From Eucommia ulmoides (lineage: Eukaryota > Streptophyta > Magnoliopsida > Garryales > Eucommiaceae), in NCBI GenBank assembly GCA_016647705.1, contig CM028328.1, forward strand, positions 10,906,614-10,970,613: 64,000 bases of DNA, written 5' to 3'. Positions 1 to 64,000 of this stretch are shown here, piece after piece. Made by a program: the position numbers and the translations under genes. Under the pieces are notes generated by a model. It saw only the letters and a program-made list of their open reading frames with translations. It was not told the origin of the DNA and made no database searches. Each line of letters opens with the position of its first letter. Within the stretch, counting starts at the first letter, position 1.

Positions 1-1239
1 TGTTGATATTTTATGTGGAACTAATGAATTTGTTAAGTGTTTTAGTTTAAAAGAGTTCCATTCAAGATCAAATCATAAAGAATTTATGAAAGATGCAGAG
101 ACGATAAAATTGTTGAAGATACTAAGAGACTTTCAAAGAGTTGGACATTAAAAGACTGAATATTTTGAAAAATCTAGATGAAAACAACTCAAGTTAGTTT
201 TTACTCTTAATTTATCCCGATTAGGATCACACACGGTACAAAATGAATTTATATTTACATATGTTTTTAATAGGATCCTAATTAGTTAACATATTTGATC
301 CAATGTGAAATTGAAGAAAAAATATTGACCTAAAAAAAATTAGTGTTTAAAATTGATTAATAAGTGTTAATTAAGTTAACCAAGAAAAGAAATCGGTTAA
401 AGGGAAAAAAACATCGAAAATTGGAGTTAAAATTAATTAAGGAAGACATAATTCCAGCAATGATTGGTCAATTTTCCTGGAGGATCAGTCAATTGATAAG
501 TTTATGCTGGAAAATGGAGAAGTCTCTGGATCGATCGGTTAACCGACCGAGGAGAGATCGGTCGACCTATGGCTGATACATAGACTCTCTAAATCGATCA
601 GTCGACAGATCATGAATGATTGGTCGACTGACTATGGCCGAGAAATGGTTTGGGGAGCATCCTGAATGTATCGGTCAACCGATACATGGAGGATCGATCG
701 ACTGACTGGCAAGTAATTTTGGCTTGGGATACAACCTGAATCGATAAGTTGACTTATGGAGTTTGGTTGGTCAACCGATAGGTCTGTTTCAAGATTTGAG
801 GATTTCGAATATTTGATCAAAAAGTAGTTGTTACTAACCGTTTTTTGATTGAAATCTGAGTGATATTTTAGGGATTTGAATATATTATAGATATAACATT
901 GTTATTTAAATATCCCTATAGATATGGTACACATATTTAATGTGTTTCTCAAATTGGTTCATTTAATACTTCCTATCTTTATAATTTGAGATTGAGAAAT
1001 ATTTGAGGACTAAATTGAATAATTTAAAAGTTATAATTAAGTGAATTGAATCAGAATTAAAAGGTATTGATATTGGGATCTATATGTGTATTTAATTATC
1101 ATAATTTGTGGGAACTAGCCATTAGAGAGTCTGTTTCAAAACTGTTTAATTAGACTTGTTTTTTTTTTTTTTAGAGATAATCAATTATTCAATCATGAAC
1201 TATTCAGTTCCTGAGCTTTCTAGGATTATCATTTGGATA

Positions 1240-1430
1240 TAGGGATGGTTATAGGCCCGGAGGCCCGATCGGCCCGCCCAGCCCGACCCTATTTGTTTAG
1301 GACTTGGGCTTGGTGTTTAAGCCCATGGGCCGGGCTAGAGCCTAAAAACTAAGACCCATTCATTTTTAGGGCCGGGTTAGGGCTTGATCATTTTTGTTTA
1401 GGGCCGGGCCGGGCCAGCCCGAACTTTTTT

Positions 1431-1504
<74 letters not shown>

Positions 1505-1799
1505 GTTGAGGGACCATTTTGTAATTTTCGATTTCAGCTAGATAATTTAGCAAACTCTAATTTCATTCCTCTCCATAAAGAGAGAGTTGAGGGGCCATTT
1601 TGTAATTTTAGTATTTAGTTTTTAAATTTAAAAAAAGAATATAGGGTCGGGCTAGGGCCGAGCCTGGGCTTAATTTTTTTTTGTAGGGCCGGGTTTGGGT
1701 ATGAAATTAGGGCCCGATCATAGGGCGGGGCCGGGCTAGGGCCTAATATTTTTGTGTAATACCCTAGTCAAAACCCGCCCCGGCCCATGACCATCCCTA
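1240..1799. mobile_element. hAT-type MITE (560 bp) inside the copia A 5' LTR
   Basis: The termini are inverted repeats, TAGGGATGGTTATAGGCC at the left and the complement of TAGGGATGGTCATGGGCC at the right. Both sides are flanked by the identical 8-bp duplication TTTGGATA (1232-1239 and 1800-1807). The paired 3' LTR near 17725 has no insert, so the site is an insertion with a visible empty counterpart. An 8-bp target duplication and a TAGGG-type end are hAT characters. The interior is rich in GGGCCGGG words and has a TA/GA microsatellite. It has no coding capacity, so it would depend on a transposase in trans. Confidence 0.85.
1433..1501. repeat. (TA)n(GA)n microsatellite
   Basis: A TA run passes directly into a GA run within the hAT MITE. 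It is a simple repeat with no other feature. Confidence 0.9.
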
Positions 1800-3034
1800 T
1801 TTGGATATTAGACTGAGATATTATTGTAAGATCGTATTGGTGTTAGAATTTTTGAATTAAAGCACTAATTCATTTGATGTCACCGATCTGAGTTGTCTAG
1901 TGATCTGAGTTGCATTCTTTCGGTGTTTCTATGGTGAGATCATTCCAAGTTTATTTTTTTGTTAAGTTTATTATTATTCTTGATTTCTTGGTAATTCGAT
2001 TTTGTGAAATCGTTTTTGAACGTTAAAAGTATAAAAAGTATTTTAAAACGATTTCTTGTGAAAATCTGATTATGTGCTAAATTGTGTACTACCCGCTTAT
2101 TTTTAGAATTAGATTTTGAAATTATCACTTTATTTCTATCACTAGTATTTATCGGGACATTAATTAAGTTTAAATTAATTTGAGGTAGTAGAAACTCCGA
2201 ATGGAAAAAGACTTATCAATTTATGTAATTGGTGAGTTGTGTGCGGATTAGATATTTTTGAGAATATCTAATTAGGGGTAACTGGGTTTCAATCTCTTCC
2301 TGTAAAGATATTGGGGTTTGATTTTTTCCTAAAGTATAAAAAGAATAAGTTACTCTTTTCATGTGAAATGAGATAGGGGTAATTCTTCTTGATTAGAATT
2401 GAAATTGAGTGAATTTGTAACGGCTCAATTCTTACCGATGAAAATGATACTTGGAGTGCTTGTGAGGTTTTATTCTTAGCCTAAGGAATAAAATAATTAG
2501 GTTTGATCCTTAGCCTGTGAAAGGATTATGTTAGTATTGAGCTTGAAAAGATAAGGTTATTTCGGCGCCTGGAAAAAGGATTAGGTGGTAATTCCTCCGG
2601 AATAATATTAGGTTAGTCTTGAGCCTGATAAAAAGATAGGATTATTCTTGAGCCTGGGAAAACGAAATTGTAAAGGTTGATTCGAAGCCTGTGAAAAAAA
2701 TCATTGTGTAAATGTTTGGTTCCTACTTGTTTAAATGAATCTTAATGGTTTAGTGAATGCGACTTTCCGTGGGGCTCAAAAGACTGGATTAGCCAAGAGT
2801 AGTTTGGTGAATCAGTATACATCGTGGTGCGCTGCATTCTTATTTTATTATTTTATATTATTTGGGTGTGCACCTAGTTTATATAGCATTTATCCGCTGT
2901 TATAAAAAGATAATAATAAATTTAGGATAAAATTAATTATTTGAATTTTCAAAGTGTTATAAGTTGATAATTTGATTTAAATTTCATAACTACTCAATTC
3001 AACCATCTTCTTGGATAGATCACTTGACTAACAA

Positions 3035-3047
3035 TTGACATCAGAGC
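3035..3047 (+). other. Primer binding site of copia element A
   Basis: TTGACATCAGAGC lies two bases after the 5' LTR end. It is a slightly degenerate form of the sequence complementary to the initiator methionine tRNA 3' end (TGGTATCAGAGC). It marks the priming point for minus-strand DNA synthesis and fixes the LTR boundary. Confidence 0.7.
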
Positions 3048-3114
3048 TGGTTTTAGCTCAATCAAGCATAACATCCTAGCTAAATCGGTCACGTGCACAC
3101 ACTATGGATGATAT

Positions 3115-4256
3115 TTGTTTTTTGTATTCTCTCTTGATGGTGATAGATCTCTATATAATAATGCGATGTATGATTTTTGTGGTATTAGTGGTAGTGATGG
3201 AGATGATGATAATGAAAATGTCCATATTGTTATGAAAAAATTACTTTCCTTCACACTACATTTTTCTAAAGAGAGCCTGAGTTTAAAAAGAAAATTTGAT
3301 TCTTTTGAAAATGGAGGAAAAAGTGTTCAAAAATCTAACGTGCATTTAGATGATTATTGTGGTACAAAAGAGTTTTCGGACGTTGTTTTTGAAATTAATA
3401 ATTTTCTCTCTAAAATGGATTCTCTTAAAAAGTAAAACATAGTTTTAAAAAATAATATTGACTTGATTTCTAAGAAAATGTTAGATCTTGATTCAAAAAT
3501 TGATTTACTTAAGAAGAATTTTGAAAAATCAAAATCCGACCTCAAGTCTGTTTCAAAAACTTCTGGAAATAATTTTTCTAGGTAAAATGGATATGTTTCA
3601 TCATCTTATCCTTCATCACAATCCAGTGATAGTTATATTGCTATTGTTAGAAATGATTCATGTTTTACATCTCCTGTTGTCTATGATAATCGATTAAATT
3701 TGAGATGTTATTATTACAATAGGGTTGGACATTTTAAAATATCATGCCTATTCAAGAACCCTAAGTTTATATATAATAAGGACGGGTCTAAAATGAAATG
3801 GATACCGAAGAAAACTGTTCAAATGTCTTGTGCAAAATTACATAATATCGGAAGTGGACCTGAAGGAACAAACAAAGAGGTAATATCAAAGCCAAGTCAG
3901 GAAGTTACCAAAGATTCACTGGCAACGCGTGCAAAGCGAAAAAATTTATCAAAACCAAGAGGTGAAGTTGTAAAAAATCTATAAGAGACATGCGCAAAAA
4001 AAAAAAAAAGATATACCAAAACTAAGATGGGATATTACCAGGAAGCCACAAGTGATATGTGTAAATAGAAGTATTAGTAAATCAAATGGCACTAAACAAA
4101 GGTTGAGAGGATACAAACAGGCTAAGAAAAATAGTGCATCCAAATCAATCATCGATACAAATTAGGTAAAAAGTAAAGTTGTCTTGGAAAATATTTAAGG
4201 TACTCCTAACCTTCTGCATTTTAAATTCATTAAATTTGTTAAAGATGGAGGTGTCT
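3115..4256 (+). pseudogene. Gag-like fragment of copia element A, broken
   Basis: The broken frame starts just downstream of the primer site and reads through at least four stops or shifts. The early part (about 3115-3580) is a charged, Lys/Asp/Ser-rich coiled-coil-like stretch. A CCHC knuckle-like motif follows at 3703-3744, reading CYYYNRVGHFKISC; the second Cys of the usual C-x2-C-x4-H-x4-C is Tyr. The tail is basic (Lys/Ser-rich). This order suits a copia Gag followed by nucleocapsid. No protease, integrase or RT follows, so the element is internally deleted or non-autonomous. Assignment as Gag rests on position and the knuckle only. Confidence 0.55.
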
Positions 4257-5480
4257 GACTTACCAAATAGGTAAGTTGGTAATGATTTCTAAGATCTGTT
4301 TTAAATAATGTGCTTATTTGTTGTCTTAGAAATAGGGCATGGTAATTCTATGAATCACATTTAGTTAAGGTGTGTATTAACATATTTTTATGTGTTTATA
4401 TTAAGTAGTGATCATATGTTTGAAAAACATGTTACGTGATTTGAAAAATGAATTAAGTGTTTGAGCTTGCACTAAGTAGTGTTAATGAATTGTTGCATAT
4501 GCATTTTTAGTAAGATTATTGGTATAATGTGCTGTTATTCATTTTATATACTTTTATACAAATAAGTTGAATTGGGTTGATATTTTATACATCTTGATTT
4601 ATTAAAATACATGATAACGTATATTAAGGAGAATTAAATGATAAAGAATGATTTATTTAATTTGGATTATTCATGATCTTGATTATATGCTTACATGAAA
4701 TTTTATTATTAACTAATACCGATTTATTAATTCAACATGAGTTATCTTTTGTATCACATATTTGATAAAATCAGTTTTAGGATGATTTTATTTGACTGGC
4801 ACATCAAATGAAATTAAGCAGATCATGGTTGATATCTTTTTATGAAGTTGTGATAATTTATTTTTGATACCATATATATATATATATATATATATATGAA
4901 CATATAACATATCAATCTGTGCTTAATGTTTTAACGTGATATTTTTATGTTATTCTATATGAGATCCTCTAAAAGTCATGTTTAAAAATATGTGAAACAT
5001 CTTGCATCAATTTATGATTTATTTATCATTGAGTTATTTGTTAATCTGCATGATCTCTGAATATATAGCATGATATTGGTGTTTATGGATTTTCTTTTAA
5101 TTATTAGGTATCTAGTTTTTATCTAATATCTCCTGTTTTTATTAATGATTATTGTTCAAAAAGGGAGCTGAAATTTTTATGATATAAATATGCATTTATC
5201 CATATTTAAAGTATGCATTAGATCTATATTGATTGATCATAAGTTATCATTGAGATATGTTTCCTATTCTAGTGCATTAAAGATTACATGGCTTGATTAT
5301 ATCTAATAGGAAGACATTATTTGGTATCATGAGAAAGGCATGTTGATTTGACTAAAAGTATATGATTTCATGCTACATGTTGAAATATTTTGATTGCCTC
5401 AGGTTTATTCTGCTAAGTATGAATTTGGTTGTTTACAATTGTGTTATGCTTTAATCGAAAAAAGATGATATTAAATATTT
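4257..5480. other. AT-rich internal stretch of copia element A without recognisable gene
   Basis: Very AT-rich sequence with stops in all frames and a TA microsatellite near 4871-4898. It stands where pol should be. I see no protease, integrase or RT motif, so the coding region has been lost or replaced. Confidence 0.6.
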
Positions 5481-5560
5481 TGATACTTTCGATCAGTTTA
5501 TTGATATACTCACTAAACCTCTACTGGAAGATTAAAGTTCATGAAAATTATCCGAGGTTT
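5481..5560 (+). pseudogene. Remnant of copia pol C-terminus (end of RNase H)
   Basis: The frame reads DTFDQFIDILTKPLLED, which matches the conserved copia RNase H tail (DQxADIFTKPL). A Leu-Gly-like segment follows before stops. It confirms Ty1/copia identity for element A and shows that only the very end of pol survives here. Confidence 0.6.
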
Positions 5561-5989
5561 AGGAATGGTTAGGCACAATGATGTATGCTTAGAGTGATAT
5601 TTTTGGTTCTCCTTTTTCTACTTTTTAAGATGACGAAGGAAGAGAATTAGTTGATATTTTGTTGAATATCTTTATTGAATTAAAGAGATTGATAAATTGA
5701 GATATAAAGGGAAAACCATGTTTGCGCTTAAAACGAGTTAGTTAATGTTTAGGATTTGTTCACTTAAACATTGCACTAATATAGTGAGAGAACTTTATTG
5801 ATATGATCATGTTACTTTATTGAATATTTTAATTGTTTGATCATATTTTATACTTCGTTGAAAATCTGATGAGTTTATTATATTATCTTCATGATTGTAC
5901 TTTAACAAGTTAAAGAACCTATTATCAGATTTAGAGGGAGCGTGGTTACATTATTATTTTGAATAAAATATCAAAGTTAATTGTCATCA

Positions 5990-6005
5990 TCAAAAAGGAC
6001 AAGAT
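5990..6005 (+). other. Polypurine tract of copia element A
   Basis: The purine-rich stretch AAAAAGGACAAGA precedes the 3' LTR. The upstream words GTCATCATCAAAA are shared with the related element at 43861-43883 and are typical of the region before the 3' LTR in many plant copia elements. It is the expected plus-strand primer. Confidence 0.65.
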
Positions 6006-6249
6006 TATTGATCCCGAGATTTTAATAGACAATTAAGTGTTGATATTTTTTTATGGAACTAACAGATTTGTCAAATGTTTTAGTTTAAAAGAGTTCAAAT
6101 CATGAAGAATTTATGAAGGATGCAGAGACGATAAATTTTTTGAAGATGCTAAGGATGCTAAGAGACTTTCAAAGAGTTGGACATTAAGATACTGGGATTT
6201 TGAAGAACCTAGGTAAAAACAACTTAGATTAATTTTTACTCTTAATGTA
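6006..6249 (+). repeat. 3' LTR of copia element A, first part
   Basis: This is the start of the 3' LTR, aligning with positions 1-205 of the window. It stops exactly at the Tekay insertion point, with ATGTA at 6245-6249 as the left target duplication. It resumes at 16725. Confidence 0.85.
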
Positions 6250-6666
6250 TGTAAAACCTAAATTGTAGAACGTACGTCATAAATAATTGCATTATAGAGC
6301 ATTAGAAAATTTTAGGGTAAAAATTTTATTGATTAAAATTCAAATCAAAAGTTGGGGGTCGAATTGAAAATTTAGAAACATAAAAATTTAAACTGGAGAT
6401 TTAAATTGACAATTGAAAATCAAAAAGTAAAAATATTAAGGGTAAAATTATAATTTTTGAAACTTTTAAAAATTGAAATTTATTGAAATTAAGATCTTAA
6501 AGAAATTGGGGGGAGAAAAGTGCAATTAAACTATATTTTTTTTAAATATACATATATATATAAACGCTGTGTGTGTGTGTGTGACGGATGATCAAATTGG
6601 CCGAAAGGAGAGCGATCGTGGGGCGACGTGGTGTGCTTAGAATCAGATTAATCCACTTAATTCATG

Positions 6667-6668
<2 letters not shown>

Positions 6669-6755
<87 letters not shown>
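6669..6755. repeat. (TA)n microsatellite in the 5' LTR
   Basis: About 43 uninterrupted TA units. The same LTR position holds a shorter run at 14403-14438 and one at 54437-54478 in the related solo LTR, so the tract expands and contracts between copies. Confidence 0.95.
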
Positions 6756-6756
<1 letters not shown>

Positions 6757-8221
6757 GCATGCATGTAGTTCATCGTGGAAGATCAAATCTGAAAGTTTAG
6801 AAAAAAAATCTAGAGAGAGAGAGAGAGGACCGGAGGAGGACGGGGCTGTCGGAGTTCCGTGATCGGTATTTCTCCGGTGAGCAGTGCGTGTGTCTCGTGG
6901 ATACATGTGTGTGTTTCTGTGGCTGCTACTGTGTGCCTCTGCTTTAAATCAATCGTGTGGGTTTTCTAATTGTTTACTCGGCGGCCGTGGGGGTAAGATC
7001 GTCAACGGTGTGATCCTTGCCGTCCATCGTTGTCGTCTGGTGAGTAATTGTGCTTATTTGTCTCTGATTATTTTCGTAGGTGTGGGCATGCATGTGTGTT
7101 GTTCCATCGTCGATCTGGTGGTTCCGCTGGTGTGTGTGTGTGTAACAGTATAGGTGGGTTATCCGTTCAGTCTGACAATATCGTTGACGTTGTGTGTGTG
7201 TGTGTACTTTGCTTGATGACTATATGTGTGCATACTGTTTCTGCGATGGGTATTCTGTCCATGGTGTTTGTGGGTTGTGTGTGTATGACGCCGACGGTTG
7301 CAGCGTGTGTGTGTGGGTGTGAGCTCGATAATCTTGTGGGTGTGTGTGTTCGGCTGTGGGGCGGCCGATGGTAGTTGTTGTTCGGTAGTGGCTGGTGTAC
7401 AGGGTCAGCGGTGAGGGTCGGCTGAGAGTGGGAGGTCGCCGGTGGACGGTAGTAGAAGAGAGAGAGAGGGTAGCTCTGAAACGGGAGCAGGAAGCAGAGT
7501 AGAGGCGAAAAAGGAAGAGAGAGAGGGAGAATCCGTTGGGGGTGGGATCGCCGTGGAGTTTTACCGGCGTGCGTGGGCCGTCGGTGATCACGTGGGTCTG
7601 TGGCGTGGTCGGAGCAGTGGCCGGCGGCGAGTCCCAGAACCCGGAGAATAGAAATGGAAAAAACAAATAGAAAAAGAAAGAAGAAAGAAGAAAAAAAAAA
7701 ACGTAGGAAAGGGGAATTACACAAATAACCCCGATAAAATTCAAATCCATCTTGCAGCTCGTGAACGATTCGGAATGGATATCGTTTTTCGTTAAATTTA
7801 TTTTAGTTTTGTTAAATTCAATTCTAGCATAAAAATTTTTGTAATCGGAATAGTAAATTTGGGATCGTTCATATTACAAGATTTTTATGCAACAATTAAC
7901 TGAATGAAATTATCAGAATAATAATAATTTTCATAAATAAAATATGAGGAATGGAAGTATGCGGAACTTAGGGCCTGCATTACATGATTAGGTGATTTTA
8001 TATAAAATATTAATATAGGCTCTGTCATTATTAGGTTCGCAGGCAAGGGCATCCAGTTAGAGTGCGATCAGTGTCTGTTTTGCAAAACAGATATCGAGGT
8101 GAGTGTACTGTCTTCTTGCAAAATTAATTGTATACATATCTATGATGAAAAATGGTTGTATTTAAATTAGATGCTTTTAAAAATTATGTGGTGATTGGAC
8201 GATGTTGATTAGACGATATTA

Positions 8222-8370
8222 TTGAGTGATGTGATCCGCTTCGGCGGAGTGATGTTTATCTGCCTTAGCGGAGTGATGTTATTCGCTTTGGCGGAGTAAT
8301 ATTTATCTATTTCGGCAGAATGATGTTAGATGTTTATACTGCGCAGTGATTATCCGCTTCGGCAGAGTGA
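8222..8370 (+). repeat. Tandem TTCG-loop hairpin units in the 5' LTR
   Basis: About five imperfect units of roughly 25 bp, each like ATCCGCTTCGGCGGAGTGAT. Several arms pair perfectly around a TTCG loop (TCCGC/GCGGA, with a TCTGC/GCAGA variant in the other LTR). In RNA this gives the very stable cUUCGg tetraloop. The homologous arrays are at 15915-16065 and, in changed form, about 55930-56015. Confidence 0.75.
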
Positions 8371-9048
8371 TGAGTGTTCGTAGGAAGGCATATCCTACGG
8401 ATGATACGGTACCGTTGCAACTCCTGATCGTGAGATTAAAACGATCGCAATGGCTAGCCAATGTGTGTTGTGGTGGAGTGGTGTGTTTGGGATGTGTGTT
8501 TGGGTTGTGTGTTTGAGATGTGGTGTTTTACTCATATTGGGTGATTTTGTATTTATTATGATGATTGATATGATTTTATACTAGATGGATTTGGATGGAA
8601 TTTATCTATATCGCTTTATTTTCACTGCTTATATACTTATGGGCGATCTATATTTAATTGTGGTAATATTTAGAATGTATTATTATTTTTTTAAAAAAAA
8701 TATTTTACTAAGAAGGCAGTACACTCGCAGGTACAACAACTAGGAGTCGGTCCCCTACTGGCACTAGGTAGAGTTCGGCGATGGTGTAGTATGGAAATAT
8801 TTTGGGGAAGAGCTGTCTGAGGCGAACCTGTGAGTGTTTCATTGTTGTTATACTTTTGTTGTTATTATAATTCAGGGACAGATGTGTCTCTAGTTAGAGA
8901 TGTTGTATATGATCAGTAAAAAAAAAATGGTTGTTTATTTTTTGTATGCACTTTGTGGTTTACTAATGGGTTTAACATTAAGATGAGGTCGTGTCGACGT
9001 CACGCCGGCCCCACGGTAACGGGTGTCCAGGATGAAGTGTGACAATTT

Positions 9049-9060
9049 TGGTATCAGAGC
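9049..9060 (+). other. Primer binding site of the Tekay-like element (initiator Met tRNA)
   Basis: TGGTATCAGAGC follows the 5' LTR after four bases. It is the perfect classical complement of the initiator methionine tRNA 3' end and fixes the LTR boundary. Confidence 0.92.
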
Positions 9061-9282
9061 CTAGGTTATAGGTTCTATAGACTTGTCAATTGTCGTGGCC
9101 GTAGAGGACCATGAGATAGGAGACGTGCTAGCTGTCTAGTCGGTAGGGGACCTTACGATAAGGTGTCAGTGGGTGATTTTGGTACTCGCGTAGTAGATAA
9201 TTCACATATTTTAATTACTATCATTTTTCTGGTTGGCCTAGTTGGTTGGTTGTTGAGTTAAATTTTATTGCAGATAATAGGT

Positions 9283-10428
9283 ATGGAGAGTGGGAGCAAA
9301 AGTCTTGGGAGTATAAAACCTCCGGGGCAAGCGGAACCCTAGGAATAGGGTGATAGGTTGCAAGGGAGTTTAGATGCGGTTGAAAGAATTTTGTAGGCTG
9401 CTGCCCAGTTGACGAAGCAGTAAGCTAGGATTATGGAAAGTCAAAGGGCCCAAAGTGATATTGCCACATCTCAAGCGGTACGATTGAAGAGGTTCAAGGA
9501 GTTAGACACTCCGGCTTTCACCGGGATGGCGGGTCTAGCTGATACGGAGAATTGGATCAGAGGCGTGGGTCACATATTCGAGACGATGGGGATTGTCGAC
9601 GATAGTCGAGTTCCCCTTGCCACTTTTTAGTTGAGGGAGGAAGCCGAGCATTGGTGGGAAGAAATGAAAAGGCTGATTACGGGTTCTGGATAAGAGATTA
9701 CATGGGACCGTTTCGTTGCCACGTTTAATGAAAAATACTTTCCCAAGTCTTATCGATTTCAGATGGATGAAGAATTTATAGTTCTGAAGCAGAGAAAGAT
9801 GACTGTTCAGCAGTACGAAGTCAAATTTGATGTTTTATCCCATTTTGCCCTTGATCTGGTAAAAACGGAAGAGGCAAAATGCAGACGTTTTCAGAAGGGA
9901 CTTCAGTTAGAGATTCGTTCCAGGTTGACAAGCAAGCAGATTAAGAATTATGTAGAGTTGGTGAATACGAAAAAACTATTGGAGAGGGATGTACAGGAAG
10001 CCACTGAGAGTCGAGAGCAGTACAAAAAGAACAGATTTGAGTTGCCTAGCAGATTTACGGGTGGCACTTCATGGGGGACGGTATCTTGACTGCCAATTAC
10101 TCGGGTCTCATCGTTTGGCCAATCCGTCGGGAGCCGTGGTCCCCAGCAATCATACCTTAGGCAACAACAAAGTGCATTGGAAGCTAGTGTTGGTCCGCAG
10201 AGGCAGGAGAGGAATCTGTCGTCGAGTCGGGCTGGGGAAGTTAAATGTTATCACTGTGGAGCTACGGGTCACTTTGCCAGAGACTGTCCTGTGAGAGTCT
10301 CGATATGTTTTCACTGTCATGTGCCAGGTCATAAATCTACAAATTGTCCGAAACTTGCTTCTACATTTGTACCTCCGGCGAGCAGTATGGGTAGTACGGG
10401 TCCTAGTACTGGCCAGGGGCTTGGTTGA
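9283..10428 (+). pseudogene. Gag of the Tekay-like element, with several premature stops
   Basis: The structural capsid/nucleocapsid part of the polyprotein, in one frame from an ATG at 9283. A retrotransposon-gag domain lies around 9480-9990, with the EHWWEEM-type signature near 9640. Two adjacent CCHC zinc knuckles follow: CYHCGATGHFARDC at 10246-10287 and CFHCHVPGHKSTNC at 10306-10347. Both are intact. At least seven in-frame stops break the frame. Almost all sit where CAG, CAA or CGA would be expected, one base change away by C-to-T. Without repair no full-length Gag can be made. Confidence 0.85.
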
Positions 10429-10503
10429 GGATCGGCTAGTAGACCTCCAACGCGAGGGAGTATTTTTGCTACTACTCGATAGGATGCTCAAGCTACTCCC
10501 GAT

Positions 10504-10902
10504 GTGGTCACGGGTATCATATCTTTATATGCTAAAGATGCTCGTGTACTTATTGATCCTGGTTTTACGCATTCTTTTGTTTCGGCAACCTTCATGATGC
10601 AAGTAGGCAAATTTCCCATATCTTTATCATATTGTATTGTTATTTCTACTCTAGTGGGTGAGTCGGTATGGATCGATAGTGTGTATAAAGATAGTCCACT
10701 TCGGATTGGTGATAGGGAGTTATTGGTAGATTTATTACCCCTGAGTATTCACGATTTCGATGTGATACTGGGTATGGATTTGCTATCAGGATATTATGCC
10801 ACGGTGGATTGTTTCAAGAAAGAAGTGATATTTCGAATCTCAAGCGAGCCAGAGTTTGTATTTGCGGGAGACAGAATTATCACTCTTGTCAGTTTAATTT
10901 CA
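10504..10902 (+). pseudogene. Aspartic protease domain of the Tekay-like polyprotein
   Basis: The retropepsin-like domain that would cut Gag-Pol. The active-site region reads LIDPGFTHSFVS with the catalytic Asp codon at 10555-10557. The residue after DPG is normally small (Ser or Ala) but here is Phe, a one-base C-to-T change from Ser. The later ILGMDLL segment near 10765 matches the conserved second hydrophobic motif. A one-base frame change near 10903 separates it from RT. Confidence 0.8.
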
Positions 10903-10955
10903 TCCTAGAAGCCAGGAAATTATTGAATAAAGGATGTTAGGGATACCTTGCGTAC

Positions 10956-12350
10956 GTGATTGACACCACTCAGAGAGAAGTTCCGGTGACAGATATTCCA
11001 ATGGTCAGAGATTTTTTTGACGTATTTCCAGACGAATTGCCAGGGTTGCCCGTAGATAGGGAGATAGAATTCACGATCGAGTTATTTCCAGGCACTACTC
11101 CTATATCGATTCCACCTTATCGTATGGCACCTACTGAGCTGAAAGAGTTGGAAGTGCAGTTGCAAGATTTATTAGACCGTGGGTTTATCAGGCCCAGTGT
11201 CTCCCCATGGGGTGCCCCAATGCTGTTCGTAAAGAAGAAGGATGTCACGTTGAGAATGTGTATTGACTATCGACAGTTGAATAGGGTGACGGTTCGCAAT
11301 AAATACCCGTTGCCTAGGATGATGACTTGTTTGACCAACTCTAGAAAGTTAAATTATTTTCCAAGATAGATCTTCGATCGGGGTATCACCAACTAAAATT
11401 CAGAGATAGTGATGTGGCAAAAACAGTCTTCCGTACGAGATATGGACACTATGAATTTCTGGTTATGCCCTTTGGATTGACAAATGCCCCTGGGGCTTTC
11501 ATGGATTTGATGAACCGTATCTTTCAACCTTATCTGGATCAATTTATTATAGTGTTCATTGATGATATTTTGGTCTATTCCCAAAGTAGAGAAGAGCATG
11601 CAAAGCATCTCTAGATTGTATTGCAGAAGTTGCGGGAGAAGCGATTATATGCGAAATTTAGTAAATGTGAATTCTGGTTAGATCATGTGGTATTCTTGGG
11701 GCATGTTATTTCAGGAGATGGAATTTAGGTAGACCCGAAGAAAGTTGAAGCTGTTGTTTAGTGGGAAAGACCGAAAAATATGACTGAAGTTCGAAGCTTT
11801 TTAGGATTGGCGGGTTACTATCGACGGTTTGTGTAAGGATTTTCCGTTATAGCTACCCTGTTGACTCGATTGACCCGCAAGAAATCCAAATTTGAGTAGA
11901 CCGATAAATGTGAGCAGAGTTTCTAGGAGTTGAAGAGTAGATTGATATCGGCACCAATATTGTCCCTCCCATCAGAAGGGGGTGGTTTCGTGATTTATAG
12001 TGACGCGTCACACCAAGGGCTGGGATGTGTTCTGATACAACATGGTCACGTAATCGCATATACATTTCAGCAATTGAAGAACCATGAGCATAATTACTCG
12101 ACACACGATTTAGAGTTGGCTGCAATTGTGTTCGCCCTGAAGATTTGGAGGCACTACCTGTATGGCGAGACATGTGAAATATACGCCGACCATCAGAGTT
12201 TAAAGTACTTGTTTACTCAGAAGGAATTAAATCTGAGGTAGAGGCGTTGGATGGAGTTGATCAAGGACTACGATTGCACTATCCATTATCATCCAAGAAA
12301 GGCTAATGTTGTAGCGGATGCTTTGAGTCGAAAATCGGCAGGCTCGGTCG
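10956..12350 (+). pseudogene. Reverse transcriptase and RNase H of the Tekay-like polyprotein
   Basis: The Ty3/gypsy reverse transcriptase starts with the [15 protein letters not shown]-type linker near 11027. The RT palm follows, with CIDYRQLN (11258-11281) and the catalytic FIDDIL (Asp-Asp at 11561-11566). A frame change near 11320 and stops at 11612 and beyond break it. RNase H follows at about 11980-12350 with YSDAS, DLELAA, ADHQ and VADALSR, so its acidic residues are present. Stops at 11728, 11758, 11836, 11896, 11926 and 12238 all fit C-to-T changes on one or other strand. Confidence 0.88.
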
Positions 12351-12529
12351 CACATCTTCGAGTCGCTCATGCTAACCTGTATGCAGAGTTGAGATCATTG
12401 CGAGTTCAGTTAGAGGTTGGTTAGACGGCAGTAGTGCTTGCAACCTTGACTTTGAGGCCGACGTTGATTGACCGCATTATTGAAGCTCAAAAGTCAGACA
12501 TTTAATTGGAGAGGATTCGGGATGAGGTG

Positions 12530-13650
12530 AAAAATGGTCACAGAACTGATCATCATATCAGGGATAGTGAGAAAGTTTTGATGGCTGTGTATGCCTAATG
12601 ATGTCAATTTGAAAAAGAATATCTTAGAAGAGGTGCATAGCTTAATGTATACAATGCATCCGGGAAGTACCAAAATGTATCGAGATTTGCGTGAGCATTA
12701 TTGGTGGATCGGAATGAAACGGGAGATTACAGAATTTGTTGCCAGGTGCCTTATGTGTCAACAAGTAAAGATTGAGCATCAACGTCCAAGTGAGTTGTTG
12801 TAATCTCTACCTATTTCAAAGTGGAAGTGGGAGCATATCACGATGGATTTCATTTCGGGATTACCCCGTACTCAAAATGGGTATAATTTCATCTAGGTGA
12901 TCGTTGATAGGCTTACCAAGTCCGCTCATTTTCTGGCCATAAAGACGACATTTTCTCTTGAAAAATATGCCCAATTGTATATTGATGAGATTGTTAGGTT
13001 GCATGGCGCACCGATTTCTATAGTGTCGGATAGAGATCCGAGATTTACTTTGAGGTTCTAGCCGAGTTTGAAGACTACCTTAGGTACCAAGCTGAAATTT
13101 AACACCGCTTTCCATCCTCAGACAGACGGTCAATCAGAGCGTACGATTCAGTCGTTGGAAGATATGTTGCGGGGATGTGTTCTAGAATTTCCTGGAAGCT
13201 GGGATGATCATTTGTCGTTGATGGAATTCGCCTACAATAACAGCTACCACTCGAAAATTGAGATGTCTCCGTATGAGGCGTTGTATGGTAGGAGATGCAG
13301 AATCCCAGTTTGTTGGACTGAGGTGGGTGAACGTAAATTGTTGTTGTCGGACATAACCCAATTGACAGTAGACAAAGTAGAGGTGATTTGAGAAAAGTTG
13401 AAAATTGCTCAGAGTTGACAGAAGAGTTATGCAGACAAGCACTGGCGGGAGTTGGAGTTTAAGGTGGGAGACTATGTATTCTTGCGTATTTCTCCGTGGA
13501 AATGCATAATGAGGTTTGGAAAGAAAGAGAAGTTGAGCCCAAGATACATCGGACCATATGAAATTCTAGAGCGGGTTGGCACGACAGCGTATTGACTCGT
13601 GTTATCGCCAGAGTTATCTCGACTGCACGACGTTTTCCATGTATCAATGC
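12530..13650 (+). pseudogene. Integrase of the Tekay-like polyprotein
   Basis: The HHCC zinc region is visible at about 12618-12770, including HPGSTKMYRDL and CLMCQQ. The DDE core has Asp in MDFISG (about 12843), Asp in SDRDPRF (about 13028) and Glu in DGQSERT (about 13137). The GPYEI-type C-terminal motif lies near 13555. Stops lie at 12801, 12895, 13060, 13389 and 13416. The reading frame changes near 12590 relative to RNase H. The catalytic triad itself is intact, so damage is by stops and shifts. Confidence 0.87.
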
Positions 13651-13654
13651 TCCA

Positions 13655-13883
13655 GAAATATATGCCAATCCCTTCTCATGTGTTGACTTCGTAGCCAATC
13701 GAATTGGAAGCAGATTTGTCCTACGTTGAGGAGCCAATTCAAATCCTAAACCGTAAAGATCAAGTGTTACGAACGAAGACGATCCCATTAGTCAAAATGT
13801 TGTGGCACAGTCATGCGGTGGAAGAGACGACATGTGAGCGAGAGGAAGAAATGAGGAACAAATACCTGCATTTATTCGACTAA
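13655..13883 (+). pseudogene. C-terminal chromodomain of the Tekay-like integrase
   Basis: The tail reads through PIQILNRKDQVLRTKTI and VKMLWHSHAVEETTCERE to a stop at 13881-13883. This is the chromodomain-like module of chromoviruses, which is thought to steer integration to marked chromatin. In the usual pattern a Trp stands where Cys is seen in EETTCE, so one aromatic-cage position may be lost. One stop at about 13692 interrupts the preceding linker. Confidence 0.8.
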
Positions 13884-13959
13884 GGTAAAAAAAATAAAAA
13901 ATAAAAAATAAAATAATAATAATAATAAATAAATAAAATTTCGGGACGAAATTTCTTTT

Positions 13960-13971
13960 AGGAGGGAAGAG
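13960..13971 (+). other. Polypurine tract of the Tekay-like element
   Basis: AGGAGGGAAGAG lies immediately before the 3' LTR. The preceding TTCGGGACGAAATTT is the usual run-up in Tekay/Del elements. It is the plus-strand primer site. Confidence 0.88.
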
Positions 13972-13972
13972 T

Positions 13973-14400
13973 TGTAAAACCGAAATTGTAGAACGTACGT
14001 CATAAATAGTTGCATTATAGAGCATTAGAAAATTTTAGGGTAAAAATTTTATTGATTAAAATTCAAATCAAAAGTTGGGGGTTGAATTGGAAATTTAGAA
14101 ATATAAAAATTTAAACTTGAGATTCAAATTGACAATTAAAAATCAAAAATTAAAAATATTAAGGGTAAAATTATAATTTTTGAAACTTTTAAAAATTGAA
14201 ATTTATTGAAATTAAGATCTTAAAGAAATTGGGGGGGGGGGGGGGGAGAAAAATACAATTTAACTATATTTTTTAAAATATACATATATATATATAAACG
14301 TTGTGTGTGTGTGTGACAGATGATCAAACCGGCTGAAAGGAGAGAGCGATCGTGGGGCGACGTGGCGTGCTTAGGATAAGATTAATCCACTTAATTCATG

Positions 14401-14450
<50 letters not shown>

Positions 14451-16719
14451 GTATGTATGCATGCATGTAGTTCATCAGGGAAGATCAAATCTGAAAGTTT
14501 AGAAAAAAATCTAGAGAGAGAGAGAGGACCAGAGGAGGACGGGGCTGTCGGAGTTCCGTGATTGGCATTTCTCCGGTGAGCAGTGCTTGTGTTTTGTGGA
14601 TGCATGTATGTGTTTCTGTGGCTGCTGCTGTGTGCCTCTGCTTTGAATCAATCGTGTGGGTTTTCCGGTTGTTCACTCGGTAGCCGTAGGGGTGAGATCG
14701 TCAACGGTGTGATCGTTGTCGTCCGTCGCCGTCGTCTGGTGAGTAATTGTGTATATTTGTCTCTGATTATTTTGGTAGGTGTAGGCATGCATGTGTGTTG
14801 TTCCATCGTCGGTCTGGTGGTTCCGCCGGTGCGTGTGTGTGTAACAGTATAGGTGGGTTATCCGTTCGGTCCGACGATATCGTCGACATTGTGCCTGTAT
14901 GTGTACTTTGCTTGATGACTATGTGTGTGTATGCCGTTTCTGCGGTGGGTATTCTGTCCATGGTGTTCGTGGGTTGTATGTGTATGACGTCGACAGTTGT
15001 AGCGTGTGTGTGTGGGCGTGAGCTCGATAATATTGTGGGTGTGCGTGTTTGGCTATGGGGCGGCCGATGGTGGTTGTTGTTCGGTAGTGGCTGGTGTGCA
15101 GCGGTGAGGGTCGGCTGAGAGTGGGAGGTCACCGGTGGACAGTAGTAGAAGAGAGAGAGGGGAGCTCTGAAACGGGAGCAGGAAGCAGAGCAGAGGCAGA
15201 AAAGGAACAGAGAGAGGGATAAGCCGTTGGGGGTGGGATCACAGTGGAGTTTCACCGGCATGCGTGGGCCGTCGGTGATCATATGGGTGTGTGGCGTGGT
15301 CGGAGCAGTGGCCGGCGGCGAGTCCCAGAACCGGGAGAACAGAAATGGAAAAAACAAACAGAAGAAGAAAGAAGAAGAAAAAAAAAAAAAAAGGAAAGAA
15401 AGGGGAATTGCACAAATAACCCTGATAAAATTCAAATCCATCTCGCGGCCCGTAAACGATTCGGAATGGATATTGTTTTTCGTTAAATTTATTTTAGTTT
15501 TGTTAAATTCAATTCTAGCATAAACGTTTTTGTAATCGGAATAGTAAATTTGGGATCGTTCATATTATAAGATTTTTATGCAACAATTAACAGAATGAAA
15601 TTATCAGAATAATAACAATTTTCATAAATAAAATATAAGGAATGGAAGTATGCGGAACTTAGGGTCTGCATTACTTGATTGTGTGATTTTATATAAAATA
15701 TTAATATAGGCTCTGTCATTATTAGGTTCGCAGGCACCGGCATCCAGATAGAGTGCGGTCAGTGTTCGTTTTGCAAAACAGATATCGAGGTGAGTGTACT
15801 GTCTTCTTGCCAAATTAATTGTATACATATCTATGATAAAAAATGGTTGTATTTAAATTAGATGCTTTCAAAAAATATGTGGTGATTGGAAGATGTTGAT
15901 TAGACGATATTATTGAGTGATATGATTCGCTTTGGCGGAGTGATGTTTATCCGCTTCAGTGGAGTGATGTTATCCACTTCGGCGGAGTGATGTTTATCTG
16001 CTTCGGCAGAGTGATGTTAGATATTTATACTGCGCAGTGATTATCCGCTTTAGTGGAGTGATGAGTGTTCGTAGGAAGGCATATCCTACGGATGGTACGG
16101 TACTATTGCAACTCTCGATCATGAGGTTAAAACGATCGCTATGGCTAGCCAATGTGTGTTGTGGTGGAGTGGTGTGTTTGGGATGTGTGCTTGAGTTGTG
16201 TGTTTGAGATGTGATGTTTTACTCACATTGGTTGATTTATTATTTATTATGATGATTGGTTTGATTTTATACAAGATTGATTTGGATGGAACTTATCTAT
16301 ATCGTTTTATTTTCACTACTTATATACTTATGCGTGATCCATATTTAATTGTGGTAATATTTAGAATGTATTATTGTTTTAAAAAAATATATATTTTACT
16401 AAGAAGGCAGTACACTTGCAGGTACAACATCTAGGAGTCGGTTCCCTACTGGCACTAGGTAGAGTCCGGCGATGGTGTAGTATAGAAATATTTTGGAGAG
16501 GAGCTGTCTGAGGCGAACCTGTGTGCGTTTCATTGTTGTTATTATAATTCAGGGACGAGTGTGTCCCCAGTTTGAGATGTTGTATATGGTCAGTAAAAAA
16601 AATGGTTGTATATTTTTTGTATGCACTTTGTCGTTTACTAGTGGGTTTGACATTAAGATGAGGTCGTGTCGATGTGATGCCGGCCCCACGGTGATGGGTG
16701 TCCAAGGTGGGGTGTGACA
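13973..16719 (+). repeat. 3' LTR of the Tekay-like element
   Basis: It aligns with 6250-9044 and ends TGTGACA before the right target duplication ATGTA. The main differences from the 5' copy are a shorter TA run, an added G run at 14231-14246 and scattered substitutions. Confidence 0.9.
15915..16065 (+). repeat. Tandem TTCG-loop hairpin units in the 3' LTR
   Basis: The counterpart of the 8222-8370 array. One unit has the arms TCTGC and GCAGA where others have TCCGC and GCGGA, so both sides of the stem change together. Confidence 0.72.
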
Positions 16720-16724
16720 ATGTA

Positions 16725-18957
16725 TCCCGATTAGGATCACGTACGACACAAAATAAATTTATATTTATGTGTGTTTTTAATAGGATCCTAATTAGTTAAC
16801 ATATTTACTCTAATGTGAAATTGAAGAACAAATATTGACCTAAGAAAGATTAGTGCTTAAAATTAATTAATAAGTGTTAATCAAGTTTATCGAGAAAAGA
16901 AATCGGTTAAAGAGGCAAAAACGTTAAAGATTGGAGTTAAAATTAATTAAGGAAGAAGTAATTCCAGCAATGATCGGTCAACTAATGAGATGTAGGCTGG
17001 AAAATGGAGAGGTCTTTGGATTGATCGGTCAACTGACCGAGGAGAGATCGGTCGACCTATGGTCGATATATGAACTCTCTAAATCGATCAGTCGACAGAT
17101 CATGAATGATTGGTCGATCGACAATGGCTGAGAAATAGCTTGGGGAGCATCCTGAATCAATCGGTCAACCGATACATAGAGGATTGATTGACCGACTGGC
17201 GAGTAATTTTGGCTTGGGGTACAACCTGAATCGATCGATCGACTTAGGGAGTTTGGTCGATCAACCGATGGGTCTGTTTCAGGATTTGAGAATTTTGTGG
17301 ATTTGATAAAAAAGTAGCTGTTACTAGTAATTTTTTGGTTGAAATCTGAGAGATATTTTAGGGATTTGAATATATTATAGATATGGCATTGTTATTTAAA
17401 TATCCCTATAGATATGATACACATATTTAAAGTGTTTATCAAATTGGTTTATTTAACATTTCCTATTTTTATAATTTGAGATTGAGAAATATTTGAGGGA
17501 CTAAATTGAATAATTTAAAAGCTATAATTAAGCGAATTGAACCAAAATTAAAACGTATTGATATATGTGGTCTATATGTTCATTTAATTGTCATAATTTG
17601 TGGGAACTAGCCGTTAGAGAGCCTATTTCAAAATTGTTTAAATAGACCTGCGTTTTTTTAGAGATAATCAATTCTTTTATCACAAACTATTCAGTTTCTG
17701 AGCTTTCTGAGAGTTATCATTATGATATTATATTGAGATATTATCGTAAGTTCATTATAGTGTTGGAATTCTTGAGTTAAAGCGCTAATTCATTTGGCAT
17801 CATCGATCTGAGTTGTCTATCGATCTGATTTGCATTTTTTCTGTGCTTCTCTGGTGAGATCGTTTCAAGCTTATTTTTTTTTTATTGAGTTTATTATTAT
17901 TGTTTGCTTGATTGGTAATTCGATCTTGTGAAATCGTTTTTGAACGTTAAAAGTATAAAAAGTCTTTTAAAACGATTTTTTTTGAAAATCTGATTACGTG
18001 TTAAATTATGTGCTACTCGTGTATTTTTAGAATCAGATTTTGAAATTCTCACTTTATTTATATTATTAGTATTTATCGAGATATTAATTGAGTTTAAATT
18101 AATTTGAGGTGGTAGAAGCTTGGAGTGGGAGAAAACTTATCAATTTATGTAATTGGTAAGTTGTGTGCGGATCAGATATTATTGGGAATATCTAATTAGG
18201 GGTAGCTGAGTTTCAATATCTTCCTATAAAGAGATTGAGGTTTGATTTTTTCCCAAACTATAAAAAGAATAGGTTACTCTTTTCCCATGAAAAGAGATAG
18301 GGTTAATTCTTCCTGATTAGAATTGAAATTTAGTGAATTTATAATGGTTCAATCCTTACCGATAAAAAGGGTACTTGGAGTATTTGTGATGTTTGATTCT
18401 TAGTCTAAGGTATAAAAGAATTAGGTTTGATTCTTAACTTGTGAAGGATTAGGTTAATCTTGAGTTTGAAAAATATAAAGTTATTCATATGCCTGGGAAA
18501 AGGAATAGGTGGTGATTCCTCCTGAATAGAATTAGGTTAGTCTTGAGTCTGGTAAAAAGAATGGATTATTCCTGAGCTTGGAAAAAGGAAATTGTAGAGA
18601 TTGATTCTGAGCCTATAAAAAGAATCATTGTGTAAATGTTTGGTTCCTACATGTTTAAAGAAATCTTAGTGGTTTAGTGAGTGCGACTTTTCATGGGGTT
18701 TGGAGGACTGGATTAGCCAAGAATGGCTTGGTGAACCAGTATACATTGTGTTGTGCTGCATTCTTATTTTATTTGTTTTTTGTTGTTTGAGTGTGCACCT
18801 AGTTTATATAACACTTATCCGCTGTTATAAAAAGATAATAATTAATTTAGGATAAAATTAATTATTTGAATTTTCAAAGTGTTATAAGTTGATAATTTGA
18901 TTTAAATTTTATAACTACCTAATTCATCCCCCTCTTGGGTAGATCACTGGGCCAACT
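16725..18957 (+). repeat. 3' LTR of copia element A, second part
   Basis: It continues the LTR broken at 6249, starting with TCCCGATTAGGATCAC, which also follows the uninterrupted site near 216. It ends GGGCCAACT, one base off the family end CCAACA. It lacks the hAT MITE of the 5' LTR. GTCGAC-type words are clustered at 17010-17270. Confidence 0.83.
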
Positions 18958-19897
18958 GAGAATTTTTTGGCCTTTTTTATATGGTCCTCTAGGCGGAATA
19001 TTAATTTCATAAAATTCCCAATATTCATTTTGATTTAGGCAAAAACTCATCTTCCATTGATATTTGTTGTATAACAATATCGCATATCGACGGTGTAGTA
19101 ACTTTTATATCACATATCGACCCTCGTATTAAGAATAAAAACTAGATAACAAATATTTAGTAATATTCATAAAAAAATTATTACACAACAAATATTTACA
19201 ATTCAGATGTCTTTATTGTAAAATACTACCAGGACACTCCACGCGGATACCCTTGCTGCTGGAAAATACTGTCGGGATTTTTATTGGTTTGGTTTAATGG
19301 TACTTTGCCCCCATTAATTGATGGAATTTAATTTTATACTCATGTAGTACATTCATAAGCACTTATCGCCTATGGCTCAGATTAAAGTGCAATGGTTATA
19401 TTTTTTGCTAAAATTAATGGTCAAATCTCAAAAGGTTAAAATTAATAAATTATTTAATATTAATTAACATTTATATTCCAGGATAGGGGCGTGTCGGATA
19501 AAATCCGTTTGCGTTTTTATTATTATTATTTTTTTATTTATTTCCCAAGTTGGGTTGGGCCAGGTCGGGTAAGGGTAAAGGTAAGAGTAAGTGTAAGTTT
19601 ATTATTTTGCAAAATTCTATTGATTATTTTACCGTTGCAATGTAAGGGTAAATACTGATGATATCATAGAAGTATAAAGTACAATTGATCCAAATCATAA
19701 AGGACTCCAAAATTCTTATAGCGCACGAATTGTATATATTGAAATTTTTAAATTTATGTATCGTTCACAAATGTGTTTTTTTTTTCCTTTATGGCTAGGT
19801 AAGTTTCTGTGCTTATATAATCTTTGTAATTGGTCTTCACTTGATCTTTTCAATATCTAGGTTTCGGTAAGACAAGTGGGAAGTCTGTTTATGAACC
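18958..19897. other. AT-rich spacer, no gene seen
   Basis: Stops are frequent in all frames. I see no splice-and-frame pattern, repeat boundary or RNA gene. A short GGTAAG-type purine repeat lies at 19570-19600. Confidence 0.5.
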
Positions 19898-19909
19898 GAT
19901 TGACAATTT

Positions 19910-20032
19910 TTATTTTTAATTTTTTTAACTCACACGCTCCACACCCATGCACACGATAGGACTTGAACCCCACACCACCTTTGTGTGGGGGGTGGTGACC
20001 CTACCACTAGGACACCACATGAGTCTTAAAGT
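19910..20032 (-). mobile_element. tRNA-derived SINE (about 123 bp)
   Basis: On the minus strand the element opens with GTGTCCTAGTGGTAGGG, a polymerase III box A. About 40 bases later comes GGGGTTCAAGTCC, close to the box B consensus. It ends in an A/T-rich tail. The 12-bp direct repeat GATTGACAATTT flanks it (19898-19909 and 20033-20044), as expected for LINE-mediated insertion. It would be transcribed by RNA polymerase III from its internal promoter and has no protein. Confidence 0.8.
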
Positions 20033-20044
20033 GATTGACAATTT

Positions 20045-20784
20045 GACAATGTCTATGTTGCAATTGACCCATTGGGGGATACGCTTCAATTCAACGGATT
20101 AGGTACATATATATATATATATATATATAATTTTCTTACAAATTTAAAAAATTTAATACGAAATTAAAGGGTTAATGGTATTTTTTAATCTCTATGATTT
20201 GATCGAATTGCACGTTGTGCTCTTGTGAAATTTTTGTTATCACTTACTTTCCATATAGTTCAAATTTAAGTGTAATAGTTAAATAATTAACAGAATTTCA
20301 AGAAATGATAAAGTTATCTTTATATTCGACTCGACCCAACTTGGAAGAATAAAAGAAGGAATAAAATAAAAAAACAAAGGACAAACCGAAATTTATAGCT
20401 TTGTCACAGGAGTATAAATATCAATTAATATTAAATCATTTACTAATTTCGATTTTTTGAAATTTTTATTGTTACTTTTAACGAAAAATAAAAAATATTT
20501 CATTTAAATTCAAAGTTCAAATAAGTACTTACGAAAATATTATGGAGGTGTAAAATACAATACGTTGAAATCCAGTTGAAAGTTCAATTTGATAATAATG
20601 TAAAATTATAGATGATAAAAATGAATGGAGTCTTTTTTTTTGGTAGAGTGTGTCCGGGTCAATTTATTTGCACCTCAACTAACTACTTCATTGGGCGATT
20701 TTAAGATTGCACTCCTCCACATTCATCAGGAGAGTCGAACCATGATTGGTAGGAAAAGAAGCGTCTCTCCCTATCAACCATACT
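20045..20784. other. AT-rich spacer with a TA microsatellite
   Basis: A TA run lies at 20106-20128. No coding region, RNA gene or terminal repeat is recognised. Confidence 0.5.
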
Positions 20785-20971
20785 TGAGTATGGATAGAGT
20801 CTTCAATAACAAAAAAACAACAGACAAACCTAATATGGGGAAAAAATATTTATTGATCGCAAACAGAGATTTCTACACACCGAGTGCCAAAAATTATTTA
20901 AAAATTATTCAAAAATAATTAAATATCCTAAAAATACAAAGGATCTCCAGTAAATATATAGAATCTGAGAA

Positions 20972-21485
20972 TTACATAATGGTGCAAGACGGGTCTCATC
21001 GGGGATAGTTGACGTCAAAATAATAAGGGGGTACCCCACCATAATAATAAGGGTATCCTGTCCAAATAACAGGCGGTTGAACCTCAACTTTGGCCTCGAC
21101 CTTCTTCTCCTCTTTCTTTTCCGGCAACGGTCCGACGCTCACAAGCTCCGCTTGGGGAATCTTCTTCCGCATCATGTTGGTTAGCACGGCGGCGTCGATT
21201 TTGTTTCCGGTGACCTCTATCTGGTCCATTTCCTGGCCTTGTAAAGCAACTGACTCCACCCCTACAAAGCATGTACATGAGTAACTGGGTACACCATATT
21301 TACTGAATATGATTTTAATTACGCAGATCCCGCAATGACAGGAGCCTTTGTACACAGGCTGACCTTTTTTATATACATATTTATATTTCTTACCATCAGC
21401 ACTGACAGCAATCTTCATGGCCTTGGATCTGGACTTCCATGGAAATCTTGATCACTACCTTTTGCAGAAAAAAAATAAATTTAAT
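20972..21485 (-). pseudogene. HMA-domain protein (HIPP/Pik-HMA type), decayed duplicate
   Basis: The paralogue of the gene at 48066-48662. The last exon (21261 to 20996) is open and encodes VESVALQGQ, the acidic/Lys-rich linker and the Tyr/Pro-rich tail ending VDVNYPR-like residues. Three lesions are visible. The splice acceptor before exon 2 has changed from CAG to CTG (plus-strand 21466). About 8 bases are missing in exon 2, shifting the frame. A TGA at 20996-20998 comes just before what would be Asp-Pro-Ser and a CaaX box, Cys-Thr-Ile-Met, ending at 20972. The first exon and promoter seen in the other copy are absent, replaced by repeat sequence at 21511. A shorter product could start at the internal Met at 21418, but it would lack most of the first beta strand and the prenylation site. 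Confidence 0.8.
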
Positions 21486-21510
21486 TAACCGTAAAGAAAC
21501 ACTCCTAATG

Positions 21511-21870
21511 AGGGGTGAGGGGTGTGCAACGGATTTGGTCAATTTGCCAAACTCGCCTATACCGGCAAACCCGTACCGTAAAAAAACCGCCCAATACTAA
21601 CCCGCACATTGCATGGGTGTTAAATCTTGAAACCCGCACCTGTATGGGCGGGTTACGGTTTGGCCCATGTTCTTACGGTTTAGCAACATTTATTATATTG
21701 CAAGAGCAATCTACGGTTCTAATTAGTCTAGCCTGAAAATAGGCTCAACCTGTATACTATTGGCTAGCCCACGATTTAAACTAACCAACCTGCATAATCC
21801 AACCCGCACATCATTGGGCGGTCCACGGTTCAAATTAACCCAACACGCCTAGTCCGTTTTTAGTGTTCTA
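21511..21870. repeat. Degenerate repeat rich in ACCCGC words, possible hAT-like relic
   Basis: It begins GAGGGGTGTGCAACGG, similar in style to hAT MITE ends, and repeats words such as AACCCGCACATTG. Homology with copy 2 of the duplication breaks at its left edge. No matching right terminus or target duplication was found, so the class is uncertain. Confidence 0.35.
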
Positions 21871-22198
21871 AATTTTGTTATGTAGTGTTATTAACATAGT
21901 TTATATACAAAAAAAAAATTGGTTCATTTCTGTTATGGATATGCAATCTTTTGTTAATACCAAATTGCCGAAAAAATCTCGTCGTTATCGAACCAATTCA
22001 TCTGGTTAACTTTGGCGAATTTTTAAAATTCATTCATTTGTCCATTTATAGTAGTGTTGGAGTATTTTGAACGTAATTTACGCACAAAAAAATTAGATTT
22101 ATTTAAAATATCGATAGACTACCGTTAATTAACTCAAAGTTGCCGAAAATTTTTAAAAAAATTTGGGCCAAAAAGTTTTTTGTTTTTTTTTTTGGTAA

Positions 22199-22276
22199 AC
22201 CCGGGGTTGAGTACCTCGGGTTCTACATAGAACCCCGGGTATAAAGGGCAAAAAAAAAAAAAAAAAAAAAAAAAAA
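22199..22276. repeat. Inverted repeat followed by poly(A) run
   Basis: ACCCGGGGTT (22199-22208) and AACCCCGGGT (22231-22240) form a perfect 10-bp stem with a 22-bp loop. A run of about 27 A follows. ACCCGGGG recurs near 22338. It may be part of a small foldback element whose ends I could not fix. Confidence 0.55.
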
Positions 22277-22792
22277 ATAAATAAATTTTTTGATACGCTT
22301 GGGGTTGTGAACCTTGGGTATACGCCCACACCCCCAAACCCGGGGATCACATCTCCGGGTAAGATTACTTTGGTAAATAAATTTAAAGTAAGTCCTTTTT
22401 TTTTTTTTTTTTTTAAATATATTAGAAGTGTAAACAACTCCGCTCATCACATGTAACAAGCTCACCGAATGAGACAAGTCAATGTCTTTTGGGTCTATAG
22501 GTTTCTATGAAATTTCCATGGGTTCACACAAAATAGTCAATCTGAATCTTTCAAAGGGGCCTACTTGAAAAACTACAGGGTCATAATTAAAAGTTCCTAA
22601 AAATATTTTTAAATAAAAAAGAAACTCTTTTATTCATTTATTTTTGGGTAATTTTTTTTTAGTTCTCTATAGGTAGGTTATAGAGGAATCAGACTCCCTG
22701 ACATGATGTATTTAGTTTTCACACTCTGTTAACATTTATTTACGATTATATCATTTTGTCCTATACAACCAAACAAAAATGTGTAACAGGGC

Positions 22793-22882
22793 GTTGACAT
22801 TAACATTAACGTGAAATTGTTCAAACAATGGACATTGTCTATATTAAAATATTACAATTGAATTTCATGTTAACGTTATTAG

Positions 22883-22942
<60 letters not shown>

Positions 22943-23500
22943 TACATTAACTCATCGTCTTCATCTGTTTTGTGTGCGTTAACGTTAACTCATTTTCAGC
23001 AATATATCCTGTCTATATATTTATTTTATTTTATTATTTTTTTTTTAAATTTGATTAAATCTTGTTTATGTTACAAAACTACAATTTGAATTTCACGTTA
23101 ACGATAACGTATTTTTTTTTTTTTTTTTTTTTTTTTGTGTATTCCACGTTACCGCATATTTTCTCATCTGTTTTGTAAATTAACGTTAACGCATTTTTAA
23201 CTATTAGTCTGTGAGTTTTAACGTTAATGTATTTTGTTTTTTGGGGTTCTGTGCGTTAACGTATTTTGCTTAAATATTTACGTTAACGTCCTGCTGCATA
23301 TATTTGTCTTGTGCGCATTAACGTTAACTACCATATGTGGTATTTTGTTTTTTTTTTAGCAGAATGTGTGTTTGAGTTGGATTTGCATTAACATTAATGC
23401 ATTTTTTTTGGGTTCTCTTCTTTGTTAAAGTTAACCCATTTCATGTTGTTTAAAAAAACATGTGTGAATAAAATCACGCACACACTAATGTTAACGTAAA
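22793..23500. repeat. Array of palindromic TTAACGTTAA-type words
   Basis: At least ten copies or near copies of TTAACGTTAA, several in the longer context GTGCGTTAACGTTAACKCATTTT. Examples are at 22974-22990, 23179-23192, 23214-23228, 23251-23262, 23279-23290 and 23316-23328. Spacing is irregular (30-110 bp) and T-rich sequence lies between. It lies to one side of the captured gene fragment. Confidence 0.75.
22888..22938. repeat. (TA)n microsatellite
   Basis: A plain TA run of about 25 units within the repeat array. Confidence 0.9.
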
Positions 23501-23660
23501 AAAATGAACACTCCCTCTACCTCCACCACCATTCATATCCCCACCATCATCACCGTCGATACCATCTCCGATGATAACAGAAATGCAAGCCAAACATACC
23601 AACTGACGATGACGGAGTGAGTGGTTCTGGCGTTGATGCCGACGACAGTTTTTACTCGTC

Positions 23661-23786
23661 GGAAAGGATCGAGTTCACATTGTTGTCTCCGAAGAACACG
23701 ACTGGGTTTTTGTCGGGATCTATGACGGATTCAATGGTACAGATGCGCTGAATTTTCTTCTATCAAATTTGTACTCCGCCTGTTCA
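23661..23786 (+). pseudogene. PP2C phosphatase fragment (POLTERGEIST-like), captured
   Basis: The frame encodes [23 protein letters not shown] and FLLSNLYSA in order. This is the first metal-binding block of plant PP2C phosphatases; the Asp and Gly of YDGFNG are the conserved manganese/magnesium site. The wording is closest to the POLTERGEIST/PLL subfamily. A frame change then leads to a stop at 23787, although VHRE-like residues continue in the next frame. The rest of the roughly 600-residue-plus enzyme is absent. It lies inside an insertion, so it is most likely a transduplicated piece of a host gene. Confidence 0.75.
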
Positions 23787-25290
23787 TAGAGAGAGATGGG
23801 TTGCAAGAACTCATAGTGCAACGACGTGAGCGGTGTCGAATCCACCTAAAAACAAACCAGAGAAAAACCCATTTTATCAAATCGGAAAAAAGAAGATAGA
23901 GAGAGAGAGCATACCTAGATAAAAGCAATCCTATGGAACCCATTTGTCCCTTTTGATATTCTCGATATGGAAACTCCCCTACTTCTCGAGAACACACAAC
24001 AATGGGCTATCGCTATCGATCAAAGCAACCTATTCAAACTCGAATTGCAGTAATTTGAGCAATGGCTTTCATGATTCACCCACGAAAATTGAAACCCAGT
24101 TGAAGATTGCAGCTCTAGAAAGAGCGAATCATTCAGACGCCCCTTATAGTGAGTGCGCATCTGGAGTTGCGTTAATGGATAGCGAGCATACCTAGATAAA
24201 ACAAATCATTAAAATCAAGCCTAACGAGTGGGCTGAGAAGTAGAAATGAAATCAAATTTGAATTAAACGAAAATCTCAATTGATTTCGATCAGCCTAAAT
24301 CTGGATCTGGATGGGCAGTTACAGGTCTAAGACAAGAAATCTTACCTTGTCCAAGAGAGAGTGAGAACGAGATCGAGGACGATGGCAATGCACGATGGTG
24401 ATAGTGGAGGGGTGGTCGGCGATGGAGATCGATTCGGCGACGATGGCAGTCAAGGATATCGACGATGGCGATGGCAACAATGGATGAGTGGTCGGCGATG
24501 CTGAAGGAGTAGTATGGCTCCAATTGTTGACGGCTCTCACCTAGGGCTCGCAATCTCGCCGCTGGTTTAAATCCATGTTCCCTTCTTACCCTCGCCGTTC
24601 ATCTTCTCCTCCTCCCCCATCACCACCGGCACCCGTTTTTCCCACCGATTGTTTTTGTATAGAATAAGGATGAAGATAATCTTTGCGCCGATCTTCATTT
24701 CTTCTAGAGAGAGAGAAGAGAGAGAATGAGATATGACATTCACGTATCTTTAGAAAGAGAGAGGTTTCTCTCACTAAGAGAAAGAGTGTGAACTAGGGTT
24801 TAGAGAGAGAGAATGAGGATTGTGGAATGAGTGATCGGAGAGGGAGAGGGAGAGAGAGAGAGAAAGAGAGCATGTTAACAATTAACGTAAATGAGAGAGA
24901 GAGGATTTTTTTTTTCAGGGGTATATGTATTTTTTTATGAATCTTTTTTATCTACTAAGAATTAAATACTTAATTAGTTGTACTGTGTGGTCTGAATTAT
25001 GAGTGAACTTTTCAAAAGTTTTTTTTATACATTTTCTCTCTAATAGAGATCAAATAATAAGAACCTCTTTATTTTTTTATTTTTTTTTATCTAGATTAAG
25101 AAGTGTCTTTTTCATTTTATATTATATAATTAGTATATAACTCGTGACTAAAAAAACTAATTTTAATTTAATATATTAATCATAAATATTTTCTAGTTAG
25201 CTTAATGAAAAGAATTTTTCTAGAGCTCGTTATTTAGTTTCTAAACAAAATCTAAATCAATAATTGGAAATGTCTCTACAACCAACCAAT

Positions 25291-25673
25291 GGTCAAAAAT
25301 TAAAATTTTAATCAACGGTTAGAAATGTCTCAATCGACTCCAATGATAATAACTTTTTTGGCCCTTCCTAAATGTAGTCGATGTTTAATTGACCCTCACT
25401 GTTTAGTGTTAGACACATTTGGTCCCTCATTATTGAATTATGTTCAATTTGACCAAAATTTCAAATATGTTAGTCAAAGCCAACGGTCAACCACTAGTGT
25501 AAGGGTATTTCGATCATTTCGCGTACAAAATCAGTTCCCTTTCTTTTCAGTTTATATGGGTTACTTATACTTTGCACCCCCATGTTTCATTTTACAACTT
25601 CTAAAAAATCACATTTTATTTTTATATTTTTAAAAAATAAATAAAATAAGACTTAAAATTAGGTTACAAAATT
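25291..25673. other. AT-rich spacer
   Basis: Sequence between the duplication block and the copia B left flank. No feature is recognised; open frames here lack any known motif. Confidence 0.45.
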
Positions 25674-25678
25674 AAAAT

Positions 25679-27658
25679 TGTAGTCCTTAATTCACGCGCT
25701 ATAATATATATTTTTTTTTCAGAAGTCAAATTACTGTCAAGACTAAATACACTAAAAAAATAACTATAACTTTTTTACATAAAAAAATTATAATAATTTT
25801 TAGGAACATTTGGGGGGCAATTCCCGTACTTTACCCTTAATTTTAAAAAAGTCCCATGAGCGGAATCAACTTATGTTTTGGTCTTACCAATTAAAAATGG
25901 TGGAAGACCCAATATACACGCCTGCACTCGCGCCCATGTATATAAAATTGTTATTAGATGTAACAAATATTATTATATTTTATAACATATAACTAATTTA
26001 TGTGTAAAACTTTATTAGATGTAACAAATATTGCACAAATATATGTAATTTGTAACATGTAACTAAATTTACACAAATACATGTAACTAATATTAAACTA
26101 ATTTATTTATGTAATATTTGTTAAATGTCACAAATATTTTACAAATGCATGTAATTTGTTACGTGTAACTAATATTACACAGATATATGTAAATATAGTT
26201 AATTATTAAATTGTAACTAATATTAACTATAATACGAATTTACTCACCAAAATTCTCTCTACAATCCCTGCAATGCTTGCACATGAGGGACTAAACCTTT
26301 AGTGAAAACCAACTTAAGGGACTAAATCGAAATTTATATCTTAAGCAGGACTTTTTAAAAATTACATCTATTATTTGGGACTAATGATGAATTATCCCTA
26401 ATTTTTATGTATTTCAATAATTTTGGACTTTTCCCTTTAATATTTTTTAAATGTTTTTCTCTATCTTTTTACAATAACATACATATTTAAAAAATATATT
26501 TTTCACCCTTTTTTTTTTTAAAAAAAAACAAAAAAAAAAACCATCCTCCCTAATTTATTTTCTAGTTTTTTTTCTTCTCTGTTATCTTCTTCAATCAATG
26601 CTCGTACTCACCGTCCTCTTCTTCAATCGCAATCGTCGTTGTCCTCTCATCGCTTCTTTAATTGGATCTTCGTTGCATCACCGCCGTGTCCGTCTCACGT
26701 CACGTTTGGCTCACAATCCCTGTCTTTGTCTTTGCTTACAATCGAAATCGTCGTCGCCATTCATTTCTCGCAATCGTCCTCACATCTCTGGGCAACCACT
26801 TTTGTCCTTTGCCGGAATCTAGATTTGGGAGCTCAACCAGATCCCTCTCTGTTTCTCTCTCTCTCTTTATTCTCTCTAAAATCTCATTTTCTCTCTATTC
26901 TCTCACTAAAACCAAAAGACATCGAATACTTCATCCTTGAATTGTTGGATTTTGTTTCCAACAAATGGAGAAGCCCATGGAAATTGCCACCAAGGGAAAA
27001 ATTGTCTTTTCATGTTTGAATTATTTTTAAACACATTGTTTTCTATTTTTTTGGTCAGCCATGAAAGTAGGAACAAAAGCAGCCGCAACAGAAAGAGAGA
27101 GTTGTCCACAAAACCCTAGACAATAATGTTTCGATCAAACACCAATTGGAGGACGATCCACTGTCCGATCGGGCTGAAATTTGGACAACAAGTTCTAGAC
27201 TCAGATCTCTACAATATAAACGGTGGAGGGGTTCTGAGGTCGGCAACCACTGTCTTTGGGGGGTCGTTGTTGAGGCTATTTTGAATCTCGTTTTGGTGAG
27301 ATCTCTTCAATTCTCTTCTTGTAGATCTTGTTCATTGCCAAGATTGTTTTTGTTTTTTTTTCTTGAAATAATTGTGGTAATGTATCTCTAGTTGTAACTA
27401 GAAAGGATTATATTCCCATAATTTGTCATAGTGGAGATTTTTAGTAGACTTCGGTTCTGTGGTTTTTTTACTTCTCACATTTGGGAGGTTTTTCACGTTA
27501 AAAGTTGGTTGTCTCTTGTGATAGTGGTTATGGTGTATTGATTCAAGTATTACTCAAGTTTAATTCTTAGTAGGTTCACAGAAGAACGGGATAAACTTTA
27601 TTTCCATTGCGCGTTCTTATTCGATTAATTTTTTCGAGTAAGTCATTTTATCCCATCA
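25679..27658 (+). repeat. 5' LTR of copia element B
   Basis: It starts TGTAGTCC and ends CCATCA just before the primer site. It aligns with 31867-32440 in blocks (25679-25794, 26400-26935) after removing a 596-bp inserted element. The block from about 26580 on, CTTCTTCAATCAATGCTC and following, is shared by both LTRs. The latter part (26940-27658) has no visible match downstream. Confidence 0.72.
25803..26398. mobile_element. Non-autonomous DNA element with 9-bp target duplication (MULE-like)
   Basis: TAATTTTTA occurs exactly on both sides (25794-25802 and 26399-26407), and the 3' LTR of the host element has no insert here. The ends begin GGAACATTTGGGG and, inverted, GGGATAATTCATCATTAG; the terminal similarity is weak. 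A 9-bp duplication points to the Mutator superfamily. The interior is AT-rich with repeated TGTAACTAAT words, and there is no coding region. A diverged relative lies at 47280-48020. Confidence 0.68.
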
Positions 27659-27661
27659 AAT

Positions 27662-27673
27662 TGGTATCTAGAG
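27662..27673 (+). other. Primer binding site of copia element B
   Basis: TGGTATCTAGAG follows the 5' LTR end. It is close to the initiator Met tRNA complement, with an extra base change before AGAG. Confidence 0.75.
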
Positions 27674-27710
27674 AAAGGTTGATTTTGTCTAATATCTTGT
27701 GTTGAACAAT

Positions 27711-28560
27711 GGAAGAAAATTTGAGGAGAATGATTACTTTGGATGGTTCTAGTTATCACACTTGGAGAGGAAAATGAAAGATCTTCTTTATGTGAATGAA
27801 CTTCATTTACCGATGTTTGCCACTGAAAAGCCCGAAAATAAATCTGATGAAGATTGGAACTTTCTACATCGTAAAGTATGTGGATATGTTAGACAATGGG
27901 TTGATGATAATGTTTTGAACCACATCGATGCGGAGAAACATGCCCATACACTTTGGACTAAACTTGAGGAGTTGTATGCCAGGAAAACGAGAAACAATAA
28001 AATGTATTTGATGCATAAACTTGTAAGTCTGAGATACCAAGACAGAACTCCATTAACAGATCACTTGAACACATTTCATGGATTAATTAATTAGCTGGAT
28101 GGAATGGGCATCAAGTTCGATGAAGAGATTCGTGGGTTATGGTTACTTGGTATTTTGCCGAGCTTTTTGGGAAACGTTCAGAACATCGATTTGTAATTAA
28201 GCTCCCGATGGTATAATCAATATGAACTTTTTGAAGAGTAGTATTCTGAATGAAGAGATGAGAAGAAAATCACATGGTTCTTTTTTAGAGTCGGACATCT
28301 TGGTTATAGAAAATAGGGGGAAGACCAAGACCAGAGTTCCAAAGAATATATGTCATGGCAAAACCAAGTCCAACAAGTTCCCTAATGTGGAGTGCCATCA
28401 TTATGGCTTAAATGGGCACATTAAGAAATATTGCAGAAAATTGAAGAAAGAAAACAAGAAGAAATGGAATGAGAAAAAGAATAATGAAAGAAATGAAGAT
28501 GATCAGGTTGTCTCCGCTACTACTTCCGAAGACTTTCTCGTTGTTTGCGATGACAATGTT
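27711..28560 (+). pseudogene. Gag of copia element B
   Basis: It starts with MEENLRRMITLDGSSYHTW, the typical opening of plant copia Gag. The UBN2-type Gag region follows, with HAHTLWTKLEELY near 27942 and LNTFHGLI near 28063. The nucleocapsid knuckle reads CHHYGLNGHIKKYC (28393-28434): the second Cys of the CCHC is Tyr. A frameshift near 27762, a stop at 28093 and more near 28196 break the frame. Confidence 0.82.
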
Positions 28561-28574
28561 ATTAATCTAGTATG

Positions 28575-28990
28575 TCATGAGACCAATTGGGTCAATGATA
28601 GTGGTGCCTCTATTTATGTTACATTTCGAAAGCATTTCTTCACTTCCTATACACCGCCGGTGACTTTGGGACAATGAAGATGGAAAATGATGGTTTAGAA
28701 AAAATCATTGGCATTAAGGATGTGTGCTTGGAGACCAATAATGGTACAATGTTGATCTTGAAAAATGTTAAATACATTCCGAATATCTGCTTGAGTTTGA
28801 TTTCTACAAGCAAGTTTAATAATGAATGGTTTTGCAACACATTTAGTGATGGTCAATGGAAGCTCACTAAAGGTTCTATGGTTGTGGCTAGAGGTAAGAA
28901 GTATTCTTCCTTGTACTTCATGCAAGGAAAGATCTCAAATTGCAATATCAATGCAGTGGAAAATGAAGCTACAATTGAGTTTTGGCACAA
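28575..28990 (+). pseudogene. Protease and pre-integrase region of copia element B
   Basis: The aspartic protease signature reads WVNDSGASIYVT (about 28588-28623). The DSG triad is present, but the usual His after the Ser is Tyr. A frame change near 28674 precedes IKDVCLETNNG and LKNVKYIPNICLSLIS, the conserved copia protease/pre-integrase linker. Confidence 0.8.
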
Positions 28991-29800
28991 AAAACTTTGT
29001 CACATGAGTGAGAAAGAGTTGATGGTTTTGGCCAAGAAGAATCTCCTCTCTGGAAGAAAGAATGCACATTTGAAGAAGTATGTTAATTGCTTGTCAGGAA
29101 AGCAAACCAGAGTCGCCTTTAAGTCGTCATCTTCTTCAAGAAAACAAGGTATACTTGATTTAGTATATTCCGATGTTTGTGGTCCTATGAAAACAAAAAC
29201 TCTTGGTAGTGCTATCTATTTTGTGACTTTCATAGATGATCGCTCAAGGAAGTTGTAGGTGTATACCTTGAAGACTAAATATCAAGTGCTATATGTGTTC
29301 AAACAATTTCAGGCCACAGTTGAGATATAGACTAGGAAGAAGTTGAAGTGTATGAGAACAGATAATGGGAATAAGTATTCGGGTCCCTTTGATGATTACT
29401 GCAAACAACAAGGCATTCATCACCAAAAGACGCCACCAAAGACTGCTCAATTGAATGGTTTGGTAGAGAGAATGAATAGAACGCTAGTTGAAAGAGTGAG
29501 ATGTTTACTTTCACAAGCACAGTTGCCAAGATCTTTTTGGGGTGAGGCTTTGAGCACAATTGTACATGTGTTGAACCTTACACCATGTGTTTCTTTGGAG
29601 TTTGATGTTCTAGATAAAATTTATTTAGGAAATAAAGTTACTTAAAATCACTTACACGTCTTTGGATGCAAGGCTTTTGTGTATATTCCCAAAGATGAGA
29701 GGTCCAAACTTGATGTCGAAACACGACAATGCATATTTATTGGATATGGCCAAGATCAGTTCGGTTACAGGTTTTATGATCTGGTATAGAAAAACTTGTA
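28975..29800 (+). pseudogene. Integrase of copia element B
   Basis: The GAG-pre-integrase zinc region has FWHKKLCHMSEK; its CxxC is KKYVNCLSGKQ, again with Tyr in place of the first Cys. The DDE core shows Asp in YSDVCGPM (about 29166), Asp in MRTDNGNK (about 29351) and Glu in LVERMNRT (about 29461). Stops at 29256, 29328 and 29643 split it. Confidence 0.85.
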
Positions 29801-30204
29801 AGAAGCCGTGAAGTTGTGTTCATGGAAGACCAGACCATATAAGATATCAGGAAGATAGATGAAACGGTGCCTCAAAACTATGATGATTTGGTTGACTTGG
29901 ATCTGGTTCCTCTGACAGTAGTGCCGACTCCTGTTCGAGATGATATTCAGGATAATCAGTTAAGTTCAGGTGATGCTGATACTTTGTTAGAGGATGAGAC
30001 TAATCATGAGTCTTTTGATCAGTTGCAAGTACCACAAACGCCACTAGAAATTCCACTTAGGAGGTCTACCAGAGACCGAAATCTTTGCACTCGGTATTCC
30101 CCAAATGAGTACATGTTGTTGACTAACGGGGGAGAACCCGAGTGTTATAATGAAGCCATGGTAGATGACCATAAGAGAGAGGATTGAAACCATGCAAAAT
30201 GAGA
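29801..30204 (+). pseudogene. Linker between integrase and RT of copia element B
   Basis: An Asp/Glu/Thr-rich segment ends with PLRRSTRDRN and RYSPNEYMLL, the conserved copia run-up to RT. Frameshifts lie near 29860 and 30185. No enzymatic motif is expected here. Confidence 0.7.
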
Positions 30205-30831
30205 TGTAGTCAATGTATGACAACCAATCTTTTGAATTGGTAAAGCTACTTAAGTACAAAAGAGTTTTGAAAAACAGGTGGGTTTACAAGGTAAACCAGG
30301 ATGAACATACTTCACAGCCACGGTACAAAGCTAGACTAGTTGTCAAAGGATTCAACCAAAGGAAAGACATTGATTTTGAAAAGATTTTTTCTCCAATTGT
30401 GAAAATGTCTTATATCCGTGTTGTTATTGGCTTAGCAGTTAGCCTAAACATGGAGATTGAGAAAATGAATGTGAAAACTTCTTTTCTTCATGGTGACATA
30501 GAGGACGAAATTTATATCGAGCAACTAGAGGGCTTCAAGGCAAAAGGAAAAGATGATCATATGTGTCGGTTGAAAAACAGTCTTTATGGTTTAAAACATG
30601 CACCTAGACAATGGTACAAGAAGTTTGAGTGGGTTATGGGGGAGCAAGGCTACACGAAGACCATTTCAGATCATTGTGTATCTGTGCAGAAATTCAGTGA
30701 TGGTGATTTTATCATCTTATTGCTCTATATCAATGACATGTTGATTGTTGGTAAGAATTCCTCGAGAATTGACAAATTAAAAAAGCAACTAAGTAGGTCC
30801 TTTTCTATGAAGGACTTGGGGCCCTCAAAAT
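30205..30831 (+). pseudogene. Reverse transcriptase of copia element B
   Basis: It is open for about 206 residues. RWVYKV, KARLVVKGFNQ, FSPIVK, MNVKTSFLHG and SLYGLKHAPRQWY are in the copia order. The catalytic box reads YINDMLIVG: the first Asp of YVDDM is Asn and Val is Ile, so catalysis would be abolished. A stop at 30831 follows MKDLGPSK. Confidence 0.88.
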
Positions 30832-31854
30832 AGATTCTTGGTATTCAAATTTATCGAGAAAGAAAAGAGAAGAAGTTGTTTATGTCACAGGAATGGTACA
30901 TTGAAAAAGTTCTTGAGAGATTCAATATGAATAAGGCTAAAATGGTTAGTTCACATCTTGCTACTCATTTTAAGTTAAGCACTAAGTAGTGTCCTTCTAC
31001 AGACAAAGAGAAAGAAGACATGGAAACAGTTCCATACGCCTCAGGAGTTAAAAGTTTGATGTATGTAATGGTTTGCACGAGGCCAGATCTAACTCATGCA
31101 GTTGGTGTAGTCAGACGATTTCTTTCAAATCCGAGAAAAGAACATTGGGATGCGGTAAAATTGATAATGAAGTATCTTCGAGGCATTTCCAAGTTGAGAC
31201 TCAGTTTTGGAAAGGGAAAACCAATGCTAGTTGGCTACAAAAATACAGATGTGGCAGGAGACGTGGATGCTCATAGGTCTACTTCAGGTTATTTGATTAC
31301 TTTTGCAGGTGAGGCTGTTTCGTGGTAGGCAAGGTTGCAAAAATGTGTTGCACTTTCAACAATAGAGGCAGAGTTCATTGAAGTTATAGAAGCTTGCAAG
31401 GAGTTGCTATGAAAATACAGATGTGATAGGAGATGTGGATGCTCATAGGTCTACTTCAGGTTATTTGATTACTTTCGTAGGTGGGGCTGTTTTGTTGCAG
31501 TTAAGGTTACAAAAATGTGTCGCACTTTCAACAACAGAGGCAGAGTTCATTGAAGTTACAGAAGCTTGCAAGGAGTTGCTATGGATGAAGAAGTTATTGA
31601 TAGAACTTGGTTTCAACCAGGAGCAATACGTGTTATTTTGCGATGGTCAAAGTGCTATCCATCTGGCAAAAAGTTCTACGTTTCATTCGAGGTTGAAGCA
31701 TATTGATGTTAGGTACCATTGGATAAGAGAAACTCTTAACGAAAAGTTGTTAAAACTTGAGAAAATCCACATGGATGATAATGGTGCCATAGCAAAAGGA
31801 AAGCTTGAGACTTGTTCCGCGATCGCTAGAATGACGAATATCTCCACATTGTAG
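30832..31854 (+). pseudogene. RT thumb and RNase H of copia element B, with internal duplication
   Basis: It includes LERFNMNKAKMV, YASGVKSLMYVMVCTRPD, a duplicated TSGYLITFAG to EACKELL block, and KHIDVRYHWIRE (about 31697-31730). It ends at 31852-31854, where AxMLTKxV-type wording is degenerate. The duplicated block is 172 bp and so shifts frame. The second unit carries LSTTEAEFIEVTEACKELLW without the stop found after AVSW in the first unit. Confidence 0.83.
31240..31583 (+). repeat. 172-bp tandem duplication in RNase H
   Basis: 31240-31411 and 31412-31583 are direct copies with about a dozen differences. The differences show the duplication is not very recent. It lies wholly within the RNase H coding region. 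Confidence 0.9.
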
Positions 31855-31866
31855 GAAAGGGGGAGA
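31854..31866 (+). other. Polypurine tract of copia element B
   Basis: GGAAAGGGGGAGA stands immediately before the 3' LTR. It is a typical copia plus-strand primer. Confidence 0.88.
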
Positions 31867-32440
31867 TTTAGCCCTCAATTTGTGCGCTATAATATTTTTT
31901 TCAGAAGTCAAAAATTGTTGTCAAAACTACATACACTACAAAAATAACTAAAAATTTTTACATAAAAAATTATAATAATTTTTATGTATACAATAATTTT
32001 GGACTCTTTCCTTTAATATATATATTTTTTAATGTTTTACTCATTTATCTTTTTATACTAACATCCCTATTTTAAAGAATATATATTTTTCCCTTTTTTC
32101 TTTTAAACAAATTAAAAAAAAAAAAAAACCTATATCCTCCCATACATCTTTTTTCTTTTTCTTCATCTCTGTTCTCTTCTTCAATCAATGCTCCTGCTCG
32201 CCGTTCTCTTCTTCAATCGTAATTGTTGCTGCCGTTCTCTTCTTCAATCACAATCGTTGCTGCTATCTCGCCGCTTCTTTAATTGGATCTTCATCGCTCA
32301 CTTTCGTCTCCATCTTATTTACAATCGTCAGATCTGGTTGAGCTCTGTCTCTGCTTCTCTCCCCATCTACTATCTCTAAAACCTCATTCTCTCTCTATTC
32401 TCTTTCTAGAATCAAAAGACGATGGATACTTCTTCCCCAA
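31867..32440 (+). repeat. 3' LTR of copia element B, partial
   Basis: It aligns with 25679-25794 and 26400-26935 but lacks the 596-bp insert, so it shows the empty site. It begins TTTAGCCC where the 5' LTR has TGTAGTCC. Similarity is lost after about 32440, so the end is deleted or diverged. Confidence 0.72.
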
Positions 32441-32870
32441 ATCACCACCCAAATCCACTAGTATGTTGTTTCTATGATTTCCTTTTCCCATCTCCAAAAC
32501 AAAAACACAAAACCCACCAAGAAATTGAAAGAAAAAGTATGGAGGAGCTTTAAATCGATCTGGTTGAGTACCTTGTCAATTGTTTGTTTCTGGTCCATTC
32601 ATCTAAATCATGCAAAAAACGATCTTTATTGTTATCATGCAATTTGTAATTTACGCTTTCTCTATCACCACCAGCTATTTTTTTTTCATTAATGCACAAT
32701 TGTTTTTTGAAAATTGTATTTTATTCAATCATTTTTTTAACGGCCAATTTATTGTAATTTCTATTTTTTAAAATATTTTGTAGATTCAACATATTATGAA
32801 ATTGATGATGTTGATCACTTGACATCCACTATTTGTTTGTAGGTTAGTTTTTGATGTCTTGTAAGGCAAC
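32441..32870. other. Unassigned T-rich sequence
   Basis: It lies between the end of recognisable copia B LTR and the next solo LTR. It could be diverged LTR or host spacer. No gene or repeat boundary is seen. Confidence 0.4.
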
Positions 32871-34334
32871 TTTATTGTTGGCCCAGTGACCTACCCAAGA
32901 GAGGGGGCGAATTGGGTAGATAACAAATTATCAAAGAAAATACTTCAAAAATCCAAATAATTAATTTTTATCCTAAATTAATTATTATCTTTATATAGCA
33001 GCGGAAATATAATTTCAACTAGGTGCACACCAAATAACAAAAATTAATAATAAAAAATTGCAGCACACCATAAATTTATATTGGTTTACCAAACTACTCT
33101 TGGCTAATCCAGTTCTCCGAGCTCCACGGAGTGGTGCACCCACTAAGATTTTTTTCACTAGTTCAGAATCAACCTTTACAAATTCATTTTCTCAGGCTCA
33201 AAATTAACTTCTACTTTTTACAAGCTCAAAAATAACCTAATTCTTTTTGTAACTTAGACTAAAGAATCAAAATCTCACAAACACTCCAAATATCCTTTTA
33301 CCCAGTAAGAATTGAACCATTACAAAATTGCTGACAAATCAATTCAATCAAAGAAGAATTACTACCACAATCTCTTTACAGGAAGAGACTGAAACCAGCT
33401 ACTCTTTAATTAAATATTCTCAATAGTATTCAATCTATCACTCAACTACCAATTACAAATTGATAAGCGATTTTTTCTCACTCGGAGTTTCTACCACCCT
33501 AGATAAATTAAAACTCAATTAATATCTAAAACCTACTGATAAAAAAGTGAGATATTCAAAATTTGATTTTAAACAAAAATTGGATAGCACGTAATTAGAC
33601 ACGTAATCAGATTTTTTCAAGAAATTGTTTTAAAAATATTTTTCATTAAAAAATCGAAAAATAATTTCAAAGATCAAATTCCAAATTCCAAATATAATCA
33701 AGCAACAATTAATAGAAAGTAATTTGAAAAGATCTTATCAGGATTCCACCGAAAAAATAATGATTAAAGATAACAATAAAATTTCAGATCGATAGTAGCA
33801 ATAATCCACAACAAATATTTCTCAAGAATAATTCTCAGAAAAGATCTCACAATTCAATCAATATGATTACTCTTAGAAAGCTCAAAAGTTGAATAGCTCA
33901 GAATAATTCTCTAGATATGTCTCACTCAAATGTGAAAAAACGCAGGTCTTTTTAAAATGAAATAAAACGAGCCCTACAATGGCTAGTTTACATGAATCAT
34001 GACATTTAATTGCACCAATAGACCCTTTATATCATAATGATTTATTTCTGATATAATTCACTCAAAAATATCTTTTAAAACTATCAATTAAGTCCCTCAA
34101 TTTTTTTCTTCAAACACAATTGAATAGAATTGAAAGAATTATACGTACCAAATTGAGAAATATAAAAATACTTGAACCACATCAATAGGAACACTTAGAT
34201 ATAATTTAAATAACTAAAAACACTTCAGATTCCTAAGATATCTCGGATATCCTAACAAAAAAATGGCTAGTAATGGCTACTTTTAGAATAAAATCCAAAA
34301 TTCCATAAAATCATGAAATAGTCCCATAAGTCAA

Positions 34335-34590
34335 CTAACCAAGACCTATCGGTCGATCGCCCAATTCAGGATGTAGCCAAGACAAAATCTCTTTGTTCAT
34401 CAGTCGACCTATCTATCAACCTAGAGATTCAGAGAGTTTCACTTTTGGTCACAGGTCAACCTCCCTATCGACTGATCGATTCAGAGAGTTCACTATTTAA
34501 GCTCAAGTCGACTTACCTGTCGACCGAGAGATTCAACAACTTCACTTTCTATGCTTCGGTCGACTTACTTGTCGACTGGTCAACGCTAGG
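34335..34590. repeat. GTCGAC-word cluster in the solo LTR
   Basis: Repeated GTCGAC and GTCAACC words at 60-70 bp spacing, each followed by AGAGATTCAG-like sequence. It is the minus-strand counterpart of the clusters at 530-790, 17010-17270 and 44320-44580. Confidence 0.7.
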
Positions 34591-34699
34591 AACCTCTTTT
34601 AAATTCATTTTTAATCCAGTTTCTTCAACATTTTCACCACTTTAACTGATTTCTTTGCTCAGTTAGCTCCACTAAATTCTTAAATTCAATTTTAATTAA

Positions 34700-34930
34700 G
34701 GGTTCATTACACTTTACCCCCTGTGATTTGGCCAATTTGCACTTTACCCCCTGTAGTTTGAAAATCGCCACTTACCCCCCCTGTGGTTAGATTTTCAAAC
34801 CACTTACCCCTCTGATGTAGGGGTAAGTGCACCAAATATTTTACCACAGGGGGGGTAAGTGGCGATTTTCAAACTATAGGGGGTTAAGTGCAAATTGGCC
34901 AAATTACAAGGGGTAAAATGTAATTAACCC
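34700..34930. mobile_element. MITE of 231 bp with 9-bp target duplication (Mutator-like)
   Basis: Terminal inverted repeats GGGTTCATTACACTTTACCC and, inverted, GGGTTAATTACATTTTACCC. The 9-bp sequence TTTAATTAA is exact on both sides (34691-34699 and 34931-34939). Much of the element is itself self-complementary and would fold into a long hairpin. A second copy is at 46992-47224. Confidence 0.82.
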
Positions 34931-35275
34931 TTTAATTAATTATCAATATTTCTTTTTCAATTACATATAGGAACAAATAATTTAACTAATTAGGATCCGA
35001 TAAAAAAAACACACATATTTATAAAAATCCTTTTATGTCGTGTGTGATCCTAATTGGGATATTAAGAGTTAGAATTTAACCTGAGTTGTTTTTCCTAGAT
35101 TCTTCAATTTCTTAATCTTTCATCATCTTTGTCATCATATTTAGCATTGCCAAAATATCTTCATGATCATTTTCATCACTGGAACTAAGAAACTAAAACA
35201 CTCAATAAAATTGTTAGTTCCATAAAAAAACATCAATCTTTAATTATCCATCAAAATCTTAAGATCAACATTTAT

Positions 35276-35470
35276 GAATTTTGGTTATGTTGGATTAGTG
35301 GTTAAAGATATTGGTTGCAATCACTAGTATATTGATATATTTTGTTTTTAGTGCACTCGTACGATATTGGGATTAGATTATTTAGGTTTTTTAATTGTTT
35401 ATCTTTTATTGATTGGTTATAATTTTAGTCCTGAAAACAAGTGAAAATTTTAAATAGAGATATCGGAAAA
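35276..35470. other. AT-rich spacer
   Basis: Short sequence between the solo LTR and the CACTA-like block. No feature is recognised. Confidence 0.4.
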
Positions 35471-35948
35471 TTAATTATATTAGTTTAGCCAAGAAATAGA
35501 AATGTGTCGCTAAAAGCATCTTTCCACTATTGGCTAACATTATGTGTACCTAAAAAAAATTGTTGCAAAAAATAATATAATAATTTTCCTACCGAATTGT
35601 GGGAAAAAAGTTAGGAAACAAAGAAACTTTCGTCGCGAATATGTTTCTCTCAAAAACAATCATTTGGCAGCAAACCATGTTCATTGCTAAAATATTTTCC
35701 CGCCAATTTTCAACCTTGTTTTGGGGATGAAATCTAATTATTTGGCTACAGTTTGGTGATGAAATCAAGCGTAGTGAAATATTAATGTTTCTAGACGAAA
35801 ATATGATTCATCGCTAAATAGCTTCTGCTACGTAGTGCACACGACGAAACTCACTACATATATATTCGTTGGTAAAATACTTCGGCTACGAAACATAACT
35901 ATTTGGTAATGGAGGCATTCATTGCTAAATGTCTTTTTCCTTGTTGTG
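35471..35948 (-). mobile_element. CACTA-like terminus with subterminal repeats (truncated)
   Basis: On the minus strand it begins CACAACAAGGAAAAA, close to the CACTACAAGAAAAA end common in plant CACTA elements. TAGCGACGAA-like words recur through the block (for example near 35505, 35630, 35815 and 35865), as in CACTA subterminal regions. It begins exactly where the gypsy RNase H frame of the next feature breaks off, so it inserted into that element. The opposite terminus was not found. Confidence 0.58.
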
Positions 35949-35957
35949 GCACTGACA

Positions 35958-36300
35958 GCTCATTTTGATATTGCTAAATGCAAATATGTTTCTTCTTCTT
36001 GCTCCACTTGAGACAAAAGATTCGATCGTACTAAGTACTCCTTTAGTGATTGGAAGGCCTGCTCACATTCATTAATCCACTCAAAGTTTTTATAACCTCT
36101 TAGAACCTTAAAGAAGAGGTGACACTTATCTATGAATTTTGATATGAACCGATATAATGCAACCAATTTCCCAATAAACATTTGTACTTCCTTGATACTT
36201 GTTGGAGACTTCATCTTTGTAATGGCATTTCTTTCTCCGGATCCGCTTTAATTTTGAATTGGTCTACCACGTAACCCATAAATTTCCCAGAGACTACGCC
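35958..36300 (-). pseudogene. Tat-type RT thumb and RNase H start
   Basis: The minus-strand reading shows KFMGYVVDQFKI, then SPTSIKEVQMFIGKL and RFISKFIDKCHLFFKVL, then FEWINECEQAFQSLKEYL and LHLAISK. This is the conserved joint between RT and RNase H in Tat elements. It breaks off at AVSA where the CACTA-like terminus starts. Confidence 0.8.
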
Positions 36301-36403
36301 AAAAGGTTATTTTTTTTAGTTGAGCTTCATCTTGTATCTTCGACGCACCTATATTGTTTTTCTCATGTGCTTGACATGATCAATCCTCTTTTGCTCTTCA
36401 CTA

Positions 36404-36760
36404 TCATATCATTTCATTGATATATATATATACTTCCATCGTATCTCTAATATGTTCTTGGAACATCCAGTTTACTAATCTCTGGTAGGTTACCTCTGTA
36501 TTGTTCAACCCAAACGGCATTACTTTGTAACAAGAAGTTCTTTTGTTAGTTATAAACGCCATTGTGTCTTTATCGAGTGGATCCATCTTGATCTGATTGT
36601 AACCAAAATAGGCGTCCATCAAGTTAATGACCTCATGACCAGAAGCATGGTTTACTAGCTGGTTTATTTGAGACAATGGAAAACAATCTTTTGGACATAC
36701 CTTATTTAGGTCAGTGAAGTCTACACACATACTCCACTTTCCATTCTTCTTTTTTACTAC
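36404..36760 (-). pseudogene. Tat-type reverse transcriptase core
   Basis: It begins with MCVDFTDLNKVCPKDCFPL. MDAYFGYNQIKM and FITNKRTSCYKVMPFGL follow, then TYQRLVNWMF. The catalytic box, normally YVDDML, reads YIYINEMI with both Asp lost. The frame is open for 108 residues in spite of this. Confidence 0.85.
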
Positions 36761-37229
36761 GATTGGATTTGCTAGCCACTTAGGGTACGTATATCCGTAA
36801 TATGACCAAGGCTAAGCAATTGTTCCGCCTCTTTCTTAATCACCCATATCTTGTCAGCACCAAAAAAACCTTCGCTTCTGAGGTGTTGGAGGGTGTGTAC
36901 ATCAAGTCGATGTTCTAAAATACGAGTATATATCCCCTCCATATTGCTTAAAGACCAGGCGAACTCATCTTCGAACTCTTTCAGGAACTAGATGATTTTC
37001 CTTTTCTCTTCTTCTAGTAAGATTACTCCATTACTCACCTTCTTCTAGTTTGTTTCATCCAGTTACATTTTTTCTGTTAGCTTAGTAGGACGAGAGAATT
37101 TTCTCTAAAGTCATCCACTTCAGAATCTAAGATAATCTTTTTAGCGACACTTTCCCTGCTTACTAATTGCTATTGCACCTTTGACTTTCCCTTCATGGAC
37201 ACCGCATAGCAGTCTCACGAGGCTACTCT

Positions 37230-37660
37230 ATATCCTTTTATTATTTCAGCTCCTTTGGGACTTGGGAACTTAAGGCATTAGTGGAATGCAAATACTATTG
37301 CTTTCACGGTATATAACCATGCTCTTCCTAGGATGGCATTATACGAAAAATTGGAGGTCGTCGCCATAACCTCCGTTGCCTGAATTATCCTCATCTCTTC
37401 CTTTCTAGTAGATAAAAATAGTACCACTTTCCTTTTGGGAGATCGTAGATCCCCATTGAACCCAATTCATTTTCTTCTTTCCTCTTCTCTTTTGTCTTAT
37501 CTTCAAGATAGTTGGTCAGGTACCTATTTTCTATTAATCGTTTGATTTTTATCTCTAAGTGCTTGCACTTATCTGTGTTATGGCCAATCCTGGTCGAAGT
37601 AGCAATAGTTTTTTTTGTCCCTCCTATCTTGATGACTGTAGATCCTCCAAGGCCGATTTA
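37230..37660 (-). pseudogene. Tat-type Gag end and protease region
   Basis: KCKHLEIKIKRLIENRYL (about 37574-37520) matches the segment after the Tat knuckle. SYNAILGRAWLYTVKAI (about 37345-37296) matches the conserved protease second motif. Stops are frequent and the DTG/DNG active site was not located with confidence. Confidence 0.6.
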
Positions 37661-38044
37661 TATTTTTGAAGATTTTATCTCATGCAATATCCTTGAAATA
37701 GGGACCTTTAGCCTTGGAAGGGCAGGTTCCTACTATGTTCGAGAGCTTCTTCCTTTTGATATTTCGTATATGTGACCTTTATCCTTATACTTCTTGGGAT
37801 GATCTTTCTTTCGCTCTTTGCTCTAACTTTCTTTGTTGGAAGACATTCCATCTCTAACCTTTTTGACATCTTCCAATTTCATCTGGGGCTTTGCTCTTTT
37901 CATCAAATCTATCATATTCAAAGGCAAACGCTTTATAAAATAATCTTGAAAACTCCCAGGTCGTAACCCAGTAGTGAAAGCATTCACAATCAGCTTAGTT
38001 TCACATCCTTTAAATGCAGGTCAGCTCCTTATTGAACCTTGTCA

Positions 38045-38647
38045 CATATTGCCTAATCATCTCTTAATTTCCTTACCTCAATGCCGGCAGGTATTCTGCC
38101 CCTTTCTTTAACCTTTGACAAGTGATGAACTAGTTGATTAGTTGCTTTTCTAGTTCAGCGAACGAGCTGATTAATCATGGAGCCAGCCCATGGAAGTATT
38201 CTAAGGTTGATATCTTCATCATGGTAGCAAATGTTCTGCATAAAATGGAATCTCCAGCATTGTATAAGGCCATCATATGCTTGAAATGTCTTATGTGACC
38301 CGTCGGATCCATATTTTCTTCGTATTTTTCCCACTTAGTAGGATCAAACTTTCGAGAAAAATGCTCTTTCATTATTGTGTGAACGAACGGAGACTTTGTC
38401 GTTCTGAGAAGCTCCACCAATTCATCTTTGCAACGAGTTTCTCCCCGTCTCCTGCTGTGCCCTTTTCAATCAAAGTTGATCGACTCCTCCACACAGTTAG
38501 TTTAACTGGGATGAGCCTTTCTCCTACTCTAGAGTGAGATTCGATTTTCTTCAGCATTTGAGAGATGGAGCAAATCGTGTAGATGTGCCCCCTGCTCCTT
38601 GCTCCCTCTGCGTTTGTGCTTCCGTTAACTGTACTACTAGAACTCAC
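38045..38647 (-). pseudogene. Tat-type Gag fragment
   Basis: The reading HFSRKFDPTKWEKYEENMDP, then HIRHFKHMMALYNAGDSILC, then EYFHGLAP matches the retrotransposon-gag domain of Tat elements. An N-terminal stretch from 38647 lies in a different frame. No host function is suggested. Confidence 0.7.
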
Positions 38648-38750
38648 AACTCTTCAATCTAGAGATGGATAGTGGCAATCTCCGCAACATGGTCATCTCT
38701 TGCGACCACATCATTGTTTGGCACATCGTCAACGGTTTTGTATCTTGATC

Positions 38751-39332
38751 TTAGTTGTGGCAATACTGTAAACCTTTCGTTAGTTTCTCACAGATGACAC
38801 AAATGATAAAACTGAAAATTTGTCGTTGTTCCCAGCTCTGAACTTGTTGATCAACCCTTGCAAAACTTAGGAAAAGCACTTGAGATACTGATGTGATATT
38901 AGTCAAATACCATCCACTGTGAGAATAAGTTAATCAGAAATTTAGTAGTATATCAGAATCATGTTTAGTAACCTATAAATTACCATATTTAGTGAATGAG
39001 AATTATCTAACTTCTTTTATTCTCACCAAATTTTAACTGATCAACGTCTCTCAAATATCACGACGTCTCTCAAATCATTCTTTTAATATATAAAGTCCAC
39101 CTGCTTATATATATATATATATATAAATTCCACCTTTGTTAAGGTCAATAGGCCCATGACCAGCCGCTTATTTGGACTAAAACAATCATTCCATGAAAAG
39201 GCAACTCAGGCTTTACTCTTGAGATTTTATGGGGTTAAATGAAAAATAATTATATTAGATAGGAGTCAAGTGTAATATTTTAAATTACGCACATTTTGAA
39301 ATTTGGGCGATCGTGTCCAATGTCAAACGTCA
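38751..39332. other. AT-rich spacer
   Basis: A TA run lies at 39104-39124. No gene is seen. Confidence 0.45.
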
Positions 39333-39340
39333 TACGTCAG

Positions 39341-39584
39341 CAGAGATGGCATTGAAAACCGAACCGACGGATAACCGAACAAAATCAAACCAAATGGTTC
39401 AATTTTAAAATCAACTAAATAGTTTGGTTGCGATTTAGTTGCAGTTTTGGTTTAGAAATTAACAACTGAAGTTATTTTGGTTTTGAGATAGTAACCGCGA
39501 AACCGAACCGTGTAATTGATATTTTAGATATATTTTTATGACATATATGCCCTCACTTTTTTTATATATTTACAATTTTACCCC

Positions 39585-39654
<70 letters not shown>

Positions 39655-40004
39655 GGGTTACTTTTGTGGTTTGGTTTCATTTTTTGGAATTTATGTTTTA
39701 CATTTTAATTTTGTTTTTGTTTATATATAAAAAACAACGGTTAATAGTTTCGCAGTTTTGGTTTTGGTTTTGTTTTTTAATAAAATTGAAAAATCTTAAA
39801 TGGTTTCGCGGCTTTGATTTTGTTTTTTATAAAATTTAAAATCTTAAATAGTTTTACAGTTTTGGTTTTGATTTTGTATTAAATTAAATGGTTCGATTTT
39901 AAAACCGTTTAAAAATAGAGGCGATTTTGGTTTGTTATATGTCTAATGATTTTGGTTATGGTTTTATATAAAATCGGACCAAAACTGAACCATTGATATT
40001 CCTA
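39341..40004. mobile_element. hAT-type non-autonomous element (664 bp)
   Basis: Termini CAGAGATGGCATTGAAAACC and, inverted, TAGGAATATCAATGGTTCAG. The 8-bp flanks TACGTCAG (39333-39340) and TACGTCGG (40005-40012) differ at one base. The interior repeats GGTTTTGG and ACCGAACC words and has a TA/TG microsatellite. It has no transposase. Confidence 0.72.
39583..39651. repeat. (AT)n(GT)n microsatellite
   Basis: An AT run followed by about 23 GT units within the hAT-type element. Confidence 0.93.
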
Positions 40005-41031
40005 TACGTCGGGTCTCTTTGAGGGACAAAATTGCTCCAAAAAAAAAAAAAAAAAAAAAAGAGTGAGAAAAAAAAAATTGTTAAAAACATATACCGAATA
40101 TATTAAATATAAAATTAAACAATCAAGTGTGCATAATAAAATATTCAAATAAAAAACACAAATGATATTTTTTAGATCTGCATATTATACCGGTCTAAAA
40201 CTAGTAATAAGTAAATAACCTAAAACTAGTAATAAGTAAATAACCTAAACGTCTATAAATGTACATATAATTAAACTAAAAAAATATATTTAAGTGACAA
40301 TTCTCAATAAGTTTATCATTGATCAAACTTTTTAAATATAAAAACAAATAACTAAAAACATAATAACTACGAAAGACGCAAGAAATTCTTATGGCGCGGC
40401 TCTCTTTTCGCTTGCTTTGAGGGCCAGAGTGAATCTAAAATTTAGATTTCGAGGTTAACAATAAATTATGAGAAAAATATCACTGACATCCTGAGACAGA
40501 TTTCACGATAATTTCTTGTCTTTTAATAAATACTATGAAGACTCTCTATCCTTTTTAATCGGAGCATTCAACCTCCGAATTCAAAATTGACCACCTGATA
40601 TAAACATTTAAATTCCAATTTTATTCTGTTAGTCGATGTAAACATTTAAATTCTAATTTTATCCTTACAATATAAATTCGTTTTTAAATTACTAAATTTT
40701 CCTTTATCTTATGTATAAAATAACAAAATTATCCTTCATTAATTCTCTCTTCTTCTTTTTTTCTTTTTCTTTTTTCTTTTTTCTTTCTTGTCTCCCTCTT
40801 TCATCCTCCCACTACCATCTTTTCTGACAATTTTGACCATCAAACTTCATTGTCGGCCTTCTTCTTCTTCTTCCTCTCTATCTCTCTTTTTCTTCTTCTT
40901 TTCCTCGCTAGACCTATCAAAACCGATGGCTGTTGCGATAGTAGGAGGTGTGGTGGAGGCAGTAATAGTGCAGGTGAGTTAGAGAAAGAGAGAGAGAAAA
41001 AGAAAAAAAAAATTATATAAGGGTAAAACAG

Positions 41032-41076
<45 letters not shown>

Positions 41077-41891
41077 ACAAATAGGTAATTGACCGTATGT
41101 TCTCTAGCAAGGTGTCCCAGTAGTATTTGATGAAAGACAAGTGATTAACGCGGTAATCGTTTTAAATACAAGGGTTGTCATTGGTAAATTTTCATAAATT
41201 ATGAAGAAAAAGAAAATCCCTATACATAATTATTTAAAAAAAAAAAATTATTATGTGTCTCCAATTATAGTTAGGCAAATGTTCAAATCTCATTGAGTCA
41301 GTATGTAAAAGAAGAAAACTTAAAAAAAAAAAAAAAATTCAAAATCCTCACGACATGCAATTGTCAATTATGCCTTAGAACTTACAATGTTAAATTTATT
41401 TGGAATTTAATAATATTTTACATGAAATATCTTCGTCATATCTTACATGGTAATGATTTATTTGCTGGAAAATTATCACTAACATTCACTATCTTCGAAA
41501 TTGATAATACAATACTCTTTTGTCTTTTAATAAAGAGACACGTACTGGGAGGTCTCTTTTCACAATTCTATGAACTGATCTAAACCATCACTTTTTTTTT
41601 GCACCGTCACTCCTTTGTGCCGATTTCTGACCATAATGCCCCTACAACGTGTAGAAAACGTTTTGTTTTTTATTCCCTGTTTTGTGGCACATTTAACAGA
41701 CCGCCATTGCATCCCACAAAAACTGGAGCGTGAGCACGTGTTGATGAACAAATGAAAACCAAGATATTTTGTATTCATCCTGGTGTTGAAAAATTAATTT
41801 TTTTACATCATATTAATTAGGAAAAAAAAAATCATCTTTCTTTTGATATGCTAATCATATTTTTTGACAGAGTAAATCTTTTATTGTCTGG

Positions 41892-41934
41892 ATGTTGCAT
41901 TCAACACCCAAAAGGGATGTTGAGTGTAACATCT
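41892..41934. repeat. Imperfect inverted repeat around CCCAAAAGGG
   Basis: ATGTTGCATTCAACACCC and GGGATGTTGAGTGTAACAT pair with a few mismatches around a short A-rich loop. TGTTGAAT-type words recur at 42630-42686. Confidence 0.6.
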
Positions 41935-42629
41935 AAAGCCATGTGTTCGGGTGCACATTTGTCTTACGTGTGCGAAGCACCAGATCATTCCTTTGTACCG
42001 CCTTTTTCAAAATCTATCGCACTTTCTGCGATGTGGATGTGACCGTTTTGGTAATGGTACGATTTTCATTTGCAGACGTTACATTTTCTATTCCTATCCA
42101 AAACCCTAAAATCTCTCTCTCTCTCTCTCCATATTTCCATCTCTTCCTACGATTTCAACATTGAACGACTCTAAAAACCCTCCAAACCCAAAAGAATAGT
42201 GAATACTCGACTTAAGTTGAGGATTGTGCACCCCAATATTGTTGATACTACCGTGAATCTGACCGACTTGAGTACGCTTTCTTGTTTTTGAAATTTTGGA
42301 TTTATGGTCGGCTCTGTGCACAATAAACACGATTCTTTGTCTTTTTTGTTCATTTGATCCTAAGAAACTTGTCGTGCAACAAGTGTGAGGCACCAAACAC
42401 TCAAAAAGAGTGACCTGTGTAAACTATTGGTGCGCTCTGTTTCGTTATGATTACATGTATTTAGTCCTGCTCTGTTTTTTGTGCTGTGGTTGTGCCTTAT
42501 ATCTTCGTAAATGCATGTGTTCTTCAGTTGGGTTTTCGTTTATTTAAACTTCAAATTGTTTGTGTTGTTAGATGATTTATATGTAATATGTGGCAAGTGT
42601 ATGTTTGTTTTGCATGTATACAATGTATG

Positions 42630-42686
42630 TGTTGAATTGCCATTTTTTTCCCGTGTTGAATACAACTTGTGTGTTGAATATAACAC
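42630..42686 (+). repeat. Three direct GTGTTGAAT words
   Basis: GTGTTGAATTGC, GTGTTGAATACAAC and GTGTTGAATATAAC occur within 57 bp. The last two are near-palindromic and resemble the arms of the inverted repeat at 41892-41934. Confidence 0.6.
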
Positions 42687-42719
42687 TATCAAATTGATCA
42701 TGATGAGCAAAGATTCATG

Positions 42720-43280
42720 ACAATCACACCTAGATGGATTAATGTGGGTAATGCTTTATTAATGGAATATGAGTACAGAGGAAATAGATGGGTAGAGAAG
42801 AGGAATTAGAGAAGGCAAAGAATGTAGGATATGGGCGAGGAAGAAGATAATGAAGAAGAAATGAGCATAGAATAGAAGATGGATTTTCTTCATGATCAGA
42901 TTGATGATCTAAGGGTACATGCGGATCTAAGAGATGATCGGATGACTAGGTTAGAAAATAAAATGGTCCAAATGAATATGAACATGAAAGCTGGATTTGG
43001 GAAAATTACAGGGAATTTGGAACAAATGTTTCAATTTATGCAGTCATCTCATCATGGATACCAGCAGCAGTACAGTGCTCAGCCACACTTTCCAGGATAT
43101 CATATGTTTGGAGCACAACAGTCCTTTGGAGGACCAACCGCAGCAGGGCCATCTGGAGCAGGACCGTCAATGCCGTTTTATCAGCAAATGACTCCAGGGC
43201 CAATTGTTCAGCCAGGAGTTCCGTATCCTCAGCAGCTAGCCACTAGTCCGATGGGACTTTATTATCACTTTTCTGAATAG
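42720..43280 (+). pseudogene. Accessory or Gag-like ORF of the third copia A family member
   Basis: An ORF of 133 residues starts at 42879. The N-terminal part is a coiled coil (QIDDLRVHADLRDDRMTRLE) and the C-terminal part is Gln/Pro/Gly-rich and low in charge. Upstream in the same general frame are WINVGNALLMEYEYRG-like residues broken by stops. It lies about 600 bp before a polypurine tract and 3' LTR of the copia A family, where SIRE-type copia elements carry an extra ORF. I do not recognise a domain, so this is a positional guess. Confidence 0.45.
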
Positions 43281-43883
43281 AGTCCTCATTAGATTTGATC
43301 TTTTATTCTTTCTTTAAATTTGTTATTGAGACAAGTTCCACATTTACTATTTTGGTTTGTAATAGCTAATTTAGGATTTTTGTGAAACTTGATCTCTAGT
43401 GTATGAATTTTGATGGATTAACTAGACTTGATTTACTTAGTTAAATTTTTTATCCCTAATGATGATCCACATGGTATTTGCCGAAAATGATTTTAATACA
43501 TAAAGTTGATTTTATGGATTGATTCAATGTATTTTTTTTTAAAGAGTTATATATATCAATATTCTGATTTGATTACTTTAGGTTTATTCTTTCAAAATAA
43601 ATTATATGTTTGCCTAAAATAGAGTTCTTGTGTGTTCCCCCCTCCCTAATTTTTTTTTTTTGGGTTAATAAAAAGGAGAATTAGTTGATATTTTATTGAA
43701 TATTTTAAGGGGGAGTTTACTTTTTATATTTGTGCTTTGTTGATTTTATTTTTTTTTCGAATATGTTTATTCTTATGCTTAAATGAGTTATAAAACCCGT
43801 CCTTGAATTCAGGGGGAGTGTGGTTATATTATTATTTTGAAGAAAACATTAAAGTTAATTGTCATCATCAAAAGATGGGAGAT
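43281..43883 (+). other. 3' untranslated region and polypurine tract of the third copia A family member
   Basis: GAATTAGTTGATATTTTATT, then GGGGGAGTGTGGTTATATTA and GTCATCATCAAAAGATGGGAGA are shared with 5640-6005 of element A. The purine run AAAAGATGGGAGA ends at the LTR start. Confidence 0.7.
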
Positions 43884-45982
43884 TGTTGATCTTAAGATTT
43901 TGATGGACAATTAAAAGTTGATATTTTTTGTGAAACTAACGGTTTGATTAAGTGTTTCAGTTTAGTAGTTCCAAATGATAAAGATATGAAGATAAAGATG
44001 ATGAAAAATTAAGAGGTTGAAGAATTTGAAGAACCTAGAGAAAACAACTCAGGTTAAATTTTGAACTCTTAATATCCCAATTAAGATCACACACGACACA
44101 AAAAGATTTTTAAATGATTTTTATAAATATGTGTGTTTTTAATAGGATCTTAATTAGATAAAATATTTGCTTCTATGTGTAATTAAAAAATAAATATTTA
44201 TAATTGATTAAAATGAATTTAAGTATTTAGTGGAGCTAATTAAGAAAAGAAATTGGTTAAAAGGGCGAAAATGTCAATGAGAATGAATTAAAAAATGAGT
44301 TTAAAAGAGTGTTCCAGCATTCATAAGTCGACAGGTAAGTCGAACGGAACAAAAAAGGAAAGCTCTTTGTATCTCTCGGTCGACAGGTAGGTCGACCTGT
44401 GCTTAAATTTGAACTCTCTGTATCTATAAGTTGACAGAACGGTCGACTTGTGAAGAGAAATAGAACTCTCTAAATCTCTAAGTCGATAAATAGGTCGATC
44501 GATGGACACAAAATCTTTGTCTTGGCTACATCCTGAATCGAGCAGTCGACTGCTAATCTTGGTCGGTCGACTTGTGGATTTGTTTCAAGATATTATGGAA
44601 TTTCGAATTTTGTTCTGAAAGTAGCCGTTACTAACCATTTTTTGGTTAGGATTGATGAGAGATTTTAGAGATTTAATATTATTTGAGATATGCAACACAT
44701 ATTATGACATCCCTATAGATTTGGTTAATTAAGTTTTAATATTTTTCAATTTGGTATATAATTGTTTCTATTCTATTTAATTGTGATTGAGAAATATTTG
44801 AGGAACTTATTTGAGAAGTTTAAAAGTTATAATTAAATGATTTGAACCAAAATAAAGTCTTAATGATATAAATGGTCTATAAGAGCAATTAAGTGTCATA
44901 ACAAATGGAAACTAGCAGTTAGAGAGCATATTTTAATCTCATTTATATAAACCTACGTTTTTCATATCTTAAAAGAGAAAAAAAAATAAAAAAAATCAAG
45001 AGAATATACTAAGGTTTTCTAAGAGACATTCGTGAGAATTATTTATTGTGAATCATTGCTGCTACTGAATTTGAAGTAAGATCGCAATAATTATTCTTTC
45101 AGTGAATTCCGGGTGAGATCTTTCCAAATTACTTTCTATTTAATATTGTTTGATTAATTTTTGGAATTTTATCTTTAGAAATTATTTTCTGATTTTTATT
45201 AAAAAATATTTTTAAAACAATTTCTTCAATCAATCTGATTACGTACTACCCATTTTTGTTTAAAATCAGATTTTGAATGTCTCACTTTTCTATCACTAGT
45301 TTTTAGATGTTAATTGAGTTTTAATTTATCTGAGGTGATAAAAGCTCTTAGTGAGAAAAATCACTTATCATTTTTTTAATTGGTAAGTTAAGTGACGGAT
45401 TAAATACTGTTGGGAGTATTTAATCTAAGGATAGCTAGTTTCAGTTTCTTCCTGTAACGAGATTGAAGTAGTAATTCTTCATGAATTGAATTATTTTATG
45501 TGAATTTTGTAACAGTTCAATCCTTACGGGGTAAAGTGATATTTGGAATGTTAGTGAGGTTTTGATTCTTTAGTCTTTGTGTTAAAAATAATTAGGTTAT
45601 TCTTGAACCTGTAAAAAATAGAGGTTATTATTTAGCTTGTGAAAAGAAAATTTTGTAAAGGTTGATTCTGAGCCTGTAAAAGAATCTTTGTGAGCGTTTT
45701 GTTCCTACCTTTAAAGGGATCTTGAGTTTAGTGAGTGCGACTCTCCGTGGGGCTCGGAGGACTGGATTAGTCAAGAGTAGTTTGGTGAACCAGTATAAAT
45801 TTCTAGTATGTTGCTATCTTTATATTATTTATTTTTGTTGTTTAGTGTGCACCTAGTTAATTTTATATTTCCGTTGTGATTTAAAGATAATAATTAATTA
45901 TTTGAGTTATTAAAGTATTTGTTTCTCTGATATTTTTAATTACCTAATTCACTCTCATCTTGGGTATTTCATTGGACCAACA
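43884..45982 (+). repeat. 3' LTR of the third copia A family member
   Basis: It starts TGTTGATCTTAAGATT and ends TTGGACCAACA. It aligns with the LTRs at 1-3033, 6006/18957 and 32876-35270. No 5' LTR in plus orientation is found upstream, so the element is truncated on its left. The GTCGAC cluster lies at 44320-44580. Confidence 0.83.
44320..44580. repeat. GTCGAC-word cluster in the LTR
   Basis: About five units at 60-70 bp spacing, each containing GTCGAC pairs such as GGTCGACAGGTAGGTCGACC and, between them, GAACTCTCTNNATCT. Pairs of GTCGAC words are arranged so that each can fold back on its neighbour. Confidence 0.75.
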
Positions 45983-46860
45983 GGTTGAGTTGAAAATTTT
46001 ATTTTCTTTTGGGAATAGAATTGCATTTGATAACGATATTATTCTAGAATTGATTTTAGAACCAACCTTAGAATTGATTCAATCAAACTCCCAAATTCAA
46101 CCAAAATCCCCAAATCAAGAACCAACCCTAGAATTGATTTAACCAAATCGTTAAATTCAGACAAAATTCCCAAATCAAGAACAAACTCTAGAATTGACTT
46201 CATGAAATTTAGCCAAATTCCCCAAAATCAGCTAAAATCCTCAAAATCAAGAACGAACCCTATACAAAAATCAAGAACTAAACCCTAAATTGATTTGAGT
46301 AATGAAATCGAAATCGAAAATCAAAATCGATTTTGTGATCGATTTCAGTAATGAAATCGAAATTGAAATCAAAACCCTAAACAAAAATCAAGAACCATAC
46401 CCTAAATCGAAATCGAAACATGTTCGATTTAAACTTGCTATTTCTTTTGTTCTTGCAAGCGATTTCGATCTGTTCGAAGTTGAAATTGATCTGTTCCAAT
46501 TCAGCAATGAAATGTTTGAAGATGAAGGCAATTTCGATTTGTTCGAAGACGATGGCTAGGATGACGAAGACGATGGCGAGGAGGAGGTGGACGGCGAACA
46601 AGAAGGAGTTCGGCGAAGATGAAGAAGACGATAGAAATATATTTAAAGAAATATTTTTTTTTCATTAATTGTTAAGTAAATTTCAATTTTTAAAAAATAC
46701 GATTTGCATCATATTTTTTTAAAACTATGTTCATAATATTAATATTCTGTAACGCAACTTACGAAATTACAAATGGATTAATGAATGATTTTTAAATATC
46801 ATTAAAATCAATCACTAATCATTTTTTCGAAAAATCAATCACTAATCCATATTAACACTT
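45983..46860. repeat. Degenerate minisatellite-like AT-rich block
   Basis: CCCTAGAATTGATT and CCCAAATCAAGAAC words alternate at about 45-60 bp spacing over 46040-46270. GAAATCGAAATCGAAA-type words follow at 46300-46420. Open frames across it are repeat artefacts. Confidence 0.55.
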
Positions 46861-46991
46861 CTTAAGTGAGTATGAATTGGAGTCTTCAATAACAAAAAAG
46901 ATAAGAGAAACCTGATACTTACAGTACCGGGGAAAAATTATTTATTGATCTCCTAGGGAGATTTCTAAACACTGAGGGAGAAAAAAAAAAA

Positions 46992-47224
46992 GGGTTAATT
47001 ACACTTTATCTCGCTATAATTTGACCAATTTATATTTTATCTTCTTATAATTTGAAAATTGTCACTTACCCTCTTTGTGGTTAGATTTTCAAACCACTAA
47101 CCCCCCTAATGTAGGAGGATAAGTGCACCAAATATTTGACCATCGGAAGGTAAGTGACGATTTTCAAACTTTAGGAAAATAAGTACAAATTGGCCAACCT
47201 ATAGGGGTAAAGTGTAATTAACCC
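46992..47224. mobile_element. MITE of 233 bp, second copy of the GGGTTAATTACAC family
   Basis: It begins GGGTTAATTACACTTTATC and ends GTGTAATTAACCC. Its interior matches 34700-34930. The flanks are A-rich on both sides, so a target duplication cannot be confirmed. Confidence 0.78.
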
Positions 47225-47279
47225 AAAAAATTGAAACAAATTATTAAAAATATATTTACTTTTGGAAAAAAAAAAAAAA

Positions 47280-48020
47280 TCCCGAGTAAAATATAGGGAG
47301 AATGGGTGGAAGATCCTCTATTTAATTTTTAATTGATCAAAAGTCCTACTTGAAAAATTTTGATTTAGTCTCATTTGTTTTAAAAAGAAATAAATTTTGA
47401 TCATATGATAGTCACGCGCCAGTTATATATAACTATTTTGTGTATAATATTACTGTATTAGTTACAACCAGTTATATATAACTACTTTGTGTATAATATT
47501 ACTGTATTAGTTACAGATAACTAATTTTATTTTATTTATTTATTTATTTATATTTATTTTCAGTTATATTTTCTAATAATATGCAATTTTTTAATTACAT
47601 GTTCTGATATGTAATTAAAAAATTTGATATTTTTCAGTTACATGTTTAAAAAATATGTAAATTTTTAGTTACATGTCTACTAAAAAGTTTGATACTTTTT
47701 CAGTTACGTCACAAAATATTATACATATATATGTAATTATAACATGTAACTAATACTAAATAAGTACATGTAACTAAAAATAGCTAAATATATGTGAAAA
47801 ATGTCCATTATGAAATTGTAACTAACATTAATTACATGGAACAGAATTCACTATAAAAACTGAATGTACTCACTGAAAAGTTCCCTACAATCTCTGCAAT
47901 ATCCCTATAATTCCTGTAATGCGGGATTAAAACACAAGTGAACTCTAATTTAAAGGATTAAATCAAAATTTAATAACACAAAGGACTTTTCATCGGTTAA
48001 ATTAAAAAAAAAAAAAAAAA
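47280..48020. mobile_element. Non-autonomous element related to that at 25803-26398
   Basis: It shares CTACAATCTCTGCAAT, GGGATTAAAAC-type and AGGACTTTT words and the TGTAACTAAT-rich interior in the same order. The ends lie in poly(A)-rich sequence and were not fixed. It has no coding region. Confidence 0.45.
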
Positions 48021-48065
48021 AGACTTTTCACATTTTTCCTAAAATATATATAAAGAATATGAGAA

Positions 48066-48662
48066 TCACACGATGGTGCAAGAGGAGTGGGGATAGTTGA
48101 CGTCCACACAATAAGGGGGTACCCCACCATAATAAGAAGGGTACGGTGCCTGTGCCCAAATCACAGCCTCGGGCTTCTTCTCCTCTTTCTTTACCGGTCC
48201 GAAGCTGACAAGCTCCGCTTGGGGAATCTTCTTCCGCAGCATGTTGGTGAGCTCGGCGGCGTCAATATTTTCTCCGGTGACCTCTATCTGGTCCTTGTCA
48301 TCCCCTTGTACAGCAACTGACTCCACCCCTACAAAGCATGTATGAGTAACTGGGTACAAAATATTAATTACCCATTTATCATATTTATTTTTTCTTACCA
48401 CCAGCACTGACAGCAATCTTCATGGCCTTGCATTTGCACTTCTGGCTAGTCATGGAAATCTTGATCACTACCTTTTGCTGAAAAAACAACAATTTAATTA
48501 ACCTTAAAGAAACACTCCTAACAGCATGTTTGTTTAGCGGTAAAAAAATTGAATTCCGAGAGAATAAAATTAAATTTTGAATGCACTCATTATTCGATCC
48601 TTATTACTTCCAATCAAACATGGCGTAATATGTTTATGTAAGATCAAACATACCTTCGACAT
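48066..48662 (-). CDS. Small HMA-domain protein, HIPP/Pik-HMA type, with CaaX tail
   Basis: Three exons on the minus strand. Exon 1 is 48662-48654 (Met-Ser-Lys), exon 2 is 48477-48399 and exon 3 is 48328-48066. All introns have GT and AG ends, and the joined frame gives 116 residues. The protein starts QKVVIKISM (first beta strand of the ferredoxin-like HMA fold). GGVESVAVQG and DQIEVTGENIDAAELTNMLR follow, then a Lys/Glu linker, a Tyr/Pro-rich segment and the C-terminal Cys-Thr-Ile-Val. The metal-binding MxCxxC is not kept; KCKCKAM stands there, as in plant small HMA proteins related to the Pik integrated domain. The last four residues form a CaaX prenylation signal, suggesting membrane attachment. 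A TATA box lies about 180 bp upstream of the ATG. The decayed paralogue is at 20972-21485. Confidence 0.85.
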
Positions 48663-48842
48663 TGCTTAATTAATTTGGACCTCTTGATGGTGTGATGGGA
48701 CTAGAACACGTAAATATGTAAGGCCTTTTAGAGAGAGAGAGACCAAAAATTTTGGGTCTTCTGGGGAGAAAACAATATTTTACGTTTCAGAAGGGTCTGT
48801 TTGTGATTGTGTATGAATGTTTTTCGCTCGCCATGGTCCTCC

Positions 48843-48850
48843 TATTTATA
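48843..48850 (-). promoter_or_regulatory. TATA box of the HMA gene
   Basis: TATAAATA on the minus strand. A start site about 30 bp downstream (near 48812) would give a 5' leader of about 150 bp before the ATG at 48662. The leader includes a GA run, common in plant leaders. Confidence 0.68.
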
Positions 48851-49028
48851 GCTCGAGTTGAGTTACCTGAGTTGGTGATAAATTTACATTTGGTCCCTAA
48901 ATGTTAAGAACAGTTTCAATTTGGTCCCTTAAAAATATATTTATTCTAAGTCCCTGAATTTTGTAATTTTTTTGATGTTGATCTTTTACTTTTCCATTTT
49001 TCCGTTACTTTTATTTCATTATTACTAG

Positions 49029-49732
49029 TGTTTGTGTTGGAAATTAGACCAACTAGCAGTATGGTTTAGTCACTATTTGTGTGGAGAGCTGCAACTGACT
49101 TGAAGATGACTTTCGTCCTTGTTCAAGTCTTTAATCTGGGCTGGATAGGCGTTGTTTGGCCTGAGCTCCGACTTGTCACTTGTACACAGGACCGGCCAAG
49201 GTGCTCCCCGGCATGTCCCCTCTTACGTGAGAGTAAGAGATCGGAGGAATTGAGAACAAGTTGTTTGGAGAGATAAAGTTATTATCTCGACCTGTAGGCG
49301 TATTCTTGCATATGGAAATGTGTTGGTGAAATCTTCTATTTATAAGTAAGGGGATGATTATTATTATGGGAAATTAGAGTCTTAAGCTCGGTTATCCGCT
49401 AATCAGTCAAGCGCATGAGGAACACGATGGATTAGAGTTATGGGTCTGGACCTTGGACCCTTTGTTCGTTGATGGAGAAGCCTATGGGCCTAGCCTGCTA
49501 AGGGTGATAGGCCAGCCCAGGTACCGAGGTGAAGGCCATGCTATATGCACTGACCTGATCCTTGGGAGAGGTTTTGAGGAGATTCTGGCCTGGAGACTCG
49601 ATGGCCCTTCACTTCTGTCGACCCGAAAAACTCACCGGGCTCTCAAGGCCGTTTGATGAGGTGGCGCTGGTGACGTGACTATCTTAATCCAGGTGGCGAA
49701 CATGTAGAGGTGGTTGGATTTTACACATATCA
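49029..49732 (+). mobile_element. Solo LTR of 704 bp, unknown LTR family
   Basis: It begins TGTTTGTGTTGG and ends ACACATATCA. The 5-bp sequence ACTAG is repeated exactly on both sides (49024-49028 and 49733-49737). A TATA-like TATTTATAAG lies at about 49339. It is richer in GC than its neighbours. No internal retroelement sequence accompanies it. The orientation is inferred from the TATA-like site; the superfamily is not known. Confidence 0.7.
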
Positions 49733-49737
49733 ACTAG

Positions 49738-50070
49738 TTTTAGACTTACGTATTGATCGGACTTGAAAAAAATTATAATAATATTTAAATATGAATACAT
49801 ATGTATGATTTAGTCATTTTGATAGTAATGTCAAGAAACGGATGCATAAATTTTAGTGAATAATGTCGTTTTATGTATAAATATGGGAAATATATATACT
49901 ATTAAAAATTACCTAAATAATCCTAAAAATAAAATAATATTTCTACAACTGCTTTTTTATAAATTAATTTTTACTCATATACAATACAATAACAAACAAA
50001 TATAAATTAAGCTTAATTTTATTAATTTTTAATTTTTAATTTATCTTTATTATCATTTATCATGATCATT
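49738..50070. other. AT-rich spacer in duplication copy 2
   Basis: No feature is recognised. Homology with copy 1 resumes after this. Confidence 0.4.
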
Positions 50071-50526
50071 ATTATTTGTACGCTCATCGCGTGTAACAAG
50101 CTCATCGAATAAGTCAAGTCAACGTCTTTAGGCTTAAAAGGGTTCTTTGAAATTTCCATGGAGGCACGTAAACTCGTCATCTAAATTTTTCAAAGGGGCC
50201 TACTTGAAAACTATAGGGTCATAATTAAAAATTATTTAAAATATTTTAAAATAAAAAAAAAAAAAAAAAAAAAATTCTTTTATTCATTTATTTTGTATCT
50301 AAATTGAGAAGTGTCTTTTTCATTTTATATTATATAATTAGTATATAACTTGTGACTAAAAATAATAATTTTAATTTAATATATTAATTATAAATATTTT
50401 ATATTTAGTTTAATACATTAATCATAAATATTTTATTGTTAGTTCAAATACAATAATCATGAAAATAATTTTTTTGAGAGGTCGTTATTTAGTTTCCGAA
50501 CAAAATCTAAATCAACAATTAGAAAT

Positions 50527-51099
50527 AGAGATTTTAATTTCATAGTCCCTAAGAGATTTGCATCTTATAAAATGAACCTTTAACAACTTAAATAAATTTT
50601 GGAGACCACACAAAAACTTAGCAAATGGTCCATGACTTATACCCTTTCATTTGGTTCTATTTACGCATGCTTGCCACCGGATTCTCTGCAATTCACAGAG
50701 AAGAGTATATGGGAAGTTACAGTTCACACTATTACTCTCTTGCTCAAGAAAACAGCCGATTCGTCGTTATTTCTTCGTCCAACATCGATAACAAATAAAC
50801 CAAATTATTTGAAAAAAAAAAAATCTCCTTCTAGTGATGTATTTTTCAAATTTCTTGGTTTCGATTTCAGTGTTTACGAACATTCATCATATAAGTTTTC
50901 TACCGCCCGTTTGGTAATCGACAACGTTTTTTCTAAAATATCGAACACGCTTACCAATAATAAATTGGCCCCTACCATATAGGGCTTCCGTATTTCTAGA
51001 TTATTGCTCACTGCGAAGACACACTTGCATTTCAGACCCAGAGTATTCGACTGAAACCCTAAATTAGGGTTTGTAAACGGCGCACTACCGTCTAAAAAA
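50527..51099. other. Left end region and probable leader of the MULE ULP-like gene
   Basis: AT-rich with a poly(A) tract at 50810-50822. Near 51057-51072 is AACCCTAAATTAGGGTT, an inverted repeat close to the start codon at 51100. A long open frame at 50599-50982 shows no known domain and is not called. Confidence 0.4.
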
Positions 51100-51199
51100 A
51101 TGACGAAGAAGCTTAAAACGTTGTCGTCTCTATCGCGAAAGCGAAAGAATCCCGAATATTTGCAAGGTCATTGCGGTTTTGGTCCAACGAGTATGTTGA

Positions 51200-51960
51200 T
51201 TTGGACTATGAATGTTCATAAATATTGTGAATGTCTATGATTTGGCTGAGGTTGTATATTTATATATACTCCAATAATTATGTTCTATTCAGTATAATAT
51301 AACGCCCCACGTGTTTTATGCTTTTCGGCAGTTGTTTTTTAATGTAGAATGTTCTTGTGGGTCACCATTTTTACTTTTGATAATGTTATGATAAGTGTGC
51401 ATTTTTTGTTTGTGGCTAGTGTGTGTGTGAATGTTCTTACATTTTACAAAGCGTGCTCCGATTTTTTGTGACTGTTCTTACATGAAACTTACCTGTTTGT
51501 TGATGTATTGTCTTGTGTATGTTCAATTGATTGTGAATATTCGTGCGTCTGTGTGAATGTCAAAATGTTGGCATGCATGTGTTTCCATTGTACCCTTGTA
51601 TTTTTTCTTTATGCTATGTTGAAGGTCCGATTGAATGTTTGGGATCCATGTTTCCGTGAGTTGTTTTGACAAATGTTTACTTCCGGGTTTTGTTACTCTT
51701 TGTGAATGATCTGATAAGAGTGCCTATTGTGATTGTGTGCTGGTTTTTGACAATGCCATTAGATTGTGAATATGTACAAATTGGGTTGTGAATGTCCATT
51801 ATTGTTCCGATTTGTGAATGTTCTTACACGAACTTAACCTGCTGATGTAGTTTGTTGGTGTAAATGTTCAATCGATTATGAATGTTCTTAGTCTCGTGAA
51901 TGTCCATGTTTGCTATTTGTTTACTTCTTGTGCATTGTTTATGAATGTTTACTTTAGTGC
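51200..51960 (+). repeat. Array of GTGAATGTTC words in the first intron of the ULP-like gene
   Basis: At least twelve copies or near copies in one orientation. Examples are at 51207-51217, 51227-51235, 51347-51354, 51427-51440, 51468-51480, 51549-51560, 51786-51795, 51814-51827, 51860-51869, 51877-51890 and 51896-51905. The longer form GTGAATGTTCTTAC occurs twice exactly. Two stretches of about 90 bp (51468-51560 and 51814-51905) are diverged direct repeats of each other. Confidence 0.78.
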
Positions 51961-51984
51961 ATGCACATACGCTGACATTCCCTC

Positions 51985-52950
51985 TTTCAAAAAAATGGTT
52001 TATAGCATTGCGGATTGTGAAGCCGAATACTGAAAATAAATCTCAATCTCAGAGCAGACAGTTTTCGTACCGATGTAATCTTAAACAAGCAGTTTCTCTT
52101 CTTAAAGATTGCAAACTCACCTCGAAGCACAAGGAATTGTTGTCGAAAACACCCTTTGCGAAAACATTTGAGGCATTATACGACAAAAAATTGTCATTGG
52201 AGAATGTTCAAAAGAATGATAGCTTGATAGAGTGAGTGGTTTTGAGTTACAATCTATCCAGGGGTACGTTCAGGTTAGGCGAGAAGAGTGTTAGTTTGAC
52301 ACGGCTCGATATCCAGGTGATATTCGGGCTACCTTTGGGGGATGAGCTCGTCGTTCAAAATCGATACACGTGGGCCAACTCTGCATTTCTCAACAACTAA
52401 CGTATCAACCCCGCGAGTTCAGTGTCAGGTTCCTCAAATCATTGATTGAACAACGGGTGTTGCGAACAAGTGAAGATAACGTACAAGATACTATGAAACT
52501 CCTCTGTTTGCACCTATTGACGACATGTTTCTTTACAACCACTGGTCAACAAGTCCCTAAGTGGTTGGTGCGCTATATTGAGAACATTGATGATATGTGT
52601 ACCTACAATTGGCCACAAGCGATCTTCATGGATTTGGAAACTAATTTGAAGAAGTCATACACATAACCAAGGTCGGTTATGGGGTGTGTCATTGCGCTGC
52701 AGGTACTTATTTGTTTTTAATATTCTGTGTCAGTCATATTGAATGTTTACCTTTTTTTTTTCTTTTTTTTTTTTTTTTTTTTTTATATTGGATTTTTCTT
52801 CAATTTGACAATACTGGTTGTGCAAACACACCAACTTGATTAAACCAATTGATGGGCAAGATGTTTGCGTGTCGTGGATGTTGAGATGGTACCTGACCAC
52901 ATATTCAAACGCAATTGGATTGACGTCGTTGACTAACTTGCCGAATCATC
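51985..52950 (+). pseudogene. N-terminal plant-mobile/DUF1985-like domain of the ULP-like gene
   Basis: The frame reads FEALYDKKLSLENVQKND, then GTFRLGEKSVSLTRLDIQVI and FGLPLGDE, then LCLHLLTTCFFTT and IDDMCTYNWPQAIFMDL, then MGCVIALQ before a GT. After an intron (from about 52704) comes HTNLIKPIDGQDVCVSWML and RWYLTT. The LTxxDVxxxxGLPxG-type signature, the DxxxxYNWxxxxxxxL segment and the WYxxxT end are those of N-terminal domains on plant transposon-borne ULP proteins. Stops at 52232 and 52397 break it. Whether it should be called DUF1985 or PMD needs a profile search. Confidence 0.62.
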
Positions 52951-53052
52951 AGGTGACTTTTTTGCGTTGATAAAACGTGTTCGCACATTTATGTTGATGG
53001 GTTGAAATGTGAATGTTAACCTAAATATAATCAATGTCCAAAATACGTTCAG

Positions 53053-54117
53053 GTGAAGGGGTGCATGACAGAGGAAACGTTGACTGAGATTCGATTAGGG
53101 ATCGCTGGGCGCATTGAAAATGATGAAGACCCCGTTGTCAAAGAAACACCAGTGGACGTGATTCCAAAAGCGGACAAGGGGAAGGCGTCAATGATCGAAG
53201 ATGACGTTTATGTTGGTGCAATTATTGATAATCTTGTAAGCACATACATCAACCCCGTCTTCACCCAACCAAGGAAAAGCATCGCACTATTAATGTTCGA
53301 TTTGGGTGTTGATTTTACCCAAGCCGAAAGTACTGTGCACACCAACAAACACATGACATTGTGGTCGATGACGTTTACCGTGCACTGGACGAAATGTAGA
53401 AAGACTACTACATGAGGAAGTTAGAGGCTGAAGAATGTAATGAAGCCTTGCTGAAAGTTTTGGCTTATGTAACGGTGAAGAACATAAACCAACAAACTGA
53501 TATTGAATGGCTAGCCGCGTTACTTGCAAGTCAAAAAGTAAAATATGATAATGATGTGGGTGCTCTCAATGCAAGGATAGTAGCTCTTGAAAATGAGAGG
53601 GAGACAATACTTATCGAGATGAGCATTCACGAAATCATACAAAAACATAGGGATCAACTGGTGAATGCCGAACTTGAGGAGCTAAAAAAGAGATGCACAA
53701 ATCTCGAACTGGAGGTAAATATGGGGATCAGATCGTGAAAGAAGCGAAGGAGTCGCAGAAGGCTGGTCGTAGAAGCTACATCTCGATAATCAAGGAGCTT
53801 GCAGATAAAAACAAGGAATTAGAGGATCGAATCTGCAGGTGCGTGTGTGCTAGAAAAGATGTGTTGATTTTGCTTCTGCTGCCCATGGGCGAGCTCCGGT
53901 CGGTAAACGTTCTGTACCATCGTCGGCGACTTCCAAATGCAAATTATCTTTTACTGCAACTGAAAAACCATCACGTTCCCCACGTTGTGAAAAGGTGGAC
54001 CTTATAGATGCAAAACCGATAACAATGATTATGCTTGATGAGGACAACGTGATAGATATGACTCCAACACCACGTTTGACCTGTCCCCCACAACCAACTG
54101 ATAACACGTCGAAAGTT
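53053..54117 (+). pseudogene. Acidic and coiled-coil middle region of the ULP-like gene
   Basis: An acidic linker (ENDEDPVVKETPVDVIP) is followed by a long heptad-rich stretch: DVGALNARIVALENERETIL, then ELEELKKRCTNLELEV, then IIKELADKNKELEDRI. Three frame changes are needed to read it, near 53355, 53400 and 53715. The end runs into the left flank of the solo LTR (GGTTC), and the frame continues after 56767. Confidence 0.6.
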
Positions 54118-54432
54118 GGTTCTGTAAGACCCCGACTAGTGATCTACAGATAATTGAAGTCGTGTTTTAAAATATTTCAAAAATAACAGGGTGAATGGTG
54201 TAATTTATAATTTAATTTAAATTTGAGGGCCTAATTAGAAATTTTAAAAATGTAAAGTGTAAACTTTTGGACTAAAATGATTTCAAATTCTTAAGTAGGG
54301 GTGAAATTATAATTTAATAAAATTGTAAATGTTGGATTTCGATTCAAATGGAGAATTAAAGAAATTAAGGGAGAAAAGTGTAAATTAATTTTTTTTTTGT
54401 TTTGTTCTTCTTCTTTCAACCATAGGATATTT

Positions 54433-54436
<4 letters not shown>

Positions 54437-54478
<42 letters not shown>
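54437..54478. repeat. (AT)n microsatellite in the solo LTR
   Basis: About 20 AT units at the LTR position that also holds TA runs in the full Tekay-like element. Confidence 0.93.
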
Positions 54479-54479
<1 letters not shown>

Positions 54480-55929
54480 CAGTGTGTTTGTGTGTGTTTT
54501 TCAGTGTCGGGTCTTTGTGTGCGATCGACCCTTGGATGTGTCGTCGGTGGAGTGGGTGTCGCCGGCCGGAGTGTTAGAGAGAGAGAGAAAGTAGGTATCG
54601 ATTGTGGGTGTGTGTTCCGTTCGGCATCGTGGGTGTTCCGTCTTCGTGGATGTGTGGCGTGATCGGAGCAAGGTCGGTCGGTGGAGAGTCCCAGAGCAGT
54701 AGTAGAAAACGAAGAGAGAGAGAGAGGATCGACAGTAGTCTGGTGATGCGAGGGTGGTGATCGTTCGGCGGTGGGGTTACCGTGTTTGTCGTGGGTGTGT
54801 TGTGCGTGCCGTGTGTGTGTTCGAATCGTTGGCAGTGAAGATCGGCGAGAGGAGTGAGTATTGGCCGGTGTTGAGGTAGTGCGGCGGGAGTCCAAAGAAA
54901 TAGAAACAGCAAAGCAGAGCAGAGAAGGTAGATGGTCGTCGTCGCGACAGTGCGATCCGTCGCCTCGGCAGTGCAAGGTCAATAAGGTATGAACATGAGC
55001 TGTCGTGCGTTCACCGCGGCGGTAGAAATTCAGGAAATATGATTGGGAGCTATTGGTCGTGCGCTGTGGCGATGAAGGATCAGCGAAACATTCGCCGCGG
55101 CGGTAGGGTTTTTGCTGCAGCGGTGAACCGTCAGTGTTTCTGGATCAAAAACTAATGAAATTTTCAGGAGATCGACAACCGTTTCGGAGCGGATAATATT
55201 TCTCGTTAATGCTTATGATTACTAAATTAATCTTCTAGTCTTAAAATATTAAAATGGCGATAATGAAAGTTGAGACCATTAATATAAATAAAGTTTAAAT
55301 AAATTTTTAACGAAGCGATTTTAAACGAATAGAAATAATTCGTAATAAAATATGGGAAATGAGAAATTAAGGAGATTAGGATTTCATGGCGTGATTATTT
55401 TGTTTTTATACAAAAATATTAATTTAGGCCCTGTCACCGTTAGGTTCGCAGGCACCAGAGTTTGGATAAAGGATAGTCGGTCAAAGTTTACGAAAGCGGA
55501 TATCGAGGTGAATATACTGCCCTTCTTGCCAAACTATTTTCATATAAATATGATGAGATATGTGTTTATTTAACTATACGAATTTTATAAATGATATGGA
55601 TTAAGCAGGATTTGATTGAGATGGTAAAACTGGATTTTTGGAAGATTTCAATGGTTTTTAAAAAGGAGATTGAAAATGAGTTTTCGTTAGATTTGGTGGT
55701 TTTAAAAGGGAGTGGAAAATATGGGGTTTTTCTAAAAATATGAGTGAAAGAATAGTTTTGTTGAAATTAGATGGTTTTCCAATGAAAATGGAAAAAATAT
55801 GATTTTTGGATATAAAAGACGGTTTTGAGATAAAGAGGTAGATGTGGTGATTTAACAATATTAATTTGACAAAAATTTATTGAGTTATGATTTGATGATG
55901 TTATATTTGATTTGCCGATATTATATTAT

Positions 55930-56015
55930 TTATCCGCTGAGTGCGGAGTGAGATTATCCGCTGAGTGCAGAGTGATGAGACATTTATACTGCGCAGTAAT
56001 TATTTGCTAAGTACA
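55930..56015 (+). repeat. Hairpin units with TGAGT loops in the solo LTR
   Basis: ATCCGCTGAGTGCGGAGTGA and variants, three in tandem. The arms CCGC/GCGG equal those of the TTCG-loop units of the Tekay-like LTRs, but the loop is TGAGT. TACTGCGCAGTAATTAT lies between units in all three LTRs. Confidence 0.68.
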
Positions 56016-56107
56016 GAGTGATGGGTGTTCGTAGTGAAGGCATATCCTACGGATGGTACGGTACCGTTGCAACTCCCGATCGTGAGGTTAAAAAGATCAC
56101 TAGAGCT

Positions 56108-56224
56108 AGCCAGCGTGTGTGTTTGAGATGTGTGTTTGAGGTGTGTACTTGAGATGTGTGTTTGAGGTGTGTGCTTGAGGTGTATGTTTGAAATGTGTGC
56201 TTGAGATGTATGTTTGAGATGTGG
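56108..56224 (+). repeat. Minisatellite, about 16-bp unit GTGTGTTTGAGATGTG
   Basis: Seven imperfect direct units. A shorter version (three to four units) is at 8480-8523 in the Tekay-like 5' LTR. Confidence 0.8.
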
Positions 56225-56767
56225 TGTTTACGTATCTTGGCTAATTTGATATTTATTATCATGGTGATTAGTATGATTTTTATACTAGTTGGATTTGAAT
56301 GGAACGTAATCATATCACTTTATTTTTTGTGCTTTTAAAAATGGAGATTTTACGAGCTAGGTGGTGTTTATAAACTTACGCTTGATCGATTTAGATGTGG
56401 TCGAATGAGTTCTTATTATTAAAAATATTTTTACTAAAAAAATAGTACACTCGCAGGTGAAGCAGTAGGAGTCGGTCCCCTACTGACGCTAGGTAGAGTT
56501 GTGCGATGGAATCAATTTGATTTTTTTCTGAGATGAGTCGTCAGAGGTGAACTAGTGGGGGGTTCACGAGTATTTCTAATTTTGTTATTATTATTTTTGG
56601 GAATGGATGTGTTCCCCTATGAGAGATAGTTGTACATCCTGTATGTATAATATTATATAGATGTATGCATAATGAAAACTGTTAGATGATGGCATGTTTG
56701 GTGACGTCGTGTTGTCGTCATGTCGGTCCCGGGATGGTGAGTGTCTGGGTTGGGTCGTGACAGGTTC

Positions 56768-57470
56768 AATGTGTGAAGGGTAGGGTGAGGAATGAAAGTA
56801 AAATAAGTAGCGATTATGTGTATCTTAAGGAAAATGGGCAAAGGGAAAATTGTGGAAGAAAAAGACTCTGTCGATGTCGATCAGCTACCCAAGAAGGATT
56901 ATGAAGACACCATAAAAATGTCCATCCGGAAACGATCAAAAGTAGCAATGATGCTTGACGATTGGGATTGGGAGTTATTGCAGTTGATATATACTGAGGA
57001 GGGGGGTCGGGTGTGTGCTGAAAACTTTTATACTTGTTACCTTATTTTTTCTGATAACATTTTTGAGCTGATTGCTTGATTCTCGTTTTTGGCAGTGCAT
57101 TTGTGTGGGGGTGGTGAGGGTCCAACGTCAACATTCACATGTAGTGATGCGATATGTTTAATTCAGGATAAGCAAGTTGTTGATAATGTATGCAGCTTAT
57201 CCGATGTTGTTGTTTGTAGGACGTTCATTAAAATGATGATCCCCTTAATTGTGTTTGGACGATATTATGTGTGAATGTTAATGTTCTCGTTTTTCAATTT
57301 TTCAATTCATAGGTTATTGATTCATTTAGCGAATTCTTGGAATTACGGATGCGGACAATCAACGCCATACGCAATACAAATGGGGTGGGGACGCTGGACT
57401 AGTCAAAGTTCGTTATCGCGAGTGTGTGGTAAGCATCAATTGTCTTAATTTGTCTACTACTAGTGACATC
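56768..57470 (+). pseudogene. ULP-like gene, part between the solo LTR and the ULP domain
   Basis: Continues the coding frame interrupted at 54122, with KGKIVEEKDSVDVDQLPKKD and KMSIRKRSKVAMMLDDWDWE, an acidic-then-basic stretch. A GT-ended intron probably starts near 57013. Later exons near 57110-57230 and 57313-57400 (SFSEFLELRMRTINAI) follow the ULP gene order. A TAG at about 57399 breaks the frame. Confidence 0.55.
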
Positions 57471-58204
57471 GAGGCTAACATATGATTTATGCCACACAGA
57501 CTGTTCTAAAGAAAAAACAATAGAAACTCTTGGATTATTTACACGCAACGATCCAAGCTGCGTTTATCAACAACTGCCGGTACCTATTGTTCCTCGTAAA
57601 TTCAGATGGACGTCATGCGTACACAAATCATTGGACGTTATTAGTACTTGATATAAAGAAAAAAAATTGGACATTCTATAACTCCCTTTTGCCTAGCCCG
57701 ATGTCTGACCACTACTTCAAGGATGTCCGATGGGTGGTATGTAATATACGGTGCTTAATTTTCTCATACACATTTGTTTGCTAAAAAACACAAAAATAAT
57801 GTTGAAAAAATTCTTATTGTGAATGTTCTATAGAAAATTGTCGTTGAGTTGTTCCTCAACAAACAAATTAACCATGAATGGGGGGATGCTTCCATTAAAT
57901 AATGTCTTGGAACGCCACAGCAAAAAGGATCGTAAGTGTGTATAACTACTTTTTATGTACCAACCATTTTTACGTAAATCTATAAATCAAAATTTCTCTT
58001 TCCGTTCACAAGATCGATTATGGTATGTACATGATATATATAATGCTCCAGTATGCCGAGAACAAACCTGTTGCAAAAAAATTAAAAGCGGAAGAGGTTA
58101 AAAATATCCGTAAGATAGTCGTCCATTACTTGTTGAACGATTGGAAGCGAACTTGGTCCCTTTCAACTGCCAAACTGATAAAGAAGCATGATGGGTCTAT
58201 ATAG
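57470..58204 (+). pseudogene. ULP1-like (C48) domain with catalytic Cys replaced
   Basis: The His of the catalytic set is seen in NHWTLLVLDIKKK (His codon 57629-57631). FYNSL has Asn (57680-57682) where Asp or Asn is expected. PQQKGS gives the oxyanion Gln (57918-57920). An intron follows (donor after 57928, acceptor AG at 58011-58012). The next block reads DYGMYMIYIM where ULPs have Asp-Cys-Gly, so the nucleophile Cys is Tyr (codon 58019-58021). The splice as drawn is one base out of frame. A C-terminal helix and Lys-rich end lead to a stop at 58202-58204. It could not cut SUMO; any remaining role would be binding. Confidence 0.72.
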
Positions 58205-58782
58205 GTGATTGAACAATCAATAGCTTGTTTTGGATTTGGTTATTTGTAATTAACATAGATTTGGATTTTGGGTTCTGTGTGCACATTCACAAGAACACTA
58301 CCATATAACACATCTTATCACCAAAAATCATATCTGAGTTAGTGAACGTTCATGTGCAAACTGAACATTCAGAATGCACATAGAACAAAATAGATGTTTT
58401 GCATATCTGAATGTTCATATATGGTTGTGTTGCATAAGTTCATGTTTGTGGCATGAAAAAATCTGTAATTCAAAAATGAACATTCAAGAAAATGTATATA
58501 GAACAAACAAATGTTTGAATATCTGAAATGTTCATGTATGGTTGTGTTGCATAAGTTTATGCTTGTAGGCATGAAAAATGCAAAAAACGTAAAAAAAACA
58601 CATGATCACAAAAGAATTTTGCAAAAAAGAAAGGAGAGATTAGATATATACCCATCTTAACAAAAACAAAATATAAGCATCCATACCCACAAAACAAAAA
58701 TAAAAAATAAAAAAAATTGTTCGAACTTAAAACATATGCTTTCGTAGATTGATGTATCAAAAAATAGACCTAGGTCAAATAA
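58205..58782. other. Non-coding tail region of the MULE with GAATGTTC words
   Basis: GAACATTC or GAATGTTC-type words occur near 58270, 58345, 58362, 58389, 58477 and 58528 in both orientations. Two stretches of about 90 bp (58377-58445 and 58490-58560) are direct repeats with the shared end ATGGTTGTGTTGCATAAGTT. No coding region is seen. Confidence 0.6.
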
Positions 58783-59690
58783 TCACTCCGCCATGTTGAC
58801 GGACAATTCGCTCGGCGTTGGCGAAGCAAAACCAGGGCCAAGGTAGCTCCTCAATCGCTCAACCTCTTCCTCTAGGTTAGCAACACGTCTATGAAGGTAC
58901 TCCACTTCCACCCTCATTTTGTCAGTCTCATCGCATTTGCTGTGGTACCTCCAGCATGCCTCGCCTATCTTCCATTGCATTGATCTTGCTAACTCCAGTA
59001 GTCTCTTGGAATCCTTGTCTCACCTATTGACTTGTGTATCAAACGCATTGTTCGTATTATTTTGCTAGTTGACAGTCTGGTTGTTCCCCTCGTTATCCAT
59101 TGCCTAACACACAAAGTCAACCTATATGGGTTTGTCAGTCCAAAACATTACGAAAACAGTGTGTGAGATTCAATTGCACACTAAAAAAATCTGAAAAAAT
59201 ATTCATAAACTGGAATTTATAAGGGGAAGGGATGAACATTCATACAGGGGGAAAAAAATGTTCCCCCCCTAGTTTTCCCGTATTCAAACACACATATTCA
59301 AAACCATCGAAACCCTGGATAGAAAAAATGAGACGTACTGACCATGTGTTTCGATAAACGAAACATGTATCTGTTCGGAAAAAACAAAATACTACATACT
59401 AAAATCGTGCGGACGAGCAAACGTAGATCTTAAAATAGGGCTAAAAATAACTTAAAACCACCAACTAACAGAAACATCTTACAGATGTGTTACGACAGTC
59501 TGGTGGCAAAAATCCAAAACCCATATGTGTGCTAACACATACGAATTGTAGATTAAGAATTGTATATAGACTTACCAATATCTCACTGTGTTCTCGCTGG
59601 TAGAACTTCAAACATTACTTTATGAGGAATGTCAGGTAACTCAAAATCAATCTCTCTATGGGCATGGATTGGAATTCAGATCGTAGTATA
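58783..59690 (-). pseudogene. Small coiled-coil gene of the MULE (third gene)
   Basis: The ORF starts at 59100 and ends at 58783, 105 residues. MDNEGNNQTVN is followed by a stop (TAG) and Asn-rich residues, then a second stop (TGA). The remaining 65 residues are open: MQWKIGEACWRYHSKC, then a coiled coil (VEYLHRRVANLEEEVERLRS) and a short tail. A TATA box (minus strand 59694-59686), a leader exon ending at 59576 with GT, and an AG just before the ATG at about 59104 give a gene model with a 5'-UTR intron. Both stops are one C-to-T change from Gln or Arg/Trp. I know no family for it. In position it could match the small gene (vanB-type) of three-gene VANDAL elements, but that is a guess. Confidence 0.5.
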
Positions 59691-59694
59691 TATA
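59686..59694 (-). promoter_or_regulatory. TATA box of the small MULE gene
   Basis: CTATATATAC on the minus strand, about 110 bp before the splice donor at 59575 of the proposed leader exon. Confidence 0.5.
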
Positions 59695-59699
59695 GATCT

Positions 59700-60489
59700 A
59701 TTCCCTTTGGCCTCTGTACCTGGATGGACGTCTGGGGTGTGGCGTTCCATTGTCCAAAGCACGAAACCGATGGCGTGGGGTGGCACTTCACATAGAGTCA
59801 TGAATGTTCATTCTGATTCCTTTCTTATCGATCCACGAAACAATAATTGACTCATGTCACCAAACCTAAAATTTGTACGAAAATATTGGGAAGTGGATAA
59901 ATGTTAATTTTTTTTAAGATCCAATAATGAGAAGGGTGAGAAACATATGAGTTAGTTTTTTTGTACATTCATATTTGAGTGACATCTAGTGAAATTTTGT
60001 GTTGAAAAAAATAAATTGAAATCTAATATTTGTACTTATTTGATGCAAAGTAATTGTGAGGGGACGTAAGTACAACAATGTGGTGTTGATGGGTTGCGTG
60101 AATATTCATGATGACTTTCACCAAAAACATATATCTGTACGAAAAAATTGGGTGCATGTTTATGATGGCTTCCTTTTTCTTTTGCTAATGTCAACTGTAC
60201 TTATTCTGCTTGGTTCTGTGGGAATGGAACCCCTTCAAGATAATTGATGCTATTGTATGGCCAAAACATCCCACTCCACAGAATACATAAGAAATTGCTG
60301 AAGAAATTTTTTCGTGCACTGTATAAAAGTAATCTGTGTAACGAAAAATGAAAGTGAAATTAACAGTATGAAAATTTATATAAAGTATCTAAGTAGCAAT
60401 AAAACGAATAAAAAAAAAAGATGCATTGTCTCGGAAAAATGCTCCAAATGTCTATAAAATTAATAAATGAAACAAAATAAATTGAGATG
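59700..60489. other. Non-coding region between the two minus-strand MULE genes
   Basis: GAATGTTC-type words at 59802-59811 and GAATATTCATGATG at 60099. Otherwise AT-rich. The downstream part would hold the transposase 3' end. I see no other gene. Confidence 0.5.
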
Positions 60490-63400
60490 CTAAATTGGGT
60501 CTGTGCACATCTTCCTGTTGTGAAGCCCAATTTTTTTGCAACGGCCGTAATGAATTTCAACGATCTTGCCCTTGGACGGTATACGCTTCTTCCTGGGACG
60601 TCCAGGTTGCTTTTTGGTAATCGGTGGGAGGATCACAACTTTATCTTCTTTCCACACCGACCTCTCAAGTGTCAGGACGCTGAAAATTCTTTCCACATAT
60701 GTTTGTTTGTAGTAGTCTACTAAGAAGTAAACATCAATAAATAAATGCATGTTCTGGCCGCTCTTCAAAATAGTCGAATATGCATGTGCGCATGGAAAGT
60801 CGTTGACTTGCTAGTTCAAACATGTGCATGACATGTTTTTCAAGTCAACCAACACGGACAGATGTGATAGAACTTCGTAAACATTATTCCCATATTCAAT
60901 GACCATCCAAGTTCATCCTAAACTAATATTTTGTGCAATCATTTCGTCGCGGCACAACAAAATAACTCCCATCTCGTTAATGAATCAATGCGTCTGGCGG
61001 ACATTTGTGCTATTAACTTACATCTGATTTTGTCAATCATCGTTATAACTGTGAGATGTCTCAGATCACAAATCCATGCATTGAATGATTCCGTAAGGTT
61101 TGATGACATTTCGCCGTACCGTTACCTTGAAAGAACATGTTACAAAATCTATCCAGCGAGACGTCGTGTAATAAATTTTTAACTCGACCTCTACTCTCGG
61201 CCTTCAGGGCATCAAGCATTTCATTATATTTGTTAAATGTCGTCGCATATGCCATTTTTGTAAATTTGAAGACCAAGCTCTCTTTGAATCTTTGCTTCAT
61301 TCCGGTTAACTTGTCCTTCAGGTTATTCTTCAAGTGATTGAGGCAAAATGCATGGAAACTGTTTGGGAACATTTTTCCCATACCGTCGATGATCCCGTTG
61401 TGTCTATCTAATATGAATGTTAACACATGTGCATGCGAAACAATTATGGATAAATTGGTTAAGAATCACCGTCAATTGTCGTCGTTCTTCGCATCTACGA
61501 TGGCAAACACAATCGGGAATATTCTTGTGAATACCAAAAAATCGTCAAAGTTATGTATTAGACTGTCACCAAAAAATGCAGAAAATAAACTAAATATATT
61601 TTACATTGATTTATCATTTTAATTACCATTTGCTCCGTCTTTTGCATTCGCTACCAATAGACATCCCTTATAACGACCACATAAGAAAGTCCCATCCAGA
61701 AAAATCATGGGGCGGAAATAGTTGAAACCTTTAATGCTAATGTTAAATGCAATAAAACTTCTCTTAAAATGACCCATTTCTTTGTCATAATCTAGAACAA
61801 AATGACTCCCTGGGTTCGTACGCATACAAGCATCGATGTACCATCAAAGTTGGTCGTATGAAGATTTGTAATCCTTGTATAACTCTTTTTGGGCTTTCTC
61901 AACGCGGTTCCACGCAATATGGTATAGGATGTCAATCCTATAATAATTCTTGAACGTGTGAACGACATCAATGAGGCGAACATCAGGTGTGTTTCTCACC
62001 AAATCAACTAAGCAAGACTTCACCACATTTGAGTTCATGTTTGTGTTCTAGGTTGACATATAAGCAGCCCCGCATGAGTGTACATTGTTCAACTTCTATA
62101 TGTAGAAAAACCCATTGCTCTCATTCACCCGCACGTGTACTTCCCAATTGCACCCTATTTCTTCCTTTCGTGAACATTCTGTTGTAACTCTCTTTTTATC
62201 GTTTTTCTTCAATTTGAAGGTAAAACCTCCATGAAACAACAAACTTCATAAGAATTTCCCTAAATTCTGGTTCCCTGCCCATAAAAATATGTCCTACCTC
62301 TTTGATGCCTTCATCTCATTGATTCGATAGCAATATTTTTTTGTGACAACGGACAAAAAATCGACAACAAATCATGATCTCTCATTTCGTCTTCTCCGTT
62401 GCCCCCAAAACGTTGAGGGCTCGATTGTCATTATGGGTCCGCTGTCATCCGATCCATACCCGCTGCCACACACTTTGATGTCGACATAGATATATTTGAA
62501 CTTCAAAATTCGAGAAATGCTACAGACAACTTCAAAGTCGGCTTGGGATTACAGTATACACTTGTCGTGTCCAGGGATGGAGTAGTATAGCTCAAATGCG
62601 TCATGCAACAGTATCTCCCACCTCGCTATTATTTTTTGAACCAACGTGTCAAACATGAGATGATCCGCGTGTTTAATTCCGTAAGAATACCCATCAAGCT
62701 TGCACATCAGCACTAGTTCGTATGCATTATCCATTTCGTTTGTTATCTGCCCATTTACAAACTAAGGCTCACAAAAAATAACATAGTAATGTGCGCAAAA
62801 AAATCGATCTATGCTACCATTTAAAATGCAATTTAGAGTTTCTCTGTCTATTTCAAACACAACAATTGACAAGATGATTTTGAAAAACATTCACACCATA
62901 TTAACATGTTAAAAATCCATTTATAAGGAGATGTTTCTTTGTTCATTCCATGCATACCCTTCACATGTTGAACATTCCCTCTGCCCCTGAACATTTCGTA
63001 TTCATATGTTCATCCAGTGAATATTCTCAAATGTAAGCAAAATATAATATTTTTCGGAACATTTTAGTAAATGTTCTCTAAAACGCCTCCCCTCTCCCCC
63101 CCCCCCCCCTAAAATATTCTCATACGCTGTGTATTTTTGTGACTTTGTTTAGATCTCAAAACTAAGGATATGGCAAAACAAAACCTTCTTTGTGAATGTT
63201 ATCAAATGTAATCAAAATATGAGGTTTTTTATAACATGCAGTGAATGTTCTAAAAACTCCCCGGATATTCCCATATGCTATGCATTTATGTGACTTGTAT
63301 ATATCTCGAAACTATGGATATGGAAAAACAAAGCCGAACTGATTTTGCAGATTGAACATCGATTTTTGTTAAAAATATAAATGGGTGAAACTTTGACAAT

Positions 63401-63695
63401 CGAAAAAAAACACAATATACTCACCACACCACACGATATCTTGTTTCCGTTTCAATACATAACCCCGAGCTCGATAGATAAAAAATATCATGACTACAAT
63501 CCAATGTTCCACTTATTCTTTCTGATGGATTCGAAGTTTGTTTTGGTCGTCTTTTCATTTATAAAAAATATGGGTTTTTTTGAAATGAGAAAATATGCCA
63601 TAAATAAGATGTATTAATGAACCTACCTAATTAATCTGTGAATGAGAACTTACCGTAATCGTCTGCTCAACCAACAAAGGGGTATCGACGTCCAT
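60490..63695 (-). pseudogene. MuDR/MULE transposase, full domain set but with stops
   Basis: Order on the minus strand. A candidate first exon MDVDTPLLVEQTIT is at 63695-63654 with GTAAGT. The N-terminal region starts MDNAYELVLMCKLDGYSYG (62734). The MuDR DNA-binding region follows, KKNDKKRVTTECSRKEE, GCNWEVHV and NVHSCG (about 62230-62050). The catalytic core has Asp in IFLDGTFLCGRYKG (codon 61694-61696), a 103-bp intron (61626-61524), then IFPIVFAIVDAKND and Asp in ILDRHNGIIDG (61406-61408), with FHAFCLNHL. A SWIM finger follows (MSCTCLN, FPCAHAYS; about 60835-60785). The C-terminus is LPPITKKQPGRPRKKRIPSK with a degenerate knuckle RCKKIGLHNRKMC. Stops near 62546, 61845, 61470, 61060 and 60815 and one frame change or more make it inactive as read. 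Confidence 0.85.
62870..63380. repeat. GTGAATGTTC/GAACATTCAC words in the transposase first intron region
   Basis: Words occur near 62886 (AACATTCAC), 62969 (GAACATTCC), 62989, 63019, 63073 (GTAAATGTTC), 63192 (GTGAATGTT), 63242 (GTGAATGTTC) and 63353, in both orientations. This is the right-hand counterpart of the 51200-51960 array. If the first transposase exon is right, both arrays lie in first introns. Confidence 0.68.
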
Positions 63696-63859
63696 GCATT
63701 TGGTATTTTCAACGGATCATATTATTAGAATGTTTTATAAAAGGTTGAAATAATAATTTTTATTACATAATGGTTTGATGAGGAAAGAGAATATGCAATT
63801 TGGTCTAAATAATAAAAATCCCTTAGAAATATCTCAACTAACTATCTAATGGTAAAAAA

Positions 63860-63864
<5 letters not shown>

Positions 63865-63896
<32 letters not shown>
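63865..63896. repeat. Poly(T) tract
   Basis: About 32 T in a row, after which the character of the sequence changes (ACACCTCCTCAACTC and ACTCTAACTTTG words). It may mark the edge of another element that continues beyond the window. Confidence 0.85.
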
Positions 63897-63897
<1 letters not shown>

Positions 63898-64000
63898 TAT
63901 ATAGCGGGTTAATACCATTTACACCTCCTCAACTCTTTTGACACTCCACATATACCCTCTAACTTTGAAAGTACCACGGGCATAACTTCACTCGCATTCA

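Follow-up and report, generated by a model that had tools for sequence, protein, structure and literature searches.

Genes and limits of the MULE

Near the right end of the window, the whole 64,000-nucleotide stretch analysed here, lies a dead MULE. It was probably once autonomous, and both of its main genes are broken. Its features are as follows.

50519–50527, + strand: left 9-bp target site duplication TTAGAAATA, direct repeat
50528–63822, no strand assigned: whole MULE, 13,295 bp, including 2,640 bp of solo LTR and 5 bp of duplicated target
50528–50549, + strand: left degenerate terminal inverted repeat
51101–58204, + strand: broken PMD/DUF1985-like, coiled-coil and ULP gene (VANC/KIU-like), from frames and Pfam
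51168–52004, + strand: intron 1 of the ULP gene (limits by eye from frames), with a motif array, all sites on +; at 0–1 mismatch the 10-mer has 11 sites here and the 9-mer core 14
52008–52703, + strand: main exon of the PMD/DUF1985-like domain, from Pfam (read-through, stops as X)
54123–56762, + strand: later solo LTR (TG..CA) with 5-bp target duplication GGTTC
57311–58204, + strand: ULP (Peptidase_C48) domain, several exons, from Pfam
58205–58782, mixed strands: motif array between the genes, 6 places that give 7 near-matches
58783–59100, - strand: small coiled-coil ORF, possible third gene (open ORF 58783–59019, 78 aa), from the ORF list
60490–62761, - strand: MULE transposase, broken, its C-terminus SWIM-like by eye (CTC..PCAHA), from PF10551 and frames
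62801–63640, no strand assigned: motif array upstream of the transposase, 6 near-matches
63801–63822, - strand: right degenerate terminal inverted repeat
63823–63831, + strand: right 9-bp target site duplication TTAGAAATA, direct repeat

The 9-bp duplication TTAGAAATA flanks the element on both sides, and the empty site is present in a paralogous (duplicated) flank elsewhere in the window. The two ends agree at 15 of 22 bases, which has a P of about 0.0008 for a random end pair and of about 0.03 after 36 candidate pairs. A rival 9-bp repeat, AATGAACCT (50571/63616), was dropped, because TTAGAAATA comes with better end similarity and with the empty site. The first-pass annotation had run the element to 64000; target duplication, end similarity and empty site move this limit to 63822. 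It had also included 54123–56762, which is the sequence of a solo LTR and not of the MULE.

The ULP gene is split by this LTR and carries in-frame stops and frameshifts as well. In its ULP part we observed His-Trp codons from 57629 and a Tyr codon at 58019, where the catalytic Cys would be expected. The N-terminal domain had been described as DUF1985/PMD-like, and it matches both profiles, although below their curated cut-offs. With stops read through as X, PMD (PF10536) gave E=1.3e-7 and 31.6 bits (cut-off 34.9), while DUF1985 gave E=0.0048, or 0.0015 on the unmended ORF, with 17–19 bits (cut-off 35.1). PMD is thus the better-scoring of the two. Peptidase_C48 (E=7.6e-4) reached 19.8 bits against a cut-off of 20.7, so only the MULE domain passed its curated threshold. 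DUF287 was absent from the scanned parts of the ULP gene, part of the gene middle lying outside the scan. Among PDB structures, SENP1 was a weak match of the ULP gene (20 residues only, E=0.087), and the PMD/DUF1985 part returned a single match of no use (E=1.7).

The transposase domain was recognised on its read-through by PF10551 (E=1.2e-11, 45.4 bits against a cut-off of 27.6). With the ULP gene on the + strand and the transposase on the - strand, the two genes have the antisense arrangement of KI-MULE / VANC-ULP elements, Peptidase_C48 being just under its cut-off. The first-pass observation of a MULE with a DUF1985/PMD-like ULP gene and a MuDR transposase is confirmed, with both genes broken. 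The profile scan of the 78-aa coiled-coil ORF gave no family above cut-off.

We then compared the genes with viral, prokaryotic and metagenomic collections. The ULP-gene read-through had no relative at E<=0.001 among the 8000 scored protein candidates that shared most words with it, and the transposase had none among 2339 candidate proteins. Pattern searches gave two matching stretches in viral contigs for the transposase and 11 in genome contigs for the ULP part, none of them confirmed; since the collections consist of viruses, prokaryotes and metagenomes, these results say nothing of rarity in plants.

A repeated word in the non-coding parts

The element had been said to hold more than twenty copies of a short motif. 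Allowing 0–1 mismatch on both strands, GTGAATGTTC occurs 34 times in the window, far above 100 dinucleotide shuffles (mean 6.3, sd 2.6, largest 13), and four times exactly (0.25 in shuffles). The suggested comparison with the other 50 kb or so gave the same picture: 33 near-matches fall in the element without the LTR, one in bases 1–50527 and none in the last 178. The 2,640-bp LTR has none. When over-represented 9-mers were sought blind, TGAATGTTC came out first in the element, with 12 sites against 0.30 expected (P about 7e-16). Eight control windows as long as the element, each overlapping the next by half, gave top 9-mers with a P of 3.8e-7 or weaker, except for two windows (3e-11 and 6e-12) which have a second real array in common. 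A two-strand weight matrix collapsed to a near-palindrome and was left out of the counts.

The TGAATGTTC core with 0–1 mismatch occupies 57 places in the window. By exon/intron limits set by eye from frames, on which these counts depend, 36 of them are in 5,170 bp of non-coding element sequence and seven in 5,512 bp of coding sequence; 13 fall in the first 50.5 kb, none in the LTR and one (57129) in a gap between the assigned parts. The exact cores are more sharply divided, with all 12 in the non-coding and none in the coding part (P=1.6e-4), mainly in the first intron of the ULP gene, between the genes and upstream of the transposase. Rougher limits (LTR 54126–56763, element 50527–63900) were used for the placement, coding/non-coding and flank analyses. 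When the core was counted with 0–1 mismatch on both strands and each stretch was shuffled 200 times for comparison, the arrays had 14 sites in 51168–52004 (0.76 in shuffles, largest 4), seven in 58205–58782 (0.49, largest 3) and six in 62801–63640 (0.54, largest 4). Stretch 59101–60480 had five (0.86, largest 5) and 50528–51100 had one (0.22, largest 2). In the seven, and again in one of the five, a near-palindromic place has been counted once per strand.

Enrichment in the non-coding parts of the own element is what VANDAL elements with VANC genes show, and the repeated words were probably docking sites of an anti-silencing protein once made by the element. The seven coding near-matches, none exact, argue against such a VANC-like reading, as near-matches are about five times as dense there as in the first 50.5 kb (P=0.002).

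The words could instead be sites of host transcription factors, above all of heat shock factor, and the element would be stress-induced, as the retrotransposon ONSEN is, rather than self-anti-silenced. GAATGTTC has the form nGAAnnTTCn, which makes the motif look like a heat shock element of two units, and GAANNTTC is about ninefold denser in the element without the LTR (22 sites) than in the first 50.5 kb (11 sites). However, the middle bases of a heat shock element are expected to be free, whereas 16 of the 22 are TG/CA and four are TA, with neither found among the 11 outside. Furthermore, the over-represented 9-mers lengthen the word leftward to TGTGAATGT, and sites are intronic and intergenic, not only in promoters. 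A heat shock element array would have three or more alternating GAA/TTC units with free spacers; the element has only two three-unit matches, one per arrangement, and the first 50.5 kb has none. We consider heat shock or other host factors an unlikely explanation.

Subterminal repeats of Ac and En/Spm are bound by transposase, and the words might have served the transposase here in the same way. One array is indeed directly upstream of the transposase gene, and with inverted repeats this degenerate, other sequences may be required for recognition by the transposase. This reading is very unlikely given the positions: none of the 33 sites is within 300 bp of an end (the first is at 350 bp, the last at 581 bp), the densest array is in intron 1, and the intergenic array is at least 5 kb from both ends.

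A neutral by-product, a short stretch tandemly multiplied and then decayed, would leave repeats around the words. Some sites do belong to a 117-bp tandem repeat of 1.9 copies (58358–58578) in the intergenic array, and a 31-nt family has three copies in intron 1. The ungapped flanks of the sites are mostly unrelated (46 rows form 43 separate units), which indicates that the word itself was kept and not a longer repeat. The 20+20 nt flanks of the 46 rows were barely more alike than random ones (0.292 vs 0.274), and three of 1032 pairs exceeded the 99.9% level of the null, where one was expected; this ungapped test misses repeats shifted by indels. The word is also spread over several distinct regions, in both orientations, with exact cores absent from coding sequence, and we regard neutral multiplication as very unlikely. 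Transposase sites, heat shock elements and tandem duplication were thus rejected or held less likely than the VANC-like reading.

Sasaki et al. reportedly described a helical periodicity of VANC motifs in 2022. We saw no 9.5–11.5 bp phasing in intron 1 (14 sites), the intergenic array (6), the array upstream of the transposase (6) or the pooled sites (44), judged against a rough jitter control whose pair filter was slightly unlike that of the observed data.

A second MULE-like insertion in the duplicated flank

The other copy of the duplicated flank carries an insertion of its own, so the two elements sit in two copies of one flank.

22646–25067, no strand assigned: second MULE-like insertion, non-autonomous, missing from the paralogous flank
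22728–23495: array of RTTAAC words, from word counts
23923–24195 (frame), + strand: cytidine deaminase gene fragment, PF08211 E=2.8e-8

Its 9-bp repeat TTTATTTTT was picked from several low-complexity candidates, and its ends agree at 15 of 24 bases. Picking up gene fragments is by itself common for Pack-MULEs. GTTAAC occurs 11 times in 855 bp, compared with 0.44 in 500 shuffles (largest 4). The TGAATGTTC/GTGAATGTTC motif is absent from this insertion, whose array is of a different, unrelated word; this would be expected if families have diverged motifs. No PMD/ULP-type gene was seen among its ORFs.

Such an array without a gene raises the possibility that the TGAATGTTC array was a true anti-silencing target read in trans by the protein of a related element, and that the own ULP gene had another role. 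The ULP gene is broken here, and the available text of PMC10398659 describes transgene-expressed VANC proteins acting on other copies. On the other hand, the densest array lies inside an intron of the PMD/ULP gene itself, as for VANC21 in the excerpts of PMC5735166, and we find a reader in trans quite improbable.

Tentatively, and at somewhat less than even chance, the TGAATGTTC and RTTAAC arrays may each have been read by their own VANC-type protein. The genome would then hold several private anti-silencing codes, and gene-capturing Pack-MULEs would ride along by keeping a docking array. If true, Pack-MULE spread would be tied to anti-silencing in trans by a non-autonomous element that captures genes and has an array of its own.

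Probable anti-silencing by a ULP-bearing protein, and known systems

We think it fairly likely that this dead, once autonomous MULE was of the ULP-bearing (Kaonashi / VANC-ULP) type and that its own PMD/DUF1985-like ULP protein would have read TGAATGTTC to lift silencing. The intact protein would have bound the word of about 9 bp, of which the element, and presumably its relatives too, carry many copies outside their coding parts. Once bound, it may have removed or blocked silencing marks at the site, which would allow expression of the transposase gene. The element, its ends and genes, and the excess and mostly non-coding position of the motif are shown here; from VANDAL elements we infer that the ULP-gene protein would have been the reader, and that its binding would have led to loss of methylation. 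As a guess, the ULP part might take SUMO off silencing proteins wherever the protein is bound. If true, motif and reader would be one more sequence-specific route to undo silencing, and the readable motif code could be tested at once given intact relatives.

The first-pass interpretation is partly supported, its VANC-like reading being the best fit to motif density, position and gene set. Two outcomes that would have refuted it did not occur: motif density far exceeds what composition predicts, and the N-terminal domain is related to PMD/DUF1985 by profile, if below curated cut-offs. The union of VANC and ULP types that it proposed is not new: the accessible part of a 2026 review (PMC13317346) already describes VANDALs whose VANC genes carry a transduplicated Ulp1 domain (KIU) and, citing Sasaki et al. 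2022, states that KIU-type VANC proteins cause hypomethylation of KIU-carrying VANDALs, in which they recognise specific motifs.

Among the closest known systems is Arabidopsis VANDAL21 / Hiun with VANC21 (excerpts of PMC5735166, PMC10398659 and PMC6446971). These sources describe a MULE with degenerate terminal inverted repeats, the 9-bp target duplications of the VANDAL group, and a short motif repeated within the intron of VANC as well as upstream of the transposase gene. In the excerpted PMC5735166, VANC proteins carry DUF1985 and the VANC21 motif lies in introns of VANC21 and VANB21 and upstream of VANA21, a layout that the arrays here match. The differences are in the word (YAGTATTAY there, TGAATGTTC here) and in the protein, where PMD outscores DUF1985, a ULP domain is added and DUF287 is absent from the parts scanned. 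Moreover, VANC target regions are tandem repeats in the available part of PMC10398659, and here they mostly are not, the 117-bp repeat and 31-nt family aside. None of the matches listed in a literature search since 2020 for a VANC21 structure named VANC21.

MULEs with an antisense PMD ORF, known from several angiosperm groups, share the SWIM-type transposase and 9-bp target duplication; apart from VANDAL, the portion of PMC6446971 seen describes them without motif arrays or anti-silencing. Kaonashi (KIU) MULEs likewise have a ULP gene antisense to mudrA, and three genes, according to the available parts of PMC13317346 and PMC2528002; our candidate for the third is the 78-aa coiled-coil ORF. 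The copy here differs in that it is no longer intact and a solo LTR interrupts it; for KIU VANC the review reports motif-specific hypomethylation, the effect that is proposed here too. Since such systems are known from Arabidopsis, the element adds an example with a word of its own and not a new kind.

Limits and genes of the Mutator-like element

The Mutator-like element (MULE) is flanked by an exact 9-bp repeat, which gives it the best ends among the 36 exact 9-bp repeat pairs shared by zones 48500-51090 and 63300-63990. Its first 22 bases and the inverse of its last 22 gave 15 matches. The window contains a second copy of the flank, and when the sequences on either side of the MULE are joined they align with this paralogue (25151-25420) straight across the join. 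This empty site in the paralogous flank is proof of the element's limits. The first-pass annotation had placed the right end at 64000; the 9-bp repeat and the empty site move it to 63822. Beyond the MULE, 63909-64000 (from GGGTTAATACCATTTACACC onward) resembles, by eye, the terminus of a different transposon that the window end cuts off.

Features of the MULE
50528-63822, MULE, flanked by TTAGAAATA at 50519-50527 and 63823-63831
51101-58204, +, PMD/DUF1985-like plus ULP gene, with a short first exon and then intron 1 of ~837 bp
54123-56762, solo LTR within the MULE, with TG..CA ends and a 5-bp duplication, GGTTC
-, small coiled-coil ORF, 78 aa open
-, MULE transposase, E=1.2e-11, with a SWIM-like end by eye

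After intron 1, the ULP gene holds a PMD/DUF1985-like domain, coiled-coil-like parts and a ULP domain. The PMD/DUF1985 (PMD E=1.3e-7, DUF1985 E=0.0048) and ULP scores (E=7.6e-4, 19.8 bits against 20.7) fall below the curated cut-offs. By eye, His-Trp and Asp of the ULP triad are kept, and tyrosine occupies the expected cysteine place. This catalytic position corresponds to the Tyr codon at 58019. Both the ULP gene and the transposase carry in-frame stops and frame changes, and this MULE copy is dead. We found no relatives of either gene in virus, prokaryote and metagenome collections, which has no bearing on their rarity in plants. Diverged relative pieces of the solo LTR lie at ~6.4-8.9 kb and 14.2-16.5 kb, mostly at 68-75% identity.

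Abundance and placement of the motif

Allowing 0-1 mismatch, we counted the 10-mer motif GTGAATGTTC 34 times in the window, compared with 6.3 expected from shuffles. The MULE without the LTR held 33 of these, the LTR, our inner control, none, and the 50.5 kb leftward only one. In a blind word count, the 9-mer core TGAATGTTC or its sub-words came top at every length from 6 to 9, and TGTGAATGTT at length 10. Among eight control windows, the best 9-mer reached P=3.8e-7 or weaker in six; the other two have a common second array.

Non-coding sequence of the MULE (5,170 bp) held the core (0-1 mismatch) at 36 places, and its coding sequence (5,512 bp) at 7. Even in the coding part, near-matches were ~5x as frequent as in the first 50.5 kb. 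None of the 12 exact cores was coding, and all 14 intron-1 cores were on the plus strand. In an ungapped comparison, the flanks of most sites were unrelated. A 117-bp tandem repeat (1.9 copies, 58358-58578) contains several motif sites. The 29 one-mismatch sites of the 10-mer include 15 transitions, 11 being G>A or C>T. At most, this hints mildly at decay through methylation.

Since GAATGTTC has the heat-shock form, a heat shock element is a fair alternative identity for the motif. However, the middle bases of GAATGTTC are constrained, a restriction that heat shock elements do not need.

A second array in the duplicated flank

Scanning of the control windows revealed a dense array of GTTAAC-type words at 22728-23495, often paired six bases apart (GTTAAC: 11 in 855 bp versus 0.44 in shuffles). 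It belongs to element 2:

~22646-25067, non-autonomous MULE-like insertion, missing from the other flank copy, where the matching pieces meet at 50279-50294

Several 9-bp repeats were candidates for its target duplication; the low-complexity TTTATTTTT was picked among them for ends alike at 15/24. Element 2 carries a cytidine deaminase gene fragment (PF08211, E=2.8e-8), and its RTTAAC words are unlike GTGAATGTTC, of which it has none. It looks like a Pack-MULE with the docking array of another family. The array stands close to just one of the two ends, which makes binding by a transposase a stronger rival explanation here than for the first MULE.

The duplicated segment (18005-22644 and 25072-25271 versus 45238-50526) matches in pieces at 73-90% identity, and each copy received a different MULE-like insertion. 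Its gene (-, 20996-21451 and 48066-48419) is heavy-metal-associated-like by eye; the first copy had no Pfam match. Copia-type retrotransposon pieces lie at 28602-30833 (gag_pre-integrs E=1.6e-11, RVT_2 E=2.4e-55).

Comparison with VANC systems

In Sasaki et al. 2022, eudicot VANC anti-silencing systems are reported to have gained and lost DUF1985, DUF287 and Ulp1, and motif sequence, density and helical periodicity are said to matter. That study, the VANDAL-like motif placement and a review of VANC genes with Ulp1 make a VANC-type mechanism the most likely: a MULE-encoded protein would dock on the motif arrays and, once docked, undo silencing. The ULP MULE with its motif is confirmed as an observation, and motif-directed anti-silencing is likely. 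Counted against this reading are the weak DUF1985 score and the lack of a phasing signal at 9.5-11.5 bp, which we looked for in the motif arrays with a rough control.

According to PMC5735166, the Arabidopsis element VANDAL21 has its motif, YAGTATTAY, within tandem repeats that occupy the VANC21 and VANB21 introns and the region upstream of VANA21, and binding of the motif by VANC21 causes methylation loss. Motif placement in the Eucommia MULE is alike. However, VANC targets are described as tandem repeats, whereas most sites in the Eucommia MULE lie outside recognisable ones. PMC5735166 gives VANC6 a motif different from that of VANC21. According to the review PMC13317346, the VANC genes of some VANDALs bear a Ulp1 domain and target motifs belonging to their own kind, so a VANC gene with ULP and its own motif is a kind already described.
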